Shown here in pieces: positions 1-64,000 of a stretch of DNA of 64,000 nucleotides (position 1 is the stretch's first letter; each line of letters opens with the position of its first letter). This DNA comes from Candidatus Sulfotelmatobacter sp. GTDB lineage: Bacteria; Acidobacteriota; Terriglobia; Terriglobales; Acidobacteriaceae. The notes below the pieces were generated by a model that made no database searches, was not told the origin of the DNA, and was given only the letters and a program-made list of their open reading frames with translations. Both the position numbers and the translations under genes were made by a program. The stretch is from positions 1 to 64,000 of the forward strand of contig JAOAPI010000180.1 in NCBI GenBank assembly GCA_025462865.1, given 5' to 3'.

Positions 1-2
1 GT

Positions 3-125
3 ATCTACAGGGTGATGACAGCATCTAGCAAAGAGGCCGTTCGTCGGGCCGTGGACGACCCAAACGAAGCTAACCTGTCAGCGGCATCCAAGGCTTTTGG
101 GAAAGGTTCGTACTTCGCATCCTAG
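3..125 (+). CDS. 3' end of an unidentified gene (cut by window start)
   Basis: An open frame enters the window and ends with TAG at 123-125, giving about 40 C-terminal residues rich in Ala, Ser and charged residues (for example RRAVDDPNEANLSAASKAFG). No domain is recognisable. It ends 22 bases before the next start, on the same strand, so it probably belongs to the same transcription unit as the two small genes that follow. The frame could be fortuitous because only the tail is visible. It lies in what looks like the distal end of an element integrated at a tRNA-Val gene. Confidence 0.4.
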   Translation: MYRVMTASSKEAVRRAVDDPNEANLSAASKAFGKGSYFAS

Positions 126-147
126 AGAGGAACTTGAAGGAGTTCCG

Positions 148-348
148 ATGAATCCAGACAGTTACAACTTCAAGGCTGAATGCCCTGAATGCGAAACACG
201 ACGCTCGGTCTCTTGCAGTCGCGCTCAGGTGAAGACGGGACAGCCCGTCAAAGTTTATTCAATCCAATGTGACCACAACTGGTCTCTCAGTCCGGAAGAT
301 AGCAAGAAACTACGCGAGAACATGACTACTTGGGAAAAAGTAAAGTGA
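148..348 (+). CDS. Small hypothetical protein, Cys-rich
   Basis: A 66-residue protein of unknown function. The ATG at 148 is chosen over an upstream in-frame ATG at 97 because GAAGGAG lies 5 bases before it (136-142). The N-terminal half has a CPEC pair, followed by a single Cys and a CDH. This could be a degenerate zinc-ribbon, but the second CxxC is missing. No signal peptide or membrane segment is seen. Its stop overlaps the GTG start of the next gene (GTGA, 345-348), suggesting translational coupling. It is probably cargo of the element that ends at the tRNA fragment. Confidence 0.5.
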   Translation: MNPDSYNFKAECPECETRRSVSCSRAQVKTGQPVKVYSIQCDHNWSLSPEDSKKLRENMTTWEKVK

Positions 349-719
349 AAGCGTCGTGGTGTAGACTTGGGCTTCTGGCCTTCCTGCTAGCGACAGGCGC
401 TCGCTCCCTGTCTGCTCAATCCTGCGGAGTTAAACCACCACCACCTGTTGGTTGCAACGATAAGACCGCTACATGCGTTTGCAATGAGCATAACGAATGT
501 GGCTGGACTTGGGCGTGCGGGTCTTCAGGCGGTGACGATGGTAGCGCTGAACTCGGGCATACGGTCGGAACGGCTGTGGGGAACTCGATTATGACGGCCA
601 GAATCAATCGCGGAGTAAAGAAATATTGCAAAGCGCATTCGGGCGAACCATACCACTGGACTATGCCTGATGGGAAAGTTGTGCGCCGAGGAATCTGCCC
701 CACAGCGAAAGACCACTGA
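345..719 (+). CDS. Small secreted hypothetical protein, Cys-rich
   Basis: The GTG at 345 is preferred because it sits in a GTGA overlap with the upstream stop, although a TTG at 330 is also in frame. The N-terminus (KASWCRLGLLAFLLATGARS, then LSAQ) is a convincing Sec signal peptide with cleavage near the Ala-Gln. The mature part is about 100 residues with several cysteines (SCGVKPPPPVGC, TCVCNEHNECGWTWACG), a Gly/Asp-rich linker and a basic C-terminal section, so disulfide bonding in the periplasm or outside the cell is plausible. I do not recognise the family. It is the last gene before the tRNA-Val fragment. Confidence 0.5.
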   Translation: MKASWCRLGLLAFLLATGARSLSAQSCGVKPPPPVGCNDKTATCVCNEHNECGWTWACGSSGGDDGSAELGHTVGTAVGNSIMTARINRGVKKYCKAHSGEPYHWTMPDGKVVRRGICPTAKDH

Positions 720-768
720 TAATTTCAGTGCCAGATTGCCCGCTCTTGCTATGCTGTATTAAGATCAA

Positions 769-818
769 TTACCTTGACACGGTAGAGGTCGCTGGTTCGA
801 GTCCAGTCGTGCCTACCA
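769..818 (+). other. 3' fragment of tRNA-Val(GAC), candidate att site
   Basis: The sequence folds as the 3' part of a tRNA. The anticodon stem is TTACC/GGTAG around the loop TTGACAC (anticodon GAC, valine), followed by the variable loop AGGTC and a T-arm GCTGG-TTCGAGT-CCAGT. The 3' acceptor strand CGTGCCT, discriminator A and encoded CCA complete it. No D-arm and no matching 5' acceptor strand (AGGCACG) occurs in the bases before it. It is followed by a T-run. A tRNA 3' end alone is the usual scar of integration at a tRNA gene; the complete tRNA is expected upstream of the window. Confidence 0.75.
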
Positions 819-845
819 TTTTTTGATCTGCTTGCCGATCTAATC

Positions 846-2600
846 ATGTCTAATCCCAGCATTCCACAATCGCAATCTATCGCTACAACTGCCAACGAAC
901 CTAACGAGTCATTCGGGGAGATGCTGTCCCAGTATGAGAAGAGTCATTCGCGCAAGGCCGAAGACGGCGGCAAGCAACTCGTAGGCACGGTGATTGTTGT
1001 CACCGGCGACTCCGCATATCTCGACATCGGATTCAAGAGCGAAGGGATTCTTCCGCTGGCGGTCTTGCAAGCGGGCGAAACGCTGAAACCCGGCGACAAG
1101 CTGACGGTTTCGGTGAAGGGGCGGGATCCGGAGGGCTACTACCAGGTCACGCGCGCCAAAGTTGAGCGGCCGAAAGACTGGGCGGCGCTGGAGAAGGCTT
1201 TTGCCGAAAAGGCGACGATCGTGGGTACGGTGACGGGAGTGATTAAAGGCGGGCTCAGCGTGGATGTGGGAGTTCGCGCGTTCATGCCAGGCTCCCGCAG
1301 CGGGGCGAAAGATGCCGCCGAGATGGAAAAGTTGGTGGAGCAGGAAATTTTGTGCCGCATTATCAAGCTCGACGTGGCGGAAGAGGATGTGGTGGTGGAT
1401 CGCCGATCCGTGATGGAAGAAGAAGAGCGTTCGGCAAAAGATCGACGGTACGCGGAAGTGAAGGAAGGCGATGAGGTGAGTGGCACGGTCCGAAGCATCA
1501 CCGATTACGGGGCGTTCGTGGATATTGGCGGTGTGGATGCCTTGCTGCATGTGAGTGACATTGCATGGAGCCGAGTTGGGAAGCCTGCGGATGTGCTTTC
1601 GGTGGGCCAGCAAATTGAAGCGAAGGTGTTGAAGATCACGAATGATGCCGGGAAGAGGCGAATTTCCGTGGGCATGAAGCAGTTGCTGGCGCATCCGTGG
1701 GATGCGGTGGCGGGAAAGTATAACGTTGGGGAACGGGTGCGCGGTGCGGTTACGCGCGTCGCCGAATTTGGAGCGTTCGTTGAACTGGAGCCTGGGATTG
1801 AAGGTCTGATCCACGTTTCTGAGATGTCGTGGGGCAGGAAGATGAGGAGCGCCAGCACTTTGGTGAAACCTGGCGAGATCGTGGACGCGGTGATTCTGGG
1901 AGTCAACGCGGGCGAACGTCGCATGTCGCTCGGTTTGAAGCAGACGCTGGGGGATCCGTGGGCGGAAGTTGCGGAGCGGTTCGCCGCAGGTTCAGTGATC
2001 GAGGGACCCGTGGTCAGCATCACGAAGTTTGGCGCATTCGTGCAGGTTAGCGAAGGCGTGGAAGGCATGATTCACATCAGCGAGATGAGCGCTGAGAAAC
2101 GGATCAACCATCCGCAGGAAGTAGTGAAGGTTGGGCAGGTGGTAAGAGCGCAGGTATTGGCGGTCGACAGCGAGAAGCGGCAATTGCGACTGAGCATGAA
2201 GCAATTGGTTCCCAGCGGGCTGGATGAATACATTGCGGAACACAAAGAAGGCGACGTGGTCACAGGCCGTATGGTCGACGTGGTTGACGGGAACGCGCGC
2301 GTGGAGTTGGGTGAGGGGATTCAGGCGAAGTGCCGTATGGATGCGGTGATTGCTGTGCCTGAGAAGAAGCGTCCGAGCGCCTCGCATGTGGCGTCTTCTT
2401 TGTCAGCGGCGGAAGCCAGTCCAAAGAGTAATGCGAAGCCGGACTTGTCTTCGCTTGGCTCGATGCTGCAAGCGCGGTGGAAGGGCAACACGTCAGGCAG
2501 CGAGGCCAAGCCGGAAGCGGCTCGCGCGGGACAGATTCGCAAGTTTCGCATCGCGAAACTTGATGCGGGCGCCAAAAAGATTGAGCTGGAATTGGCATAG
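846..2600 (+). CDS. rpsA: 30S ribosomal protein S1
   Basis: This 584-residue protein has six S1-type OB-fold RNA-binding domains, roughly at residues 44-115, 125-195, 208-279, 295-366, 380-452 and 468-515. Repeats 3-5 show the classic GAFVDIGG/GAFVELEPG followed by LLHVSDIAW or LIHVSEMSW. It is followed by a Lys/Ala-rich linker and a short conserved tail. S1 binds mRNA leaders and helps 30S subunits start translation; the length and domain number match bacterial S1. It starts 27 bases after the tRNA-Val fragment, so the native order was probably tRNA-Val then rpsA, interrupted by the element. A GC-rich hairpin follows its stop. Confidence 0.95.
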   Translation: MSNPSIPQSQSIATTANEPNESFGEMLSQYEKSHSRKAEDGGKQLVGTVIVVTGDSAYLDIGFKSEGILPLAVLQAGETLKPGDKLTVSVKGRDPEGYYQVTRAKVERPKDWAALEKAFAEKATIVGTVTGVIKGGLSVDVGVRAFMPGSRSGAKDAAEMEKLVEQEILCRIIKLDVAEEDVVVDRRSVMEEEERSAKDRRYAEVKEGDEVSGTVRSITDYGAFVDIGGVDALLHVSDIAWSRVGKPADVLSVGQQIEAKVLKITNDAGKRRISVGMKQLLAHPWDAVAGKYNVGERVRGAVTRVAEFGAFVELEPGIEGLIHVSEMSWGRKMRSASTLVKPGEIVDAVILGVNAGERRMSLGLKQTLGDPWAEVAERFAAGSVIEGPVVSITKFGAFVQVSEGVEGMIHISEMSAEKRINHPQEVVKVGQVVRAQVLAVDSEKRQLRLSMKQLVPSGLDEYIAEHKEGDVVTGRMVDVVDGNARVELGEGIQAKCRMDAVIAVPEKKRPSASHVASSLSAAEASPKSNAKPDLSSLGSMLQARWKGNTSGSEAKPEAARAGQIRKFRIAKLDAGAKKIELELA

Positions 2601-2603
2601 TGG

Positions 2604-2625
2604 ACCGCGCTCGCCCGAGCGCGGT
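2604..2625 (+). terminator. Candidate terminator hairpin after rpsA
   Basis: The inverted repeat ACCGCGCTCG / CGAGCGCGGT has ten-base arms and two central bases, starting 3 bases after the rpsA stop. No clear T-run follows, so it may be a weak intrinsic terminator or only stabilise the 3' end. It separates rpsA from the convergent giant gene. Confidence 0.5.
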
Positions 2626-2674
2626 TGAGCCGCCGTTTATCTTTCAAGCTATCTTTCTAGTCTGTCTGCCTAAT

Positions 2675-5600
2675 CTATCTTCCTAATCGGGGCAGCATCC
2701 TCGGCAGGGTCCTGAGCGGCACACGTCGCATGGGCGAGAGTGTTGCGGAAGGCCGCATCATGGAAAGGCCGCGGTTCGGCGCGGTCCAATTATTCGTCAG
2801 AGAAACGCGGGGATTGATGTGTTGGCGGCTGAGCTGTAGTTGCGCGGCAGGCACAACGATTGACGGCTTGTGATTCCATATCGCAGACACTTGCGCAGGT
2901 ACGCGGCTTGAGATTTCCGGCCTGCTCACGCTGTAGGGCCGGGCGAGGATGGCACCGGAGCGCGCCGGGCTGTTCGGTATCGCAGCAACCAGGAAATGCC
3001 TGCCGGTTCTTGGCATGCCTCCGATTTTATTCCGTAGTGAACTGATCAAGAATGGCTGCGTTCTACGCGGCAACACGGGCACCATTGCCGAATGCGAGAA
3101 GCCACCTGACGAAGGAACCGCGCCGGAGGCGACCGTAAGAACTGCTCCGGTTGAGGTGTATGAGACGTTGAAATGCTCCGTGCTGTTGATGCCGATCGTG
3201 GAATTTGAGAACGTCCCAGTGACGGTGGCCGCTGTCATGACAGTGAAGGTGGAGCCGATGGTGGGAGTGAAGCCGCTGGCCAGCGTGACCGTCAATGTTC
3301 CAGCGAGGCTGGCGGTTCCTCCGACCTGCAGTTGGCTGTATTGTGTGCCCACGGTGGTGCCTCCAATGAATGCGTTCATGGTAGCAGTGGAAAGTTGGGT
3401 GTAGTTGCCGGTGATAGCGAGCAGGCCGGCTTTGCCACTGTCGCCGGCGCTAATCGTAGGGGCCGTGCCGGTGCCCCCGACGGTGACGCTGCCACTAAGC
3501 TTGCCCACGCCCAAAATTTTTCCGCCGGTGATGCTATTTCCGGCGCTGGCAGTCAGCGTTCCATCCACGGTTGTGGTTCCAGCAGACTGGGTGTAGGAGT
3601 TGCCAGCCCCAACGGTCAGGGTGCTGCCGCTGGCTACAGTCACAGAGCCGGAGTTGGTGAAGGCGGCCGAACCAGTGGTGAATGCTCCATTGCCCGTGAC
3701 GGTGAGAGAGCCGGTGTTGTTGGCGAAGCTTGCCAGACCGTTGCTGGTGCCGTTCAGAATCTTGGCGGTGGTTCCGGTGATGGTGAGATTCGCCGCGTTA
3801 TTCACAATGTTGGCGCCGGTGAATTCCATAGTTCCGCCGACGGTGTAAGTTCCGCTACCGAGAGTTTTGGTGGAACTGTTGAAGTTGGTCAGGGTGCCGG
3901 CAATGGTGAGGGTGCTGCCGCTGTTAACGGTCAACTTACCGTTGTCGGTCAAGTTTCCGACCGTGGTGAAGTTTGCCTTGCTGGCCAGCGTGAAGCTGCC
4001 TGCTCCAGTGATAGTCGCCAAGTTCGACAGACCATTGCTGCTATTGGTGGAGTTAACGATCTGGCCGGTGCCGTTCAAGGTGATGTTGGCGGCATCGGTA
4101 ATAATATTGGCGCCGGCGAATTTCAATTTTCCGCCAACCGTGTATGAACCGCCGGTGAGCGTGTTGGTGGAGCTGTTGAAGTTACTAAGTGCCCCGGCTA
4201 CGGTAAAAGTGCTGCCGGCATTTGCTGTCAGTTTGCCGTTGTTGGTAAAGCCTCCGACGGTTGTGAAGTTGGCGCCGCTACCGATGGTGAAGCTCCCAGC
4301 CGAAGTGATGGTGGCAAGATTCGTGAGCACGCTGTGGCCACCGAAGTCCATGATTTGGGCGCCCGCGCCGGCGAGTGAAATATTTGCTGCGTCGGTAACG
4401 ACGCTGGTGCCGCTGGCTCCGAATTTTAGGGTCCCGCTCACGGTGTACGTCCCGCCCGTCAGAGTGGTGCCCGAGAAGTTGAGCAAGGCTCCTCCGGCAG
4501 AAGTGCCGACCTGCATGGTGTCGCCGGTGGAAACGCTGAGCGTGCCCATATTGTTCAACCCCGCCGAACTGGGCAGGACGAGAAGCGGCGTACTCTGATT
4601 CGCCGCGAGCGTTCCGCTGTTCACGATTCCAAGATTCGAAATTGTTCCCGAACCTTCGATAGTGTTGGCGTTGGTGAGGATGAGTCCGCTGGTCGCTCCC
4701 GTAATCAGGTTGCTGGCGCTGTTCGATAGAACCACCGTGCCTTTGCCGTTTAGGGTCACGCTATTTCCCAGCGAGAGAGTGCTTCCATTGAGCGCGATGC
4801 TGCCTGAGTTAGTGATCGTCCCCTTGAGAGTGGTCGTGGTTCCGGCATTCACGGAGTAAGACCCGGAGTTCGTGACTCCGTTCAATGTAACGGCACCGAT
4901 TCCTTCAATGAGGCCGCTGTTTGAGCCAATGGCGGTGGTGGTGAGCGTTCCTCCATTGATTACGGTTCCGGTTGTAAGTTGCACCGTTGGATTGACGGTT
5001 CCGCCAGTCTCGCCCAGTGCCTCAATGGTGCCGCCGGTGTTATTGAAGGTTCCTGTGAGCACTAGTGTGCCTTGATTCGTTGCCTCGATCGTGCCGGTGT
5101 TCGTCATGCCCGAAGTGCCGGGCTGGACTGTCAATGAGCCAGAACTTACCTGCCCGTTGGCATTGATCGTTCCTTGATTCACCAGAGCAAGCGTTCCATT
5201 GCCGAGGTTACCGTAGCCGGTAATCGTATTGTTCACATTGGTCAGAGTTCCGGTGTTAGTGGCGCCCACCTGAATTGTGCCGGTGCTGGTCGCGGTGGAA
5301 TTTCCTAATGTCAGGGTTCCGCCACCGGTCAGGCTGGCAGTGGAACTGCTAAATTTCAAGGTTCCACCGACCACGTTGATGTTTCCTGAATTCGTGACCG
5401 CGCCGGTACCGGTGATAGTCAGACTGGCTGGCGTGGTAACAGTGGCAGGAGTGATATTCACCGTCCCCGAGTTGTTCAGGCTGCCGATGCTCATTACATC
5501 GCCGCTGCCTTCCACGGTGAGCTGGGCGTTTGCGGCGTTGGTGAAGGTCCCGCTCAAGCTGACTGTGTTGGAGGCACCCAGGAAACCTTCACTAAATGAT

Positions 5601-7450
5601 CCGGAATTGTTCACATTTCCAGTAATAGCAAGCGTGGTCGCGTCATTCACCTGTATGGTTCCGGCGGAGCCAATGGTTAGTGTTCCACCGGTTGGAGTCA
5701 CGCTGGTTGAGTGGGCGTTCAAAAGGTTTAGGGTTCCCTCCACGCTGGTGAGATGAGCCAACCCGCTGGTGGTGGTGCCGCCGTTCTTCACGTTCAAGTT
5801 TCCGTAGAGAGTCAACGTCGATCCTGCGACTACATCGGTGACGCCCTGTCCTCCGCCGGTGATGGTTAAGGTTGCGGCGCTACCGGAGGAGTTGCCGATC
5901 TGCAAAACACCGGAGTTGCTGAGAGCATTCACGTTCACCTTGTCGCTACTAGTGTCCAGATTCGTTTGCGCGCCGGCGGCATTGGTGAAGGTGCCGCTCA
6001 CGTTGACGGTGTTGGTGCCGCCGGAAAAGCCAGTGGAAAAACTTCCGGAGTTGTTGACGTTTCCTGTAATGGATAAGGTGGTTGCCGATGCGATCCCGTT
6101 CGAGACGCCGAGTGATCCGCCGCTTGCAATGGTCAACGTCCCGCCATTTGGCGTGATCGTATTCGTCAATCCATTGTTCAGGCTCAACTGGCCTTCGACA
6201 CTAGTGAGGTTGGATAAAGCGTTGGTGACGGTGGTGCCATTCTTTACGTTGAACGTCCCATCGACATTGAACACGGAGCCTTTCACGGCGTCGGTGACGC
6301 CTTGGCCACCTCCGGTGATGTTCAGGGTCGCACCACTGACAATGGTCAATGTGCCCGAGTTACTCAGCGCACTAACATTCATCACATCGCCGGCGCTATT
6401 TACTATCAGTTGTCCTCCGGAATTGTTGGTGAAGGTGCCGCTGATGGTGGCGGTGTTGTTGCCGCCGGAAAAGCCCGTCCTGAAAATACCCGAGTTGTTG
6501 ACGTTGCCGGTAAGTGAAAGTGCTGTGCCGCCTTCCAAGTCGAAAGTTCCGGTGTTAGCAACGGTGAGCGTTCCACCAGTCGGCGTAATTGCGTTGGTAG
6601 ATTTTCCATTATTGAGAGCTAAAGTGCCCTCGACGCTGGTCAATTTTGCGAGGGCACTTGTTGTAGTGGTGCCGTTTTTAACATTGAAGGAGCCGGTAAT
6701 CGTGTCGGTGGAACCGGCGGCTATGTCGGTGAGCCCGTTGCCGCCGCCTGTAATGGTCAAGGTTGTCCCGGTTGAGACAGTCAGGGTTCCGGAATTGGTG
6801 AGAGCACTTACATTTACGGTGTCGCCAGTACTTTGAAGCAGCAACTGCGCTCCGGAATTATTGGTGAAGGTTCCGTTGACGGTAACGGTATTGTTACCGC
6901 CGGAAAATCCGGTCTGGAATATCCCGGAATTGTTTACGTTTCCCGTGAACGTACTGGTACTTCCGCCCTCAACGCTGAGATTAGCGCCGACGCCGTTCGT
7001 CGTAGTACCGGTCACGTTCAGGCCGCTTCCCACACCGGAGAATGTCATGGCGCTGTTATTGATGAGCGAACCGCCGCTCTGCACGGTCAGAACGTTCGCT
7101 CCGGTGTTGAAATCGAGCGTGCCGCTGTTGGTGAAGGTTCCGCCGCTGGCGATGATTAGAGAGTTACTGCCGGAACTCTGAAGAGTCGCCGAAGTGCCGA
7201 GAGTCAGGTCGCTGAGGGTGACACCAAGGTTAAGCGTGACGGTTTCCGCTACGCCATTGCTGATGGTGACGTTATAGGTTTTCCCGCCGCCGTTGTTAGG
7301 AACAACACCGCCGCTCCAGTCCGCTCCGGTGTTCCAGTTGCCACTGCCGCCGTTCCAGCTGACGGCAGTTTGCGCCTGCGAGCGAAATCCACTTATGCCC
7401 ATTAGGACGAATAGAAGCGCAAACATTCTTATGGCTACTGTGAACTTCAT
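2675..7450 (-). CDS. Giant secreted repeat protein, autotransporter-like passenger
   Basis: The ATG at 7450 is chosen because GGAGG sits four bases upstream; an earlier in-frame ATG at 7510 has no such site. The 1,591-residue product opens with a signal peptide (MKFTVAIRMFALLFVLMGIS, cleaved near SQAQ), then the GGSGNWNTGADW motif common at the start of autotransporter-type repeat proteins. Four 145-148-residue repeats begin near residues 171, 316, 464 and 612, each with GNVNNSG, GTFTN, LTITGGG and LTSVEG. Later shorter repeats carry TNFNSST and YTVGG. The Asn/Gly/Thr/Ser composition suggests a beta-helix. No C-terminal outer-membrane barrel is seen; the last 150 residues are Pro/Arg-rich. 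It is probably a surface or matrix protein, with unknown ligand. Confidence 0.85.
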   Translation of the reverse strand: MKFTVAIRMFALLFVLMGISGFRSQAQTAVSWNGGSGNWNTGADWSGGVVPNNGGGKTYNVTISNGVAETVTLNLGVTLSDLTLGTSATLQSSGSNSLIIASGGTFTNSGTLDFNTGANVLTVQSGGSLINNSAMTFSGVGSGLNVTGTTTNGVGANLSVEGGSTSTFTGNVNNSGIFQTGFSGGNNTVTVNGTFTNNSGAQLLLQSTGDTVNVSALTNSGTLTVSTGTTLTITGGGNGLTDIAAGSTDTITGSFNVKNGTTTTSALAKLTSVEGTLALNNGKSTNAITPTGGTLTVANTGTFDLEGGTALSLTGNVNNSGIFRTGFSGGNNTATISGTFTNNSGGQLIVNSAGDVMNVSALSNSGTLTIVSGATLNITGGGQGVTDAVKGSVFNVDGTFNVKNGTTVTNALSNLTSVEGQLSLNNGLTNTITPNGGTLTIASGGSLGVSNGIASATTLSITGNVNNSGSFSTGFSGGTNTVNVSGTFTNAAGAQTNLDTSSDKVNVNALSNSGVLQIGNSSGSAATLTITGGGQGVTDVVAGSTLTLYGNLNVKNGGTTTSGLAHLTSVEGTLNLLNAHSTSVTPTGGTLTIGSAGTIQVNDATTLAITGNVNNSGSFSEGFLGASNTVSLSGTFTNAANAQLTVEGSGDVMSIGSLNNSGTVNITPATVTTPASLTITGTGAVTNSGNINVVGGTLKFSSSTASLTGGGTLTLGNSTATSTGTIQVGATNTGTLTNVNNTITGYGNLGNGTLALVNQGTINANGQVSSGSLTVQPGTSGMTNTGTIEATNQGTLVLTGTFNNTGGTIEALGETGGTVNPTVQLTTGTVINGGTLTTTAIGSNSGLIEGIGAVTLNGVTNSGSYSVNAGTTTTLKGTITNSGSIALNGSTLSLGNSVTLNGKGTVVLSNSASNLITGATSGLILTNANTIEGSGTISNLGIVNSGTLAANQSTPLLVLPSSAGLNNMGTLSVSTGDTMQVGTSAGGALLNFSGTTLTGGTYTVSGTLKFGASGTSVVTDAANISLAGAGAQIMDFGGHSVLTNLATITSAGSFTIGSGANFTTVGGFTNNGKLTANAGSTFTVAGALSNFNSSTNTLTGGSYTVGGKLKFAGANIITDAANITLNGTGQIVNSTNSSNGLSNLATITGAGSFTLASKANFTTVGNLTDNGKLTVNSGSTLTIAGTLTNFNSSTKTLGSGTYTVGGTMEFTGANIVNNAANLTITGTTAKILNGTSNGLASFANNTGSLTVTGNGAFTTGSAAFTNSGSVTVASGSTLTVGAGNSYTQSAGTTTVDGTLTASAGNSITGGKILGVGKLSGSVTVGGTGTAPTISAGDSGKAGLLAITGNYTQLSTATMNAFIGGTTVGTQYSQLQVGGTASLAGTLTVTLASGFTPTIGSTFTVMTAATVTGTFSNSTIGINSTEHFNVSYTSTGAVLTVASGAVPSSGGFSHSAMVPVLPRRTQPFLISSLRNKIGGMPRTGRHFLVAAIPNSPARSGAILARPYSVSRPEISSRVPAQVSAIWNHKPSIVVPAAQLQLSRQHINPRVSLTNNWTAPNRGLSMMRPSATLSPMRRVPLRTLPRMLPRLGR

Positions 7451-7702
7451 TTCACCTCCGGCGGGACGGTTAGTGAGCTTCTGAATTTGGGAGTGAACGT
7501 ATGAAAACAAATTACCGGGCTCTATCTCGTTCCGGGGAGGAGGAGAGATGCGATAGAAACCGCGCGCAAGCTTACATTTCTGCGCGACATGAACGATATC
7601 AAAAGTAATTGGAAAACACTAGAGCCTTCCGGAGATTTTTACGACGGGGCTTGTGAGTTGCAAGTTATTGCAGCCACTTTTTTGTGATTTTGGATCAGAT
7701 GC

Positions 7703-9232
7703 TCAAGGTACCAGAACACAGTTGGGTGAATGGTGCTCAACGCACACGAGGTTCTTCTGGTAAAGGGTGTTATTAGGTTCGAGCTTTCGGGCCAGCTTTA
7801 TTTCCGTGGCGGCGCCGTCGGTGTCGCCCGTTTTCGCCAAAGCAACGCCCAAACCGTTGTGGACCGCCGCAGTTCCGGGAATGAGTCCGGCGGCTCTGCG
7901 GAAAGAAGACACAGCCTCGACATACTGCCGCTTTCCGAAATAATCGCAGCCAAGTTGATAATGGGCCGCGGGCATATCCGGCTCGAGTCGAAGCACGTGT
8001 TGCAACTGCACAATGGATTCGTCAAAGCGGCCCAGGCGGCGCAGGGCCAGGGCATAGTCGAAATGCGCGGTAAGATTTTCGGAATCCATTGCGAGCGCTT
8101 CTTTGATTTTTGCCAGACCCTGCCCTGTGTGGCCTTCCTGCACCAGTGACAAACCTTCATTGGCCAGCGCCAGAACCTGCTGGGCTTCTTTTTCTTTGTT
8201 CCCAAGCTGTTCACTGATGGTGGCTTCTTTAGCGGCCTCTTCCGGTTTGCCCGCACGGCGCAGGGTGCGGCTCAGTTGATAGTGCACTGCACTGTCAGCC
8301 GGCAGGAGCGCCGCCGCGCGGCGCAATTCCTGCACAGATTCTTCGAACTTACCTTCATCGCGCAAGGCCAGACCTAAATCGCGGTGTGCCGCGCCAAGAT
8401 TTGGTTCGAGCTTGAGCGCCTGGCGTAATTCGACTTCGGCCCGATTGATCTGCAATTGATTTGTCTGCGATGGGCTGGACTGAGCCACCTTCAACAGCGT
8501 GGTGCCCAAATCCTGGTGTAGTAGCGCGCTCTTCGAATCAAGCGCGAGCGCTTTGCGAAATGTTGCTTCCGCCTTTTGAAAATCGCCTTCGAAACTGTAA
8601 ATTTCACCTAGTTCGCGCAAAGCGTCAGGCTGCTTGCTATTTAAACGCAAGGACGCAAGGTAGGCTCTGGTGGCCTCGGCCCTGCGATCGGCTCTTGCCA
8701 GGAGTTTGGCCAGAGACAGCCAATTTTCGAAATTCTTCGGGGCCAGTTTGATGGCGAGCCGAAGCTGCTTTTCGGCAGATGTTTGATCGTGCGCTTCGGA
8801 CAACATATCGCCGAGGAACCTGCGGTAATCGGGATTTTGAGGATCGAGATCGCAGGCTCGCGCCATTTCGGCCGCGGCATCGTGGGGACGACGTACGCGT
8901 ACATAGGCCTGCGCCAGGTCGTTATGCACCGCGGCTTGCTGCGGGCGATTCGCGACTGCCTTCTCGAAAAATGGTATGCTTTCCGCGAATCTGCCTTGTT
9001 TGAAGATCGCCACACCGAGGTTGGTCACCGCGTCAATGTTGGACGAATCTGCCTGTACAGCCTGGCGGAACTGAGACTCAGCCTCCGCGGGACGGTCCTG
9101 CTGCATGAGGCGAATTCCTTCGGTGTTCAGTTGCTGGGCTCGGTAGCCGGAGGTGATCTGCGGCAACGCAAATCCCGGCAGCGCGACGGCGGGCATTGCA
9201 ACTGCGAAGATCAGCGCGAGCAACCTGGACAT
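7703..9232 (-). CDS. Secreted TPR-repeat protein
   Basis: This 509-residue protein has an N-terminal signal peptide (SRLLALIFAVAMPAVALPGF) followed almost entirely by about a dozen tetratricopeptide repeats. Each repeat has the A..LG.....G...EA....R.A..L.P pattern, for example NLGVAIFKQGRFAESIPFFE. TPR solenoids mediate protein-protein contacts, and here they would act outside the cytoplasm. The C-terminus ends soon after the last repeat with two cysteines. It is divergent from the small membrane protein at 9276 with only 43 bases between the starts. No enzymatic domain is present and the partner is unknown. Confidence 0.85.
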   Translation of the reverse strand: MSRLLALIFAVAMPAVALPGFALPQITSGYRAQQLNTEGIRLMQQDRPAEAESQFRQAVQADSSNIDAVTNLGVAIFKQGRFAESIPFFEKAVANRPQQAAVHNDLAQAYVRVRRPHDAAAEMARACDLDPQNPDYRRFLGDMLSEAHDQTSAEKQLRLAIKLAPKNFENWLSLAKLLARADRRAEATRAYLASLRLNSKQPDALRELGEIYSFEGDFQKAEATFRKALALDSKSALLHQDLGTTLLKVAQSSPSQTNQLQINRAEVELRQALKLEPNLGAAHRDLGLALRDEGKFEESVQELRRAAALLPADSAVHYQLSRTLRRAGKPEEAAKEATISEQLGNKEKEAQQVLALANEGLSLVQEGHTGQGLAKIKEALAMDSENLTAHFDYALALRRLGRFDESIVQLQHVLRLEPDMPAAHYQLGCDYFGKRQYVEAVSSFRRAAGLIPGTAAVHNGLGVALAKTGDTDGAATEIKLARKLEPNNTLYQKNLVCVEHHSPNCVLVP

Positions 9233-9275
9233 AGTGAAGTGAAAACAATTTCTAACACAGAAGGATGAGTTTCTT

Positions 9276-9680
9276 ATGATGAGGAATCAGCAGGGAAGTG
9301 CCGCCATCCAGATCGTCTGGGTAGTGGCGGGGATTGTGGTGATTGTTGCAGCGCTGTTGTTCATCCGGAGCACCGGGCCCGCCGCGCCGGTGACGTTCAC
9401 CACGCCGTACCAGGCTGTACTGCTGACGAATGGTTCGGCCTATTTTGGCAAGCTCGAACGGTACGGTACGCCGCAGCCTGTGCTGAGCGAGGTCTATTAC
9501 ATCGTCAGCCAAACCAATCCCGAAACCAAGCAATCGAGCAACGTCCTGGTGAAGCGTGGCAAGGAACTGCACGAGCCAGACCGCATGTATCTCAATCCGA
9601 ACCAGATTCTTTGCGTGGAGCCGGTGGGCACGAACTCAAAAGTGGCCCAGTTGATTGCCCAGGCGCAAACGCAGCGCTAA
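9276..9680 (+). CDS. Small membrane-anchored hypothetical protein
   Basis: This 134-residue protein has one N-terminal membrane segment (IQIVWVVAGIVVIVAALLFI) preceded by a short polar stretch, followed by a soluble domain with YQAVLLTNGSAYFGKLE and VLVKRGKELHEPDRMYLNPN. The topology suggests an anchored protein with its domain outside the cytoplasm. I do not recognise a characterised family, although the compact, well-ordered sequence suggests a conserved one. It lies 139 bases upstream of the cytochrome c-sugar dehydrogenase start on the same strand, so the two may be co-transcribed. Confidence 0.75.
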   Translation: MMRNQQGSAAIQIVWVVAGIVVIVAALLFIRSTGPAAPVTFTTPYQAVLLTNGSAYFGKLERYGTPQPVLSEVYYIVSQTNPETKQSSNVLVKRGKELHEPDRMYLNPNQILCVEPVGTNSKVAQLIAQAQTQR

Positions 9681-9819
9681 ATCCGAGGAGACGCGGCTAT
9701 TTAATAGGGAACGAGGCGGTACAGGAATGCCGATTTTCCACGCCTCCAACTCCATTTCGCGCGCATCCAAAAGGATCAAGCGGCGATTCAAAGTAAACCA
9801 AATGCTGCTGAGAGGATTC

Positions 9820-11478
9820 ATGCGCTCGCTTACTAATTCTTCCTTCCAGATTGCTGCCACAGTTTTACTTCCCGCACTCTTACTATTCGCAGATACCGCA
9901 AATACGCAGTTTCACGATGCACCGGCTTCGACTAAAGCGAACAAAAATCCTTATGAAGGGAACAGTGTAGCGGCGCAAGCCGGCAAACGGTTGTATGCGC
10001 GCAATTGCCTTTCGTGCCACGGCAAGCAGGGGAAGGGAACCGGCAACGTACCTTCGCTGGTGGATCCAAAACTCGAGTCGGTAACGCCGGGCGAAATATT
10101 TTGGTTCATCACTAAGGGAGACAAGGACAACGGAATGCCTTCCTGGGCGGCTCTGCCGGTGAAGCAGCGCTGGCAGATCATTACCTTTGTGAGGTCCATG
10201 GGCACGCCGGGAAGTGCGCAGGAAACCAGCGCGCCCGTGGCGGACACGAGCACGGCTAAGTTGAAAGCTCCGCCGCCGAAGCCTCCCTTCACCGATTTCC
10301 GCTACGAAAAGCCGGGCACGGTGCACAAAATTACGGTGAATGATCTGCCACAACCCTTCGCCACGCCATCCGCCGACAACGGCGCAGAAGTGGTTGCGAG
10401 GCCGGAAAATGTGTGGCCCATAGCGCCCCCAGGATTCAAGGTAGAACTTTTTGCCGCGGGATTGGACGGTCCCCGTTTTTTGCGCACGGCTCCCAACGGC
10501 GACATTTTTCTCGCTGACAGCGAAAGTGGGCGCATCCGGGTGTTTCGTGGAATAACGAGCGATGGCAAGCCCCAGCAGGCGGCAGTTTTCGCAAGTGGTA
10601 TGAAGCGTCCCTATGGCTTGGCGTTTTATCCTCCGGGTCCTGATCCGCAGTGGCTGTATGTGGGAAACACCAACGAGCTAGTGCGGATCCCTTATCACAA
10701 TGGCGACTTGACGGCGAGCGCTGTCCCCGAGCATATCGCCGATCTTCCGGGAGGAGGACACTGGACACGCGCGGTGGAATTTTCGCAAGACGGCAAAAGA
10801 ATGTTTGTCGGAGTAGGTTCGGCATCGAACGTCGATGATCCGGAGACCACGCCGCGGGAGAAAAATCGCGCCGACATTCTGGTGTGCGATCCTGCGAACT
10901 GCAATTTGAGTGTATACGCTTCCGGCATTCGCAACGCCGGAGGTGGGATTGCGATCGATCCGCAAACCGGCGAACTGTGGTGCTCGGTGAACGAGCGCGA
11001 CGGACTGGGCGACAATCTTGTTCCCGATTACATCACTCACGTGCAGGAAGGTGGTTTCTATGGCTGGCCCTGGTGGTACCTCGGCGGGCACCAGGATCCG
11101 CGGCACAAGGGCAAGCACCCTGAGTTGAAAGATAAGGCGATTGTGCCCGACGTCCTGCTCCAAGCGCATAACGCATCTTTGCAACTTACTTTTTATGAAG
11201 GCAAGCAATTTCCCGCCGAATACAAAGGGGATATTTTTGCTTCCGAACACGGCTCCTGGAATAAAGCAGTGCGCGTGGGCTACGAAGTGATCCGGGTTCC
11301 ACTGCATCAGCGGGGGGATGCCAGCGGCGAATATGAAGATTTTCTCACTGGCTTTGTGCTGCCTGATGGCAACGTGTGGGGACGTCCGGTGGGCGTGACG
11401 GTGGCTCCCGATGGGTCACTGCTGGTCAGCGACGACGGATCAAACTCGATTTGGAGAGTGAGCTATCAGGGGAAGTGA
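9820..11478 (+). CDS. Cytochrome c-sorbosone/glucose dehydrogenase (PQQ-type) fusion
   Basis: The ATG at 9820 follows AGAGGA (9811-9816) and gives a 552-residue protein with a Sec signal (RSLTNSSFQIAATVLLPALL). After it comes a c-type cytochrome domain with one heme site, CLSCHGKQGKG, and a downstream Met (NGMPSW) as probable axial ligand. The C-terminal 350 residues are a beta-propeller of the glucose/sorbosone dehydrogenase family (APNGDIFLADSESGRIRVF, GSWNKAVRVGYEV, VGVTVAPDGSLLVSDD). These enzymes oxidise sugars in the periplasm with PQQ; the attached heme would pass the electrons on. PQQ use is a family inference, as no cofactor motif was verified. Confidence 0.87.
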   Translation: MRSLTNSSFQIAATVLLPALLLFADTANTQFHDAPASTKANKNPYEGNSVAAQAGKRLYARNCLSCHGKQGKGTGNVPSLVDPKLESVTPGEIFWFITKGDKDNGMPSWAALPVKQRWQIITFVRSMGTPGSAQETSAPVADTSTAKLKAPPPKPPFTDFRYEKPGTVHKITVNDLPQPFATPSADNGAEVVARPENVWPIAPPGFKVELFAAGLDGPRFLRTAPNGDIFLADSESGRIRVFRGITSDGKPQQAAVFASGMKRPYGLAFYPPGPDPQWLYVGNTNELVRIPYHNGDLTASAVPEHIADLPGGGHWTRAVEFSQDGKRMFVGVGSASNVDDPETTPREKNRADILVCDPANCNLSVYASGIRNAGGGIAIDPQTGELWCSVNERDGLGDNLVPDYITHVQEGGFYGWPWWYLGGHQDPRHKGKHPELKDKAIVPDVLLQAHNASLQLTFYEGKQFPAEYKGDIFASEHGSWNKAVRVGYEVIRVPLHQRGDASGEYEDFLTGFVLPDGNVWGRPVGVTVAPDGSLLVSDDGSNSIWRVSYQGK

Positions 11479-11547
11479 TGGCGTCATGCCGAGGCGTGGG
11501 CGAATCGATTTGATGGCAGCGACGTAAACGGAAAAGCAGGTCAGCAG

Positions 11548-12741
11548 TTATTCAGGCTTTGCCAAAAACACATTCAACAGCAGCATGATGACAGAGCTAG
11601 CTAGTGGAACAAGCAATCCGTACTTAAGATTGCCCGATACGGTTGAAGTGTAGCCGATCAGCCAGGGGAGCGTGGCTCCGCCTGCGCCGGCGAGGGCGAA
11701 CATTACTCCCGCGATTCTCGACGCGCCTGCGCCGAATTTGCGCGACAGCGTGGCGATTGCGATGGGAAAAATAGAGGAAAGTCCAAGTCCGGCGAGGGCG
11801 ATCGCGAGCGCGACAACGGAAAGATTTCTGGCGGCTAACAGCCCGGCGACTCCTACAGTGCTCAGCGCCAAGCCATATTTTGCGAGCGTTAGTTCGCGCA
11901 CAGTCCGTAACAATAGCGGTGCGATCAGGCGACCTAACAGCAGGGCGGCCCAGAAGAATGACGGCATCAGAATCCACATGGTGCCGGCTCCGGACTCAAT
12001 GCGGCGCGCATAGGTTGCTGTCCATCCACCCAACCCCGCTTCCGTGCCGACGTATAGAAAAAACAGCGCGCCCAGGATCGGCACCCAGCGACTTCGCCAT
12101 AAACTTACTGGCATTTTGCGGTCGGCATTTTCGGATGCTGAAGCGATATCAGGAAATGAAACTCTCGTGAGGCTAAGCGCGACGAGGACCAGCATTGCGG
12201 CGACGCCGTACAACAGATGAGAACTTCGATGCGCACGCAACATTGCGGATATCAAGAAGGGACTGACCGCCGCGCCGATTGTCCAGGAGAAGTTCACGAG
12301 GCTCAAGGACGCTGCGCGCTTCTCCGGATTCAGTTCTGAAACGAGGAGGTTGGTAGTTGGGATGGTGAAACCTAAGCCAACTCCGAAAGTGAACGTCGCG
12401 AAGATGCCCGACACCCACGTTGCTGCCAGAAGCATTACCGATCCCCATGCCATCAGTGCCAGTCCGAACATAAGAGAGATGCGGTGATGGCGGCGCGTCA
12501 TCAAAGAACTCGATCCCCATACACCCAGCATCGAACCGCCAAACTGCGCCATGAATAAATATCCCGCCCGCTCATCGCTAAGACCCCATCGCGCCGACAA
12601 TACGGGAAGCATCGGCCCCAACATTGTGTTGACCACGCCAGTGAGGATGAAGCCAGCGTGCAGTAGCGCCGGTAATCGCGGGCTGCCGGCTTGCGGGTGC
12701 GGGTGTTGGACTGCTTGGGGCATTGGATTTAGTGTTTGCAT
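11548..12741 (-). CDS. MFS transporter, probable sugar or metabolite permease
   Basis: This 397-residue integral membrane protein has about 12 hydrophobic segments in the major facilitator layout. A GxxxxR/RxxG-like cytoplasmic loop follows TM2 (GVWGSSSLMTRRHHR), and a second conserved half begins near the middle (LWRSRWVPILGALFFLYVGT). The first 25 residues are a Pro/His/Gln-rich cytoplasmic tail. Substrate cannot be read from sequence. The gene converges on the cytochrome-dehydrogenase fusion and is divergent from the GH2 gene (108 bases between starts), which makes import of a GH2 product, perhaps a uronic acid or sugar, a reasonable guess. Confidence 0.85.
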   Translation of the reverse strand: MQTLNPMPQAVQHPHPQAGSPRLPALLHAGFILTGVVNTMLGPMLPVLSARWGLSDERAGYLFMAQFGGSMLGVWGSSSLMTRRHHRISLMFGLALMAWGSVMLLAATWVSGIFATFTFGVGLGFTIPTTNLLVSELNPEKRAASLSLVNFSWTIGAAVSPFLISAMLRAHRSSHLLYGVAAMLVLVALSLTRVSFPDIASASENADRKMPVSLWRSRWVPILGALFFLYVGTEAGLGGWTATYARRIESGAGTMWILMPSFFWAALLLGRLIAPLLLRTVRELTLAKYGLALSTVGVAGLLAARNLSVVALAIALAGLGLSSIFPIAIATLSRKFGAGASRIAGVMFALAGAGGATLPWLIGYTSTVSGNLKYGLLVPLASSVIMLLLNVFLAKPE

Positions 12742-12849
12742 GCAATCATCGATGCGAAGTCACCTCGCTTGAAGGTTCCGTGTTGCCGTACCAATTCATC
12801 TCTGAGATTATGCCTGCGTTAGGTTTCGTGATGAACGGAGTCTGATCCC

Positions 12850-14685
12850 ATGCTCGAACTATTTCGCTTCCTGCGGACATTATTATTTTGCATTTGTTTA
12901 TTGGGGCAGGCTGGCATTGGCCAAACCGCACCGCTTCTAACTAATATCGATGGCCGTCACACCAGCAGCCTGGACGGCCAGTGGCACACGATTGTAGATC
13001 CTTACGACACTGGATCGTTGGACTATCACAATCAGCCGCTCACCAACAAGAACGCGTTCTATAAGAATTACAAGCCGGAGTCGAAGGCCGATCTGGTTGA
13101 GTACGATTTCGATACTTCCGCGTACCTTCAGGTTCCGGGCGACTGGAATACGCAACGCGATTCGCTTCTTTTTTATGAAGGCACTATTTGGTATGAACGT
13201 TCTTTCGATTACACCAAGCCAGCCGGGAAAAGATTATTTGTGCACTTCGGCGCCGCTAATTATGCCGCTTCCGTGTATCTGAATGGCAAGGAACTCGGCC
13301 AGCATCAGGGTGGCTTCACTCCCTTTGATTTTGAGATAACGGGCGAAGTGCGTCCGCACAATAATATCCTCGTGGTCAAAGTCGACAATAGGCGACGAGC
13401 CGATCAGGTTCCCGCAGTCAATTCGGACTGGTGGAACTATGGAGGACTCACCAGGCCGGTAGCGTTAGCCGAGGTTCCTGAAACTTTTATTCAGGACGAC
13501 TTTATTCAGTTTGAAAAAGGTTCGACGCATCGCATTGCGGGCTGGATGCAACTCAACGGTACGCACCTGGAGCAGAAGATTACGATTCGCATTCCAGAAG
13601 CCGGCCTGAGCAAGTCGTTTCGGACGGACGCCAAGGGTCACGCAGAATTTTCTTTTGAGGCCGACCTCACTCCGTGGTCGGCCGAGAATCCCAAGCTTTA
13701 CAAAGTCGTGGTTACGAGCGAAACCGACGAACTGACCGATCGCATTGGCTTTCGATCGATCGAAGTACGCGGCACAAACATCCTGCTCAATGGTAAGTCT
13801 GTTTTCCTGCGCGGCATCAACCTGCACGAAGAAGCGCCGACAAGGCCGGGCCGGGCCTGGAGCGAAGATGACGCGCGAACTCTTCTGACGTGGGCCAAGG
13901 AACTCGGCTGCAACTTCGTGAGACTCGCCCATTATCCGCACAATGAAGCCATGTTACATGTAGCGGACGAGATGGGAATTATGGTGTGGGCGGAAGTTCC
14001 GGTTTACTGGACGATCGACTGGGGGAATCCGTCGACGCTGAACAGTGCCAAGAATCAGTTGAGCGAAATGATGGCGCGCGACCAGAATCGCGCGTCTCTC
14101 ATCATTTATTCGGTTGCAAATGAAACGGTAATCAGCGATGCGCGCAACTTATTCTTGAGACAACTGATTAGGGAAGCGCGTTCCGCCGATCCAACTCGGT
14201 TGGTATCCGCTGCGCTTCAGGCACGCGAGCACGATCAAGCCAATCAGATATCGATGCGCGTCGATGATCCAATCGCAGGCGACCTCGATGTGATCGGAAT
14301 CAATGAATACATCGGCTGGTATTCGCATGCGCCGGCCGACGCCGACACGACGGAGTGGACATCGGCTTTCGAAAAGCCCTTGATCATGAGCGAATTTGGC
14401 GGCGATGCGCTGTTTGGCTATCACGGCGATGCTGGAACCCGCTGGAGCGAGGAGTATCAGGAGGATCTCTATCGCCATCAGATCACCATGATGAAGCGCA
14501 TTCCTTTTCTAACTGGAGTTGCGCCCTGGGTTCTGAAAGATTTTCGTAGTCCGCGAAGGACGCTTCCGCGCTTTGAAGATTATTTCAACCGGAAAGGTCT
14601 GGTTACGACGCAGGGCGAGAAAAAGAAAGCGTTCTTCGTCTTGCAGCAATTTTACCGAGAGTTGCAGAGTCGCGCCCAACGTTAA
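12850..14685 (+). CDS. GH2 beta-glucuronidase-like glycoside hydrolase, secreted
   Basis: This 611-residue protein has a signal peptide (about residues 1-26), an N-terminal jelly-roll sugar-binding domain (IWYERSFDY, NYAASVYLNGKELGQHQGGF), an Ig-like middle domain and a TIM barrel. E425 in SVANE is the expected acid/base and E515 in IMSEFGG the nucleophile of GH2. N580-R-K582 near the C-terminus aligns with the N-x-K motif that beta-glucuronidases use to bind the glucuronate carboxylate, which favours glucuronidase over galactosidase; this is an inference from one motif. Product would be released in the periplasm. It converges on the LacI gene, with 4 bases between the stops. Confidence 0.85.
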   Translation: MLELFRFLRTLLFCICLLGQAGIGQTAPLLTNIDGRHTSSLDGQWHTIVDPYDTGSLDYHNQPLTNKNAFYKNYKPESKADLVEYDFDTSAYLQVPGDWNTQRDSLLFYEGTIWYERSFDYTKPAGKRLFVHFGAANYAASVYLNGKELGQHQGGFTPFDFEITGEVRPHNNILVVKVDNRRRADQVPAVNSDWWNYGGLTRPVALAEVPETFIQDDFIQFEKGSTHRIAGWMQLNGTHLEQKITIRIPEAGLSKSFRTDAKGHAEFSFEADLTPWSAENPKLYKVVVTSETDELTDRIGFRSIEVRGTNILLNGKSVFLRGINLHEEAPTRPGRAWSEDDARTLLTWAKELGCNFVRLAHYPHNEAMLHVADEMGIMVWAEVPVYWTIDWGNPSTLNSAKNQLSEMMARDQNRASLIIYSVANETVISDARNLFLRQLIREARSADPTRLVSAALQAREHDQANQISMRVDDPIAGDLDVIGINEYIGWYSHAPADADTTEWTSAFEKPLIMSEFGGDALFGYHGDAGTRWSEEYQEDLYRHQITMMKRIPFLTGVAPWVLKDFRSPRRTLPRFEDYFNRKGLVTTQGEKKKAFFVLQQFYRELQSRAQR

Positions 14686-14689
14686 GAGG

Positions 14690-15730
14690 CTACGTGGCAG
14701 CTTTTGGCGCGACCGCGCTGGATTCGCGTACGACGAGAACGGGCTCAATTGCGATTTCGTCGGGATATTTTCTCTCACTTTCGATGCGCGCAATTAATGT
14801 TTCAGCCGCAATCTCGCCCATCTTGCCGAGGGGTTGCCGCACGGTTGTGAGGCTGGGACTGTTGAATGCGGCGCTTTGAATATCGTCGAAACCGACGACG
14901 GTTACGTCTTGCGGGACACGCAAGCCCGCCTCCTGAAAGGCACGGATAGCGCCGATGGCGGAAATATCGTTGTAAGCAAACAGAGCAGTGAATGGTTTCT
15001 TGCGGCTCAGCAGTTGCTTGCCGTAAGGGTAACCCAACTGCGGCGAGGGGTCGTCGATTTCAATCTGCACAATAAGTTCCGGGTCCATTTCAATGTGAAG
15101 GCGTTTGGCAATCTTGCAAATTGCGCTCCAGCGGTCTTCGGAATCGGAGCTGAGCGGGTTGCCCTTCATGAACGCAATTCGCTTGTGCCCAAGTTCTGAA
15201 AGATGCCGCAGAGCGATGAGTGCGGCGTGTTCGTGATCGAGCACAATGTTGGTGACTCCGCGCAAACGCCTGTGCCCGGCGACCGCGACAGTAGGCAGCG
15301 ACAGGCCATGGGGCAGGCTGGTGTCGACCGTAATAAATCCTTCAACGCCTCGTTCGACCAGCATGTCGGTGTATCTCTCGAGCAATGCCATATCGTGGCG
15401 ATGGATGACGGTAAAGAAGAAATATTCCTTCTCCCGCAGGTAAGATTCGATTCCGCTGATTACAAGGGATCCATAGGCGTCTCCGATTTCCTCGGCGACA
15501 ACTCCAATGGTGTAGGTGCGTTTGCTGCGCAAGGAGCGAGCATAAAAATTTGGCCGGTAGTCGAGGTCGCGGGCGGCCGCGATAATGCGGCTCTTGGTGT
15601 CCGCTGGAATGGCGCGCGCAGCAGGCGTGTCGTTCAGCACCGCCGAAACCGTTCCTGGCGTCAGACCAACCTTGGCGGCAACCGATTTCAAGGTGACGCG
15701 TTTCGAATTATTAAGATCCAACCTTGCCAT
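14690..15730 (-). CDS. LacI-family transcriptional regulator
   Basis: This 346-residue protein has an N-terminal helix-turn-helix (VTLKSVAAKVGLTPGTVSAV) and the hinge RDLDYRPNFYARSL, followed by a periplasmic-binding-protein-like sugar-sensing domain (GFITVDTS, TVVGFDDIQSAAF, LTTVRQPLGKMGEIA). Such proteins bind a palindromic operator and release it on binding a sugar. It lies between the GH2 gene and the GH116 gene, divergent from GH116 with a 264-base intergenic region, so both enzymes are its likely targets. It is clearly paralogous to the second LacI regulator at 25050-26129, sharing long identical stretches such as PFTALFAYNDISAIG. Confidence 0.93.
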   Translation of the reverse strand: MARLDLNNSKRVTLKSVAAKVGLTPGTVSAVLNDTPAARAIPADTKSRIIAAARDLDYRPNFYARSLRSKRTYTIGVVAEEIGDAYGSLVISGIESYLREKEYFFFTVIHRHDMALLERYTDMLVERGVEGFITVDTSLPHGLSLPTVAVAGHRRLRGVTNIVLDHEHAALIALRHLSELGHKRIAFMKGNPLSSDSEDRWSAICKIAKRLHIEMDPELIVQIEIDDPSPQLGYPYGKQLLSRKKPFTALFAYNDISAIGAIRAFQEAGLRVPQDVTVVGFDDIQSAAFNSPSLTTVRQPLGKMGEIAAETLIARIESERKYPDEIAIEPVLVVRESSAVAPKAAT

Positions 15731-15994
15731 TCGTTCGCCTAATTTCGATACGAGCCAACTCCAAATGCATCCGTTTCAGCGTTGCCCATTGTAGCGGACG
15801 AGAGTTAATAGAAGTTGAAGATTGTGACAAGCGGCGAAACAGACATGTCGCTGCTGTCTTTCAAAAAGGCGAACCTCTCTTTCTTTTGTTCTTCCCTTGT
15901 TTGTGATTCTTTCCTACAATAACGTTTTTGTTGAGGTAACGTGATATGTCTTCAAGCTTGGCCGGTTTGGCGAATCTGTTTTTCCGGAGGGTGC

Positions 15995-18418
15995 ATGCGT
16001 TTCTGTCTGCGTAGGCGCGGAGTTATTTCATTTCTTCTTTTCTGTGCAGTGACAGCGTGGGCAGGAGACGGTATTCCCAAGGTCGCATGGAAGCGTCCGC
16101 TGGGAGAACCACTGGCGAATGCCGGCACGCGCAAGCCTGCTTTGGCAGCGAGCATTATCGATGACGGCTACTGGCAGGGGGCGCCTGTCGGCGGTTTCGG
16201 CGCCGGGACTTTTTCCCGAACCTATCGCGGAGATTTTGCGCGCTGGCATTTGAAAGCGGGAGTGCACAAGTACGAAACGGTTTACGCAAACCAGTTTGCT
16301 TTGTATGAGAAGTCAGAGGGCAGCGCGGAATCAGTCGCGCAGGTGCTGGTTAACGATCATCCCAAGAGTGGCGAATTGAGTTCGTGGAAATGGGACTATC
16401 CCGTTGGCGCCGGCGATTACTACGCGCTCTATCCCAAATCCTGGTACGACTACCGTTGGGATAAGTTTCCGGCGCATGTCACGCTTGAACAGTTCTCTCC
16501 AATTATTCCGGAGAATTATCGCGAGACAAGTTATCCCGTCGCGGTGTATCGATGGCACGCAGAAAATCCCACTGACCACGCTGTGACCGTCTCCGTACTT
16601 TTTTCATGGACGAACATGCTGGGTTGGCTGCGCTATCCGTCAATTGATTTCAAGAATTCGACCAATGCGGGTAACGAAAATCGGATGGTGACGGAATCGA
16701 TGGGCGAAGCGGGAACGATGAAAGGCATCGTCTTCGACCGGCACCGCCCCTCGGGGGTCCAGAATGACTGGGACGGACAGTTCGCGATTGCCGCATTGGA
16801 ATCTCCCGGCGTCGAAGTCTCGTATCAGACGACCTTCGCTACGAACGGCAACGGCGAAGAAGTCTGGGCGCCGTTTGCGAAAGACGGAAGGCTCGCAAAT
16901 AGCGACGAAAGATGGATCAGCAGTGGCGAAGTTCTCGGCGGCGCCATTGCGGTACGTTTCACGCTTAAGCCCGGCGAAAAACGAGTGGTGCCGATGGTCG
17001 TTGCCTGGGACTTACCGCTGGCCGAGTTCGGTGAAGGCCGAAAATGGTACCGGCACTATACGGATTTCTTCGGAACGTCCGGCACCAATGCCGCGAAAAT
17101 CGCCGCCGAGGGTTTGAAGAAGGCTGCGTCATGGAGCGATGCGATCGATGCCTGGCAGGCTCCTTACGTGAGTGACGAGAGCAAACCGGCGTGGTATCGC
17201 GGTGCGCTTTTCAATGAGCTTTACATTCTTGCAGACGGCGGATCGTTTTGGGGACGACCCGTGGATGCGGACCCGAAGACTCATGCTTCGTTCGCGTTCA
17301 TGGAGTGCTTCGACTATCCCTACTACGCCACGCTCGACGTGCGTTTCTACGGCTCGGTGCCTTTGGCAAAGTTCTGGCCTGAGATCGACAAGCAGGTGAT
17401 GCGACAATTTGCCGATACCGTTCCTCGTGAACAGTCCGACAAGATGTTGTGGGAGTGGAAGTCAGCGCAGGAGGGTAAGCACGTCTTTCGAACTCGCAAG
17501 GTGAGAGGCGCGGTCCCGCATGATTTGGGCGCGCCTAGCGAAGATCCATTTTTCAAACCCAACCAGTTCAGCTGGCAGAACACAAACGGATGGAAAGACC
17601 TGAACAGCAAGTTTGTGCTGATGGTGTATCGCGATTACGTATTCACGGGGCGCACCGATAAAACATTTCTCAAATACACTTGGCCGGCTGTGCAGGAGGC
17701 GCTGCAGTATTTGCGTCAGTACGACCACGACGGCAGCGGGCTTCCGGAGAACGATAACTATCCAGACCAGACGTATGACGTTTGGGTGGTTCGCGGGGCA
17801 AGCGCTTACTGCGGAAGCCTGTGGCTCGCCGCGTTGCGGGCAGCCGAAGAAATTGCCAAAGAAATGGGAGACACTGCGTCGGCGACAAAATATCGCGAAC
17901 TCTTTATCAAGAGCCAGGCCAGCTACATCAAGAAACTCTGGAACGGCGAATATTTTCGTTACGACATGCTGAGTGAATATAAAGACGACATTCAGGCGGA
18001 CCAACTCGCGGGACAGTGGTACGCGAATCTTACCGGGCTAGGGGATCTGGTTCCGGTCGAGATGCAAGTGAGTGCGCTAAAGAAAATTTTCAATTACAAC
18101 GTGATGAAGTTCGGCAACGGCGACATGGGTGCTGTCAACGGCATAGCTCCCGACGGCTCAATCATCAAGACCAACGAGCAAGTGCAGGAAGTCTGGACCG
18201 GCACAACTTTCGGTGTTGCCGCCTTGATGCTGAGCGATGGCTTAAAAGACGAAGGCTATCGAACAGCGTGGGGCGTCTATCACGTGACGTACGAGACGAA
18301 AGGCTATTGGTTCCGAACGCCGGAGGCTTATGAAGAGGACGGCCTCTATCGCGCGTCGATGTACATGCGTCCGGCGGCCATCTGGGCGATGGAGGAAACT
18401 CCTCTGCGCACGAAGTGA
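15995..18418 (+). CDS. GH116 beta-glucosidase/glucosylceramidase-like enzyme, secreted
   Basis: The ATG at 15995 follows GGAGG (15986-15990) and is preferred over 15941. The 807-residue product begins with a signal peptide (RFCLRRRGVISFLLFCAVTA) and belongs to the GBA2/GH116 family. It has an N-terminal beta-sandwich (GGFGAGTFSRTYRGDFARWH) and a C-terminal (alpha/alpha)6 barrel. The expected nucleophile is E437 (FMECFDYPYYATLDVRFYGS) and the acid/base D591 (PDQTYDVW); both sit almost exactly where they do in the Thermoanaerobacterium enzyme. GH116 members cleave beta-glucosides, beta-xylosides or N-acetylglucosaminides. The substrate is not determinable here. Divergent from the LacI gene. Confidence 0.92.
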   Translation: MRFCLRRRGVISFLLFCAVTAWAGDGIPKVAWKRPLGEPLANAGTRKPALAASIIDDGYWQGAPVGGFGAGTFSRTYRGDFARWHLKAGVHKYETVYANQFALYEKSEGSAESVAQVLVNDHPKSGELSSWKWDYPVGAGDYYALYPKSWYDYRWDKFPAHVTLEQFSPIIPENYRETSYPVAVYRWHAENPTDHAVTVSVLFSWTNMLGWLRYPSIDFKNSTNAGNENRMVTESMGEAGTMKGIVFDRHRPSGVQNDWDGQFAIAALESPGVEVSYQTTFATNGNGEEVWAPFAKDGRLANSDERWISSGEVLGGAIAVRFTLKPGEKRVVPMVVAWDLPLAEFGEGRKWYRHYTDFFGTSGTNAAKIAAEGLKKAASWSDAIDAWQAPYVSDESKPAWYRGALFNELYILADGGSFWGRPVDADPKTHASFAFMECFDYPYYATLDVRFYGSVPLAKFWPEIDKQVMRQFADTVPREQSDKMLWEWKSAQEGKHVFRTRKVRGAVPHDLGAPSEDPFFKPNQFSWQNTNGWKDLNSKFVLMVYRDYVFTGRTDKTFLKYTWPAVQEALQYLRQYDHDGSGLPENDNYPDQTYDVWVVRGASAYCGSLWLAALRAAEEIAKEMGDTASATKYRELFIKSQASYIKKLWNGEYFRYDMLSEYKDDIQADQLAGQWYANLTGLGDLVPVEMQVSALKKIFNYNVMKFGNGDMGAVNGIAPDGSIIKTNEQVQEVWTGTTFGVAALMLSDGLKDEGYRTAWGVYHVTYETKGYWFRTPEAYEEDGLYRASMYMRPAAIWAMEETPLRTK

Positions 18419-18442
18419 ATTGATTTCATTCGTGTGAGAAGG

Positions 18443-20308
18443 TCATGGTGATTTTTTCCTGTCGCCCGGCGCTGCAACCTTGAGCCGCTCTTCACGGGCG
18501 GCGTCATTTCCCGGATCCATTTTCAGCACCTGGTCCAGCAATTCCAAAGCGGCTTTCTGATCTTTCAACAATAAATCGATGTGTGCAAGATCCAGGTACG
18601 CGGGCGTGTAATACGGTTCTATTTGAATCGCTTGCTTGTACAACTCCATTGCAGCGGTCACTTGTCCTTCCCGCATTCGCAAGGCAGCAAGATGAGTTCG
18701 CACTTCCACGGACTGCGAGCCGAGATCAATCGCTTTTTGCAAAAATTGCGCGGCGTGTGCTGCTTCTCTCGGCCGGGCAAACTCAAGAACAAGGCCATAG
18801 GCGGCCTGGACCTCGGCATCGTTGGGAAGTGCGGCGGCAGCTTGCTCTAGCGCCGCCAATCCTTTCTCACCAAGCTCCGGGTAATGTCCGGCAACCTGCG
18901 CATAAGCCAGAGCCCGGTTGCGCAAATCAGTTTGAGTCGCGGCTGAATCGGAAGGCTTTGTGTCGGAGATTAAATCCAATACCGCCGCTGATGAACCTGG
19001 CTGCAACGCCGCGGGAGTTTCCGACTGAGTCCGCAGAATACGGTGATCGGTTATGGACGAGTGCCCAATGTTTTCCGTCGGCTGCTTCGGCATGTGGCAC
19101 GAAATGCAGTTGTCCGGTGGGGAGGTCGCCTGCCGCTGCGGCTGTGGGGCGCGGCAAGTGCTCGCGGCGTGGCATGTTAGACATCGGCCGCGGAAAAAAT
19201 CAACCGCTTCGTCGCCGTGAAGTTGAACATGAGGATCGTGACAGGAGATGCATCCGAGGCGGCCGTTGCTTCCGGCCCAGCACCGGCTCATCTTCATTTG
19301 CTCAAACTGATCGAGCGCGACGAAATGGTTACCCTTGATCGTTTGGGGGACAGAAAATATTGCAACCACATCGCCGAGCGGCGTTCCCGGCCGGAAGTCG
19401 AGATAATTCTTCGCTGGCTGAAGTACGCGCGCATCTCCGGCAAGATGACATTGCGCACAGACGTCGTCTCGAATCTCGTTGCGCAGGTTCCGGGGGTTCA
19501 CGATCGATACGTCGAGCGGTCCTTCGTCGGCTGGGACTCCGGTGGCAGCTTCCTCGGTGTGCTGCCTCACATGAGTGGCGCCGGGCCCGTGGCAGCGCTC
19601 GCACCCAACGGTCAGAAAGCGGAACGGAGGCTGCTGAAATCGGTTGTGGCTTCCGGCAACGAGCTGCGGCATTCCCGTGTGACAGTCAACGCACAAGTCG
19701 ACGACTCGTCGCGTGAATCCGCGGAAGGTGCCTTGATCGTATCCTGGCGATAAATCCCAACCGCGGATTCGCTCATAGTAGGAGATGGGAGAGACGAAGA
19801 GCGAGTCGCCCTTTGCCACCAGATAACTTTTTCCTACATCGCCGGCGCCCACGGCATAAGCGACCTCATAGCTTTGGGAAAAAATAAGGTGGCCCTTGGC
19901 ATCACTCTCGGATTCTTCGTGAATCATCTTGCCATCGCGCGCGTAAACCGAGTAGGTTCGGTGCGCTGCTTTCGCAACCAAGGTGACGGGTTTCGCCAGT
20001 TGACTTAGATCTTCTGCGGAGGGAAGCGAGACGGATCTTCCCATTCCTGTCCGCTTGAACTGTAGATAGATTGAAGCGTGACACTTTCGGCAAGCCTCGT
20101 CCCCTAGATATTCGACGCCGGGCTGCGTGTTCAGGTAATGATCGGGCGGCTTTTGTGAAGCTTGAGACGATTGCACGCTCTGCCGTGCTTCCGCAATGCG
20201 CAGCCTTGCAGAAATCAAACAGAGCAGGCCGAACGCAGCGAGCCATAACGCGCGAAACGAAATATTGAGTCCGCAGAACGAAAGGAACGACCGGGAGCGC
20301 GAATTCAT
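18443..20308 (-). CDS. Heptaheme c-type cytochrome with C-terminal TPR repeats
   Basis: This 621-residue exported protein has an N-terminal hydrophobic segment (FRALWLAAFGLLCLISARL) and seven CxxCH heme sites: CRKCH (C73), CVDCH, CERCH, CAQCH, CISCH, CLTCH and CISCH. The arrangement resembles the cytochrome c-554 / multiheme superfamily, whose members move electrons in the periplasm. The last 170 residues are TPR repeats (ALAYAQVAGHYPELGEKGLA; AAMELYKQAIQIEPYYTPAY). It overlaps the upstream CRTAC1 gene by four bases (ATGA), so the two are translationally coupled. The joining of cytochrome and TPR in one chain beside a CRTAC1 protein is unusual. Confidence 0.9.
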   Translation of the reverse strand: MNSRSRSFLSFCGLNISFRALWLAAFGLLCLISARLRIAEARQSVQSSQASQKPPDHYLNTQPGVEYLGDEACRKCHASIYLQFKRTGMGRSVSLPSAEDLSQLAKPVTLVAKAAHRTYSVYARDGKMIHEESESDAKGHLIFSQSYEVAYAVGAGDVGKSYLVAKGDSLFVSPISYYERIRGWDLSPGYDQGTFRGFTRRVVDLCVDCHTGMPQLVAGSHNRFQQPPFRFLTVGCERCHGPGATHVRQHTEEAATGVPADEGPLDVSIVNPRNLRNEIRDDVCAQCHLAGDARVLQPAKNYLDFRPGTPLGDVVAIFSVPQTIKGNHFVALDQFEQMKMSRCWAGSNGRLGCISCHDPHVQLHGDEAVDFFRGRCLTCHAASTCRAPQPQRQATSPPDNCISCHMPKQPTENIGHSSITDHRILRTQSETPAALQPGSSAAVLDLISDTKPSDSAATQTDLRNRALAYAQVAGHYPELGEKGLAALEQAAAALPNDAEVQAAYGLVLEFARPREAAHAAQFLQKAIDLGSQSVEVRTHLAALRMREGQVTAAMELYKQAIQIEPYYTPAYLDLAHIDLLLKDQKAALELLDQVLKMDPGNDAAREERLKVAAPGDRKKSP

Positions 20309-22026
20309 GGAGTCGGAGGAACTTTCGGCGGACGAATCCCCGTTCCTTCCTCGATCGTATAAATCTGATCGACTTCGAGATTGCCGAGACGCTGCAGAAG
20401 GCCGCTGGGCCAGGAAATTTCAACACTATCGAGCTTTCTGTTGTTTTCCAGACCAAAGTGCACTCGCAGGTCATTTTGAGAAAGGTAGCTGCCGCCGCCG
20501 CGAACCTCGTTGAACTGTACGAGTTTGCCCGAATGCACTGTGAGGCGCGCGCCAATGGCTGCGCGGTTGCTTTTCGTACCCTGCAGATGAAATTCGATCC
20601 AGTGATTTCCGCTGGTCAGATGATTACGCAAAAGAGAGGGAGGTTCGCCAACATTCAGAATCAGCGCGTCGATTGCGCCATCATTCCAGATGTCCCCAAA
20701 CGCGACTCCGCGGCGCGACGCCAGGGGCAAATCCGCGAGATGTGCCGGGGCCGAAGCATTTTCAAATGTTCCGTCGTGCTTGTTCAGATGTAAAAAGAGC
20801 GGCTCTTTGTAGCGCGCGCCCTCGCTGACGGTATCGACCTGCGGATATACATGGCCATTGGCGATGAGAATGTCGGGCCAGCCGTCGTTGTCGAAGTCCA
20901 CAAAGCCGGTGCCCCAAGCCACGTAAGGAATGCTTGCCTGAGCAATTTGCGCGGACCGGCTGGTGTCTTCAAAACCCTCATGCCCGAGGTTGCGGTAGAG
21001 CGTTTTGGGTTGATCGGCGAAAGTGGTATCGATAATGTCGAACCAGCCGTCGTGGTTGTAATCGCCGAAGTCGACTCCCATGTTGCCCTGCTCGAGGCCT
21101 TCGCCGCTCAAGGCAACTCCGGCCAGTAGGGCCACGTCTGTAAACGTGCCGTTGTGATTGTTGTGGTAGAGATAGTTCGCGCCGGCATCGTTGGCGACTA
21201 ATAAATCCGGCCAGCCATCATTGTCGTAATCGCCCCACACGACGCCGAGTCCAAAGCGTCCTTCAGTATCGTGAAGACCGGCGCGCACGGAGACTTCTTC
21301 AAATGTGCCATCGCCGCGGTTGTGATAGAGAAGATCGCTCTCGCCCTGGAGCCCCCAGGGTCCACACTGAACCAGCAAGCCTTTGTAGCGGCAAAATTTT
21401 CCCTTCCCGAACTCCGGCAAGTTGTTGAGATCAACGTGGACGTAGCGGGACACAAATAAGTCGACGTGGCCGTCGCGATCGTAATCGGCCCAGGCCGCGC
21501 CGGTGCTGAATCCGCCGCCGCGAACGCCCGCTTTTTCCGTGACGTCTTCGAACTTGCAGTTGCCGAGATTGCGATAGAGAACGTTGCCGCCGTACCCCGT
21601 GACGAAAAGGTCGAGCCAGCCATCGTTGTCGAAATCAGCTACGGCCACGCCCATTCCCCATCCGCGCCGGGTGAGGCCTGCTGACTTTGTGATGTCTTTG
21701 AAAGTTCCGTCCGGTTCCTGGTGATACAGAGTGACCATCGGGTCGCCACCATCGCGGTAGCGATCGACGGTAGAGCCGTTAACGGTAAGAACATCGAGCT
21801 TGCCATCGTTGTCGCAATCGAACAGGCCGACGCCGCCACTCATGGATTCGATTACGTAACGTTTATCGGGCGAAGATTGGTGCGGCACGGTCAGGCCGCT
21901 GCGCTGGGCGACATCTTCGAAGACTGGACCGCGGTAGGCGGGTGACTTGTCCTGCGAAAGGACAGCCGACGAGCAACTAAAGACTCCACATGCGATCAAG
22001 AACGTAAATAAGGCTTCCCGGCGCAT
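20305..22026 (-). CDS. CRTAC1-family secreted protein (FG-GAP/VCBS plus ASPIC/UnbV)
   Basis: This 573-residue protein has a signal peptide (RREALFTFLIACGVFSCSSA). The body is a predicted beta-propeller of FG-GAP/VCBS repeats carrying calcium-loop motifs: DCDNDGKLDVL, DFDNDGWLDLFV, DYDRDGHVDLFV, DYDNDGWPDLLV and DFDNDGWPDILI. The C-terminal 70 residues are an ASPIC/UnbV domain (VRGGGSYLSQNDLRVHFGL, then VEISWPSG). Family members are extracellular or periplasmic; their biochemical role is poorly known. It is translationally coupled to the heptaheme-TPR gene downstream and has a clear paralogue at 34193-35956 in the TonB/TPR operon. Confidence 0.92.
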   Translation of the reverse strand: MRREALFTFLIACGVFSCSSAVLSQDKSPAYRGPVFEDVAQRSGLTVPHQSSPDKRYVIESMSGGVGLFDCDNDGKLDVLTVNGSTVDRYRDGGDPMVTLYHQEPDGTFKDITKSAGLTRRGWGMGVAVADFDNDGWLDLFVTGYGGNVLYRNLGNCKFEDVTEKAGVRGGGFSTGAAWADYDRDGHVDLFVSRYVHVDLNNLPEFGKGKFCRYKGLLVQCGPWGLQGESDLLYHNRGDGTFEEVSVRAGLHDTEGRFGLGVVWGDYDNDGWPDLLVANDAGANYLYHNNHNGTFTDVALLAGVALSGEGLEQGNMGVDFGDYNHDGWFDIIDTTFADQPKTLYRNLGHEGFEDTSRSAQIAQASIPYVAWGTGFVDFDNDGWPDILIANGHVYPQVDTVSEGARYKEPLFLHLNKHDGTFENASAPAHLADLPLASRRGVAFGDIWNDGAIDALILNVGEPPSLLRNHLTSGNHWIEFHLQGTKSNRAAIGARLTVHSGKLVQFNEVRGGGSYLSQNDLRVHFGLENNRKLDSVEISWPSGLLQRLGNLEVDQIYTIEEGTGIRPPKVPPTP

Positions 22027-22079
22027 TCGGAGTGAATCCTATCACGGCTATTTCGCGCGGCAGCACGGGTACCGGTGCT

Positions 22080-23624
22080 TCAGTTCACCGTCAATGGGAT
22101 GGCGACGCTGGCATCGGCGTTGCTGTTTGATCCGTTGCTGGTGTTGCTCTCAGTAAACGCGTAAGCCGTGACGGAGTAGGTGCCAGGCGTGGTGCCGTTA
22201 TTTCCAGTCGGAGTTACAACAGGAGTGCTTCCTCCACCGCCGCCGCAACTCGGAGTTCCGGCTCCCATAAGAATTAGCGCGGCAATCAATGTGCAATCGC
22301 AAAGCCACGCACGGCTTCGCTTGCGTTGAAAGTGCGCAGAAGTCATCGAGAGCAGAAATCCTGCGATTACTAGCGGCAACCAGACTTGTGTCTTAGTTTC
22401 GAAAATAAACGCGGGCGGAATCGAATTTGCAGATGCCGCGTTCACCATCGTCATCACCGTGACCGTTACGTTTTCCGCAGGGGCCGCGCTGGAATTAACG
22501 ACATAGGGGTTCAGCGGATCGCTAGTGGTGATGGCACAACTGGCCTTCGGCGCATTCGTGCTGCAGGAGAAATAAACGTAGCCGGTGCCGGATGCAAGCG
22601 TCGGAGCAAAAATAGTCGCGTTGCCAGTTACGGCGCCCGCTTTGACGCTGATCGCAGGCGGAGGCGGAGTTCCCAATACCGGAGCACCGACCCCGGCTGA
22701 CGGCTGGTATTGCCGAACGTAATCCACAAGCATTTGGTCGGGGCTGGGAGTATTGGTGGTCGATCCACCAAGGGTTCCCCCGACCGCGACATTCAGAATG
22801 AGAAATTGCTGAGCATTAAAAGGCCACGTATCTCCAGAGGAAAGATCGCTGGGCGTTTTGATGAGGAATGGTTTGGTTGGGTCGTCCACATAAAACTGCA
22901 TCATGTTCGCCGACCAAATGGTGCCGTAGGTGTGGTAGTTGGTATTCGCTTGCTGGCCGGGAGGAAAAGTGTAAAGCGCTCCTGTTCCATTTCCACCTGT
23001 GGCAGTTGTGTGGAGTGTGGTCTTGTTGCCTGCCGGGCCCGGTCCGCTGTTAACTTGCGGAGACCAGTTCTCCATGAAGTCCACCTCGCCACACGCCGGC
23101 CATTTGACAGTGGCGATGTTGCTGCCGAGAGACCAAAACGCAGGCCACAATCCGGGATTTGTTGTGTCAGGCAGCAGAATGCTGGACTCGATTCGGCCAT
23201 ACTGAAAATTTTGCAGACCTTGAGTTTTCATACGTGCCGAAAACCAGGTTCCGCTGTTGTTTATGACTTGAATGATGAGATGTCCTGCGCCGTCAAGATA
23301 GGCGTTAGACGTACTCGGTAAAAGCGAACTGGGACAATTAATTGGATTTCCTGGATATCCAGGGGGGCCGCAATATGTCTCGACTTCGCTGTTTCCGAAG
23401 CCGCCGTTTCCAAGATCGAAGCTCCACACGGTTATATCGGGCGAAGCTGGTGTAGTGGCGTTGAATTCCTGGCACCACTGCGGGTTCCATGTAACCGATC
23501 CGGTTGTGCTGGAGGTGACTCCATTACAGCTCTGCGCGCTGGAACTTCTCGCGGTTAAGAAAACGATAGTCGCGACTGCGAGAAGACATTTGCAGAGTAA
23601 GTGCGAATCCACTCGGATCGTCAT
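22080..23624 (-). CDS. GH16 beta-glucanase (laminarinase-type) with C-terminal membrane/Gly-rich tail
   Basis: This 514-residue protein has a signal peptide (residues 1-30) and a GH16 jelly-roll domain. The catalytic motif is EVDFME, with E180 the expected nucleophile and E185 the acid/base; the flanking WPAFWSLG and MMQFYVDD regions also fit. GH16 enzymes cleave beta-1,3 or mixed-linkage glucans. Beyond residue 310 an Ig-like stretch is followed by a hydrophobic segment (VWLPLVIAGFLLSMTSAHF), a basic stop (QRKRSR), a second hydrophobic stretch and SCGGGGGSTP. The Cys/Gly tail is seen in many acidobacterial exported proteins and may mediate anchoring. The gene is transcribed toward the CRTAC1 gene. 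Confidence 0.9.
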   Translation of the reverse strand: MTIRVDSHLLCKCLLAVATIVFLTARSSSAQSCNGVTSSTTGSVTWNPQWCQEFNATTPASPDITVWSFDLGNGGFGNSEVETYCGPPGYPGNPINCPSSLLPSTSNAYLDGAGHLIIQVINNSGTWFSARMKTQGLQNFQYGRIESSILLPDTTNPGLWPAFWSLGSNIATVKWPACGEVDFMENWSPQVNSGPGPAGNKTTLHTTATGGNGTGALYTFPPGQQANTNYHTYGTIWSANMMQFYVDDPTKPFLIKTPSDLSSGDTWPFNAQQFLILNVAVGGTLGGSTTNTPSPDQMLVDYVRQYQPSAGVGAPVLGTPPPPAISVKAGAVTGNATIFAPTLASGTGYVYFSCSTNAPKASCAITTSDPLNPYVVNSSAAPAENVTVTVMTMVNAASANSIPPAFIFETKTQVWLPLVIAGFLLSMTSAHFQRKRSRAWLCDCTLIAALILMGAGTPSCGGGGGSTPVVTPTGNNGTTPGTYSVTAYAFTESNTSNGSNSNADASVAIPLTVN

Positions 23625-23774
23625 TAGTTATTTTTCTTTCTAATGCCGCACAACGGATAGCTTGGCGGCCTTAAGAAGACCGATTTTCTACATGGTTAGC
23701 ATAGCGATGCATGACAGTCAAGAAATGAGTTTTCATGTATGGCGAAAATGGTGATTTCACTTCAACCCAGTGTG

Positions 23775-24971
23775 TCACTCTGGATACGGGGCATCCGGGC
23801 GCACTACGCGGATGTCGTGGTCGGTAAACCGATAATGAAAATCTGCGAGTTCGTATTTCGGCATATGACATGAAGCACAGTCTTTTGTGCTCACTTTGCA
23901 AGCTGTTCCTGGATGGTCGGCGGTTGGCTTGGCGGAACTGTTTACAAGATGGCAGCTCAGGCAATTCTTGTCGTAGGAAGCGGTATCACGCACCAATTTC
24001 TCATGTGGATCGTGACAGGCCACGCAGGTGATGCGTGCATCGCCACTTTTTCCCCAGCACCTGCTTTTTTCCAGTCGATACGGTTGTGCACGAACGTTCG
24101 CGACGCCGACCGGCGGAGCCAGTTTCACGTCCCACCACGTGCCATGACACGAGCCACAGAAGTCGACGGAGTCGGCGGGCTTGAGGCTCGCGGGATTGAA
24201 GATAAGATCCGTCTTTGGATCGGTCTTCGAATTGTCATCCAATACCTGGCCTTCGGCGGCGGCAAGTTTCTGAGCGCCGGCATGCCTGGCGCCCGGGCCG
24301 TGACAAGCTTCGCAGGAAATTCCCGGGATGATTCGGCTCCGATCAAACTTGTCACTGATTGTGGAGGCCGTTGCGTGGCAAGAGAAACATCTCACCAGTT
24401 CGGCACCGCTTACAGGACGCGCCATCGCCTGCCCAACATTCTGGGGTTCGGTGAGTTTGCGGCCGGGAGTGAAGTCAAGGGCTTTGAGACTATCGAAATA
24501 GGAAGCGCGACTCTCGTAGAAATTTCCATCCCGTTCGAAAAGATAGGATTGGCCGACGTGTCCATCGCCGAACGACCACATTAATGGCGCGGACAAAGTT
24601 TGCGTGCCGTCGGTGACGGTGTAAACGCTTTTCCCGGATGCCGATGAGATTTGATAATTGATTTTGGCTGCCTGAAAAGTCAGGCGCTCGCGCGCCGCCA
24701 GAATATCGGAGTCTGCTGCAGGCAGAGCAGTCCGCGCCATGGGCGTGTTCTTTTGGGTGGTTGCTTTTCCGACGTGACACTTGGCACATTCGGCGGGTCC
24801 GGTGTACTCAGCTGCAGAAGGACTGCTGTGCCTCGGCCACCATGCGTGGTACAGAAGCCGATCCTCGGTAGCGGTTTGCGCATGCAGAAGCGAGCCGGCA
24901 AGAATTGCCAAGGCGACGCAAGCGCCGGCTAAATGCAATACAAAGCCGTTGCTAATACCGCAGCGACGCAT
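23775..24971 (-). CDS. Heptaheme c-type cytochrome, exported
   Basis: This 398-residue protein has a hydrophobic signal (FVLHLAGACVALAILAGSLL) and seven CxxCH motifs: CAKCH, CFSCH, CEACH, CGSCH, CVACH, CLSCH and CASCH. Spacing and flanking text (YTGPAECAKCH, CEACHGPGARH, CVACHDPHEKL, CASCHMPK) closely follow the cytochrome half of the protein at 18443-20308, so the two are paralogues. This copy lacks the TPR extension. A periplasmic electron-transfer role is inferred from the family. It is separated from the GH16 gene by 150 bases and its own operon status is unclear. Confidence 0.9.
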   Translation of the reverse strand: MRRCGISNGFVLHLAGACVALAILAGSLLHAQTATEDRLLYHAWWPRHSSPSAAEYTGPAECAKCHVGKATTQKNTPMARTALPAADSDILAARERLTFQAAKINYQISSASGKSVYTVTDGTQTLSAPLMWSFGDGHVGQSYLFERDGNFYESRASYFDSLKALDFTPGRKLTEPQNVGQAMARPVSGAELVRCFSCHATASTISDKFDRSRIIPGISCEACHGPGARHAGAQKLAAAEGQVLDDNSKTDPKTDLIFNPASLKPADSVDFCGSCHGTWWDVKLAPPVGVANVRAQPYRLEKSRCWGKSGDARITCVACHDPHEKLVRDTASYDKNCLSCHLVNSSAKPTADHPGTACKVSTKDCASCHMPKYELADFHYRFTDHDIRVVRPDAPYPE

Positions 24972-25049
24972 GAAGGTGTCCGTCCCGCAACTCAGTGGTG
25001 AACTTTGGCTTGAACGTCGGCTCGTGCCCGGTCCGATTCCGAAATGCTG

Positions 25050-26129
25050 TCAGCAAGCCCGCTCCAGTTTACGCGCGATGGAGGACAGCGATTGCGCCTT
25101 GGCGCTCGAATTGCGCACCGCGAATTCGGGCTCGATAGAAATCTCCGGAATCCAATCTTCATGCTGTTCGATCCTCTTCAACAGAGTGCGTGCCGCGATT
25201 TCCCCCATCTTCGCCAGCGGTTGGCGGACTGTCGTGAGACTCGGATTGTTATGCACGGCTATTTTTATGTCGTCGAATCCCACCACCGAAATGTCTTCTG
25301 GAACTCGTAGCCCGGCATCCTGAAATGCGCGGATGGATCCGATCGCGGAAATGTCGTTATAGGCAAACAATGCCGTAAACGGCCGCTTGCGATTCAGTAA
25401 CTCCTTCGCGAATGGATAACCCAACTGCGGCGTGGCATCGTCGCCCTTGAGTTGGACAACAAGTTGAGGCCGCATGCAAATGCCGAGTTCCTTAGCAACT
25501 TCGCGAATCCCCGTCCACCGGTCTTGCGAGTCGGGACTGATGGCGGCGCCTTTCATAAACGCGATTTCTTTATGTCCAAGTTGAACCAAGTGGTTTAGAG
25601 CGAGCCATGCTCCTTTGCGGTGATCCAACACAATATTCGTGACACCTTCCACGCGCGAGTGCCCGGGGATGGCGATTGCCGGCAGTGGCAATGGGCGATC
25701 GATAAAAGTATCCACCGTAATGAAGCCTTCGACGCCGCGGTCCAGCAGCAGACGCGAATAAGTTTCCAGAAGTGTTGGGTCGTGCCGGTGAGCAACGGTG
25801 AGAAAGAAAAAATTCTTCTGGCGCAGATACAGTTCTATGCCGCCGATGATCGGCGAACTGTAGAAATCACCAATTTCCTGGGTGACCACGCCGATCATGT
25901 AAGTGCGCTTCACCCCGAGGTTGCGGGCGTAGAAACTGGGCCGGTAGTTCAGATCGCGGGCGACCTTAAAAATTCTCTCCTGAGTGTGGGCAGGAACCGA
26001 CCGCGAGGCCGCGGTTTTGTTCAATACCGCGGAACATGTGCCTTTGGTAAGACCCACGCGCTCGGCGACCATTTTCAAGGTCACGTGTGGGTTTTTCTTG
26101 ATATTCCCCTTATCTTTCGGGGCTGTCAT
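25050..26129 (-). CDS. LacI-family transcriptional regulator of the TonB/GH3 locus
   Basis: The ATG at 26129 is chosen over an in-frame GTG at 26159; GGAGG lies about 10 bases upstream. The 359-residue product has the LacI helix-turn-helix (VTLKMVAERVGLTKGTCSAV), hinge (RDLNYRPSFYARNL) and sugar-sensing domain (GFITVDTF, VVGFDDIKIAV, LTTVRQPLAKMGEIA). It is divergent from the TonB-dependent receptor; the shared intergenic region carries two copies of a GAATAYCG half-site palindrome. A third copy lies before the GH3 gene 9.8 kb away. It is therefore the likely regulator of uptake and hydrolysis of one sugar family. It is a paralogue of the LacI gene at 14690. Confidence 0.93.
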   Translation of the reverse strand: MTAPKDKGNIKKNPHVTLKMVAERVGLTKGTCSAVLNKTAASRSVPAHTQERIFKVARDLNYRPSFYARNLGVKRTYMIGVVTQEIGDFYSSPIIGGIELYLRQKNFFFLTVAHRHDPTLLETYSRLLLDRGVEGFITVDTFIDRPLPLPAIAIPGHSRVEGVTNIVLDHRKGAWLALNHLVQLGHKEIAFMKGAAISPDSQDRWTGIREVAKELGICMRPQLVVQLKGDDATPQLGYPFAKELLNRKRPFTALFAYNDISAIGSIRAFQDAGLRVPEDISVVGFDDIKIAVHNNPSLTTVRQPLAKMGEIAARTLLKRIEQHEDWIPEISIEPEFAVRNSSAKAQSLSSIARKLERAC

Positions 26130-26245
26130 TCGGCCATCGCTCCTCCACAGAGTTGACACTGGGACCGCTAAACCAAGCTGTGACCGGTTGCCAGCATACT
26201 ACTCCATACTCCCCTCCGCCCAGCGAATGGTGCAAAAAGTGGTTA

Positions 26246-26259
26246 GAATACCGGTTTGT
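26246..26259. promoter_or_regulatory. Candidate LacI operator, copy 1
   Basis: GAATACCGGTTTGT matches the left half of the near-palindrome consensus GAATAYCGRTATTC, with the central CG typical of LacI-family operators. Its centre is 31 bp, about three helical turns, from copy 2, so two repressor dimers could sit on the same face. It lies between the divergent lacI-type and TonB-receptor genes. Confidence 0.5.
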
Positions 26260-26265
26260 CAGAGG

Positions 26266-26290
26266 CCGATATTTTAGAATATCGGTATTT
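26266..26290. promoter_or_regulatory. Candidate LacI operator, copy 2, with perfect inverted repeat
   Basis: GAATATCGGTATTT (26277-26290) is the most symmetric copy of the motif. Overlapping it, CCGATATT (26266-26273) and AATATCGG (26278-26285) form a perfect inverted repeat around TTAG. A -35-like TTGACA follows at 26296-26301, reading toward the receptor gene; a weak -10 (TAAATG at 26321) is possible. The position suggests control of receptor transcription. Confidence 0.55.
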
Positions 26291-26394
26291 TTCGCTTGAC
26301 AACGCATCCCCCCTTGGAGCTAAATGTCCGGCGTAGTACAAAAATGTTAGTCCGGCCTATCCAAAATTCTGATGAGTGTTTCCGAGGAGATTCA

Positions 26395-29300
26395 ATGAGA
26401 AGGACAGCGCTCGGGGTGCTTTTTGGGTGTGTAGTGCTGATTCTCTCGCCAGCCTTACTGGCGCAAACGAGTGGAACCATTCAAGGTACTGTTTCGGACG
26501 CGGCGGGCGCCGTTCTGACGGGAGCCAACGTTACGGTCGTGAATGACAGCACCGGCTACTCGCGCTCCGTGAGCAGCGCCTCGGACGGCAGCTACGCCTT
26601 CACCGATCTTCCCAGCGGCCATTATCACCTGAAGGTGACGAAGGAAGGTTTCAAAACCGAAAGCCAGCAGAACATCGAACTCCACCCCGATTCCACTGTC
26701 GTTCTTAACCCAAAACTTTCGGTGGGCTCCGTCGCTGAGACCCTCACGGTGGAAGCCAATCCGATAGCTGTAGAGACGACGACCGCAAGCCTGGGCAATG
26801 TTACAGAAGGAGCGCAGGTTCGCGAATTGCCGCTGAACGGTCTCAACTTCATTGGACTGGCGCTGCTAGTTCCGGGCGCCTCTACGCAGGACGGATTCAA
26901 TTCCAGCAGCAAGGGTGTTCTGGGTGGGTCGGACATTGTTTTCAGCGGCGGTCAGCGCACCGGCAACGTGTTTACGGTGGATGGCGCTCCCAACAACGAC
27001 AATGGCTCGCAGCGCACGATTTTGGCGTACCCCACGCTGGATGCGATTTCGGAAATCAAGATTCTGACGAACTCCTACGGCCCTGAGTACGGGCAATCCG
27101 GCGGCGGTCAAGTCAACATCGTTACCAAGAGCGGCACCAACAACTTGCACGGTTCTGTATATTATTTCGGCAGAAATGACGCGCTGAACGCCAACAACTG
27201 GTTCAACACCAATACCGCGCCAGTTATACGGAAAGGAGAACTGAGGCGGAACGACTTCGGTTTTACGGTGGGCGGACCGATTAAGAAAGACAAACTCTTC
27301 TTTTTCTTTTCGCAGGAGTTTAACCGAGAGATTGATGGCCTTCTCCACACCGGGCAAACCCCAAGCGCTGCTGAACTGGCAGGAAATTTCAATGGGATCG
27401 CTCCTCCGGCCGGCACGCCAATGAACGCCAGCGACACCCCCGGAGTGGGGTTGTTAACGAATTGCTACTACAATTCCAACGTTCCCGCGATCGGTGTTAT
27501 CACTTTCCCGGTGGTCGACCCCGGTAGTGGCGCGACCTTCGGAAACAACACAAATGGAGCGACGGGCCAGATCCAAAACATCAGCCAAACCACTGAAGGA
27601 TTCAGTCCGGGTGGGCAGTTGATAACGCAGCTGTATCCGGCTGCGAACGTTACACCCACCGCCTCCAATCCCTGCCCAAATCCTGACTACAAGCAAAGCC
27701 TGAACTCGCCAGTCAATATGTGGCAAACCTTTGTTCGGGGCGACTACATCGTGAACAAAGCTACCACTCTGATGCTGAGCTATACCCAGTCGCATTGGAC
27801 CCAGCCCGCACCCAGCCAACCAGGCGGCGAGTGGGGCGATACTGGATTCCCAGCGGTGGATTCTTCCTGGACGCAACCTTCCAGGATTGCTGCTATTCGA
27901 TTGAGCCGGACCATCGGGAGCACGGCGGTCAATGATTTTCAGTTCAGCTATTCGGGAAACAGGATCAACATCGCTCCCGGGGGAACCGATCCCGGTCTCT
28001 CACAGCAGATTTATGCAACTACGATCCCGAACTACCCGTTATCCGGCAAAACCGCGGGAAATAAACTTGCTCCGCCGGTCTTCTGGGGACCTGGAGGGTA
28101 TAGCACTTTGTGGAACGCTGCTCCTTGGAACAACCGGATGGATCGCTACACGTGGACGGACGATTACAGCAAAGTGGCAGGTAAACATCAGTTTAAGTTC
28201 GGTGCTTTGGTCGCCCACAACGTAAAAGACCAGCCAAACAATGGCGACTTCAATGAGTCTCCGGCTTTCTGGGGCCCGGGTGCCACCTGCACGCAAGCTG
28301 CCCCTAGCGGCAACTGTGGAAACTCTCCCTGGGGGACGCCTTCTACGGGTGCAACCGCAGGAAATGGTATCGCCGACATGCTGCTCCATGGCACCCTGTA
28401 CGGCTACGGTGAGTCCAGCAAATTGCATGAGGCGGCCGGCCGGTATCAGGATTATGAGTTTTATGGCGGAGATACATTCAGGGTTACTCGCCGCCTGACG
28501 CTCAATTACGGCTTCCGCTGGTCACTCCTGATGCAGCCCTATGCTGCGGATAACCAACTCTCGTTCTTCAATCCCAATGTTTTCGATCCCACCGTCTCGA
28601 CAACCAATGGAAATGGCGCCTGTAACGGGCTTATTCAAGCCGCTGGGAGCAAAGTTAACTGTAGTACCGTCGGCATAGCGGGAGGCTTCACTACTGCGTC
28701 GAATCGCTCCATCGCTCCGAACAGCTACCACAATGTCGCCCCGCGGGTGGGAATAGCCTGGGACGTGTTTGGCGACGGAAAAACGTCGCTTCGAGCTGGG
28801 GTAGGACAATTCTTCGTTCGCTACCAACTTGATCCCTTCATTATCCAGGGAACGCAGAACCCTCCCTACGTGGCGAAAGCCAGCGGTTTCCGCTTCCTGG
28901 ACGGTACAGTTCCTACCGGCAACGGAGGCACGGGATTTGGCTATCCAACCTTCGGACGCACCAACAACGCCGATATTCCCAACAACTGGCAATGGAACGT
29001 GAGCGTGTCCCGAGAAATTTTCCGGAACAATACAATGCAGGTGAGCTACGTGGGAAACCGCGGCCTCCATTTGCAGAGCTACACCGATGTTGCCCAGGTA
29101 ACCCCCGTGCCGGGTAATCCTGTTGCTACGCTCGCTAACCCAAATGTTTGCGGCTCCCCTTACGGAACCGGTGTGTTGGCGCAAGCCGTCACAGTCGGTA
29201 ATACCTGCCGCCAGGATTTCGCGATAGCAACCATACAAAATAACGGGAACGGCAATGCCGGCTTCCGTCCTTACATGAGTTATTTCGGTCAAGCCACATC

Positions 29301-30243
29301 GGGACAGGCACAATTGCCGGTCGCGGACTTCGGCGGATATTCCAGTTATCACTCCTTGCAGGCGCTATGGAAAGGAAAGATTGATCGAAGGGGATCGATC
29401 TACCAGTTCACGTACACGTGGTCGAAAGCGCTCGCATTGCAAGGCGTTCAAGGTCTGATTGGACAGGGAGCTACCGACGTCTTTAGCGACAACGGCAATC
29501 TTCGTCGTGACTATGGGCCTACGTCATTCAACCGCCCACAAATCTTCACCGGCTCTGTGGTCTATGCCCTCCCCACCTGGAGCGGTGGAAATTCATTCGA
29601 GCGAAATGTTGTCGGTGGTTGGTCTATCGACCCGATCATCACGATTCAAAGTGGCGTTCCCATAGTGCCCGGCACGGGTCCAGACCTGTGGGGGACTGGG
29701 ACCAATCAGGATCGGCCCAACCGGGTGCCCGGCCAATCGTGCCGCGCGCACGGAGCAACGCAGCAGCAGCAATGGCTAAATCCCAATGCCTTCTCAATCT
29801 TCGGGATGCCACTTGGAACCGATGGCAATGCCTCGCTTGGCGATTGCTACGGTCCCGGCGAGAACAACTGGGATATCGCGATCCATAAGGACTTCAAAAT
29901 ATCAGAGCGGATGAATGTGCAATTCCGCTTTGAATTCTTCAATGCGTTCAACAAGACGCAATTCGAAGGCGTAAACGGGAGTATGGGCCCAGCTCAGCTT
30001 TGCTTTGCTGGAGCGAATGGCGCCCCGCTGGCCGTTACTTCGTCGAATGCGACGCTCAACGGGCTGGACTCCTGTTTCCTGACTGGCAATCCAACCAACA
30101 CACAAACCATTCCAACCAACGCGTACCAGGTGGTCCCGGGCCCCGGTGGACTTAGTAGCACGCTGCTCTCCCCCACTTTTGGTCAGGCCACTTACACCCG
30201 TCCGGCGCGTCAGATTCAGTACGCACTGCGATTCACCTTCTGA
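26395..30243 (+). CDS. TonB-dependent receptor, Oar-like, with N-terminal carboxypeptidase-regulatory-like domain
   Basis: The ATG at 26395 is preferred because GAGGAG lies just upstream; the frame is open back to 26296. The 1,282-residue product starts with a signal peptide (RRTALGVLFGCVVLILSPAL, cleaved near LAQ). A carboxypeptidase-regulatory-like Ig fold follows (GTIQGTVSDAAGAVLTGANV), then a plug domain (VRELPLNGLNFIGLALLVPG; GGQVNIVTKSGTNNLHGSVY) and a large outer-membrane beta-barrel ending in RQIQYALRFTF, with the terminal Phe expected for barrel insertion. Such receptors import large substrates, often oligosaccharides, using TonB energy. Divergent from a LacI gene and heading a TPR-TPR-CRTAC1 operon, it is probably the importer of this locus. 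Confidence 0.93.
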   Translation: MRRTALGVLFGCVVLILSPALLAQTSGTIQGTVSDAAGAVLTGANVTVVNDSTGYSRSVSSASDGSYAFTDLPSGHYHLKVTKEGFKTESQQNIELHPDSTVVLNPKLSVGSVAETLTVEANPIAVETTTASLGNVTEGAQVRELPLNGLNFIGLALLVPGASTQDGFNSSSKGVLGGSDIVFSGGQRTGNVFTVDGAPNNDNGSQRTILAYPTLDAISEIKILTNSYGPEYGQSGGGQVNIVTKSGTNNLHGSVYYFGRNDALNANNWFNTNTAPVIRKGELRRNDFGFTVGGPIKKDKLFFFFSQEFNREIDGLLHTGQTPSAAELAGNFNGIAPPAGTPMNASDTPGVGLLTNCYYNSNVPAIGVITFPVVDPGSGATFGNNTNGATGQIQNISQTTEGFSPGGQLITQLYPAANVTPTASNPCPNPDYKQSLNSPVNMWQTFVRGDYIVNKATTLMLSYTQSHWTQPAPSQPGGEWGDTGFPAVDSSWTQPSRIAAIRLSRTIGSTAVNDFQFSYSGNRINIAPGGTDPGLSQQIYATTIPNYPLSGKTAGNKLAPPVFWGPGGYSTLWNAAPWNNRMDRYTWTDDYSKVAGKHQFKFGALVAHNVKDQPNNGDFNESPAFWGPGATCTQAAPSGNCGNSPWGTPSTGATAGNGIADMLLHGTLYGYGESSKLHEAAGRYQDYEFYGGDTFRVTRRLTLNYGFRWSLLMQPYAADNQLSFFNPNVFDPTVSTTNGNGACNGLIQAAGSKVNCSTVGIAGGFTTASNRSIAPNSYHNVAPRVGIAWDVFGDGKTSLRAGVGQFFVRYQLDPFIIQGTQNPPYVAKASGFRFLDGTVPTGNGGTGFGYPTFGRTNNADIPNNWQWNVSVSREIFRNNTMQVSYVGNRGLHLQSYTDVAQVTPVPGNPVATLANPNVCGSPYGTGVLAQAVTVGNTCRQDFAIATIQNNGNGNAGFRPYMSYFGQATSGQAQLPVADFGGYSSYHSLQALWKGKIDRRGSIYQFTYTWSKALALQGVQGLIGQGATDVFSDNGNLRRDYGPTSFNRPQIFTGSVVYALPTWSGGNSFERNVVGGWSIDPIITIQSGVPIVPGTGPDLWGTGTNQDRPNRVPGQSCRAHGATQQQQWLNPNAFSIFGMPLGTDGNASLGDCYGPGENNWDIAIHKDFKISERMNVQFRFEFFNAFNKTQFEGVNGSMGPAQLCFAGANGAPLAVTSSNATLNGLDSCFLTGNPTNTQTIPTNAYQVVPGPGGLSSTLLSPTFGQATYTRPARQIQYALRFTF

Positions 30244-30273
30244 GGCTTGACGGCGAAATTGCTCCAGCGTTTA

Positions 30274-32583
30274 ATGGAGGCGAAGCTCAAACGAGTTTCG
30301 CCTTCCATTGTTTTGATTGGAAATCTTCCAGTGCGTTTCCACAGTGTTTTCCGGGGTTTTGCGTCCTGCCTGGCTGTTTCTCTTTTGGTTAGCGTTCTCT
30401 TGTGGGGAGGCGTTTCTGGCGCGCAGCAGGCGCCCGACCCGCTTGATCAACACTACAGCGCCGCGCAAACCTTCCAGTTGGGTGGTGACTTCGATCGCGC
30501 CGAGGCGGAATATCATCAAGTGCTCACCCTTGCGCTACAGCGCACGGGCAATCTTTTGGCTGCGGAGAAGAACGATTCGGACGAGGCTGTCCGTTTATTA
30601 GAAGAGGCGGTCGCGGTCGACCCTACCTACGCGGACGCGCGTATTGATCTCGGCCTGATCTATTTTCGGGCGGGGCATTTGGATAAGGCGAACGTGCAGG
30701 CCGCCGAGGTGGTCAAAGCCGAGCCACGCAATGTTCGAGCTCTGCAACTGCTGGGCAACGTCGAGTTCGCGCAGGGCAATTTCGCAGCGGCCACTGAACA
30801 TCTGCATACCGCCCTCGGCGTCAAGGGAGATTTTGATACCGCGTATTCGCTCGCTCTCGCCTACCTTAGTGAGCATAAGCTGGCTGAGACCAAACTTCTC
30901 TTCGACGAAATCCTGAACGATATGGGCTCGACCCCCGAGCTTCACGTTCTTCTCGGCCGCGCTTATCGTGAGACCGGCTACCTCGACGAGGCCATCCGCG
31001 AATTCAAAAAAGCCATTGAGCTGAACCCGCACTACCCGCGCGTTCACTACTATCTGGCGTTGGCTTATCTGGGCCAGGGAGAAAAGGAACGGTTTCCGAC
31101 AGCCCGCCCGCTCTTCGAACAGGAGCTGACGATCAATCCAAGGGAGTTCTACAGCACGTTCTTCCTCGGAGTGATTCATCTCGAAGACCGTGATTTTCCA
31201 GCCGCTGAAGAATATTTGAAAAAAGCCTTAGCCCTTCAGCCCGAAAATCCCGACCCTCTCCTTTATCTCGGTCAAGAGTATTTCGAGACCAATCGCCCCG
31301 CGCTCGCCATCGAAGCGTTGAAGAAGTCAATCGCTCTCACACCGGACCCTTCGCACAATCACTATCAGGTGTCGAAAGCTCACTCGATGATCGGCCAGAT
31401 CCTGATCAAAATGGGCAAGCAGGACGAGGCAGAGGCCGAGTTAAAGCAGTCTCAAGAGCTTCGAGCGCAGGCATTCCAGAGCGACAAAGATACGCAAGAA
31501 GCGCATCAAATGGGACAGCATGAACTGCTACCTGAAGTTCAAAACAGTCATGAGCGCCCAGCCTTGCTCGAAAGCCGTCCCGCACTCGACGCGGCGGCGC
31601 AGAAAAAGGCGGGGGAGTTTCGGGGCATGCTGGCCGAGATTCTGGCAAACTCCTACAACAATTTAGGAGTGATCCAGGCACGGCGCGAACAGTACGCCCC
31701 GGCAACCGATTACTTTCGCAAAGCCTCGCAATGGAATGCCGATCTGCCCGGCGTAGATCGCAACTGGGGCTTAGCCGGCTTCCATGCCCAGCGGTTCGAA
31801 GAAGCGATAAGTCCGCTGTCCCGCCAAGTGAGCCGGCAGCCTGGCGATACGAAGGCGCGGGACGCACTCGGCGTGAGTTACTTCATGACCGACAAGTTTA
31901 CGAAAACAGTCGAGGTATTCCGGCCTGTGCTCGCGGATCTTCCGGACGATCCTGGCATTCTCTATGCGCTGGGAGTGTCGCTGGTTCGCACTGGCGATTC
32001 GGTGACTGCCGCGCGCGTTTTCCATCGCATGATCGAAAAGAATCCTAACGTGGCCGAACTTCACGTGCTGCTTGCCCAGGCTGACGCGGATCAGAACCAG
32101 TACACCCCCGCCGCCAGCGAATTTTCCCGCGCCCTGGAACTTGACCCGAAAATCGAAGGGGCGCATTTTGGGCGTGGACTCCTGCTGCTTCACGAGGGCA
32201 AGGTTGATGATGCGGTCCGGGAATTGCGCGCGGAACTTGACGCTCATCCTGCGGACGCCAAGGCGAAGTATCACCTGGCCTACGGCTTACTGATGCAGCA
32301 ACAAAAAGATCAGGCATTCACCTTGCTCACCGAGGTAGTTCGCGACAAGCCCGATTACGCCGACGCGCAGTACCAGCTTGGCAAAGTGTTGCTTGAGCGC
32401 GGAGAGGTAAAATCTGCTATCGAAAAACTTGAAACCGCGGTGCGTCTCGACCCTGCGAAAGACTATAGCTACTTTCAGTTGAGCGTAGCCTACCGGCGCG
32501 ACGGACGAACTGAGGACGCTCAACGAGTTCTACAGGCGTATCAAGCCTTGAAAGAGAAAGAACGAGGAACCGAACGTCCGTGA
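30274..32583 (+). CDS. Secreted TPR-repeat protein of the TonB operon (first)
   Basis: The start is uncertain. TTG 30247, ATG 30274 and GTG 30331 share the frame; GTG 30331 would give the most compact signal peptide (RGFASCLAVSLLVSVLLWGG). About 750 residues follow, dominated by fifteen or more TPR units such as DLGLIYFRAGHLDKANVQAA and EAIREFKKAIELNPHYPRVH. It follows the TonB receptor after only about 30 bases and its stop overlaps the next gene's start (GTGA, 32580-32583). It has no catalytic domain. A role as a periplasmic scaffold or substrate-capture partner of the receptor, in the place of SusD, is inference from position only. Confidence 0.85.
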   Translation: MEAKLKRVSPSIVLIGNLPVRFHSVFRGFASCLAVSLLVSVLLWGGVSGAQQAPDPLDQHYSAAQTFQLGGDFDRAEAEYHQVLTLALQRTGNLLAAEKNDSDEAVRLLEEAVAVDPTYADARIDLGLIYFRAGHLDKANVQAAEVVKAEPRNVRALQLLGNVEFAQGNFAAATEHLHTALGVKGDFDTAYSLALAYLSEHKLAETKLLFDEILNDMGSTPELHVLLGRAYRETGYLDEAIREFKKAIELNPHYPRVHYYLALAYLGQGEKERFPTARPLFEQELTINPREFYSTFFLGVIHLEDRDFPAAEEYLKKALALQPENPDPLLYLGQEYFETNRPALAIEALKKSIALTPDPSHNHYQVSKAHSMIGQILIKMGKQDEAEAELKQSQELRAQAFQSDKDTQEAHQMGQHELLPEVQNSHERPALLESRPALDAAAQKKAGEFRGMLAEILANSYNNLGVIQARREQYAPATDYFRKASQWNADLPGVDRNWGLAGFHAQRFEEAISPLSRQVSRQPGDTKARDALGVSYFMTDKFTKTVEVFRPVLADLPDDPGILYALGVSLVRTGDSVTAARVFHRMIEKNPNVAELHVLLAQADADQNQYTPAASEFSRALELDPKIEGAHFGRGLLLLHEGKVDDAVRELRAELDAHPADAKAKYHLAYGLLMQQQKDQAFTLLTEVVRDKPDYADAQYQLGKVLLERGEVKSAIEKLETAVRLDPAKDYSYFQLSVAYRRDGRTEDAQRVLQAYQALKEKERGTERP

Positions 32584-34196
32584 TTTCTTCCCGCGTCGGT
32601 TATTTGACGAAGGTCCGGACCCGAACGTTCGAAGGCCTCGCCGCTTGCCCGCTCGTTATCTTCTTGCTGCTTTCTCTCCTCGCGGCGTCTGCGGCCAGTG
32701 GTGAAAATCCGCAAGAAATCCATCGCGCCGCCGCACTAATCCAAGCGGGAAAACTCGATGAGGCCGAAGCCTTGCTCTGGGATGTGCTCAAGCAACGGCC
32801 CGAGAATGCACCAGCTTTGAACTTGCTGGGAAGCATCCGTCTGCAGCAAAAACGCTTTGCGGAGTCGGAAACTTTGCTGACCAGGGCGACCAGTCTCACT
32901 CCGGACTTTCTTCCAGCACGCATCAATCTCTCGCGCGTTTTCCACGCTCAGTCTCAAATAGACAAAGAGATCGCCACGCTGGTGGAGGCTGCGCGGTTGG
33001 CACCAACCGATCCAGAGATCAACACCATGCTGGCTGCGGCTTATCTGAAACAGAATGACTATCGCCAAAGCCTTGAGGCGCTGCAACGAATCCCCGCCGC
33101 CCGCCGTCCAGATAAGGCGTTACCGCTGTTGGCCGCCAGCTACCTGGGTTTGGGATCGATAAGGGAGGCTCGTGCGCTAGTTCCGGCAGTCATGTCACGT
33201 GCAGCGAAGAATCCGGGCCTCCTCGTCGAATTTTCCGAAGTGCTGCTCGATTTTGATCTCGTTCCCGACGCCCAAGCGGCTCTGCAAATCGCTGAGAAGC
33301 GTCCACCTCTTACATCAGAGTTTTTTTTGGCGATGGGTCGGGCGCGGGAACGCAAGGGTGAACTCGTACTGGCCCAGAAAAACTTTCAGCGCGCACTGGA
33401 TTTAGATCCAAAATCCGTGAGCGCTCTACAGGCGCTGGCCCATCTACTGGCAGACCAGGGAAAATGGCAAAAATCCATGGAACTGCTCGCACGTTGCCGC
33501 GCGATCTCGCCTGACTCCCCGGAGGTTCTGCGCAAATTCGCTGCCACCAGCCTCCACGCCGGCCATGCCGCCGACGCCGTGGACGCGGCGCAGCAGCTTA
33601 TTAAACTTCGCCCGGAGGAAGCTGAAGCAGTGTATTTGCTCGGCGTAGCGCAATTGCAGAATGGTGACTTTGAGCAAGCTCGAAGTTCGCTGGAGAAATA
33701 TGTGAAACTGCGTCCAGCCGACCCGCTCGCCCTCCTGGCGTTGGGCATGGATGAAGTTAACTTGCGCGATTTTCCCGCGGCCCGAACAAACTTCGAGCAA
33801 TGTATTCAGCTCAACCCGAAACAAGTGGAGGCCTATTACGAACTGGGTTCACTTTCTAAAGATCAAGGGGATCAGCCCTCAGCGATTTCTTATCTGGAGA
33901 AAGCAGTTGCCATCGACCCTGGACACGCTCGGGCTCAGGCCCTGCTGGGGCAACTTTATTTGTCGCAGCGCGACTACTCGAAGGCGCAGGAGCACTTGAC
34001 CCGCGCGGCCGAACTTGCACCGAACGTTCCCGACACTCATTACCAACTCGGCCTGCTTTTCGCCCGCACAAACCAGCATGATCATGCTCAGAAGGAGATG
34101 GATCAATTTCGTAAGTTAAAGGAAAAGGAAAACCCTGGTCCAGTGTCGCCTGGGTCCGCACCTGCGCCTACCTCGCCGCCGTACCCACCGTCATGA
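32580..34196 (+). CDS. Secreted TPR-repeat protein of the TonB operon (second)
   Basis: This 538-residue protein starts at a GTG overlapping the upstream stop by four bases. A signal-like hydrophobic stretch (LAACPLVIFLLLSLLAASAA) is followed by about twelve TPR units (EAEALLWDVLKQRPENAPAL; SLEKYVKLRPADPLALLALG) and a Pro/Ser-rich tail ending near SPPYPPS. The stop overlaps the CRTAC1 start (ATGA, 34193-34196). Triple coupling of TPR, TPR and CRTAC1 implies these proteins are needed in fixed proportion, probably as one extracytoplasmic complex. The precise function is unknown. Confidence 0.87.
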   Translation: MISSRVGYLTKVRTRTFEGLAACPLVIFLLLSLLAASAASGENPQEIHRAAALIQAGKLDEAEALLWDVLKQRPENAPALNLLGSIRLQQKRFAESETLLTRATSLTPDFLPARINLSRVFHAQSQIDKEIATLVEAARLAPTDPEINTMLAAAYLKQNDYRQSLEALQRIPAARRPDKALPLLAASYLGLGSIREARALVPAVMSRAAKNPGLLVEFSEVLLDFDLVPDAQAALQIAEKRPPLTSEFFLAMGRARERKGELVLAQKNFQRALDLDPKSVSALQALAHLLADQGKWQKSMELLARCRAISPDSPEVLRKFAATSLHAGHAADAVDAAQQLIKLRPEEAEAVYLLGVAQLQNGDFEQARSSLEKYVKLRPADPLALLALGMDEVNLRDFPAARTNFEQCIQLNPKQVEAYYELGSLSKDQGDQPSAISYLEKAVAIDPGHARAQALLGQLYLSQRDYSKAQEHLTRAAELAPNVPDTHYQLGLLFARTNQHDHAQKEMDQFRKLKEKENPGPVSPGSAPAPTSPPYPPS

Positions 34197-35956
34197 CGCG
34201 CGCACTTCGGATCTCAATCTCGGAATTGTCTTGCCCAAGCGTCGTCGTGCTGGGGGTATTCGTGGCGCTTTTCTCATTCGCGACGACAGTTCTCAGCCAG
34301 CAGATTTCGGCACAACTCCCGCAACTCGTCGACATTACGGATTCCACCGGTATCAAGTTCGAACATTTATCCTCATCCGAAAAGAAATATATTGTCGAAT
34401 CGATGGGGGGCGGAGTTGCGCTCATCGACTATGATCGCGACGGCCTGCCCGACATTTACTTCACCAACTCCCCGACTGTAGACATGGCGCTCGCCGGCAA
34501 GAAGGCTCGTGGGGCTCTATATCACAACAACGGAGATGGAACTTTCACAGACGTAACTGACAAGGCAGGCGTTGGATATCCGTGCTTCGCGATGGGCGCG
34601 GTAGTCGGCGATTACAACAACGATGGGTGGCCGGACTTGCTCGTGACTTGCCTCGGCGGAATCGTTCTCTATCGCAACAACGGAGATGGCACTTTCACCG
34701 ATGTAACCAAACAGGCCGGGCTCGTTGACACTCAATTCGCCGCCGGCGCCGCTTTCGGCGATTACGATGCCGATGGCTTTGTTGACCTCTTCATTTCTCA
34801 TTACGTCGATTTCCACCTCGACGACCTTCCAAAATTTGGTTCCAGCAAAACCTGCCAGTATCACGGACTCGCGGTGCAGTGCGGCCCTCGGGGATTGAAA
34901 GGCGCTGGCGATCTTTTGTTTCACAATAATGGCGATGGCACTTTTACCGATGTCTCCAAGGCCGCGGGTGTGGACGATCCCCACGGCTATTACGGCCTCG
35001 GAACCGTTTGGTCGGACTTCAACGACGATGGCCGACTTGATCTCTTTGTCGCCAATGATTCCACGCCGAACTTTCTCTATCGCAATGACGGCAAGGGACA
35101 CTTTACTGACGTTGCATTTATCGCCGGCGCGGCAGTCAGCCAGGATGGCTCCGAACAAGCCGGTATGGGTGTCGCCCTTGGTGACTATTTGCACACCGGG
35201 CGCCACTCTCTCTTTGTTACACACTTTTCTGAGGAGTACGCCGCGCTGTTTCGCAATGATGGAGGAATGAGTTTCACCGACGTTTCATTCCAGGCGGGAG
35301 TTGCATCCCCAACCATTCCTTACGTGGGTTGGGGCACCGCATTTTTCGATTTCGACAACGACGGCTGGCCCGATCTTTTCATGGTGAATGGGCACGTCTA
35401 CCCGCAGGTGGATACGCTCGATGTCGGCGCCCGATATCGTGAGCCCAAACTCCTGTTTCTGAACCAGCGCGACGGAACATTCCGCAACATCAGCGAAATG
35501 GCTGGTCCCGCGATCCGCATGCCTCAGGTCAGCCGTGGCGCAGCCTTCGGTGATTTATTCAACGACGGACGCATCGACGTTGTGGTCGAAAATCTGGATG
35601 GCAAGCCGCTCATCCTTCGCAACGAGGGCGGAAACCATAACCACTGGATAGAATTCGAACTGGCGGGAACGAAGAGCAATCGGCTGGCGCTGAACGCCCG
35701 TATGAAGGCGGTCGCCGGAGAACTGGTTCAAGTCGATGAAGTCCGCAGCGGTGGAAGCTATCTGTCGCAGAACGATCTTCGCATCCACTTTGGCCTAGCC
35801 TCCCATGATCGCCTTGACCGGGTAGAAATCCTCTGGCCTTCGGGGAAGACCGAAACCATAAATAATTTGGCTGCCGACCGGATCTACTCAGTGAAGGAAG
35901 GAGAAGGAATTGTGTCGCGGGATAAGATTCGGCCGACGGCTTCGGCACGGCGCTGA
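34193..35956 (+). CDS. CRTAC1-family secreted protein (FG-GAP/VCBS plus ASPIC/UnbV)
   Basis: This 587-residue protein has an N-terminal export signal (VVVLGVFVALFSFATTVLSQ), at least five calcium-loop repeats (DYDRDGLPDIYF, DYNNDGWPDLLV, DYDADGFVDLFI, DFNDDGRLDLFV, DFDNDGWPDLFM) forming a predicted beta-propeller, and a C-terminal ASPIC/UnbV domain (RSGGSYLSQNDLRIHFGLAS; RVEILWPSGKTE). It is the last gene of the TonB-TPR-TPR-CRTAC1 operon and a close paralogue of the protein at 20305-22026. Biochemical function is not established for the family; a binding or adaptor role is plausible. Confidence 0.92.
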   Translation: MTRALRISISELSCPSVVVLGVFVALFSFATTVLSQQISAQLPQLVDITDSTGIKFEHLSSSEKKYIVESMGGGVALIDYDRDGLPDIYFTNSPTVDMALAGKKARGALYHNNGDGTFTDVTDKAGVGYPCFAMGAVVGDYNNDGWPDLLVTCLGGIVLYRNNGDGTFTDVTKQAGLVDTQFAAGAAFGDYDADGFVDLFISHYVDFHLDDLPKFGSSKTCQYHGLAVQCGPRGLKGAGDLLFHNNGDGTFTDVSKAAGVDDPHGYYGLGTVWSDFNDDGRLDLFVANDSTPNFLYRNDGKGHFTDVAFIAGAAVSQDGSEQAGMGVALGDYLHTGRHSLFVTHFSEEYAALFRNDGGMSFTDVSFQAGVASPTIPYVGWGTAFFDFDNDGWPDLFMVNGHVYPQVDTLDVGARYREPKLLFLNQRDGTFRNISEMAGPAIRMPQVSRGAAFGDLFNDGRIDVVVENLDGKPLILRNEGGNHNHWIEFELAGTKSNRLALNARMKAVAGELVQVDEVRSGGSYLSQNDLRIHFGLASHDRLDRVEILWPSGKTETINNLAADRIYSVKEGEGIVSRDKIRPTASARR

Positions 35957-35974
35957 TTGCATAATTTACTACTA

Positions 35975-35988
35975 GAATACCGATTTTT
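35975..35988. promoter_or_regulatory. Candidate LacI operator upstream of GH3 gene
   Basis: GAATACCGATTTTT shares the GAATAYCGRT core with the two copies in the lacI/receptor intergenic region. It lies in the 210-base gap between the CRTAC1 stop and the GH3 start. The right half is degenerate, so the match alone is modest, but the placement supports one regulon covering the receptor and the beta-glucosidase. Confidence 0.45.
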
Positions 35989-36166
35989 CTGCTAACATCT
36001 GCGCTGTCTGTGGGGGCCTCTTTCGGGCACTACAAGCTTTCTTTCTGGCGACGGCAGTAAGGCGCGGCAATGCGATTCCCAGAGCGCGCTGGCGGTGTGT
36101 CGCAAGGACGGCCTTTGCCCAGGGCAGTCCGATATCAGGAGCGGAATCAGAAACAAGGCATTAAAA

Positions 36167-38470
36167 ATGCGCTCGCTTCGTCTCTTGCTTCAGGTAGTCG
36201 CGCTCGCCGGTCTGTCTTTATTTCTCGAAGCGCAGGCCCCTACAACTCATCTGGATGATCCCGTCATTGAGCAGCGCGTCAGCAAACTGCTCAGCCAGAT
36301 GACGCTCGAAGAAAAGATTGCGCAAACCGTGCATTACGCGGACAGCTCCACCGGGCCCGGTTCTCCTCATACCGATTATCGCGAGCAGACCGCACAGGGG
36401 CATGTCGGCTCTTTCGAGAACATTACGGGCGCGACCGCGACGAATGCTCTGCAGAAGCTTGCGGTCGAGAAATCGCGGCTGCACATTCCGCTCATCTTTG
36501 CCTTAGACGTAATCCACGGATACCGCACCATCTTCCCGGTGCCGCTCGCAATGGCATCAACCTGGGACCCCGCGCTCGTGGAGCAAGCTTCGCACATCGC
36601 TGCTCAAGAGGCCACGAGCGAAGGCATCCGGTGGACGTTTTCTCCAATGGTGGATATCGCACGCGACGCACGTTGGGGCCGCATGGTGGAAGGGGCAGGA
36701 GAAGATCCTTACCTCGGGTCCGCCATGGCCGTCGCGTACGTGCGCGGATATCAGGGCGCTCGCTTGGACGATCCACAATCCATGCTGGCCTGCGCGAAAC
36801 ATTTTGTCGGATACGGAGCCTCGGAAGCTGGCCGAGACTACAACTCGGTGGACATGTCCGAGCGCGCATTGCGCCAAGTCTATTTGCCGCCCTTCAAGGC
36901 AGCCGTGGAAGCAGGTACAGGCTCGGTAATGAGCGCCTTCAATGCCCTCAATGGCGTTCCTTCCACCGCCAACCCGTTTACGCTGACGCACATTCTCCGC
37001 GAGGAGTGGAAATTTGAAGGATTGGTGATTAGTGATTATGGATCGGTCGCGGAAACGATCCCCCATGGGATTGCCCTGGACGGACGAGTGGCCGCGCGCA
37101 AATCCATTCTCGCTGGCCTTGACGTGGATCTTGAAGGCAACATGTACTCGCGCTATCTCGCGGAGTTAGTGCGGTCGGGTGACGTGCCCGAAGCGGCCGT
37201 TGACCAGGCCGCACGTCGCGTGCTGCGAATAAAATTTGCGCTGGGGTTATTCGACCATCCTTACACACCTGAACCGGCGGGAACGGGCAAACCTGAGCTT
37301 GATCCTGCACATATCGAGTTCGCTCGTACCGCCGCGGAGCGTTCCTTCGTGCTGTTGAAAAACGGCGAGGCTGGAGGGCATGCCGTTCTACCCCTTGCTC
37401 GGGATGTTCATACCGTCGCGCTGATCGGTCCTCTCGCCGATAGCGCCGCCGATATGCTGGGGCCGTGGCGTGCAAGAGGCGACGCCGCCGACGTAGTGAC
37501 GTTGCGAGCGGCGCTGAATTCCCGCATGCAACAAGCTGGCGGGCAACTACTCTACGCGAAAGGCACGGAAATTCTAAGTACGGAAGATAACGGCTTCGCG
37601 GAAGCGGTGGATGCCGCCAAGAAGTCCGACGTGGTTCTCATGGCTCTGGGTGAAGATTCTTTATGGATGAGCGCGGAGGCCGCGTCCCGCGCCCATCTCG
37701 GGCTGCCGGGAAATCAGCAACAGTTATTGGAGGCGGTTGCCGCGACCGGTAAACCCATCGTGCTGATTGTTTTTAGCGGGCGGCCGCTGGAACTTAACTG
37801 GGCTGCCGGTCACGTATCCGCAATTTTGCAGGCTTGGTTTCCGGGCGTGCAAGCAGGCCCGGCGCTGGTGCGGACACTCTACGGTGACGTGAGTCCGAGC
37901 GGGAAGTTGACGGTCTCCATGCCCCGGTACGTAGGGCAGGAACCGCTCTATTACGATGAGCTGAATACCGGGCGGCCGGCTGATGGAATCGACCTCACGC
38001 GTCCACCGCGCAATGACAAGGAAAAATATCATTCGCGATATGTCGACGAACCAAACGCACCGCTCTTTCCTTTTGGTTACGGCCTGAGCTATACGAAGTT
38101 TACGTACTTTCCTTTGGAATTGAGTGCCTCTCAGGTGAGTGCCGGTGCGCTTAGCGGGAGGTCGCAGCAACCGCTGCATGTTTCTGCCACGGTAAGAAAT
38201 GCCGGATCGCGTGCTGGCGAAGAAGTTGTGGAACTCTATATCCGTCTGCGGGGAACCAGCGTTGCCCTTCCTGTAAAACAGCTCGAAGGATTTCGAAAAC
38301 TCACACTCGGTCCGGGAGAATCAAAGCGGGTCGAATTTACCGTCGGACGCGACGAGCTTTCTTTCTGGAATATCGATATGCAGAACACGGTGGAGCCTGC
38401 CCACGCCACCGTCTGGATTGGTCCGAGTTCCGCTGAAGGCCAATCCGCGGAGTTCATCATCACCAAATAG
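36167..38470 (+). CDS. bglX: GH3 beta-glucosidase, BglX-like, secreted
   Basis: The ATG at 36167 gives a signal peptide directly (RSLRLLLQVVALAGLSLFLE) and is preferred over 36095. The 767-residue length equals BglX-type enzymes. The N-terminal TIM barrel carries FALDVIHGYRTIFPVPLAMA, KHFVGYGASEAGRDYN and the nucleophile D290 in VISDYGSV. The alpha/beta sandwich has VLLKNGEAGG and VLMALGEDSLWMSAEAASRA. The C-terminal fibronectin III-like domain follows FPFGYGLSYTKF. GH3 beta-glucosidases release glucose from cello- or other beta-oligoglucosides, here in the periplasm. Located directly after the TonB operon and preceded by a copy of the candidate LacI operator, it probably processes the imported oligosaccharide. 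Confidence 0.94.
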   Translation: MRSLRLLLQVVALAGLSLFLEAQAPTTHLDDPVIEQRVSKLLSQMTLEEKIAQTVHYADSSTGPGSPHTDYREQTAQGHVGSFENITGATATNALQKLAVEKSRLHIPLIFALDVIHGYRTIFPVPLAMASTWDPALVEQASHIAAQEATSEGIRWTFSPMVDIARDARWGRMVEGAGEDPYLGSAMAVAYVRGYQGARLDDPQSMLACAKHFVGYGASEAGRDYNSVDMSERALRQVYLPPFKAAVEAGTGSVMSAFNALNGVPSTANPFTLTHILREEWKFEGLVISDYGSVAETIPHGIALDGRVAARKSILAGLDVDLEGNMYSRYLAELVRSGDVPEAAVDQAARRVLRIKFALGLFDHPYTPEPAGTGKPELDPAHIEFARTAAERSFVLLKNGEAGGHAVLPLARDVHTVALIGPLADSAADMLGPWRARGDAADVVTLRAALNSRMQQAGGQLLYAKGTEILSTEDNGFAEAVDAAKKSDVVLMALGEDSLWMSAEAASRAHLGLPGNQQQLLEAVAATGKPIVLIVFSGRPLELNWAAGHVSAILQAWFPGVQAGPALVRTLYGDVSPSGKLTVSMPRYVGQEPLYYDELNTGRPADGIDLTRPPRNDKEKYHSRYVDEPNAPLFPFGYGLSYTKFTYFPLELSASQVSAGALSGRSQQPLHVSATVRNAGSRAGEEVVELYIRLRGTSVALPVKQLEGFRKLTLGPGESKRVEFTVGRDELSFWNIDMQNTVEPAHATVWIGPSSAEGQSAEFIITK

Positions 38471-38850
38471 TCGGCCTTTCATTGAGTTCGTGAAAAAACT
38501 GTCTGTGTGGCCGAGGACTGGTCGGATACCGCGATTTTTTTGTGGGTCGGTACTGAAGAGTACCCCCTACAATCGGCCCATAAACTTCAGAGCGGGCAGT
38601 CCCAATTCCCAAGACAATACCACTTGCCCCTGCTGCCGTTGGCCAGCACAAAGAGATCACTTGAGGTGACGGATTGGCAGGAGTATATTTGCCTCGCTCC
38701 TGAATTGAGTCCCTCCCCCGACCCCGGGTTGTGATGTATGCGAACGAGTGCTTGTTTTATCGGGCCCCCAAATAAACGCATATCAGTCGCAGAAGAGGGT
38801 GCACCGTGGCAAAAGGCAGGACAGCCTATAGCCTCCAGGGCTTTAGGACC
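38471..38850. other. Intergenic gap with one small hairpin
   Basis: This stretch of about 380 bases has no convincing gene. A six-base-arm inverted repeat, GGTACT-GAAG-AGTACC, lies at 38549-38564 and follows a short T-run; it lacks a T-tail. The bases just before 38851 contain a short GC hairpin, but I see no riboswitch core. It presumably holds the promoter of the giant phosphoesterase gene. Confidence 0.4.
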
Positions 38851-41800
38851 ATGCGCAACCATTCTTCGTGGCTGGTTGCTTTGTTTTGCTGTCTTTCCTT
38901 GATTGCGAGAGCACAAACTTTAACCCCAACGAGTTTGCTCTTTGGAAACTGGGTTGTGCAGACTACCAGCACCTCACAGACTATCGTTCTGAGCAACAGC
39001 CTCTCGACGCCGCTTACGATTACCAGTATTTCGATCACCGGGGACTTCGCAAAAACTTCGAATTGTCCGATTACTCCCAAAACTCTTCCCGCCAACGCAA
39101 GCTGCAAAATCTCAGTCACCTTTACACCCACCGTTTTGGGAACGCGTCCGGGGACTCTGAGTGTGAACGATAATGCCACGACTTCTCCGCAGATCGCTCA
39201 ATTGAGCGGCAGCGGAGTGACTCCCGCTGCTTTATCGCCCTCGTCAGTAGCATTCGGCACTCAGTACCTCAAGACCACCAGCGCAGCCAAGGTCGTCACG
39301 CTGCAAAACAATCAGGCTGTACCCCTGACCATCACCGGGATTTCAATTTCAGGCGACTTTGCCCAAACTTCTACCTGCCCCGTCTCTCCAGCCACGCTGC
39401 CGGCAAAGCAAAGTTGTAAGATTTCGGTTACGTTCTCGCCAGCCCTCGTGGGCGTCCGCACCGGAACGCTTACGACTACCGACAGTACCTCAAACTCTCC
39501 CCAAACGGCACAATTGAGCGGAACGGGGACCGCGCCTGTCACCTTATCTCCCGCAAGCCTGGTTTTCACTAGCCAGGTATTCGGCAAGACCAGCGCGGCA
39601 AAAACTATCACCCTCAAGAACACGCAGTCGGTGCCTTTGACGATCACAGCTATCTCAATCTCAGGCGACTTCGCGCAAACTTCAAACTGCCCACTATCCC
39701 CAAATCAGTTAGCGGCCGGGGGCAGTTGCGCCATTTCCGCTACGTTCACGCCGACTGGTCTCGGAACTCGAAGCGGAACCCTGACCATCACGGATAATGC
39801 GAGCACCACCCCGCAGACGGCGAACCTCTCCGGCACAGGTACCTTGTCTGGGCTGGTTTCGATTTCGCTTTCACCTGCAAGCCCAAAAATCGCGGCAGGA
39901 AATCAACAACAGTTCGTTGCAACCGGCACCTGGACCGGCGGCGTGACCGCAGATATCAGTCAATTTGTCGTCTGGTCATCTTCGGCGCCTGCAATTGCGG
40001 CCGTCAACGCGACAGGTTTGGCACAGGGTGTCGCGCAAGGATCGGCGAGCATCAGCGCCTCGTATGGATCGACCAATGGGATGACGACGGTTACGGTTGG
40101 CGCTCCCGTTGTCACTTCGATCAGCGTGACGCCGTCGAGCCCGTCCGTTCTCGTTGGAGCATCTCAGCAGTTCTCCGCAGTACTCAATTACAGCGACGGG
40201 AGCATGAAGGACGCTACCGCCTCCGTGACTTGGTCTTCTTCCAACGCGGCCATCGCGACAATCACGAGTACAGGGCTGGTCAGCCCTCTCGCGGCAGGCA
40301 GCGCATACATCGCGGCCGCCAGCGGATCGGTGTCGGGCAGCACGACGCTGAATGTTTTCCAGCCGCCGTGCGTGGCAGTTCCGCCAGGATTGATCGGGTG
40401 GTGGACGGGAGACGGCGATATGGTGGATATCGCCGCAAACAATTCGGGGACAGCACAGAATGGGGTCGCCTATGGAAGTGGAGAGATCCAGCAGGGATTT
40501 AGTTTCGCCGGCAATGGCACCGGTGTTCTTATTAATTCTCCAGTCTATTCTCCAACCACTGGAACACTGATGTTCTGGGTTTTCCCGACGGCTTCAGGTT
40601 GGTTGACCGGCAGTTACGACGGAGTAAATCATACCCCGGGATTCTTAGTGGATACGAGCGGCAATCTGGTTTGGGAGTTCGCAAACCTCTCGGGCCAGTC
40701 AGTCGGCCAAGTGGGCTTTAACCATTGGTCTCACGTGGCATTGACTTACTCGGCTTCTAATTCAGAAGTCGCCGTGAACGTCTACTTGAATGGGAGTCTC
40801 GCTGCAAGTGCAATCAGCCGGCAGAATCCCTCGTGGTATCCCCAGCTTGTGTTGGGGGGGTATCTGGGGGTTCAAAATCCCGGGTTCGCCGGGTCCATGG
40901 ACGAAGTTGCAATCTTCAATCAGGCGCTCAGCAGCCCGCAGATTGGGCAGGTTTACAATGCGCTCGGCGCCGGGATGTGCAAGCCAACACTGCAATCCAT
41001 TACCGTCGCTCCGCAAAATCCTTCCCTGGCTTTCGGGCTTTCCCAGCAGTTTGGGGCAAGCGGCACCTATAGCGACGGTTCAGTCCATGATCTCACCGCT
41101 TCGACCAGCTGGAGTTCTTCGAATCCGGCGATAGCGACCATAAATAGAAGCGGGCAAGCCAGTGCCATCGCGGTCGGAAGTTCTTCCATCACCGCCTCCC
41201 TGGGAACGAAAACTGGATCAACCGGCTTGAGTGTAGTTCCGGGTCTGATTTCCATTCAAGTGAACCCGCCAAGCCCCACAATCGCGTCGGGAACCACGGT
41301 GCCCCTGACAGCCTCCGGAACTTTCAGCGACGGCAGCACTCAAGACCTGACAAAATCGGTGCGATGGGCTTCTACCACCCCGGGAGTCGCAACCATTACG
41401 GCAACTGGGCTTGCAAACGGCATCGCCGTCGGCCAAAGCCAGATTGTGGCGTCGATCGGTTTCGTCAGTGGTTCGTCACTGCTGACGGTGACACCTGCCC
41501 TCCTCACCGGCCTCACAATCTCTCCGTCGAATGCGTCGATTGCGGCCGGCAAAACTCAGTCGTATTCCGCTATGGGATTGTTTAGCGACGGGAGCATCCA
41601 AGACCTTACTCAAGCGGTGAGCTGGACCTCGTCCACGCAGTCGGTGGCGACAATCAATACGAGCGGGCTCGCAACAGGCTTATCCGCCGGGCAAGCCACA
41701 ATCGCTGCTTCGTTGAGTTCGGTAAGCGGTTCTGCACCGCTGACGGTCACGCCTGCAGTGTTGACTGGAATTGCGGTCAGTCCGATAAATCCGTCTCTGC

Positions 41801-44800
41801 CCGTGGGCAGCACTCAGCAGTTTGCCGCTTCGGGAACGTACAGCGATAGCAGCACGCAGGACCTCACCGCTGCTGCAATATGGAACTCGTCCAATACAAG
41901 TGTTGCTAGTGTTTCGGCTGGATTAGCTTCCGGTCTGGCGCCCGGTACAACTCAGATAAGCGCAACGTCGCTTTCGATAAAAGGATCGATAACCCTCACA
42001 GTCACGGTGACCCTTGCCTTGCCGCAGTCAATCTCTGTGTCGGCTGCCAACTCTTCGATAGCGATTGGTCAAAATCAGCAGTTCTTTGCCACGGGACTAT
42101 ACGCGGATGGTAGCACCCAGGATTTAACCAGCTCTGTGAGCTGGAGTTCTTCGCAGCCGGCAACTGCCGATATCACTGCTGCCGGTGTAGCCCGCGCTTT
42201 GGGCGGTGGCTCAACCACAATCACCGCAGTGCTCGGCACCATGAATGCCTCGGCAACTTTAAAAGTCAATCCCCTGGCTCTGGTGTCAATCGCATTGGTA
42301 CCGGCCAGCTCCTCGATCGCGCTGGGGACCAACCAACAGTTTGCAGCAACGGGAACCTACGCCGACGGCAGCACGCTTGACTTGACGACCTCGGCGAACT
42401 GGAGTTCTTCAATCACGTCAGTGGCATCGATCAACATCAGCGGAATGGCGACGAGTGTGTCCACGGGACAGACGCTGATCACCGCGGCGGCCGCCGGTGT
42501 GTCCGGTTCGGGTTCCTTGAGCGTAAGTCCCGCCGCTCTGGTGTCAATCTCCGTCACCCCCGTACTTCAAACCATCCCGCGGGGGACGACTCAGCAATTT
42601 GCGGCGAATGGAACTTTCAGCGACGGCAGCATACAGAACATAACCAGCTCAGTGCAGTGGAGCTCATCGGATAGCTCCGTAGTAACTATTAATAATGGTG
42701 TCGGGGGTCTGGCGACGGGGCTGGCGACAGGTACTTCCACCATTTCGGCAACCTCAGGCTCGATCTCAAAGTCGACCACGCTTACGGTGAACACAGCCGC
42801 CTTGGTCTCAATCACTGTGAACCCGCCAATCCCCTTCATCGCTCTGGGTACGACACAACAATTTGCGGCCGCCGGAATCTTTACGGATGGCAGCACCCAG
42901 GACTTGACGGCCTCCGCCAGTTGGAGCTCTAGCAATGCGGGTGTGGCCAGGGTAAATCCCGGTGCGCTCGGAACCTCTGTGTCAATTGGAGCAACTCAGA
43001 TCACTGCCACTTTCGGTGGAATAACTGGACTCACTGTGCTGACTGTAACCCCGGCTTCCATAGTTTCGATCGTAGTCAATCCCTCGAGCACTGTCATTGC
43101 GTCGGGATTAACCCAGTCATTTTCGGCGCTCGGAACGTTCACGGACGGCTCCGCGCAGGACGTGAGCAGTTCGGTGCATTGGAGTTCGTCCGTTGCGAGT
43201 GTCGCCACCATCAGCAATACCCCGGGAATTCAGGGAATAGCCACCGGAACTAATAGCGGAAGCACGCTGGTCGCTGCAACCATGGGCACAGTTTCTGGAA
43301 CGGCTACTTTAACTGTCACTACGGCGCTGCTGGCTGCGATCGAAATCAGTCCGCAAAGTTCTTCCATTCCGCTGGGGACCACACAACAATTCAGTGCCAC
43401 AGGTTTGTATACGGATGGAACCATTGCGGACCTGACACCAGCCGCGGTATGGACTTCCTCGGCAGTGAATGTTGCGACAATCGGTAACGCGCCTGGAATT
43501 CAAGGGCTAGCTCAAAGCGCTGGCGAGGGAACTACAAGGATCTCCGCAAGCTCGGGTTCACTGACCGCTTCGACAACCCTGACTGTGCAGGAGCAAGTGG
43601 TTTCGATCAGCGTAACGCCCCTGAGCGCTTCCATACTTTCGGGAACCACTCAGCAGTTCAGCGCTACTGGAACATTTTCGAACGGGTCCACCGAGGACGT
43701 CACCAACCTCGTGCAGTGGACATCTTCGTCCGCGAACGTGGCTACGATTACGCCCGCGGGCCTGGCCGTTAGCGCCGCCGCCGGGAAAACTGTGATTACG
43801 GCGAGCCTGGGTTCGCTCAGTAGTGCGGGTACTCTGGTCGTTACCCCAATTCGGCATGTCGTCATCATTTTCCAGGAAAATCGTACTCCCGATAATTTAT
43901 TTCAGGATCCTGTGCTGATAGCGAGGGGTGCGGATATCGTCGGCAGCGGAGTTAATTCGAAGGGCCAGGTCATCCCGCTGGCCCCGATTGATCTGGGCAC
44001 CAACGGAAGCAGCCCTGATACTTATGATTTAAGCCATACGCATAATGCGTTCGTACGCATGTGCGATCTGAAGCAGGCGACTGGAAACTGTGCAATGGAT
44101 GGGGCCGACCTTGTTACCGTTGTGTGCCCACCGGGAATCACGAACTGCGCGCCGCCAACTCCTCAATTCAAGTACGTGAATCCCGGCGACGTGCAGCCTT
44201 ACTTTCAGATGGCCGAACAGTATACATTCGCCGATCGCATGTTCCAGACCAACCAGGGTCCCAGCTTTCCAGCTCATCAATTCATTATTTCGGGAACTTC
44301 CGCGCCTACGGCGACCAGCAATTTATTTGCCGCTGAAAACATGGGCATACAAGGGGCTGCGGGTTGTACAGCTCCCCCAACGCAATACGTTGCCATGATT
44401 GACCCTGCCGGCGCTGAGTCCAGCAAGATGTACCCTTGCTTCGAGCATCAGACGCTAACCGACTTGCTCAATGCCGCCGGCGTTAACTGGCGATACTACG
44501 CGCCCTCTGTAGGATCAATTTGGAATGGTCCAAATGCGATTCAGCATATGTGTGGACCCAATGCGACTCCTCCGAATGCCACCTCATGCACGGGATCGGA
44601 TTGGACCAATAGCGTAGTGCTGGCGCAAAACATAAGCTCGGCTCAAGTGCTGACCGATATCGCCAATAACCAACTCGCTGGCGTGAGTTGGGTGATTCCG
44701 CTTGCTCCGGCGTCAGACCATGCTCTGGGCACTGACGGCTCCGGCCCTTCGTGGGTCGCATCTATCGTTAACGCCATTGGCAACAGTCCTTACTGGTCCG

Positions 44801-45153
44801 ATACCGCGATTTTCGTTACGTGGGACGATTGGGGGGGTTGGTACGACCATGTTCCGCCACCTCTGCTCAATTCCTACGAGTACGGTTTCCGCGTTCCCAT
44901 GATCGTTGTCTCGCCGTACGCAAAACCGGCTTATATTTCGCACCTTACCCATGATTTTGGGAGCATTTTGAGATTTGTGGAGACGACTTTCAACTTGCCG
45001 TCGCTTGGTTACGCCGATGCCCAGGCGGACGATCTCTCTGATTGCTTCAATTACATGCAGACCCCGATCCCATACCAAACCATGGTGGCGCCGCTCAAGG
45101 GCGAGCACTTCCTCGGGGACACGCGTCCTCCCATTGGACCCGACGACGAATGA
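38851..45153 (+). CDS. Giant secreted phosphoesterase (phospholipase C/acid phosphatase type) on an Ig-like stalk
   Basis: The ATG at 38851 gives an immediate signal peptide (RNHSSWLVALFCCLSLIARA); GTG 38806 is the alternative. The 2,100-residue chain contains three N-terminal ASH/choice-of-anchor-D-like domains (SISISGDFAQTS, TPTGLGTRSGTLTI) and two BIG2 Ig-like domains. A LamG/concanavalin-like domain (GLIGWWTGDGD, MDEVAIFNQALS) and eleven more BIG2 domains (about 85 residues, TQQFAATGTYADGS type) follow. The C-terminal 430 residues are a PF04185-type phosphoesterase: VVIIFQENRTPDNLF, NQGPSFPAHQFIISG and FVTWDDWGGWYDHV supply the expected metal and catalytic residues. It probably hydrolyses phosphate esters outside the cell. 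The stalk may project or tether the enzyme. Confidence 0.9.
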   Translation: MRNHSSWLVALFCCLSLIARAQTLTPTSLLFGNWVVQTTSTSQTIVLSNSLSTPLTITSISITGDFAKTSNCPITPKTLPANASCKISVTFTPTVLGTRPGTLSVNDNATTSPQIAQLSGSGVTPAALSPSSVAFGTQYLKTTSAAKVVTLQNNQAVPLTITGISISGDFAQTSTCPVSPATLPAKQSCKISVTFSPALVGVRTGTLTTTDSTSNSPQTAQLSGTGTAPVTLSPASLVFTSQVFGKTSAAKTITLKNTQSVPLTITAISISGDFAQTSNCPLSPNQLAAGGSCAISATFTPTGLGTRSGTLTITDNASTTPQTANLSGTGTLSGLVSISLSPASPKIAAGNQQQFVATGTWTGGVTADISQFVVWSSSAPAIAAVNATGLAQGVAQGSASISASYGSTNGMTTVTVGAPVVTSISVTPSSPSVLVGASQQFSAVLNYSDGSMKDATASVTWSSSNAAIATITSTGLVSPLAAGSAYIAAASGSVSGSTTLNVFQPPCVAVPPGLIGWWTGDGDMVDIAANNSGTAQNGVAYGSGEIQQGFSFAGNGTGVLINSPVYSPTTGTLMFWVFPTASGWLTGSYDGVNHTPGFLVDTSGNLVWEFANLSGQSVGQVGFNHWSHVALTYSASNSEVAVNVYLNGSLAASAISRQNPSWYPQLVLGGYLGVQNPGFAGSMDEVAIFNQALSSPQIGQVYNALGAGMCKPTLQSITVAPQNPSLAFGLSQQFGASGTYSDGSVHDLTASTSWSSSNPAIATINRSGQASAIAVGSSSITASLGTKTGSTGLSVVPGLISIQVNPPSPTIASGTTVPLTASGTFSDGSTQDLTKSVRWASTTPGVATITATGLANGIAVGQSQIVASIGFVSGSSLLTVTPALLTGLTISPSNASIAAGKTQSYSAMGLFSDGSIQDLTQAVSWTSSTQSVATINTSGLATGLSAGQATIAASLSSVSGSAPLTVTPAVLTGIAVSPINPSLPVGSTQQFAASGTYSDSSTQDLTAAAIWNSSNTSVASVSAGLASGLAPGTTQISATSLSIKGSITLTVTVTLALPQSISVSAANSSIAIGQNQQFFATGLYADGSTQDLTSSVSWSSSQPATADITAAGVARALGGGSTTITAVLGTMNASATLKVNPLALVSIALVPASSSIALGTNQQFAATGTYADGSTLDLTTSANWSSSITSVASINISGMATSVSTGQTLITAAAAGVSGSGSLSVSPAALVSISVTPVLQTIPRGTTQQFAANGTFSDGSIQNITSSVQWSSSDSSVVTINNGVGGLATGLATGTSTISATSGSISKSTTLTVNTAALVSITVNPPIPFIALGTTQQFAAAGIFTDGSTQDLTASASWSSSNAGVARVNPGALGTSVSIGATQITATFGGITGLTVLTVTPASIVSIVVNPSSTVIASGLTQSFSALGTFTDGSAQDVSSSVHWSSSVASVATISNTPGIQGIATGTNSGSTLVAATMGTVSGTATLTVTTALLAAIEISPQSSSIPLGTTQQFSATGLYTDGTIADLTPAAVWTSSAVNVATIGNAPGIQGLAQSAGEGTTRISASSGSLTASTTLTVQEQVVSISVTPLSASILSGTTQQFSATGTFSNGSTEDVTNLVQWTSSSANVATITPAGLAVSAAAGKTVITASLGSLSSAGTLVVTPIRHVVIIFQENRTPDNLFQDPVLIARGADIVGSGVNSKGQVIPLAPIDLGTNGSSPDTYDLSHTHNAFVRMCDLKQATGNCAMDGADLVTVVCPPGITNCAPPTPQFKYVNPGDVQPYFQMAEQYTFADRMFQTNQGPSFPAHQFIISGTSAPTATSNLFAAENMGIQGAAGCTAPPTQYVAMIDPAGAESSKMYPCFEHQTLTDLLNAAGVNWRYYAPSVGSIWNGPNAIQHMCGPNATPPNATSCTGSDWTNSVVLAQNISSAQVLTDIANNQLAGVSWVIPLAPASDHALGTDGSGPSWVASIVNAIGNSPYWSDTAIFVTWDDWGGWYDHVPPPLLNSYEYGFRVPMIVVSPYAKPAYISHLTHDFGSILRFVETTFNLPSLGYADAQADDLSDCFNYMQTPIPYQTMVAPLKGEHFLGDTRPPIGPDDE

Positions 45154-45326
45154 GTAGGGCGGATTCCTGACGCGCGATCTAGGGCCGTAATTAAGGAGGG
45201 CGGAGTGTTTGTTCGCGGCAAAATGATGCACCCATGCCCATCTGCTCATGGTCAAGCTTGTTCGGATTTCGTAAAAAGGCAGGGATATTCTTTCAAGAGA
45301 GGAGCGATCGATGAAACACTGAGCTC

Positions 45327-45575
45327 ATGAAAGAAGGCTCAGGTGATCCCAACAAGCAAAAACGCCCTTATTTGTCCCCGAAAGCAACAGAAGTGATGCC
45401 CGAGCAGGCCGAACAGCTGGTAAAAGATCGTATCAAGTGCAGCGCTTCAGAAGCCAAGGAGATTTTGGAGTCGCTACTCCGAAAAAAGAGCCAAGGGCAA
45501 GCGCGGGAAACGTGGCCTAACACACAAAGCGATGTACGCCGCACACGAGGAGACGATCAGGAGAAGTCAGGATGA
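45327..45575 (+). CDS. Small hypothetical protein, charged
   Basis: This 82-residue, highly charged product has a plausible ordered section (YLSPKATEVMPEQAEQLVKD, then ASEAKEILESLLRKK) and a disordered basic tail. There is no signal peptide or membrane segment and no recognised domain. Ribosome-binding signals are weak and a competing short ATG frame lies just upstream. It stands alone between the giant phosphoesterase gene and tRNA-Val(CAC). It may be a real small gene or a chance frame. The remaining bases around it (45154-45326 and 45576-45660) show nothing else. Confidence 0.4.
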   Translation: MKEGSGDPNKQKRPYLSPKATEVMPEQAEQLVKDRIKCSASEAKEILESLLRKKSQGQARETWPNTQSDVRRTRGDDQEKSG

Positions 45576-45660
45576 CCTCCGCGAGTTGAAGGTAGCTGAC
45601 TTGCTTTCAAGGGCGATGGAGCGCAATCAGCGCGGTAGGCCAGCTAACCCGCTGAGAAAA

Positions 45661-45735
45661 TGGTGGGCGCTATAGGATTCGAACCTATGACTTCCACCGT
45701 GTGAGGATGGCACTCTACCGCTGAGTTAAGCGCCC
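45661..45735 (-). tRNA. tRNA-Val(CAC)
   Basis: The minus strand gives a complete 75-base cloverleaf. The acceptor is GGGCGCT/AGCGCCC with discriminator A and encoded CCA, and the D-arm is CTCAGCGGTAGAG. The anticodon arm CCATC-CTCACAC-GGTGG carries anticodon CAC, and the T-arm ATAGG-TTCGAAT-CCTAT is intact. It reads GTG codons. It is a different valine isoacceptor from the tRNA fragment at 769-818. A tyrosine-recombinase remnant lies just beyond its 5' end, not at the 3' end where integration is usual. Confidence 0.95.
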
Positions 45736-45788
45736 ACTGTGCTGCGGTAAGTTCATCATTATACACAAGTTCCCCGTCCACTTCGCGT

Positions 45789-46340
45789 TCATTGAATCGT
45801 CTCGGACTCCCGTAGTGGCACCCGCACTCCCTCGGGAATCAGGTGCTGAAGCACTTTTTCTTGAGCGGCTCGCTTAGCTTTGCGACGTGAGTGCGAGTAA
45901 TAGAGGGTCATGTCCATCTTCGCATAGCTGATCGCTTGAACCAGAGCGGGATTCTCCTGCTCATCCATTAGAAAGGTCGCTAGAGAATGTCGCCCAAGGT
46001 TGTGGAAGCCAAATCGCTTCACAACTTCGCCGTCGCAGTCGTAGGTCACGCCGTCCTCGACCCTGATGACGCCCGCTGTTATTGCAGCGGGGCGAATATA
46101 GTCTTCGACCAGTTGGGATGCACTGCGGGGCTGCTCGCCATTCACCTTTTCGGATGGAAAAACGAAGTCATCGTCCTCCGCATACGTCGTTTTCTTCTGC
46201 CAAGCTGCAAGAGCGTCGAGCAGGAGTTGTGGAGCTTCCACCCGTGATCGGGACAGCTTGGTTTTGGCACCATCCTGCATGTTGAAATGGACGAATGTTT
46301 CCCGAATGGCAATCAAGCCGCGATCCCATAGGATATTCCG
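45789..46340 (-). pseudogene. Truncated tyrosine recombinase (phage-type integrase), C-terminal half
   Basis: About 180 codons encode the C-terminal catalytic half of a tyrosine recombinase. The box-II region HNLGRHSLATFL contains H-x-x-R, and the nucleophilic tyrosine is in the TLYYSH segment. Upstream, the frame reads WDRGLIAIRETFVHF, a normal integrase segment, and then meets a stop within the 34-bp direct repeat that begins at 46342. The core-binding domain and first catalytic Arg are missing, so it is not a functional integrase. The break coinciding with the repeat shows that recombination or insertion removed its 5' part. It sits next to tRNA-Val(CAC). Confidence 0.75.
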
Positions 46341-46341
46341 A

Positions 46342-46375
46342 TCTCAGAAGAATACCCTGACATCCAGTCTTCCGC
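46342..46375. repeat. 34-bp perfect direct repeat, copy 1
   Basis: The 34 bases begin TCTCAGAAGAATACCC and end CAGTCTTCCGC. They recur identically and in the same orientation at 52400-52433, 6,058 bp away, and the sequences diverge at once on both sides. A GAAGA near the start and TCTTC near the end are complementary. The truncated integrase ends immediately left of this copy. Confidence 0.9.
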
Positions 46376-46461
46376 TTGTTTCTCTTCTCGGTTTCCAGCC
46401 ACCCGGCAAAGTCATATCGAAGTTTGCCGGCGCACGTTGACTGTTTGCGCAGCTGGCAAAG

Positions 46462-49400
46462 TCAACGCAGACCGAAATTCGCCAGCGTGACCGCGTTCGC
46501 CGACCAGTTGAAGGTTTGCGAAGTCGGCATGGAACTCTTGTAAGCACTCGGAGGCGTAACTTTGACGGTATAAGTTTTCCCGATGGCCAATCCACCCGTC
46601 GTGGCGAAATAGTAGAAGCCGCTCACATCAGTGATCGCGGTACCCACCACATCTTTCGTCGAGTTCAGCAGACTGACCGTCGCTCCGGAAATGCCAACCA
46701 GTGTCGAGTTGAGAACCGAGCCCACGATGGCATCAGCTTTCACTTGGGGTCCCAAAGTTCCCAGCAAGTATTGGGCGTCGCCGATCAGGGTCTGTACCGG
46801 GTAGTATTGGTGCCCCCCAGACGTGCAGGTCGTGGAGATGTGCTTGCCGGCTTGCACCTGGACCTCTTTGATAAAGGCCGACAGGATGTTGGCGGCGGCT
46901 TGAATCTGTCCATTAGCGATCGCATTTTTCACCGCGGCCATCTTAGAGGCGAGCGAGTTTGCGATTCCCGCATTGTCAATGCAACCCAAGCCGAGAAATT
47001 CGTTCACCTCAGTGATAAGGCTGTCGGCTGTAACGATGATGGTGAAGGTCACCGAATTGGTGCCGGAGTTATTCACGTTGTCGACCGAATCGACCGAGAA
47101 CGTGTGCGAGCCGAGCGACATGATGAGCAGCGGAATCATCTGACCATTTCCCGTAACTGGCGTGTTGTCGGGAAGAGTGGTCGAGCCATCCATTTTAGCG
47201 GTGGAACTTTTCACGCCCGAGCCGGTTCCGTCAGAGACGAGATAGCTCAGCGTCAGAATGTCGGCGTGAGTGTATGGCGTCGCAGTGGGCTGACTGATCG
47301 TCGCCGCCGGGGCGGTGGTATCGAGGATAGTCGTTGCGACGTGCCGAGTCTCCAACAGGTTTGCAAAACTGTTGGCAGAGTATTGCAAATCGTACGGCCC
47401 GTCAGCGAGGCCGGCGCTGGTGAGATATATGTTGACTGAGGTGGAATTGGTCGCGAAATTAGCATTCGTCCAGTGCACCGGGAAGGACGGGAAGGGGGTG
47501 GAACCGTAGGTTGGCAGGATGTCCCCTTGACGGCGGAAGCGATACTGGAACCCCTGAGCGCTGGTATCAGTGCTCGAGAGCGTAAACGGCGTGGCGGACG
47601 AAACGTAGCTATTGTAGTGAGGATCTCCGATTTGCAAGGCGCCACTGACGGGCGCCGGCACCGGTATCACTTCTGCGACACTAAACTCGACTGTGTACTG
47701 CAATTCGTCGCAGGTAAGCGGGAAGCTTAGCTTGCATAGGTCTCCCGTATTTGTGGTGGTGAATCGAGGCGGCGCAATCGAACTCCCGGACGTGAGTGCA
47801 ATCATCCCGCTCCCGGTGTAGTTCGGGGAGGGTATTTTGATGCCCAGAGTACCGATGCGGTCATCATTCGCCCGGAAAAGAGTCGCGTACGATTCGGCAT
47901 CGAAATTACAGCCGTAGTAAGGATCCGGGGAAGAAGGGCAGTAATCGCTGTCGATCTCGTCTGATTCGAAACCGCCCACCCCGACGTTAATGTCGGTTTC
48001 CTGTCGAACGCTCACGATCCAAGGGTGCGAATCGTAGCTGTAACAATCCTCATCCTCGTTTCCGGTAAGAGAATTATCGCTGAAGGTACCGCTGTGATTG
48101 CAATCACCAGTGTTGGCGTCCGAAGCCATACCGCTGATGTAGCGCCACTGCCCTCCAACATTGACGAACACGCGCCAATCTCCGTTGTGCGGGAAAGTCT
48201 CGCCGTTTTTTTCGACGATGACCTTATGCAGGCTTACCTGGAAAGTCCGCACTGGCAGCGTTGTCGGCGGGGCCGGCACGTCATCCCAGCCCACGAGCAC
48301 GCTTTGGGCAAAGTAGTTGGCACTGCTACCGGCGAACTTGAGGATGACTCTAACCCGCGTAGGTTGCGCAGGAATGAGAGTTGGGCAACTCGTTTCTGTC
48401 TGGTCTGGTGGGGGCGTGTTCGCGTCTATCAGGCAAAGCAGAACGTGATCCTGATCCATCGGCAATGCCACGCAACTGCTGAGCTCCGAGCCGCAAGTAT
48501 GCTCGGGAATGTAGCTTGATTTGTCCACGATGCGCCATTGTAGGGATGCGTCAGTCGCTGGTGGTGTGACTCTGAATGTCCTTCCAGTCCCAGTAGGATC
48601 CAGGGTCGCATAGTCGGTTAGCGGTGGGTAGACATCGAAAACGTAATTTCTGTCGTTCACCGGGATCCATGGTCCGGAATGGCCTCCCCAATTATTGCAA
48701 TCGTCTGGCACGAGATTGCAGATATCGTTCGCGCCGCCGCCATTGCCGCTGACGAAGATATCTGCCTCGGTGACTGGGACAGAAGTTGGCCCGTAGGTAA
48801 GCCCGTAGGAGTTGACTGGGCTGCCCGTAACCGGCAGCCAGCTGGCTGGTGCGTTCGACTGGGAATTGGAATCCGTTACCGCGGGGTGGTTCAGGCGAAA
48901 CGTCACTAGTGCCCGCGGAGGATGAATTTCCGTCTCAAATTTAACGTAGTCCGTGAGGTTCGGGATAAGGTCGTTGTTGGCGATGCTTTCGACTCCTGTG
49001 TGGCCACAGTCGAAAATCCATCGCCCCTCGGCCCACACTCGGTCCCCGAAGGCCGGCCACGCGAATTGCGGGAGCGCGCCCCACTTCAAGTCATTGTCGT
49101 CGTTGACATGCATATCACTCGCGTTCTCCCATTCGACTTCCATGTCGGTGTGAACGCAAACGTCGTTGAGGGTGCCGTCGGGACACTTATCTGTATTCGG
49201 CGGGGCTACCTGGCACCGGTTGTTTCCAAAATAGACACCACTGAGGTTTGAACATTCAACCGCAGCTTCGAAATCGGTTCCGCTTAAGGTAGCGGTGTAG
49301 CCCGGGAACCTCTGCCATGACGACAAGAGATTTTTGTATGGATCGTCGGGCACGATCTTTGTTGTGAAATCGTGTGTGAAATGGTTCCAGGGAATTTCCT

Positions 49401-49815
49401 CCTCTGAAACCTCCGCCTTTGCCTGCGAGGCGGAGTCTTCGTCGGAAGGCGGCGGCGCAACGAATCCCTCCAGAATGGTGGGCGGGTTTCTTGGCGGGGG
49501 CGTATCCAGCACAATGGGCTTCCACTCGGGAGTAATGCGAGCGATATCAGGAGGGGACTGCTGCGAAAGGTCAACATCGCTGCAAGCAGGCCTTCCATTG
49601 AACGCTTCTTTTGCAGCGATTTGCGCCATGGTTGGAAACGAAACCAACAGGGTGAGTAAGCCCGGTGCAAACACCAGGAGAGATTTCATCAGAGTGGAGC
49701 GACGGGATAGGAAAGGGCGCCAGTTTCGCTCCGTTGAAGCATGGCGGCCAAGAGTCCTGTAGAAGCCAGTCGATCGGACTCTAAAGAGGCCGGTGAGTAC
49801 GGAAGCAATAGTCAT
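46462..49815 (-). CDS. Large secreted multidomain protein of unknown function
   Basis: The ATG at 49815 is preceded by AGGAGT. A later in-frame ATG at 49689 would give a tidier signal peptide (KSLLVFAPGLLTLLVSFPTM), so the start is uncertain. The 1,118-residue product is extracytoplasmic, Cys-containing and rich in short acidic loops in its first two-thirds. The C-terminal third contains an Ig-like region (DTTAPAATISQPTATPYTHA), a helical segment (FIKEVQVQAGKHISTTCTSG) and a terminal carboxypeptidase-regulatory/SdrD-like fold (GSVLNSTLVGISGATVSLLN). No catalytic motif is recognised. It is divergent from the winged-helix/TPR regulator and lies inside the interval flanked by the 34-bp repeats. 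Confidence 0.8.
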   Translation of the reverse strand: MTIASVLTGLFRVRSTGFYRTLGRHASTERNWRPFLSRRSTLMKSLLVFAPGLLTLLVSFPTMAQIAAKEAFNGRPACSDVDLSQQSPPDIARITPEWKPIVLDTPPPRNPPTILEGFVAPPPSDEDSASQAKAEVSEEEIPWNHFTHDFTTKIVPDDPYKNLLSSWQRFPGYTATLSGTDFEAAVECSNLSGVYFGNNRCQVAPPNTDKCPDGTLNDVCVHTDMEVEWENASDMHVNDDNDLKWGALPQFAWPAFGDRVWAEGRWIFDCGHTGVESIANNDLIPNLTDYVKFETEIHPPRALVTFRLNHPAVTDSNSQSNAPASWLPVTGSPVNSYGLTYGPTSVPVTEADIFVSGNGGGANDICNLVPDDCNNWGGHSGPWIPVNDRNYVFDVYPPLTDYATLDPTGTGRTFRVTPPATDASLQWRIVDKSSYIPEHTCGSELSSCVALPMDQDHVLLCLIDANTPPPDQTETSCPTLIPAQPTRVRVILKFAGSSANYFAQSVLVGWDDVPAPPTTLPVRTFQVSLHKVIVEKNGETFPHNGDWRVFVNVGGQWRYISGMASDANTGDCNHSGTFSDNSLTGNEDEDCYSYDSHPWIVSVRQETDINVGVGGFESDEIDSDYCPSSPDPYYGCNFDAESYATLFRANDDRIGTLGIKIPSPNYTGSGMIALTSGSSIAPPRFTTTNTGDLCKLSFPLTCDELQYTVEFSVAEVIPVPAPVSGALQIGDPHYNSYVSSATPFTLSSTDTSAQGFQYRFRRQGDILPTYGSTPFPSFPVHWTNANFATNSTSVNIYLTSAGLADGPYDLQYSANSFANLLETRHVATTILDTTAPAATISQPTATPYTHADILTLSYLVSDGTGSGVKSSTAKMDGSTTLPDNTPVTGNGQMIPLLIMSLGSHTFSVDSVDNVNNSGTNSVTFTIIVTADSLITEVNEFLGLGCIDNAGIANSLASKMAAVKNAIANGQIQAAANILSAFIKEVQVQAGKHISTTCTSGGHQYYPVQTLIGDAQYLLGTLGPQVKADAIVGSVLNSTLVGISGATVSLLNSTKDVVGTAITDVSGFYYFATTGGLAIGKTYTVKVTPPSAYKSSMPTSQTFNWSANAVTLANFGLR

Positions 49816-50105
49816 GGCAGACTCCTGATGGTATTCGGTTGTTAGGTAGGCATCCTGACAGCAGACGGCAATTCCCCAGCCCCGCGCATAATGGCGGATT
49901 CGGGCTGACTCCTCAATAGCGGGATGCATGTCGCGTTCTTAATTTTCATGTCGCCCCAATCGACTGAATATAGGGAAGATGCTGCAATTCGGGAAAAGTG
50001 AGGTAGAATCCCGAACACGTGCTTGGCGATTCCCCCCCCCACGATTTGATCACTAGGCCGAGCGAAATCGACGCAGTCGTGTCACGGTACGCGACGCGCG
50101 GGAGA

Positions 50106-52031
50106 ATGTCTGTGGCCACGCAGCCCTTTGAAATCCAAAATCCGATCCGGTTTGGGGATGATATCGAACTCGATGCCCAATCCTATAAACTCCGTCGCGG
50201 CGGTCGTGTTCTTAGGCTGGAGCGAATCCCGCTCGAGATTCTGCTCCTGCTCGTCGAGCAAAGGGGACAGATCATTGCGCGGGAGCAGATTGTCGAGCGG
50301 GTCTGGGGCAAAGGCGCCTTTCTCGATACCGACAACAGCATCAATAGCGCCATCCGCAAGATCCGTTACGTGTTGAAGGATGATGCCGAACAACCGCGTT
50401 TCATTCAGACCATCACCGGGAAAGGATATCGTTTTATCGCCCCCGTGCCCGAGTTCGGGGAACGACTGGTGGCGACGGACGTAGACGCCCCTCGAGCGAC
50501 GGCACCCGCCGCTCCGCGGACCAGCCTGCAGCGACCCCGGCGAATCGAGTTGATTTTTGCGGGAGGGCTGCTGATTCTGCTGATCGCTGCAGTCGCCGGG
50601 TGGATGCGGTTTCGATCCCCAAGTCCTCAACCCCCCGTTGGACGATTGATGCTGGCCGTGCTCCCTTTCCAGAATCTCACGGGGGATTCCTCGCAGGACT
50701 ATTTCAGTGACGGCCTTACCGAAGAAATGATCACGCAGTTAGGGAATCTCGATCCCAAGCAACTGGGGGTCATCGCCGGCACGTCGGTAATGCACTATAA
50801 AAATCGCTCGATGCCGCTGGAACAAATTGGCCGAGAACTAGGAGTGCAATACCTGCTGGAGGGTGGAGTGCGTCGCGATTCGGACCATGTGCGCATCACG
50901 GCTCAGTTGATTCAAGTCAAGGATCAAACCCATGTCTGGTCGCGAAAGTATGACCGGGGATTAAGCAGCCTGCTGGTTGTGCAAGCCGAGATTGCACAGG
51001 AAATCGCGGATGAGATTCAGCTCACTCTGGGCGATCACAGACCGCTAACACCGGATGCGACGTCCTCACTGACTCCTGAGGTCTACCAGGCCTATGATCT
51101 TTATCTAAAAGGACAATTTTTTTTAGGTAAGAGAACCGTTCCCGGGTTCCAGCAGGCGATCGAGGATTTCCGGCAAGCTACCACCAAGGATCCCAATTAC
51201 GCGCGGGCGTATGCGGGACTAGCGGATTCCTATGCCCTCCTGACCGGCTACAGCGCAGCGCCCTCCACCAAGTACATGCCGCAGGCCAGGGCGGCGGCAC
51301 TGCGAGCCCTGCAGATTGACGACACGCTGCCGGAGGCGCACACCGCGCTGGCTTTGATCGTCCAAAATTATGATTGGGACTGGCAAACCGCGGAGAAGGA
51401 ATTTCGTCGCGCGATTGAATTGAATCCCAATTATGCCACGGCCCACCACTGGTATGCCGAGCATTTGATGTGGCGGGGGCAATTCGAAGCCGCGCTCCGC
51501 GAGAGCGAGCGAGCCCGGCAGTTGGACCCGCTTTCCTTGATTATCGCCGCAGATAATGGGGTTATTCTATACAACTCGCGACAATACGATCGCGCCATTG
51601 AGAAATGGCGTACCGTCCTGGAAATGGACCCGGATTTCGGGCGTGCACACCTGATCACGTCCGCCTACATAGAAAAGGGAATGTACGCGGAAGCTCTCGC
51701 TGTTATCGAAAGTGAGCGTCATCCCGTCGGTCCACCATTCTACTGGGCACTGCTCGCCTGCGTGAATGGACGATCGCAACGAGAATCGCAATCGCAACAT
51801 GCCTTGCAAGAATTGGAGCGTTTCAGCCGGCAACAGCAGATTGACCCTTACATCCTCGCATGGGCTTATGCAAGCTCTGGGAACAAGCACCAAGCCTTCA
51901 CGTGGTTGGAAAAAGCGTATGTTCAGCATTCCTATTCGCTGACGGCTCTGAAGGTCGATCCGGCCTACGACCCGCTCCGCAACGACCCGCGATTCCAGGA
52001 TCTGCTGCTGCGCGTGGGCTTGGCGCAGTAA
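50106..52031 (+). CDS. CadC-like membrane transcriptional regulator with TolB-like and TPR domains
   Basis: The ATG at 50106 is chosen because the OmpR/PhoB-type winged helix begins soon after it (RLERIPLEILLLLVEQRGQI; SINSAIRKIRYVLKDD; ITGKGYRFIAPV). An upstream GTG at 50019 would include a run of nine C. One membrane segment follows (IELIFAGGLLILLIAAVAGW). A TolB-N-like domain (LAVLPFQNLTGDSSQDYFSD) and about eight TPR repeats lie outside the cytoplasm. Such proteins bind DNA directly from the membrane and sense an external signal. It is divergent from the large secreted protein at 46462, so that gene is a likely target. Inside the repeat-flanked interval. Confidence 0.9.
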   Translation: MSVATQPFEIQNPIRFGDDIELDAQSYKLRRGGRVLRLERIPLEILLLLVEQRGQIIAREQIVERVWGKGAFLDTDNSINSAIRKIRYVLKDDAEQPRFIQTITGKGYRFIAPVPEFGERLVATDVDAPRATAPAAPRTSLQRPRRIELIFAGGLLILLIAAVAGWMRFRSPSPQPPVGRLMLAVLPFQNLTGDSSQDYFSDGLTEEMITQLGNLDPKQLGVIAGTSVMHYKNRSMPLEQIGRELGVQYLLEGGVRRDSDHVRITAQLIQVKDQTHVWSRKYDRGLSSLLVVQAEIAQEIADEIQLTLGDHRPLTPDATSSLTPEVYQAYDLYLKGQFFLGKRTVPGFQQAIEDFRQATTKDPNYARAYAGLADSYALLTGYSAAPSTKYMPQARAAALRALQIDDTLPEAHTALALIVQNYDWDWQTAEKEFRRAIELNPNYATAHHWYAEHLMWRGQFEAALRESERARQLDPLSLIIAADNGVILYNSRQYDRAIEKWRTVLEMDPDFGRAHLITSAYIEKGMYAEALAVIESERHPVGPPFYWALLACVNGRSQRESQSQHALQELERFSRQQQIDPYILAWAYASSGNKHQAFTWLEKAYVQHSYSLTALKVDPAYDPLRNDPRFQDLLLRVGLAQ

Positions 52032-52142
52032 TGCGAAGCCACGTCTTTTCTTTTAAGTTGGGGGTCTAAGTTCGGGCGTCGAGATGCGGAAGCGCGCGCT
52101 CTGCCCGGAACGCTGCACCACCTCGCCAGTTATTCGTGCAGT

Positions 52143-52421
52143 CTAAGGTTTCGGTTTGCGTGTGCCGGGTTCTGTTTTTGAGAGCGGGGGGACGGTCTGG
52201 GCTTTCTTGTCGTTGAGGCTAAGGCCGAACGATGGATGGCCGTAGGTCCCGGAGATCCGCACGGGAACGATTTCTCTTTTCTTCTTTTTCTTGAAAAAGG
52301 GTTCCATAATTTTCAGAAAAAATGATTTGGTTCCGCTGGTGGTGTTCGATATTTTCGAATCCACTTGCAGCTGGCCGGTTGAGCGCTTTCGCATCAACCT
52401 CTCAGAAGAATACCCTGACAT
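52143..52421 (-). pseudogene. AsmA-like protein, truncated C-terminal remnant
   Basis: About 85 codons resemble the C-terminal end of acidobacterial AsmA-family proteins: STGQLQVDSKISNTTSGTKS, then a run of lysines after EPFFKKK, and ISGTYGHPSFGLSL. The rest of the gene, which would lie to the right, is absent. Its family-like sequence stops at the 34-bp repeat (52400-52433), and the frame then continues into unrelated sequence. AsmA proteins help move lipids to the outer membrane; this fragment cannot do so. Family assignment rests on a short sequence and is tentative. Confidence 0.55.
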
Positions 52422-52433
52422 CCAGTCTTCCGC
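52400..52433. repeat. 34-bp perfect direct repeat, copy 2
   Basis: Identical and parallel to 46342-46375. The AsmA-like remnant runs up to this copy from the left. The sequence to its right (52434 on) differs from that right of copy 1. Confidence 0.9.
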
Positions 52434-52679
52434 AAAGATGCCGAGCCGTTGCCACGTACCGGGTACCGCTCAAACAAGCTTGCGTCGGTTCCGGCCAATG
52501 CCACCGAATTCCATGCCCTTTTCGCAGCAGCACCGACGGGGGATACATTGACAAAGCCTATCGCTGCCGCAGGCAGAAGGCACCCAAGTTGGCGCTATAT
52601 TGATGGTCGTAAGATCGAGTATCGGCTTGGCGTGCCGCAAGACTTGCCGGATGCGCACAGTTTCGTAGCACAGATGTCA
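52434..52679 (+). other. Unassigned remnant region with an orphan open frame
   Basis: A plus-strand frame runs from 52449 into the end of the mutarotase-like gene (to 52733). It has an ordered-looking stretch (SWRYIDGRKIEYRLGVPQDL) but no recognised family and no good start site. It overlaps the 3' end of a real gene on the other strand. It may be debris from the element that left the 34-bp repeats. Confidence 0.3.
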
Positions 52680-53741
52680 CTATATCTGAGCGGAGAGCAG
52701 AGTTCGGGCAATCTTCTCAACATCTTCTTTTGACCCGCGAAAGGCCCACAGTTGTGAGCGATCTTCAACGTAGCGCAGTCCTGTATCCCCACCAATCGCT
52801 GGAACGTGATATTCCATTTCACTGAACATTCCCCAGCGGCTATTCACACTGCAAGCCTGTGTGCAGTACCCCCGATCTTCAGGCTCTGTCCAGGGTACAT
52901 CGGCATACTCGCCTGACGGATTGACGAAGAAATTGCGAATGATGAGCGCGCGCTTGTTGCCGGTACCATACATGTAGCCGATACGGCCGGTCGTACCGGC
53001 CGCACGTATTCCGATTTTGTGCTCACCGGCAGCCCGCATCTTGAAGCGCACCAGCCGATCACTTATTGCGAGTTCGTCGCGAAGTTTGTCGACGAGACCA
53101 AAGTAAATCCTAGGCTCGGTTTTGGAATAGGTCGGAACATAAAGCTCCCCCTGATGGGGCATTTGCGTAAGACTCCACAATCCCACCAGTGGAGCACGGT
53201 CAGGATCTGGATCAATAATCTTCAAAGACGTCAGAAGAGTATGTCCGGCATATTCAACGTCAGCGATTTGAATATTGCCGTCATAGCGAAGCGGATTCGG
53301 AGCCGAGGCTACGGACTTCGTGATCTCGAGTTCCACGCGCTTCCGCGATCGAAAAGCGTCGATCTTCAAACGATTGATGAGCTTTACTCCGTGAACGGTC
53401 TTCGTCACTTCGTAATTGCCCGGATCAAGGCTGCGCGGTTGCCAATATCCGGCGATATCGATGTCGGGAAACTTCGGGAAAAAGAAGTCGACTTCTGGAG
53501 CAAGCCAAGTCCGGTCTCCACCGGAATTTTGCCAGTCATCACTCGCATAGTACGCGCGAGCGGACTCTACGCTCTCGAGCGCGGAATTCGTCCAGAGAAA
53601 ATTCTCTTCACTACCCGGCGCGTAGACCCCGAGAATTCTGCCGCCATAGGGCAAAATGAGCAGACGGGTCCCGTCATCGGTTTGATAGAGCTCGGTAGTC
53701 TTGCCAACTGCATTCAGTGTTGCGACAAGATCTTGAAGCAT
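52680..53741 (-). CDS. Galactose-mutarotase-fold protein (DUF6786-like)
   Basis: This 353-residue cytoplasmic protein lacks a signal peptide. The N-terminal pattern (TRLLILPYGGRILGVYAPGS; NFLWTN; GGDRTWLAPEVDFFFP) and its all-beta character match aldose-1-epimerase-like folds, and it resembles the family catalogued as DUF6786. The catalytic His/Glu pair of true mutarotases was not identified, so enzymatic activity is unproven; a sugar-epimerase or sugar-binding role is plausible. It follows the SDR gene by 12 bases and is its operon partner. A palindrome upstream of that SDR gene probably controls both. Confidence 0.65.
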   Translation of the reverse strand: MLQDLVATLNAVGKTTELYQTDDGTRLLILPYGGRILGVYAPGSEENFLWTNSALESVESARAYYASDDWQNSGGDRTWLAPEVDFFFPKFPDIDIAGYWQPRSLDPGNYEVTKTVHGVKLINRLKIDAFRSRKRVELEITKSVASAPNPLRYDGNIQIADVEYAGHTLLTSLKIIDPDPDRAPLVGLWSLTQMPHQGELYVPTYSKTEPRIYFGLVDKLRDELAISDRLVRFKMRAAGEHKIGIRAAGTTGRIGYMYGTGNKRALIIRNFFVNPSGEYADVPWTEPEDRGYCTQACSVNSRWGMFSEMEYHVPAIGGDTGLRYVEDRSQLWAFRGSKEDVEKIARTLLSAQI

Positions 53742-53753
53742 TGTTCAATTCCC

Positions 53754-54596
53754 TTAGACGCCCGGAATATAACCTTTGCCAAAAGTATTGCTGGACTCTT
53801 TTCTGAAGTCCGAGACCAGAGACATGAGTGCCGTCGTCCCTCCATCGGCGACGAGGGTTTGACCGACGATGAACGACGCGTCATCCGAACACAAGAAAGC
53901 AGCCAGTTTGGCAATATCGAGCGGTTCACCGCAGCGGGCAACCGGGATGGCGCGGTACCCTGTTTCCGCGGCGATCTCCTTCGTAAAACCAGGGATGCAC
54001 TTGAAGTAGTTTTCCACCGTGACCCAACCCGGTGCGATCGCGTTTACTCGAATCCCCCGATAGGCCAGTTCCACGGCGAGAGATCGCGTATAAGCAATGA
54101 TCGCTCCCTTGGTTGCCGCATATACGGAATGTTCAGGAACGCCCTGCAACCCATGAACGGAGGACATGTTGCAGATAACGCCGCCGCCACGCTGCAGCAT
54201 GCCCTCAACCACTCTTTGAGTGAGGAAGTACGGGCCGCGGAAATTGATGTGGAACAGTTTGTCGAATTGCTCGGGCGTCACCTTGAGGAATGGCCGGTTC
54301 ATGGTCACCCCCGCATTGTTGACCAAACAGTTCACGCCGTCGAGAAATTCGTTGGCTTGATCGGCAAGCAAAGTCACCTGGTCCAGGACGTCGAAGTCCG
54401 CTTGAAACGCAGTGGACCTGCGGCCCATGGCCTTTACTTCCTCTACCGCGGCCTTTACCCCAGAATCACTTTGGACATAGTGAAATACAACATCGGCGCC
54501 CTGACGGGCAAATTCGAGACCAATTTCATGTCCAATTCCGGTATCAGAGCCCGTGACGAGAGCTTTTTTCCCCTGGAGCCTTAATTCATGCGGCAT
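53754..54596 (-). CDS. SDR-family NAD(P)-dependent dehydrogenase
   Basis: The ATG at 54596 places the Rossmann motif TGSDTGIG near the N-terminus; an in-frame TTG at 54614 is the alternative. The 280-residue length is standard. Further SDR marks are NNAGVTMNRPF, SSVHGLQGVPEHSVYAATKG with the catalytic Ser, Tyr and Lys, and INAIAPGWVTVENYF. It would oxidise or reduce a hydroxyl of a sugar or sugar acid. It leads a two-gene unit with the mutarotase-fold protein and lies near an SMP-30 lactonase and a sugar-acid dehydratase, so a sugar dehydrogenase role fits. Exact substrate unknown. Confidence 0.88.
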   Translation of the reverse strand: MPHELRLQGKKALVTGSDTGIGHEIGLEFARQGADVVFHYVQSDSGVKAAVEEVKAMGRRSTAFQADFDVLDQVTLLADQANEFLDGVNCLVNNAGVTMNRPFLKVTPEQFDKLFHINFRGPYFLTQRVVEGMLQRGGGVICNMSSVHGLQGVPEHSVYAATKGAIIAYTRSLAVELAYRGIRVNAIAPGWVTVENYFKCIPGFTKEIAAETGYRAIPVARCGEPLDIAKLAAFLCSDDASFIVGQTLVADGGTTALMSLVSDFRKESSNTFGKGYIPGV

Positions 54597-54739
54597 AGAT
54601 AACCAATCCGACAAAAACGCGAATTTAGTGGCCGTGTTCGTACACGCGTACTTTTAGCCTGAGGCGGAGGACGTTCGGCTGACTTACGATAACACTCAAC
54701 TGCTTCTTGCAGGCTCGCTCACTCGAAGTGCGGCTCGTG

Positions 54740-54757
54740 AATATTGTCGACAATATT
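54740..54757. promoter_or_regulatory. Perfect 18-bp palindrome, candidate operator
   Basis: AATATTGTCGACAATATT is a perfect palindrome, between the SMP-30 stop and the SDR start. The TTGT/ACAA arms resemble binding sites of GntR-family (FCD-type) sugar-acid regulators. Related sites occur in the divergent promoter at 55746-55790. No such regulator is encoded in the window. Confidence 0.6.
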
Positions 54758-54790
54758 GTTAGCTGTAAGAAGCATCGATGATTGGGTGGT

Positions 54791-55669
54791 TCATCCGGCA
54801 AAACGTGGCTCGTCCATGCCGGTAATGCCTGCCCTCAGGCAAAATAAATCGCCCGACTTCGGGTAGCGGTCCTTTTCCTCCTTCTTCAGTCCGAGAGAAG
54901 CAGAGGTTATGTAGAGTTCATCAAGCTGTTTGCCGCCAAAGGCACAACTGGTCGGGTTAGGGACCGGTAACCGGTATTCACGATCCACTTTGCCTTCCGG
55001 GTTGTACCGCACCACCTTCCAGCCACCCCAGAATGCGCTCCACACGAATCCTTCGCTATCCACCGTAAGGCCGTCCGGTATGCCGGAGTCGGGAGAGGTC
55101 TCAACAAAAGTCCTGCGGTTGGTAATGGTGCCAGTATCCGGCGTGTAATCGTACGCGTAGATGCTATAGCGGAAAGAATCGGTCAAGTACATGATCTTTC
55201 GATTCGGACTCCAGCCAATTCCGTTTGCCACAGTAATATTGTTATCCATCGCTTGCCACGAGCCATCGGCTCGGACGCAAAACAACTCGCCATCCCGCCC
55301 TTTGGGATTGGCATCATTCACGGTGCCCACCCAAAACCGACCGCGACTGTCAGTAGCCGCATCGTTAAAGCGGCAACCGGTTCGGTCGAAAAGTGGATCG
55401 CAGAGAGGCTCAAGAGTCTTGCGCTGGGTGTCCCACGTGGCAATTCCTTTTCCGGTTGCCGCAACAAAACCGCCTGCCTTCCGAATCCCCAGCGCCATTA
55501 TCGGAATGCCCGTTTCGAACACGTTGGTGCCCCTCGTTTGCGGGTAGAACCGAAGAATCTGATATTGTTCAATGAAGTTCACCCAATAGAGGCACTCTTC
55601 CTGCGAGTGCCAGAGCGGGCCCTCTCCAATCACATTGCGTACTTCAAGGACGTGCTCGACTTCGGCCAC
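54791..55669 (-). CDS. SMP-30/gluconolactonase family lactonase
   Basis: This 292-residue six-bladed beta-propeller protein has no signal peptide. Family marks are LEVRNVIGEGPLWHSQEECL (metal-ligand Glu), CRFNDAATDSRGRFWVGTVN (Asn and Asp ligands), ANGIGWSPNRKIMYLTDSFR and SGIPDGLTVDSEGFVWSAFW. Members open sugar lactones such as gluconolactone or galactonolactone with a divalent metal. It is divergent from the sugar-acid dehydratase gene with 150 bases between starts, and the pair would form consecutive steps: lactone to aldonate, then aldonate to 2-keto-3-deoxy acid. The divergent promoters overlap palindromic sites. Confidence 0.92.
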   Translation of the reverse strand: MAEVEHVLEVRNVIGEGPLWHSQEECLYWVNFIEQYQILRFYPQTRGTNVFETGIPIMALGIRKAGGFVAATGKGIATWDTQRKTLEPLCDPLFDRTGCRFNDAATDSRGRFWVGTVNDANPKGRDGELFCVRADGSWQAMDNNITVANGIGWSPNRKIMYLTDSFRYSIYAYDYTPDTGTITNRRTFVETSPDSGIPDGLTVDSEGFVWSAFWGGWKVVRYNPEGKVDREYRLPVPNPTSCAFGGKQLDELYITSASLGLKKEEKDRYPKSGDLFCLRAGITGMDEPRFAG

Positions 55670-55745
55670 AGTGAGACCTCCCTCCGGGAGCGGCTGAAAT
55701 CCGGATCGAACCGCCGCTGGGAATATTTATCAGTCACGCTATCAA

Positions 55746-55790
55746 TTGTCAACAAAGATGTTGACTATATTAAGTACCATCGTCGATAAT
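55746..55790. promoter_or_regulatory. Divergent promoters with overlapping palindromes
   Basis: Toward the dehydratase gene, TTGACT (55761-55766), an 18-base spacer and GATAAT (55785-55790) make a good sigma-70-type promoter. Toward the lactonase gene, TTGACA reads on the other strand at 55747-55752. TTGTCAACAA (55746-55755) and GTCAACAAAGATGTTGAC (55748-55765) cover both -35 elements, and resemble the palindrome at 54740. Repressor control of both genes is inferred. Confidence 0.55.
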
Positions 55791-55819
55791 TTCAAGTCGC
55801 GATTTTAGAAATTCCTTCC

Positions 55820-56965
55820 ATGAAAATCACCGCCGTTGAAACCATCTATCTCCCCCGCGGAATCACGGTTCACGCAGGAGCGATCACCTACCTTTGGGTT
55901 CGGATCCACACTAGCGACGGTCTCGTTGGCCTGGGAGAGAGCTATCCAAATGCCGAAGCGGAAGCCGCCATCGTTCATTCCCGGCTAGCCGCCGTGCTGC
56001 TGGGACGGGATCCGAGCGCAATCGACCGGCTCTGGGCCGACATGTTTCTCGCGGTCTCTTATAGCGGCTGGGGCGGCGCAGAGATGCGCGCGATCAGCGC
56101 AGTCGATATTGCCCTGTGGGATTTGTTCGGCAAGGTTACCGGCCAACCGATCTATAAACTTCTTGGCGGAGCGTCGCGCCAGTCCATACGTATTTACAAC
56201 ACCTGCTACGACCGCGTTGACTTCAATCACGAACCTGCCCGGCTCGCCGGCGAGCTTCTAGCCAGTAACGTGCGTGCTATGAAAATCTGGCCGTTCGATC
56301 CGATCGCCAAAGAAACCGGTGGCAATTACATTACGGCGGAGCAACTCCGGCGGGCAATTGAACCTTTGCGGCTGATCCGGGAAAAGTTTGGCGATTCCAT
56401 TGACGTCGCCATCGAGTTTCATGGCTTCTGGAATTTACCTTGCGCCATCCAAATCGCAAAGGCGTTAGAGCCTTACAAACCAATGTGGCTGGAAGAGATG
56501 CTTCCGCAGGACAATCTTGCCGCTTACGCAGAACTCGCAGGTTCCACTGATCTGCCGCTCTGCGTCAGCGAACGACTGATGACGCGTTGGGGATTTCGCG
56601 AACTTTTCGAAAATCGCGCGGCCGCGATCATTATGCCGGATATTTCATGGTGCGGCGGACTCACCGAAGGCAAGAAAATCGCAACCATGGCCGAGACTTA
56701 TTATCTTCCCATCGCGCCGCACAATTGCGGCGGTCCCATTTTGCACTTCGCAACGGCGCATCTCTCGGCCAATCTGACCAACCTCTACATCATGGAAAGC
56801 GTTCGAAGGCACTACAACGAAGAGTACGAGAGATTAGTTACGCAGAAACTGGTCCCAGGAGCCGGTGGTGAGCTGCCATTGCCTACAGGGCCTGGTTTGG
56901 GCGTTGAGTTGAGCGCCGACGTGCTCACCCGCAAAGATGCGATCGTAAGACGGTCATCTGTGTAG
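55820..56965 (+). CDS. Enolase-superfamily sugar-acid dehydratase (galactonate dehydratase-like)
   Basis: This 381-residue mandelate racemase/muconate lactonizing-type protein has an N-terminal capping domain (GAITYLWVRIHTSDGLVGLG), a barrel and metal-site residues E199 (IEFHG), E225/E226 (PMWLEEM) and E251 (CVSERL). H201 in IEFHG and H301 in APHNCGG are where galactonate dehydratase has its catalytic histidines. These enzymes remove water from an aldonate to give a 2-keto-3-deoxy sugar acid. Substrate stereochemistry cannot be read from sequence. It is divergent from the SMP-30 lactonase and converges on the lipoyl-domain gene (27 bases between stops). Confidence 0.92.
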   Translation: MKITAVETIYLPRGITVHAGAITYLWVRIHTSDGLVGLGESYPNAEAEAAIVHSRLAAVLLGRDPSAIDRLWADMFLAVSYSGWGGAEMRAISAVDIALWDLFGKVTGQPIYKLLGGASRQSIRIYNTCYDRVDFNHEPARLAGELLASNVRAMKIWPFDPIAKETGGNYITAEQLRRAIEPLRLIREKFGDSIDVAIEFHGFWNLPCAIQIAKALEPYKPMWLEEMLPQDNLAAYAELAGSTDLPLCVSERLMTRWGFRELFENRAAAIIMPDISWCGGLTEGKKIATMAETYYLPIAPHNCGGPILHFATAHLSANLTNLYIMESVRRHYNEEYERLVTQKLVPGAGGELPLPTGPGLGVELSADVLTRKDAIVRRSSV

Positions 56966-56992
56966 CTGTCGCTGACTACGCCGCTCTTGGCC

Positions 56993-57247
56993 TTACGAAG
57001 CGGTGTCCGGCTCATCAGTCAGCATGGCGAGCAACGTGCCCACCGGGACTTTTGCACCAAGTTCCACCTGGATCGTTCCCAGATAGCCTTTTCCCATCGA
57101 CTCGACTTCCATTTCGACCTTATCGGTTTCGACCGTAAACAGAGTTTCGCCTTTATCAACCCACTCCCCGGGTTTTTTGAGCCAACTGGTCACCGAACCC
57201 TCCTCCATGGTGAGACCGAGCTGCGGCATCACAATTTTATATGCCAT
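56993..57247 (-). CDS. Free-standing lipoyl-carrier domain protein
   Basis: This 84-residue protein consists only of a lipoyl/biotinyl-type flattened beta-barrel (VMPQLGLTMEEGSVTSWLKK). The lipoylation motif is ETDKVEMEV with K43 as attachment site; ETDK is typical of lipoyl, not biotin, carriers. No peripheral-subunit-binding or acyltransferase domain follows before the stop, so it is not a truncated E2 by length alone, though loss of a longer gene cannot be excluded. It starts 2 bases after the E1 beta stop, as the last gene of the operon. It probably accepts the acyl or reducing equivalents from the adjacent E1. Confidence 0.88.
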   Translation of the reverse strand: MAYKIVMPQLGLTMEEGSVTSWLKKPGEWVDKGETLFTVETDKVEMEVESMGKGYLGTIQVELGAKVPVGTLLAMLTDEPDTAS

Positions 57248-57249
57248 CT

Positions 57250-58254
57250 CTAACTTACTCTCCTCACTTGTTTCATCACCTCGTGTACTTCACGGACGAT
57301 GCGATCGACTGACGGAATCATTTGATTTTCAAGAACGGGGCTAAACGGGTTGGGGACAGGCAATGAGCAGATTCGCCTTGGGGTTGCCTGGAGCTCGTCG
57401 AAGCAGTCCTCGACAGCAATTGCCAGAAGCTCTCCCGCGAAACTGCAGTATGACGGCGACTCATCAATCACCACGAGCCTTCCGGTTTTCCTAATGGAGT
57501 TGGTGATCTTCGTCCGATCGAGAGGAACGATGGTTCGAGGGTCTATCACTTCCGCTGAAATTCCCTCTTGGGCCAGCACCGTCGCGGCCTTTGCGGCCAG
57601 ATCAACCATCCGTGACATCGCCACAATCGTCAGATCTTTGCCTTCGCGGACGATGCGCGCATCTCCGAACGGAATCAGGTAATCCTCCTCGGGAACGACG
57701 CTCTTGGTGTTGTAAAGGGACTTGTGCTCAATCAGCGCCACAGGGCCGGGATCCCGGAGCGCAGTCTTGAAGAGTCCTTTCAGGTCATAAGGTGTGGCGG
57801 GGAGGGCCACCTTCAATCCCGGAGTGTTCGCAAACCAGTTATAGAAAGTGTGGGAATGGTGGGCGCCGGCATTGCGCACCGCGCCCATGGCTCCTCGAAT
57901 CACTACCGGCGCTTTTATCTTACCGTTGGACATGTAGGAAATATTCGCGGCTTGTTGCACAATTTGCGTAATCGCTTCGAGTGCGAAATCGAGGAATACT
58001 TCGTCGATGACGGTACGGGTGCCTGCCATGGCCGCGCCAATCGCCGCACCTGTAGCTCCGAGTTCGCAGATGCCGGTATCGCGCAAGCGCTCATCCCCGA
58101 ATTCTTTCCACAATCCGCGGGTTTGACGAAAGTTTCCGCCCCGGGGACCAATCCCTTGCCCGATGTAAACAATGCTGTCGTCTCTGCGCATTTCTTCGCG
58201 CAACGCTTCGACTCCTGCATCGGCGTATGTGATCACCCGGCCTTGCTCTGACAT
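57250..58254 (-). CDS. TPP-dependent 2-oxoacid dehydrogenase E1, beta subunit
   Basis: This 334-residue protein has the transketolase pyrimidine-binding and C-terminal domains of E1 beta (VYIGQGIGPRGGNFRQTRGL; DTGICELGATGAAIGAAMAG; DEVFLDFALEAITQIVQQAA; VIDPRTIVPLDRTKI). With the alpha subunit encoded 13 bases upstream it would form an alpha2beta2 enzyme that decarboxylates a 2-oxo acid and passes the acyl group to a lipoyl carrier. The only such carrier gene visible is the small one 2 bases downstream. It resembles pyruvate, acetoin and branched-chain E1; the sugar-gene context suggests a keto-sugar-acid or diketone substrate. Confidence 0.92.
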   Translation of the reverse strand: MSEQGRVITYADAGVEALREEMRRDDSIVYIGQGIGPRGGNFRQTRGLWKEFGDERLRDTGICELGATGAAIGAAMAGTRTVIDEVFLDFALEAITQIVQQAANISYMSNGKIKAPVVIRGAMGAVRNAGAHHSHTFYNWFANTPGLKVALPATPYDLKGLFKTALRDPGPVALIEHKSLYNTKSVVPEEDYLIPFGDARIVREGKDLTIVAMSRMVDLAAKAATVLAQEGISAEVIDPRTIVPLDRTKITNSIRKTGRLVVIDESPSYCSFAGELLAIAVEDCFDELQATPRRICSLPVPNPFSPVLENQMIPSVDRIVREVHEVMKQVRRVS

Positions 58255-58267
58255 ACTTTCTCCTCAG

Positions 58268-59245
58268 CTAGAACACGTGCTCAGTTACGGATGCAGCGGA
58301 CGGTTCAGGGCTTTTCTCGGCAAATTCGACGGCATCATCGATTAGCTGCTCTACCTGTTGATCCGCCGTTTGCAATTTATTTTCATCCATACCGGAGTCG
58401 AGCAGCCGTTGCCGGGCAAGTTTCACCGGGTCCTGTTTCTTCCACTGCTGAACTTCTTCACGGGTGCGATAATCCGTACCCGGATCACCTTCGTGGTGGC
58501 CAACATAGCGATAAGTTTTGCATTCGATCAGCGTGGGGCCGCCATCCCCGCGGGCCCGTTGGATGGCGGCTTGTGCAACTTCGTGGACCGCAACGACGTC
58601 CTGCCCATCGACTTCGACGCCCAGCATTCCATACGCAGCCGCCCGGCTAGCAACGCTCGTATTCTTAGTGGCACGGACGAATGCCATCTCTGTTGCGTAT
58701 AAATTGTTCTCGCACACATACACCACCGGCAAGTCCCATACCGAGCCGAGATTCACCGCCTCGTGAAACGAGCCGCTGTTGACTGCACCATCACCAAAGA
58801 AGCAAACGACAACCTGCGAATGCTTCCTTACCTTCGCGCTCAGGGCGGCGCCCGTCGCTAGCGGAATGGGGGCGCCCACAATTCCGTTGGTACCCATAAA
58901 TCCATATTCAGGCGCATACATGTGCATACTGCCGCCGCGCCCTCCCGAACTTCCCGTTGCCTTGCCCCAAAGTTCGGCAAGCACGACGCCCGCTGGCACT
59001 CCCTTGGCTAGGGCGTGACCGTGGCCGCGATGGGTGCTAAAAACTAAGTCCGCGGTCTGGAGATTCGAACATACCCCTACCGCAACCGCCTCTTCACCCA
59101 CATATAAGTGGACGAACCCGGGAAGCCTTCCGTTTCGATATAGTTCTTGAACCTTAAGCTCGAACAATCGCAATTCGAGTACCTTTTTGTAGTAAGCAAG
59201 AAGCAATTCTTGCGAGATTTGCTCCGCCAGAACTCGTTCCGACAT
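58268..59245 (-). CDS. TPP-dependent 2-oxoacid dehydrogenase E1, alpha subunit
   Basis: The ATG at 59245 has GGAGG eight bases upstream and is preferred over an in-frame start at 59302, which would overlap the previous gene. The 325-residue product contains the thiamin-diphosphate motif GDGAVNSGSFHEAVNLG ending in CENN, and the family's phosphorylation-loop-like region (YRYVGHHEGDPGTDYRTREE). It pairs with E1 beta. It follows the Gfo/Idh/MocA gene by 2 bases, so it is firmly part of the sugar-oxidation operon. Confidence 0.92.
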   Translation of the reverse strand: MSERVLAEQISQELLLAYYKKVLELRLFELKVQELYRNGRLPGFVHLYVGEEAVAVGVCSNLQTADLVFSTHRGHGHALAKGVPAGVVLAELWGKATGSSGGRGGSMHMYAPEYGFMGTNGIVGAPIPLATGAALSAKVRKHSQVVVCFFGDGAVNSGSFHEAVNLGSVWDLPVVYVCENNLYATEMAFVRATKNTSVASRAAAYGMLGVEVDGQDVVAVHEVAQAAIQRARGDGGPTLIECKTYRYVGHHEGDPGTDYRTREEVQQWKKQDPVKLARQRLLDSGMDENKLQTADQQVEQLIDDAVEFAEKSPEPSAASVTEHVF

Positions 59246-59247
59246 GA

Positions 59248-60363
59248 TTAGACCCTCCCGGACTCGTGCGACAGCAACAGCGGCAACTTCTGGGGTGCGC
59301 ATTCGCGCTGCGAACGGTAGACCGCGGTAAATAGTTCCACCACACGACGCCCCGCTTCCGCGTCGACCTGCGGTTCTCGATCCTCCAATACTGCGTCTAG
59401 AAAGTCAGCGAGTTGCACTTGGTGGTAGTGGGTCATCACATCCCAGTCGCGCGAGCGGTCTTCGCGATTCCAGGCCTCGAGATTCCGCTCTTCTCCCGGC
59501 ACCGTCCAGATGTCGTTAAATGGCGGATCCATTTTTTCCGTGACACCGGAGATAAATGGAGAGCCGCTGTCTGTCTCCGCGCCCACCGAGGCGCCTGAAG
59601 AACCATGAATGTGAATCTTTCCCCACAATCCGGGGCGCTGCGAATTGCTGAGGACAATTGAACCCATTCCACCGTTGATGAACCGGACGGAAGCCACAAC
59701 AGTGTCGTCCACTTCTATCCCGGGATGGTTATAGTTGTCCCAATAGCCCTGCAACTCGACAGCGGGACCCATGAACCAGCTCATCAGGTCAAGATAGTGC
59801 GGCGCCTGACTCACCACCACACCACCTCCCTCGCCTTCCCAGGTTCCACGCCAGGGATCGGAGCGATAGTAGGCGGGTTCACGCCAGCCAAGCATGGTTA
59901 CAATTGCCAACACCGGTTTGCCTAGCTTGCCGGCATCAATCGCTTTCTTCATTCGCTGCACTGGTTCGTACCAGCGTCGCTGGCTGATCACGCCTAATTT
60001 GATTCCGGCAGCACGCGCGGCCGCGATCGCCCGATCGCAAGACTCCAGATCGATAGCGAGTGGTTTCTCCGAAATGACGTGTACTCCGGCCGCCGCTGCT
60101 ATTTCAACGGCGGCAGGATGCTGAGTGTGTTGCGTGCAGACCGATAACACATCTACATGCTCCCGATCCAACATCTCAGCCAGATCGGTGTACGCCTTGA
60201 CCTGAAGATTCTTTGCGAACGCTTGCGCGCGCTCGGGAGAAATATCGCAAACCGATACCAGTTCCGAGTTCGGAAGTGAGCGATAAGCGAGCGCATGCGT
60301 GCCGGCGACCTTTCCGCAGCCCACGATCGCAGTCTTGAGGCGAGTTTGACGCGTCTTTCGCAT
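59248..60363 (-). CDS. Gfo/Idh/MocA-family oxidoreductase
   Basis: The ATG at 60363 starts directly before the Rossmann motif (LKTAIVGCGKVAGTHALAYR); the frame is open to 60495 but that stretch overlaps the previous gene. The 371-residue protein has the conserved ISEKPLAIDL segment and a C-terminal substrate domain (VVVSQAPHYLDLMSWFMGPA). Members use NAD(P) to oxidise or reduce sugars and inositols. In this operon it could oxidise the released sugar or a keto intermediate. It lies between a VOC gene and the E1 alpha gene. Confidence 0.9.
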   Translation of the reverse strand: MRKTRQTRLKTAIVGCGKVAGTHALAYRSLPNSELVSVCDISPERAQAFAKNLQVKAYTDLAEMLDREHVDVLSVCTQHTQHPAAVEIAAAAGVHVISEKPLAIDLESCDRAIAAARAAGIKLGVISQRRWYEPVQRMKKAIDAGKLGKPVLAIVTMLGWREPAYYRSDPWRGTWEGEGGGVVVSQAPHYLDLMSWFMGPAVELQGYWDNYNHPGIEVDDTVVASVRFINGGMGSIVLSNSQRPGLWGKIHIHGSSGASVGAETDSGSPFISGVTEKMDPPFNDIWTVPGEERNLEAWNREDRSRDWDVMTHYHQVQLADFLDAVLEDREPQVDAEAGRRVVELFTAVYRSQRECAPQKLPLLLSHESGRV

Positions 60364-60404
60364 GAACCCCACTTCGACAGCATTTACAGTCACAGATTTC
60401 GAAA

Positions 60405-60911
60405 TCAGGGAACCGAGGTGCCATCCGACTCCCCCGGCCGGTGTCGCAATTCCACCAGGAATCCCAAAAGGTCTTTTGTATCCAGTAGCGCCCAACGTGT
60501 GCCGGGGCGTATTCCGCTTCCAGACTGGAGCACAGTTACGCCAGACTTCGCCAATTCCTCAATCACGGGATCGATATCGCTTACTTCAAACAGCAGATGA
60601 TGGATTCCCCCACCGTTCTGATTGAGGAAATCTTTGTATCCACTACTACCTTCAACGGGCTGAATAATTTCGACTTCCACCTCTCCCAACTGAACAAATG
60701 CCTGCTTAATTCGAACGCTCTCTTCCACGCCGCGATAGTAGTACTTCGATTCAGGTCGATCTGGCCACTCCACGAAGCGAAAAGGTCCAATGCCAAATAA
60801 AGAAGTTAGAAGCTGCGTGGTACGGTCGCGATTGCCGACAACGATTCCAATCTGTACGAGCCGTTTGAGCTGTATTCCGCCCACAAGCGACGATGGCAAA
60901 TTCGGCATCAT
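60405..60911 (-). CDS. VOC-superfamily protein (glyoxalase/epimerase-like)
   Basis: This 168-residue protein has two beta-alpha-beta-beta-beta modules of the vicinal-oxygen-chelate fold: VQIGIVVGNRDRTTQLLTSL at the start and GGIHHLLFEVSDIDPVIEEL in the second half, with metal-ligand candidates in VEVEIIQP and GFLVELRH. It is most like methylmalonyl-CoA epimerase-type members, but the operon lacks CoA chemistry. Isomerisation or epimerisation of a keto-sugar-acid intermediate is possible. Flanked by the Gfo/Idh/MocA and SDR genes in one operon. Confidence 0.82.
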   Translation of the reverse strand: MMPNLPSSLVGGIQLKRLVQIGIVVGNRDRTTQLLTSLFGIGPFRFVEWPDRPESKYYYRGVEESVRIKQAFVQLGEVEVEIIQPVEGSSGYKDFLNQNGGGIHHLLFEVSDIDPVIEELAKSGVTVLQSGSGIRPGTRWALLDTKDLLGFLVELRHRPGESDGTSVP

Positions 60912-60938
60912 TTACGTTTTGCTCTTTCCGTCTCGCAG

Positions 60939-61745
60939 TTATCGAGCCAGATAGCCTCCATCCACTGGAAGAATTACACCCGTGACCATCGACGAAGCAT
61001 TCGACGCCAAGAACAAGGCCGGACCGACGATCTCTTGAGGTTCCCCCACGCGGCCGAGTGGAATATTAGACACCCAGGTTTGCATGAGTTTTTTGGGGTC
61101 GAACTGCGGCTCGGCCATTACCTCTTTCAGTCCGGGCGTAAGAAACTGGCAGGGAGCAATCGCGTTGACCCGAATACCTCGATCCGCCCATTCCAGCGCG
61201 AGTTGCTTGGTCAAGGCGTTCACTCCTCCCTTGCTGGCGCAATAAGCGTTGGCGCCGCGGCCGACACCGACCACTCCCGCAATCGATGAGAAATTAACGA
61301 TAACTCCCCCGCCCTTTTTCAACATAACCCGCGCTGCCGCCTGGCAGCACAGAAACGTGCCGCGCAGGTTGATGTCCAGAACTCGGTCCCAAGTTTCCAG
61401 CGGAGTCGATTCCGCGGGATCATGTTGCGGGATGCCGGCACAGTTCACCAGAATATCGAGGCCGCCAAGTTCGCTAACTGTCGCATCAACCATGGCAAAT
61501 ATGTCGTCGGCAACGGCAACATTCGCTTTGAGGGCGATCGCGCGCCTTCCTATTTTGCGCACTCGCTCAGCAGTGCGCTGAGGGTTTTCTATATTGAGGT
61601 CGCACGCGGCTATATCGCAGCCAAATTCAGCGAAACCAAGCGCGATCGCTTCTCCGAAGCCCACCCCAGCCCCGGTGATAAGGGCAACCCGTCCGCTAAG
61701 ATCAAACAACTTTCGAAAAGCTGTAGATTCCATGTCCATGTTCAA
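60939..61745 (-). CDS. SDR-family NAD(P)-dependent dehydrogenase
   Basis: This 268-residue protein has the cofactor motif TGAGVGFGEAIALG, NCAGIPQHDPAE, the catalytic Ser in NFSSIAGVVGVG, the Tyr/Lys pair in ANAYCASKGGV and VNAIAPCQFLTPG. The first residues (MNMDMES) leave the exact Met uncertain. It resembles gluconate-5-dehydrogenase/sugar-acid dehydrogenase-type SDRs. In the operon it lies between the GH36-like gene and the VOC gene. It is a candidate for oxidising a hydroxyl of the deoxy keto acid formed by the dehydratase. Confidence 0.88.
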   Translation of the reverse strand: MNMDMESTAFRKLFDLSGRVALITGAGVGFGEAIALGFAEFGCDIAACDLNIENPQRTAERVRKIGRRAIALKANVAVADDIFAMVDATVSELGGLDILVNCAGIPQHDPAESTPLETWDRVLDINLRGTFLCCQAAARVMLKKGGGVIVNFSSIAGVVGVGRGANAYCASKGGVNALTKQLALEWADRGIRVNAIAPCQFLTPGLKEVMAEPQFDPKKLMQTWVSNIPLGRVGEPQEIVGPALFLASNASSMVTGVILPVDGGYLAR

Positions 61746-61772
61746 ATCTCGACAACTCTAGCAGGGCTCGCT

Positions 61773-64000
61773 TCAGCGACTCTTTGCCTTCGCGGACAAG
61801 CTCTCAAACAACAACATCTCGGATGTTCCGTTTGTTTCCAGCCTTACTGGAATACCTTCTGTCATTAGCCGAAGTCCGGACAACTCAACGGTCTCAGCAC
61901 GATTTTTAAAAGTAACCTTATAAGTGCCGGACAAATCGAGGCCGCGGGGCACAAAATGGTAGACAGGGTCTTCGAAGCTGGAGGTACGGAATAACGTAGC
62001 GACACCGCGGCTCTTATCAGGTGCCGCATATTCCAGGACAAGCCAGGGCGACTGACTTTGATATGGGATCAGCGGCGTGTGATGGTAGACCAAACTATCC
62101 CGCAAAATCGGTCGCAACTCATTCTTGTAAAGATCCACGCCGGCGCGAATCTTGTTGCGCAAAATGGGATTCAATTCATCGGGTGATGGCGCAATCCCCC
62201 GAAAAATTGGCAGCGACATCTCAACCTGCCGCATCTGGTAATCAATGTCGCCATCGCCCGCCAGATCGGGCACTTCGGTGCCGAAAGTGCGTAGCAGAAT
62301 TTCCGGCGGAAGCAACCATGTCATGCCACTCAGGATTTTTACTCCTCGCGGCCCGCGCATCCAGTCGGACAGTTCGGTGTTGTCAAAGCGGTGCAAAATA
62401 CCCCAATCCAGCCGACCACCGCCGCCAGCGCAGTTTTGAAAAATAACGTGAGGAAATTGCAGGCGTAGGCGATCAAACATCGCATACAGATTCTCCACGT
62501 GACGCCACGCAGAATTTTCGACAAATCCCTCCCGTACCTGATTTCCGTCTTCTTCAGTCGACATGTTGTAATCGATGCGAAAAACATCAAGATCGTATTT
62601 CTTAATGATTCGCGCGATTTCCGATTCCATCCATTTCGCGACTGCCGGGTTCCCCACATCCAGGTGGCGGCCGTCGGCAATGGGCCCACCGTCGCGGGTT
62701 AGAATCCAGTCAGGGTGTTCTTTCCGCAGCTTCGAAGCCGCGCCTGCGCCTTCGATCTCAACCCACAACCCGAAGTGCAGCCCTTTTTTGCGAGCGTACT
62801 CGCGGATAGGCTGAATATCGTTCGGCAACCACGCTCCCGCGTACCAGTCGCCCACATTTTGGTACCAACGGTTTGGCTCCGGCCCATACCAGCCCGCATC
62901 AATCAGAAATGTCTCGGCGCCGATATCGGCGGCCATATCGATCTCCCGCTCGATGCCTGCCTCTGTCTCGTGATCCACGATGTATCCGCGATGGTTTGCC
63001 TCCACGTCGAAGACATGCTCGGAAGGCGGAGCGGGAAGTACATCGCGGCGCACGTGATTCAAAAGCGCCTGCGTGACATGATCCAGATCCGACTTCATGC
63101 AGAGGATGTGAGTTTCCGGCGTCTTGACGGTCTCGCCGGCAGCAACGACTCGCAGAGCGGGGTCAACCGAACTGGGGCCCATGTCGAAAAACAGGCGAGC
63201 CTCATTCACCGGCCTATCGATAGAGTTCGAACGGTCGACCGGTGATTTTTCAACTTTGCTCGTTACTCGGATTCTCCAGTTCCCGCTCCACGCAAGAGAT
63301 GCGGCGAACCATTCTCCCGTGGCGTTATTACGTGCGAAGAATGTTGGGTGTCCCCATCCGGATTTTCCCCGTTCCCCAGCGATAATCTTAGTTTCGTTGA
63401 CCACCGGGTCGAAGCGCCACGCTCCTTCGTATCCCCATTTACTGTATTGCGCGGACCCGACGTCGTATACATTTTCGGATTCGGCAGGCAGCTTCTCGGC
63501 AAAATTGGGCGTGTGCCATAGCTGCCCTGACCACGGCGACACATTCGAGATAGCCGTCGCGTGCTCTGCGGTATTCTTAATTTCAAGCCAGCGAACCATC
63601 ACAGGGCCGCCGGTCAAGAGAGTTTGAACTTTTACCCGAACCGGGCGGACGGTACTTTCCAGTTCCACGGATACGAGCAATCCCCCGGAGATCTGAACAT
63701 CGGATTTGCCGGCTCCCACCCACTTCCAGGTCCCAGAAAGCTCCTGTCCTTCTATTTCAAGTTTGAACGCGTCGACCGGCAAACCGTCCATCTGCTGACG
63801 CTCAGCTTCGATTTGAACGTCTGCGACGATCTGACCAGTCGACTCCCAATAACGGCTCACCCACCGGCCATGGCGTAGCTCTTCATCGCAAATCGTGAGT
63901 CCGGAACTGAAGCGCACTCCCGGAATCGGACCTGTCCGAATGACCGCCGAACGGGGATTCAATGCCGGAGCTGCCGCCGCAAAGAGAACCGAATGAAGAA
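61773..64000 (-). CDS. GH36-like alpha-galactosidase (N-terminus beyond window)
   Basis: The visible 740 residues run to the window end with the frame still open upstream of a TTG at 63962 (SVLFAAAAPALNPRSA), which resembles the end of a signal peptide. The gene is therefore probably cut by the window. An N-terminal beta-supersandwich (WLEIKNTAEHATAISNVSPW) precedes a TIM barrel with WYGPEPNRWYQNVGDW, the nucleophile region DVFRIDYNMS, NCAGGGGRLDWG and the acid/base in NTELSDWMRGP. GH36/melibiase enzymes release alpha-linked galactose. Arg replaces the usual Lys before the IDYN, so substrate preference may differ. It heads the operon running to the lipoyl gene. Confidence 0.87.
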   Translation of the reverse strand, partial: LHSVLFAAAAPALNPRSAVIRTGPIPGVRFSSGLTICDEELRHGRWVSRYWESTGQIVADVQIEAERQQMDGLPVDAFKLEIEGQELSGTWKWVGAGKSDVQISGGLLVSVELESTVRPVRVKVQTLLTGGPVMVRWLEIKNTAEHATAISNVSPWSGQLWHTPNFAEKLPAESENVYDVGSAQYSKWGYEGAWRFDPVVNETKIIAGERGKSGWGHPTFFARNNATGEWFAASLAWSGNWRIRVTSKVEKSPVDRSNSIDRPVNEARLFFDMGPSSVDPALRVVAAGETVKTPETHILCMKSDLDHVTQALLNHVRRDVLPAPPSEHVFDVEANHRGYIVDHETEAGIEREIDMAADIGAETFLIDAGWYGPEPNRWYQNVGDWYAGAWLPNDIQPIREYARKKGLHFGLWVEIEGAGAASKLRKEHPDWILTRDGGPIADGRHLDVGNPAVAKWMESEIARIIKKYDLDVFRIDYNMSTEEDGNQVREGFVENSAWRHVENLYAMFDRLRLQFPHVIFQNCAGGGGRLDWGILHRFDNTELSDWMRGPRGVKILSGMTWLLPPEILLRTFGTEVPDLAGDGDIDYQMRQVEMSLPIFRGIAPSPDELNPILRNKIRAGVDLYKNELRPILRDSLVYHHTPLIPYQSQSPWLVLEYAAPDKSRGVATLFRTSSFEDPVYHFVPRGLDLSGTYKVTFKNRAETVELSGLRLMTEGIPVRLETNGTSEMLLFESLSAKAKSR

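Follow-up and report, generated by a model that had tools for sequence, protein, structure and literature searches.

A sugar-gene cluster encoding E1 alpha, E1 beta and a free-standing lipoyl carrier with no linked E2: a candidate E2-less offshoot of the 2-oxoacid dehydrogenase complexes

Lying within the window, the whole 64,000-nucleotide stretch of DNA that was analysed, is an operon for sugar metabolism that contains a compact trio of genes for E1 alpha, E1 beta and a lipoyl carrier. The features of this region and its immediate surroundings on the window contig (C43) are the following.

52680..53741, minus strand: DUF6786 protein (PF20583, 46.5 bits), which recurs in several related clusters
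53754..54614, minus strand: short-chain dehydrogenase SDR1 (PF13561), with a 68% identical relative that is fused to a lipoyl-PSBD protein in L079
54791..55669, minus strand: SMP-30/gluconolactonase-family lactonase (PF08450, 266.8 bits)
55820..56965, plus strand: MR/MLE-superfamily sugar-acid dehydratase (PF13378, PF02746)
56993..57247, minus strand: free-standing lipoyl carrier, 84 residues (PF00364, 69.6 bits)
57250..58254, minus strand: E1 beta, ThDP pyrimidine-binding half (PF02779 and PF02780)
58268..59245, minus strand: E1 alpha, ThDP pyrophosphate-binding half with a GDG...NN motif (PF00676, 287 bits)
59248..60348, minus strand: Gfo/Idh/MocA oxidoreductase resembling sugar 3-dehydrogenases (PF01408; start codon assumed)
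60405..60911, minus strand: VOC-superfamily protein, methylmalonyl-CoA-epimerase-like (PF13669; TIGR03081, 55.3 bits, below the cut-off of 114.95)
60939..61745, minus strand: short-chain dehydrogenase SDR2, gluconate 5-dehydrogenase/KduD-like (PF13561; NCBIfam)
61773..63962, minus strand: GH36-type glycoside hydrolase, its frame running past the window edge (PF02065 and PF16874 on the longer frame L019:1773-4247)
C43:64367-65386, just outside the window: RhaT-type transporter
C43:65559-66401, just outside the window: GntR/FCD regulator

Separating the three genes of the trio are gaps of 13 bases (E1 alpha/E1 beta) and 2 bases (E1 beta/carrier). Coordinates and Pfam matches thus confirm the arrangement given in a preliminary description of this DNA, and the neighbours named there (a dehydratase, a lactonase, two SDRs and a Gfo/Idh/MocA enzyme) were all found. 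The dehydratase, convergent with the carrier gene on the opposite strand, therefore belongs to a separate transcript; its best NCBIfam match is galactonate dehydratase (240.9 bits, below the cut-off of 311). PDB matches of the Gfo/Idh/MocA protein include glucuronide-3-dehydrogenase and DgpA, and relatives of SDR2 (66–86% identity) stand near the E1 genes in L078, L080, L081, L084 and L209. As it also occurs next to the full-E2 cluster L209, the VOC protein was discarded as a candidate for the missing acyl acceptor. Ten neighbours scanned include no glycine-cleavage or hdr-type family, nor did we see an ACP gene in the operon. A promoter and terminator scan gave fewer sites than in shuffled sequences.

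The carrier consists of a single PF00364 domain, with neither a subunit-binding domain (PSBD) nor an acyltransferase domain. Its lipoyl motif, as read from the sequence and the PF00364 match, is ETDKVEME and includes the modifiable lysine. A biotin carrier was rejected, as the motif is not of the biotinyl Met-Lys-Met type that we take to mark such proteins; GcvH was rejected as well, PF00364 alone being matched at E 0.001 and the GCV_H Pfam model not. Among NCBIfam models the top partial match is to the lipoyl part of AcoC (NF011457), the full-length AcoC model scoring 81.8 bits over residues 2–79 and not reaching its cut-off of 307.

The same cluster is common to four genomes (in L081 the contig stops within the dehydratase gene), so the check proposed in the preliminary description, a search for the trio beside sugar genes in other genomes, succeeded. 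In all four the carrier has kept its length (80–84 residues), its position in the cluster and its lysine motif. Carrier dN/dS was computable for three of the six genome pairs, at 0.03, 0.05 and 0.07, with dS high or saturated throughout. The carrier is under purifying selection, and the recurrence of the cluster together with these low values argues against a chance arrangement; a pseudogene or chance open reading frame was rejected on the same values. The carrier is shorter than the full E2 of its relatives, as a decaying, functionless E2 remnant would be, but its conservation and dN/dS make such a remnant extremely improbable.

Both E1 halves have intact ThDP motifs. E1 alpha carries a THRGHGH motif, which we take to be AcoA-like, and E1 beta, aligned to human PDH E1 beta, retains the Glu and His that are presumably catalytic. 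Positions in the pocket that are conserved within the family differ from human PDH: these are (L/M/F)DFxLE and HHSH or QHSH around the His in E1 beta, and YATEM/YATET following the ENN motif. A further change, Tyr-Arg to His-Arg, is common also to the other bacterial E1 proteins aligned.

These differences bear on the simplest role for the E1, that of a dehydrogenase for pyruvate, or for a lactate-derived 2-oxo acid, dedicated to burning the pyruvate of the pathway via housekeeping E2 and E3. Such a role is in keeping with the E1 alpha score against the pyruvate dehydrogenase model TIGR03182 (383.8 bits, close below the cut-off of 393.85), and with a FAH-family hydrolase encoded on the same contig, some 14.6 kb beyond the gene for the transporter, which hydrolase would supply pyruvate. 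We nevertheless consider it unlikely, given the family-conserved departures from human PDH and the housekeeping E1 genes already present in the genome. The FAH protein closely resembles 2,4-didehydro-3-deoxy-L-rhamnonate hydrolase (413.7 bits, against a cut-off of 500), so that cleavage of a diketo acid may have an enzyme of its own, which argues against its cleavage by the E1. The preliminary description had proposed oxidative C-C cleavage of a keto-deoxy or diketo sugar acid; its interpretation overall is partly supported.

The textbook architecture of a 2-oxoacid dehydrogenase centres on its E2 core. When the 6.08-Mb genome was searched, the E2 catalytic domain (PF00198) occurred three times, on contigs C129, C138 and C186, with no match on C43; the lipoamide dehydrogenase (E3) model gave 21 matches, none of them on C43, and the two above cut-off are on C129 and C186. 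A hidden E2 or E3 on the window contig was thus rejected, and the E2/E3 pair just outside the operon that the preliminary description named as evidence against itself was sought and not found. The lack of both on the contig is genuine; the cell nevertheless encodes both.

With three E2 and two E3 genes available, the carrier might pass its acyl group to a housekeeping E2 core of the C129, C138 or C186 type and be reoxidised by a housekeeping E3, the net product being a normal acyl-CoA. There is precedent for shared lipoyl groups in the actinobacterial hybrid PDH-ODH complex (OdhA with AceF), where those of one E2 in Corynebacterium serve two E1 types (PMC7568260); the carrier of that complex is a full E2 core, and the one in the trio a single lipoyl domain. 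The C138 E2 is also 42% identical to an E2 of the family under study, that of L227. The carrier, however, has no part for joining an E2 core or for holding E1 or E3, so such delivery would proceed by diffusion, and E1-linked carriers that lack an E2 catalytic domain recur in several lineages. We regard delivery in trans as a serious possibility that falls short of an even chance.

By identity, the split between housekeeping and family E2 proteins is weak. Family E2 proteins share 36–64% identity among themselves, and G503 and G504 have additional E2 genes 40–44% like the family type; the C138 E2 is distinguished by its own E1 genes, placed elsewhere in the E1 tree. The DHRxxDG motif, which we assume to be catalytic, is kept in the five family E2 proteins checked. 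The E2 proteins found in G502 and G505 match one or other of the window genome's E2 proteins (C186, C129 or C138) at 62–86% identity; an E2 from an E1-family cluster is present in addition only in G506. Beyond the three housekeeping types, three of the four carrier-only genomes yielded no E2 gene; as the genomes are drafts or metagenome-assembled, an assembly gap could account for a missing E2.

An E1 tree of 36 taxa unites the carrier-only members and the PSBD-bearing members that lack an acyltransferase in one clade (support 100). Its sister lineage is L209, with a full E2, an E3 and a LipA-like gene (support 98), and the two are nested in a clade with more full-E2 members (support 100). A rerun with 48 taxa gave 100, 99 and 100 for the same nodes. 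Most other members of the E1 family have a full E2. Among 80 E1 loci classified, 38 have an E2 catalytic domain, 33 have no lipoyl match and nine have a lipoyl protein but no E2 domain, six of the nine being clear cases (L087 and L156 are cut by contig ends and L127 is a separate case); many of the 33 are on short or cut contigs, where absence means little.

In a survey of the order, a match at E 1e-98 was reached in seven of 397 genomes. This threshold also admits non-family neighbours (G509, with L207, falls elsewhere in both E1 trees), and three of the seven genomes are carrier-only: G000, G647 and G651. G647 and G651 are the same as G502 and G506, respectively, with identical places and scores. 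That the gene is common in the genus was rejected, as the matching genomes other than the window's own are all outside it and at least 20 genomes of the genus in this survey have no match. Among the matches listed from a 150-genome sample of the order, no carrier other than the window's own exceeded 55% identity, and no E1 alpha match exceeded 49% in a 396-genome sample of the phylum; neither sample included the carriers found later.

Since relatives keep the whole E2, one of them with E3 and a lipoyl-synthase-like gene, the carrier looks like a trimmed E2, a multi-part protein that seems to have been reduced in evolution to its small lipoyl domain. L080 has a lipoyl domain and PSBD without an acyltransferase, and in L079 these are fused to a short-chain dehydrogenase that takes the place of the acyltransferase, although this fusion is seen on one MAG contig, where one wrong base in a stop codon could mimic it. 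The fused dehydrogenase is the relative of SDR1, and a Kiritimatiellia cluster similarly combines E1, a lipoyl-PSBD protein without acyltransferase and a FabG-type SDR. Both would suit on-carrier chemistry, in which the acyl group, still attached to the lipoyl arm, is the substrate of the FabG-like SDR1 and the carrier takes the role of an acyl carrier protein. Yet SDR1 relatives at 61–63% identity also stand as separate genes beside the full-E2 clusters L210, L211 and L227, so SDR1 is not tied to E2 loss; with the fusion confined to a single contig, we think on-carrier chemistry quite improbable. The Kiritimatiellia cluster also contains proteins that, judged by eye, are ketosynthase-like and ACP-like.

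With the pyruvate and branched-chain 2-oxoacid dehydrogenase complexes the trio shares E1 alpha and beta with ThDP motifs and a lipoyl domain with an E2-type lysine motif; it differs in having no E2 catalytic core, PSBD or linked E3, and in several E1 pocket residues. Acetoin dehydrogenase (AcoABC) is similar in that the carrier scores best with the AcoC model, but AcoC has a second domain of the alpha/beta-hydrolase type, which the carrier lacks, and the AcoC cut-off is missed. In the QncN/QncL and SclQ glycolicacyl systems of natural-product biosynthesis, E1-like halves are combined with a lipoyl domain and an ACP (PMC6335953); these systems retain an acyltransferase domain, absent from the trio. 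GcvH and LbpA are likewise small and free lipoate-binding carriers (PMC6067878), but the carrier here matches PF00364 and not the GCV_H model.

We favour, with modest confidence, a reading of the trio as an E2-less offshoot of a 2-oxoacid dehydrogenase complex, with product release independent of a dedicated E2 and the carrier reoxidised by a housekeeping E3. The oxidoreductases and dehydratase of the operon would make a polyhydroxylated 2-oxo or ketol intermediate, which the E1 would decarboxylate or cleave, reductively acylating the free carrier. The acylated carrier would diffuse in the manner of the glycine-cleavage H protein and lose its acyl group with no dedicated E2 involved, its reoxidation falling to a housekeeping E3. 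For release, a 4- or 5-hydroxyacyl thioester could close on itself to a lactone, to be opened by a lactonase, or a hydrolase could act. Release independent of any E2 is in our estimate the likeliest single route, if somewhat below an even chance, and a housekeeping E2 core acting in trans is nearly as likely. Relatives with an E2 presumably yield acyl-CoA; the ancestral reaction therefore depended on E2, which counts against E2-free release. Further points against the favoured reading are the draft or metagenome-assembled state of the genomes, the FAH hydrolase for diketo acids on the window contig, the weak identity split and the uneven occurrence of lactonases: the sole SMP-30 protein of L078 is a distant one (33%), no lactonase of this type was detected in either L084 or L080, and the L081 contig is too short to show one. 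L080 has an MBL-fold gene resembling ascorbate-6-phosphate lactonase.

Arrangements without an E2 are found elsewhere. A Thermus plasmid (L215) carries an E1-lipoyl trio without an E2 catalytic domain, L228–L231 encode single-chain E1alpha-E1beta-lipoyl proteins that also lack it, and L106 and L238 are similar. Our searches of the open-licence literature turned up no account of sugar catabolism in which an E1 is paired with a lipoyl carrier lacking an E2. It is conceivable, if rather doubtful, that these arrangements and the trio belong to one class of lipoyl systems that handle polyhydroxy substrates without E2, apparently arisen more than once, in which the sugar-acyl thioester leaves by its own lactone closure, with no CoA or acyltransferase and with NADH formed via a housekeeping E3. 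The forms in this putative class are the free carrier, lipoyl-PSBD, the lipoyl-PSBD-SDR fusion and the single-chain E1alpha-E1beta-lipoyl protein. The lone lipoyl protein beside the E1 genes on the Thermus plasmid is annotated as a 'biotin/lipoyl-containing protein'.

The family presents a series, with living intermediates, at one end of which is a complete operon with E1, E2, E3 and a lipoyl-synthase-like gene and at the other E1 with a lone lipoyl domain. If the system is E2-free, E1, a free carrier and E3 would couple oxidative decarboxylation to NADH without CoA, which would assign a role to solitary lipoyl proteins encoded next to E1, such as those of Thermus plasmids, and would provide a compact module for sugar-acid biochemistry.

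The preliminary description of an E1 alpha, E1 beta and free-standing lipoyl protein is borne out by gene positions and Pfam assignments:

56993-59245, minus strand: E1 alpha, E1 beta and an 84-residue lipoyl protein, with gaps of 13 and 2 bases
within 56993-59245, minus strand: E1 alpha (PF00676)
within 56993-59245, minus strand: E1 beta (PF02779 and PF02780)
within 56993-59245, minus strand: lipoyl carrier, 84 residues (PF00364)

The trio belongs to a tightly packed, single-strand series of GH36 hydrolase, short-chain dehydrogenase SDR2, VOC protein, Gfo/Idh/MocA protein, E1 alpha, E1 beta and carrier. Upstream of the operon, outside the window, are a RhaT-type transporter and a GntR/FCD regulator. 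The carrier gene is convergent with an MR/MLE dehydratase gene, and the minus strand continues with an SMP-30 lactonase, a second short-chain dehydrogenase (SDR1) and DUF6786. Several kilobases from the sugar genes is a tyrosine-recombinase-like fragment (45789-46316; Phage_integrase, 25.0 bits, cut-off 27.1), which may mark a mobile region; 38806-45153 encodes a repetitive-looking 2115-aa protein with Ig-like repeats recognized by eye. Past the sugar operon (C43:75952-78241; L248:953-3242), an enolase above the NCBIfam cut-off adjoins an APH-family kinase-like gene.

The absence of E2 and E3 beside the trio also holds: contig C43, which runs to 92.8 kb, contains neither PF00198 nor a lipoamide dehydrogenase above the family cut-off. 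The three PF00198 occurrences in this genome are on contigs C129, C138 and C186, with lipoamide dehydrogenases above cut-off on C129 and C186. Five places in the genome encode PF00676 (E1 alpha-type) proteins, and the window copy has the highest score.

Among 80 loci kept from a scan of a genome collection, L078, L081 and L084 share the window cluster. Across these three and the window genome the carrier (80-84 aa) is conserved at the sequence level, retaining ETDK(V/I)EME, with dN of 0.07-0.23 and dS from 1.1 to saturation; as this lipoyl motif is kept, the carrier is very probably lipoylated. Other relatives hold more of an E2. Locus L080 comprises SDR2, VOC, E1 alpha, E1 beta and a 180-aa protein with lipoyl and peripheral subunit-binding (PSBD) domains. 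In L079, E1 alpha and E1 beta are accompanied by a 460-aa protein with lipoyl, E3-binding and short-chain dehydrogenase Pfam domains, the last of which is 68% identical to window SDR1 and retains the NNAG, Ser and YxxxK residues, presumably catalytic. The more distant L082 and L083 (56-58%; L083 is cut by a contig end) both have an E2 with catalytic domain. Genome searches added L209, with E3, SDR2, VOC, E1 alpha, E1 beta, a full E2 and a LipA-like gene, between which lies an ADH-like reading frame seen by eye; L210 and L211, both with a full E2 and an SDR1 relative, L211 also having Pfam matches to an FAH hydrolase, two 2-hydroxyacid dehydrogenases, Ldh_2, an MBL-fold protein and RhaT; and two E1 pairs of the same family, near which no lipoyl protein was detected within the fetched stretch:

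L205:3818-5836: E1 alpha/beta pair
L206:9278-11293: E1 alpha/beta pair

In a maximum-likelihood tree of E1 alpha and beta (36 taxa, 650 columns, LG+G4, ultrafast bootstrap; root at the C129 copy, L081 represented by an incomplete E1 alpha), the window, L078, L081, L084, L080 and L079 form one clade (support 100), with L209 as its sister (98), and L205, L206, L082, L083, L210 and L211 join these at 100. A 48-taxon tree is concordant, with supports of 100, 99 and 100. The simplest reading of this pattern is that the acyltransferase domain was lost first and the subunit-binding domain later. A lone carrier as the ancestral state would fit a Thermus plasmid trio, which branches outside the remainder of the E1 family, but is less likely in view of the surviving PSBD remnants.

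Further arrangements lack the E2 acyltransferase:

L215:7047-9234 (NZ_AP024930.1): operon on a Thermus thermophilus plasmid, in which a TRAP transporter follows E1 alpha, E1 beta and an 82-aa lipoyl protein
L127:5104-10937: Kiritimatiellia cluster of E1 alpha/beta, lipoyl plus PSBD protein without acyltransferase, and FabG-type SDR
L228:8430-10841: E1 alpha, E1 beta and lipoyl domain joined in one chain of 803 aa, with an SDR and xylose-isomerase-like TIM-barrel proteins as neighbours

E2 and E3 are absent among the 18 annotated features shown for L215. With two ketosynthases and an ACP seen by eye, L127 resembles a cluster of polyketide or fatty-acid type, possibly a lipoyl-to-ACP starter-unit loader. 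Seven genomes of the class of G503 match the L080 E1 alpha at 55-56% identity with E1 frames of at least 853 aa; in all four that were fetched, E1 alpha and E1 beta are fused into one chain that ends in a lipoyl domain and gives no acyltransferase match, and L228, the one single-chain protein scanned with Pfam, has no PSBD. The other long or fused E1 frames fetched from that scan (L232-L237) are accompanied by E2 as a distinct protein, catalytic domain included. In L106 and L238 a Gfo/Idh/MocA gene follows those for E1 alpha, E1 beta and a lipoyl protein. The single chains and L106/L238 fall in different places in the tree, though the deep position of L106/L238 is poorly supported (14, 48 taxa). 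On a Phaeobacter plasmid (L214:7010-14012, NZ_CP010615.1) E2 is split, one protein bearing two lipoyl domains and another the acyltransferase, and dihydrolipoyl dehydrogenase is present.

E1 alpha was aligned to human PDH, and E1 beta to human PDH and to the 2-oxo acid dehydrogenase 1um9, of the Thermus branched-chain type. GDG...NN is intact in the window E1, as are Glu and His of E1 beta, presumably catalytic, but there are differences at GF(M/L)G(T/S)NG, YATEM or YATET, (L/M/F)DFxLE(A/T) and, around the His of E1 beta, HHSH or QHSH. These positions are conserved in its own family, leaving out the Thermus trio, and their divergence speaks against pyruvate as the substrate. The set of GH36, transporter, Gfo/Idh/MocA, SDRs, lactonase and dehydratase suggests that a sugar or sugar acid is oxidized, perhaps one derived from an alpha-galactoside. 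The preliminary description had suggested oxidative C-C cleavage of a keto-deoxy or diketo sugar acid. Counting against this is an FAH hydrolase on C43 (413.7 bits against a 2,4-didehydro-3-deoxy-L-rhamnonate hydrolase model, cut-off 500), ~14.6 kb past the transporter gene and close to an SDR: if it belongs to the same pathway, cleavage of the diketo acid would be hydrolytic and E1 would act at another step, with a ketol or the cleavage product as possible substrates.

Release of the acyl group could follow two routes. In one, a housekeeping E2 would take over the acyl group of the free carrier; in Corynebacterium different E1 types share lipoyl groups (PMC7568260). The E2 proteins found in G502 and G505 each have 62-86% identity to one of the window genome's own (C186, C129 or C138), and no further type was found in these or the window genome; G503 and G504 have additional E2 genes, 40-44% like the family type, and G506 has a second cluster with a full E2 (L082). 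The cognate E2 thus appears to be gone from three of the four carrier-only genomes, all drafts. The C138 E2 is 42% identical to the family E2 of L227, the housekeeping/family split not being sharp. In the other route, release would occur without E2, for which the acyl-lipoyl thioesterase ABHD11 is a precedent (PMC12643935); on chemical grounds, lactone closure could free a sugar-acyl group from its thioester where C4 or C5 bears a free hydroxyl. The SMP-30 lactonase near the trio is in keeping with this, but the relatives vary in whether they have a lactonase. We lean slightly towards E2-free release.

The component parts are of already known kinds. The literature searched yielded nothing on this combination, on E2 trimming towards a lone lipoyl domain, or on SDR substitution in a trimmed E2 (one case here, L079). 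E1 matches at E 1e-98 or better occur in 7 of 397 genomes of the window's order, none of the seven being another member of its genus, of which at least 20 genomes have no match. With the L080 E1 alpha as query, the same threshold is reached in 34 of 399 genomes from the class of G503 and in 5 of 40 from the order of G504; some E1 from outside the family (G509) are among these matches. Within the samples scanned, the cluster is an accessory trait of patchy occurrence.
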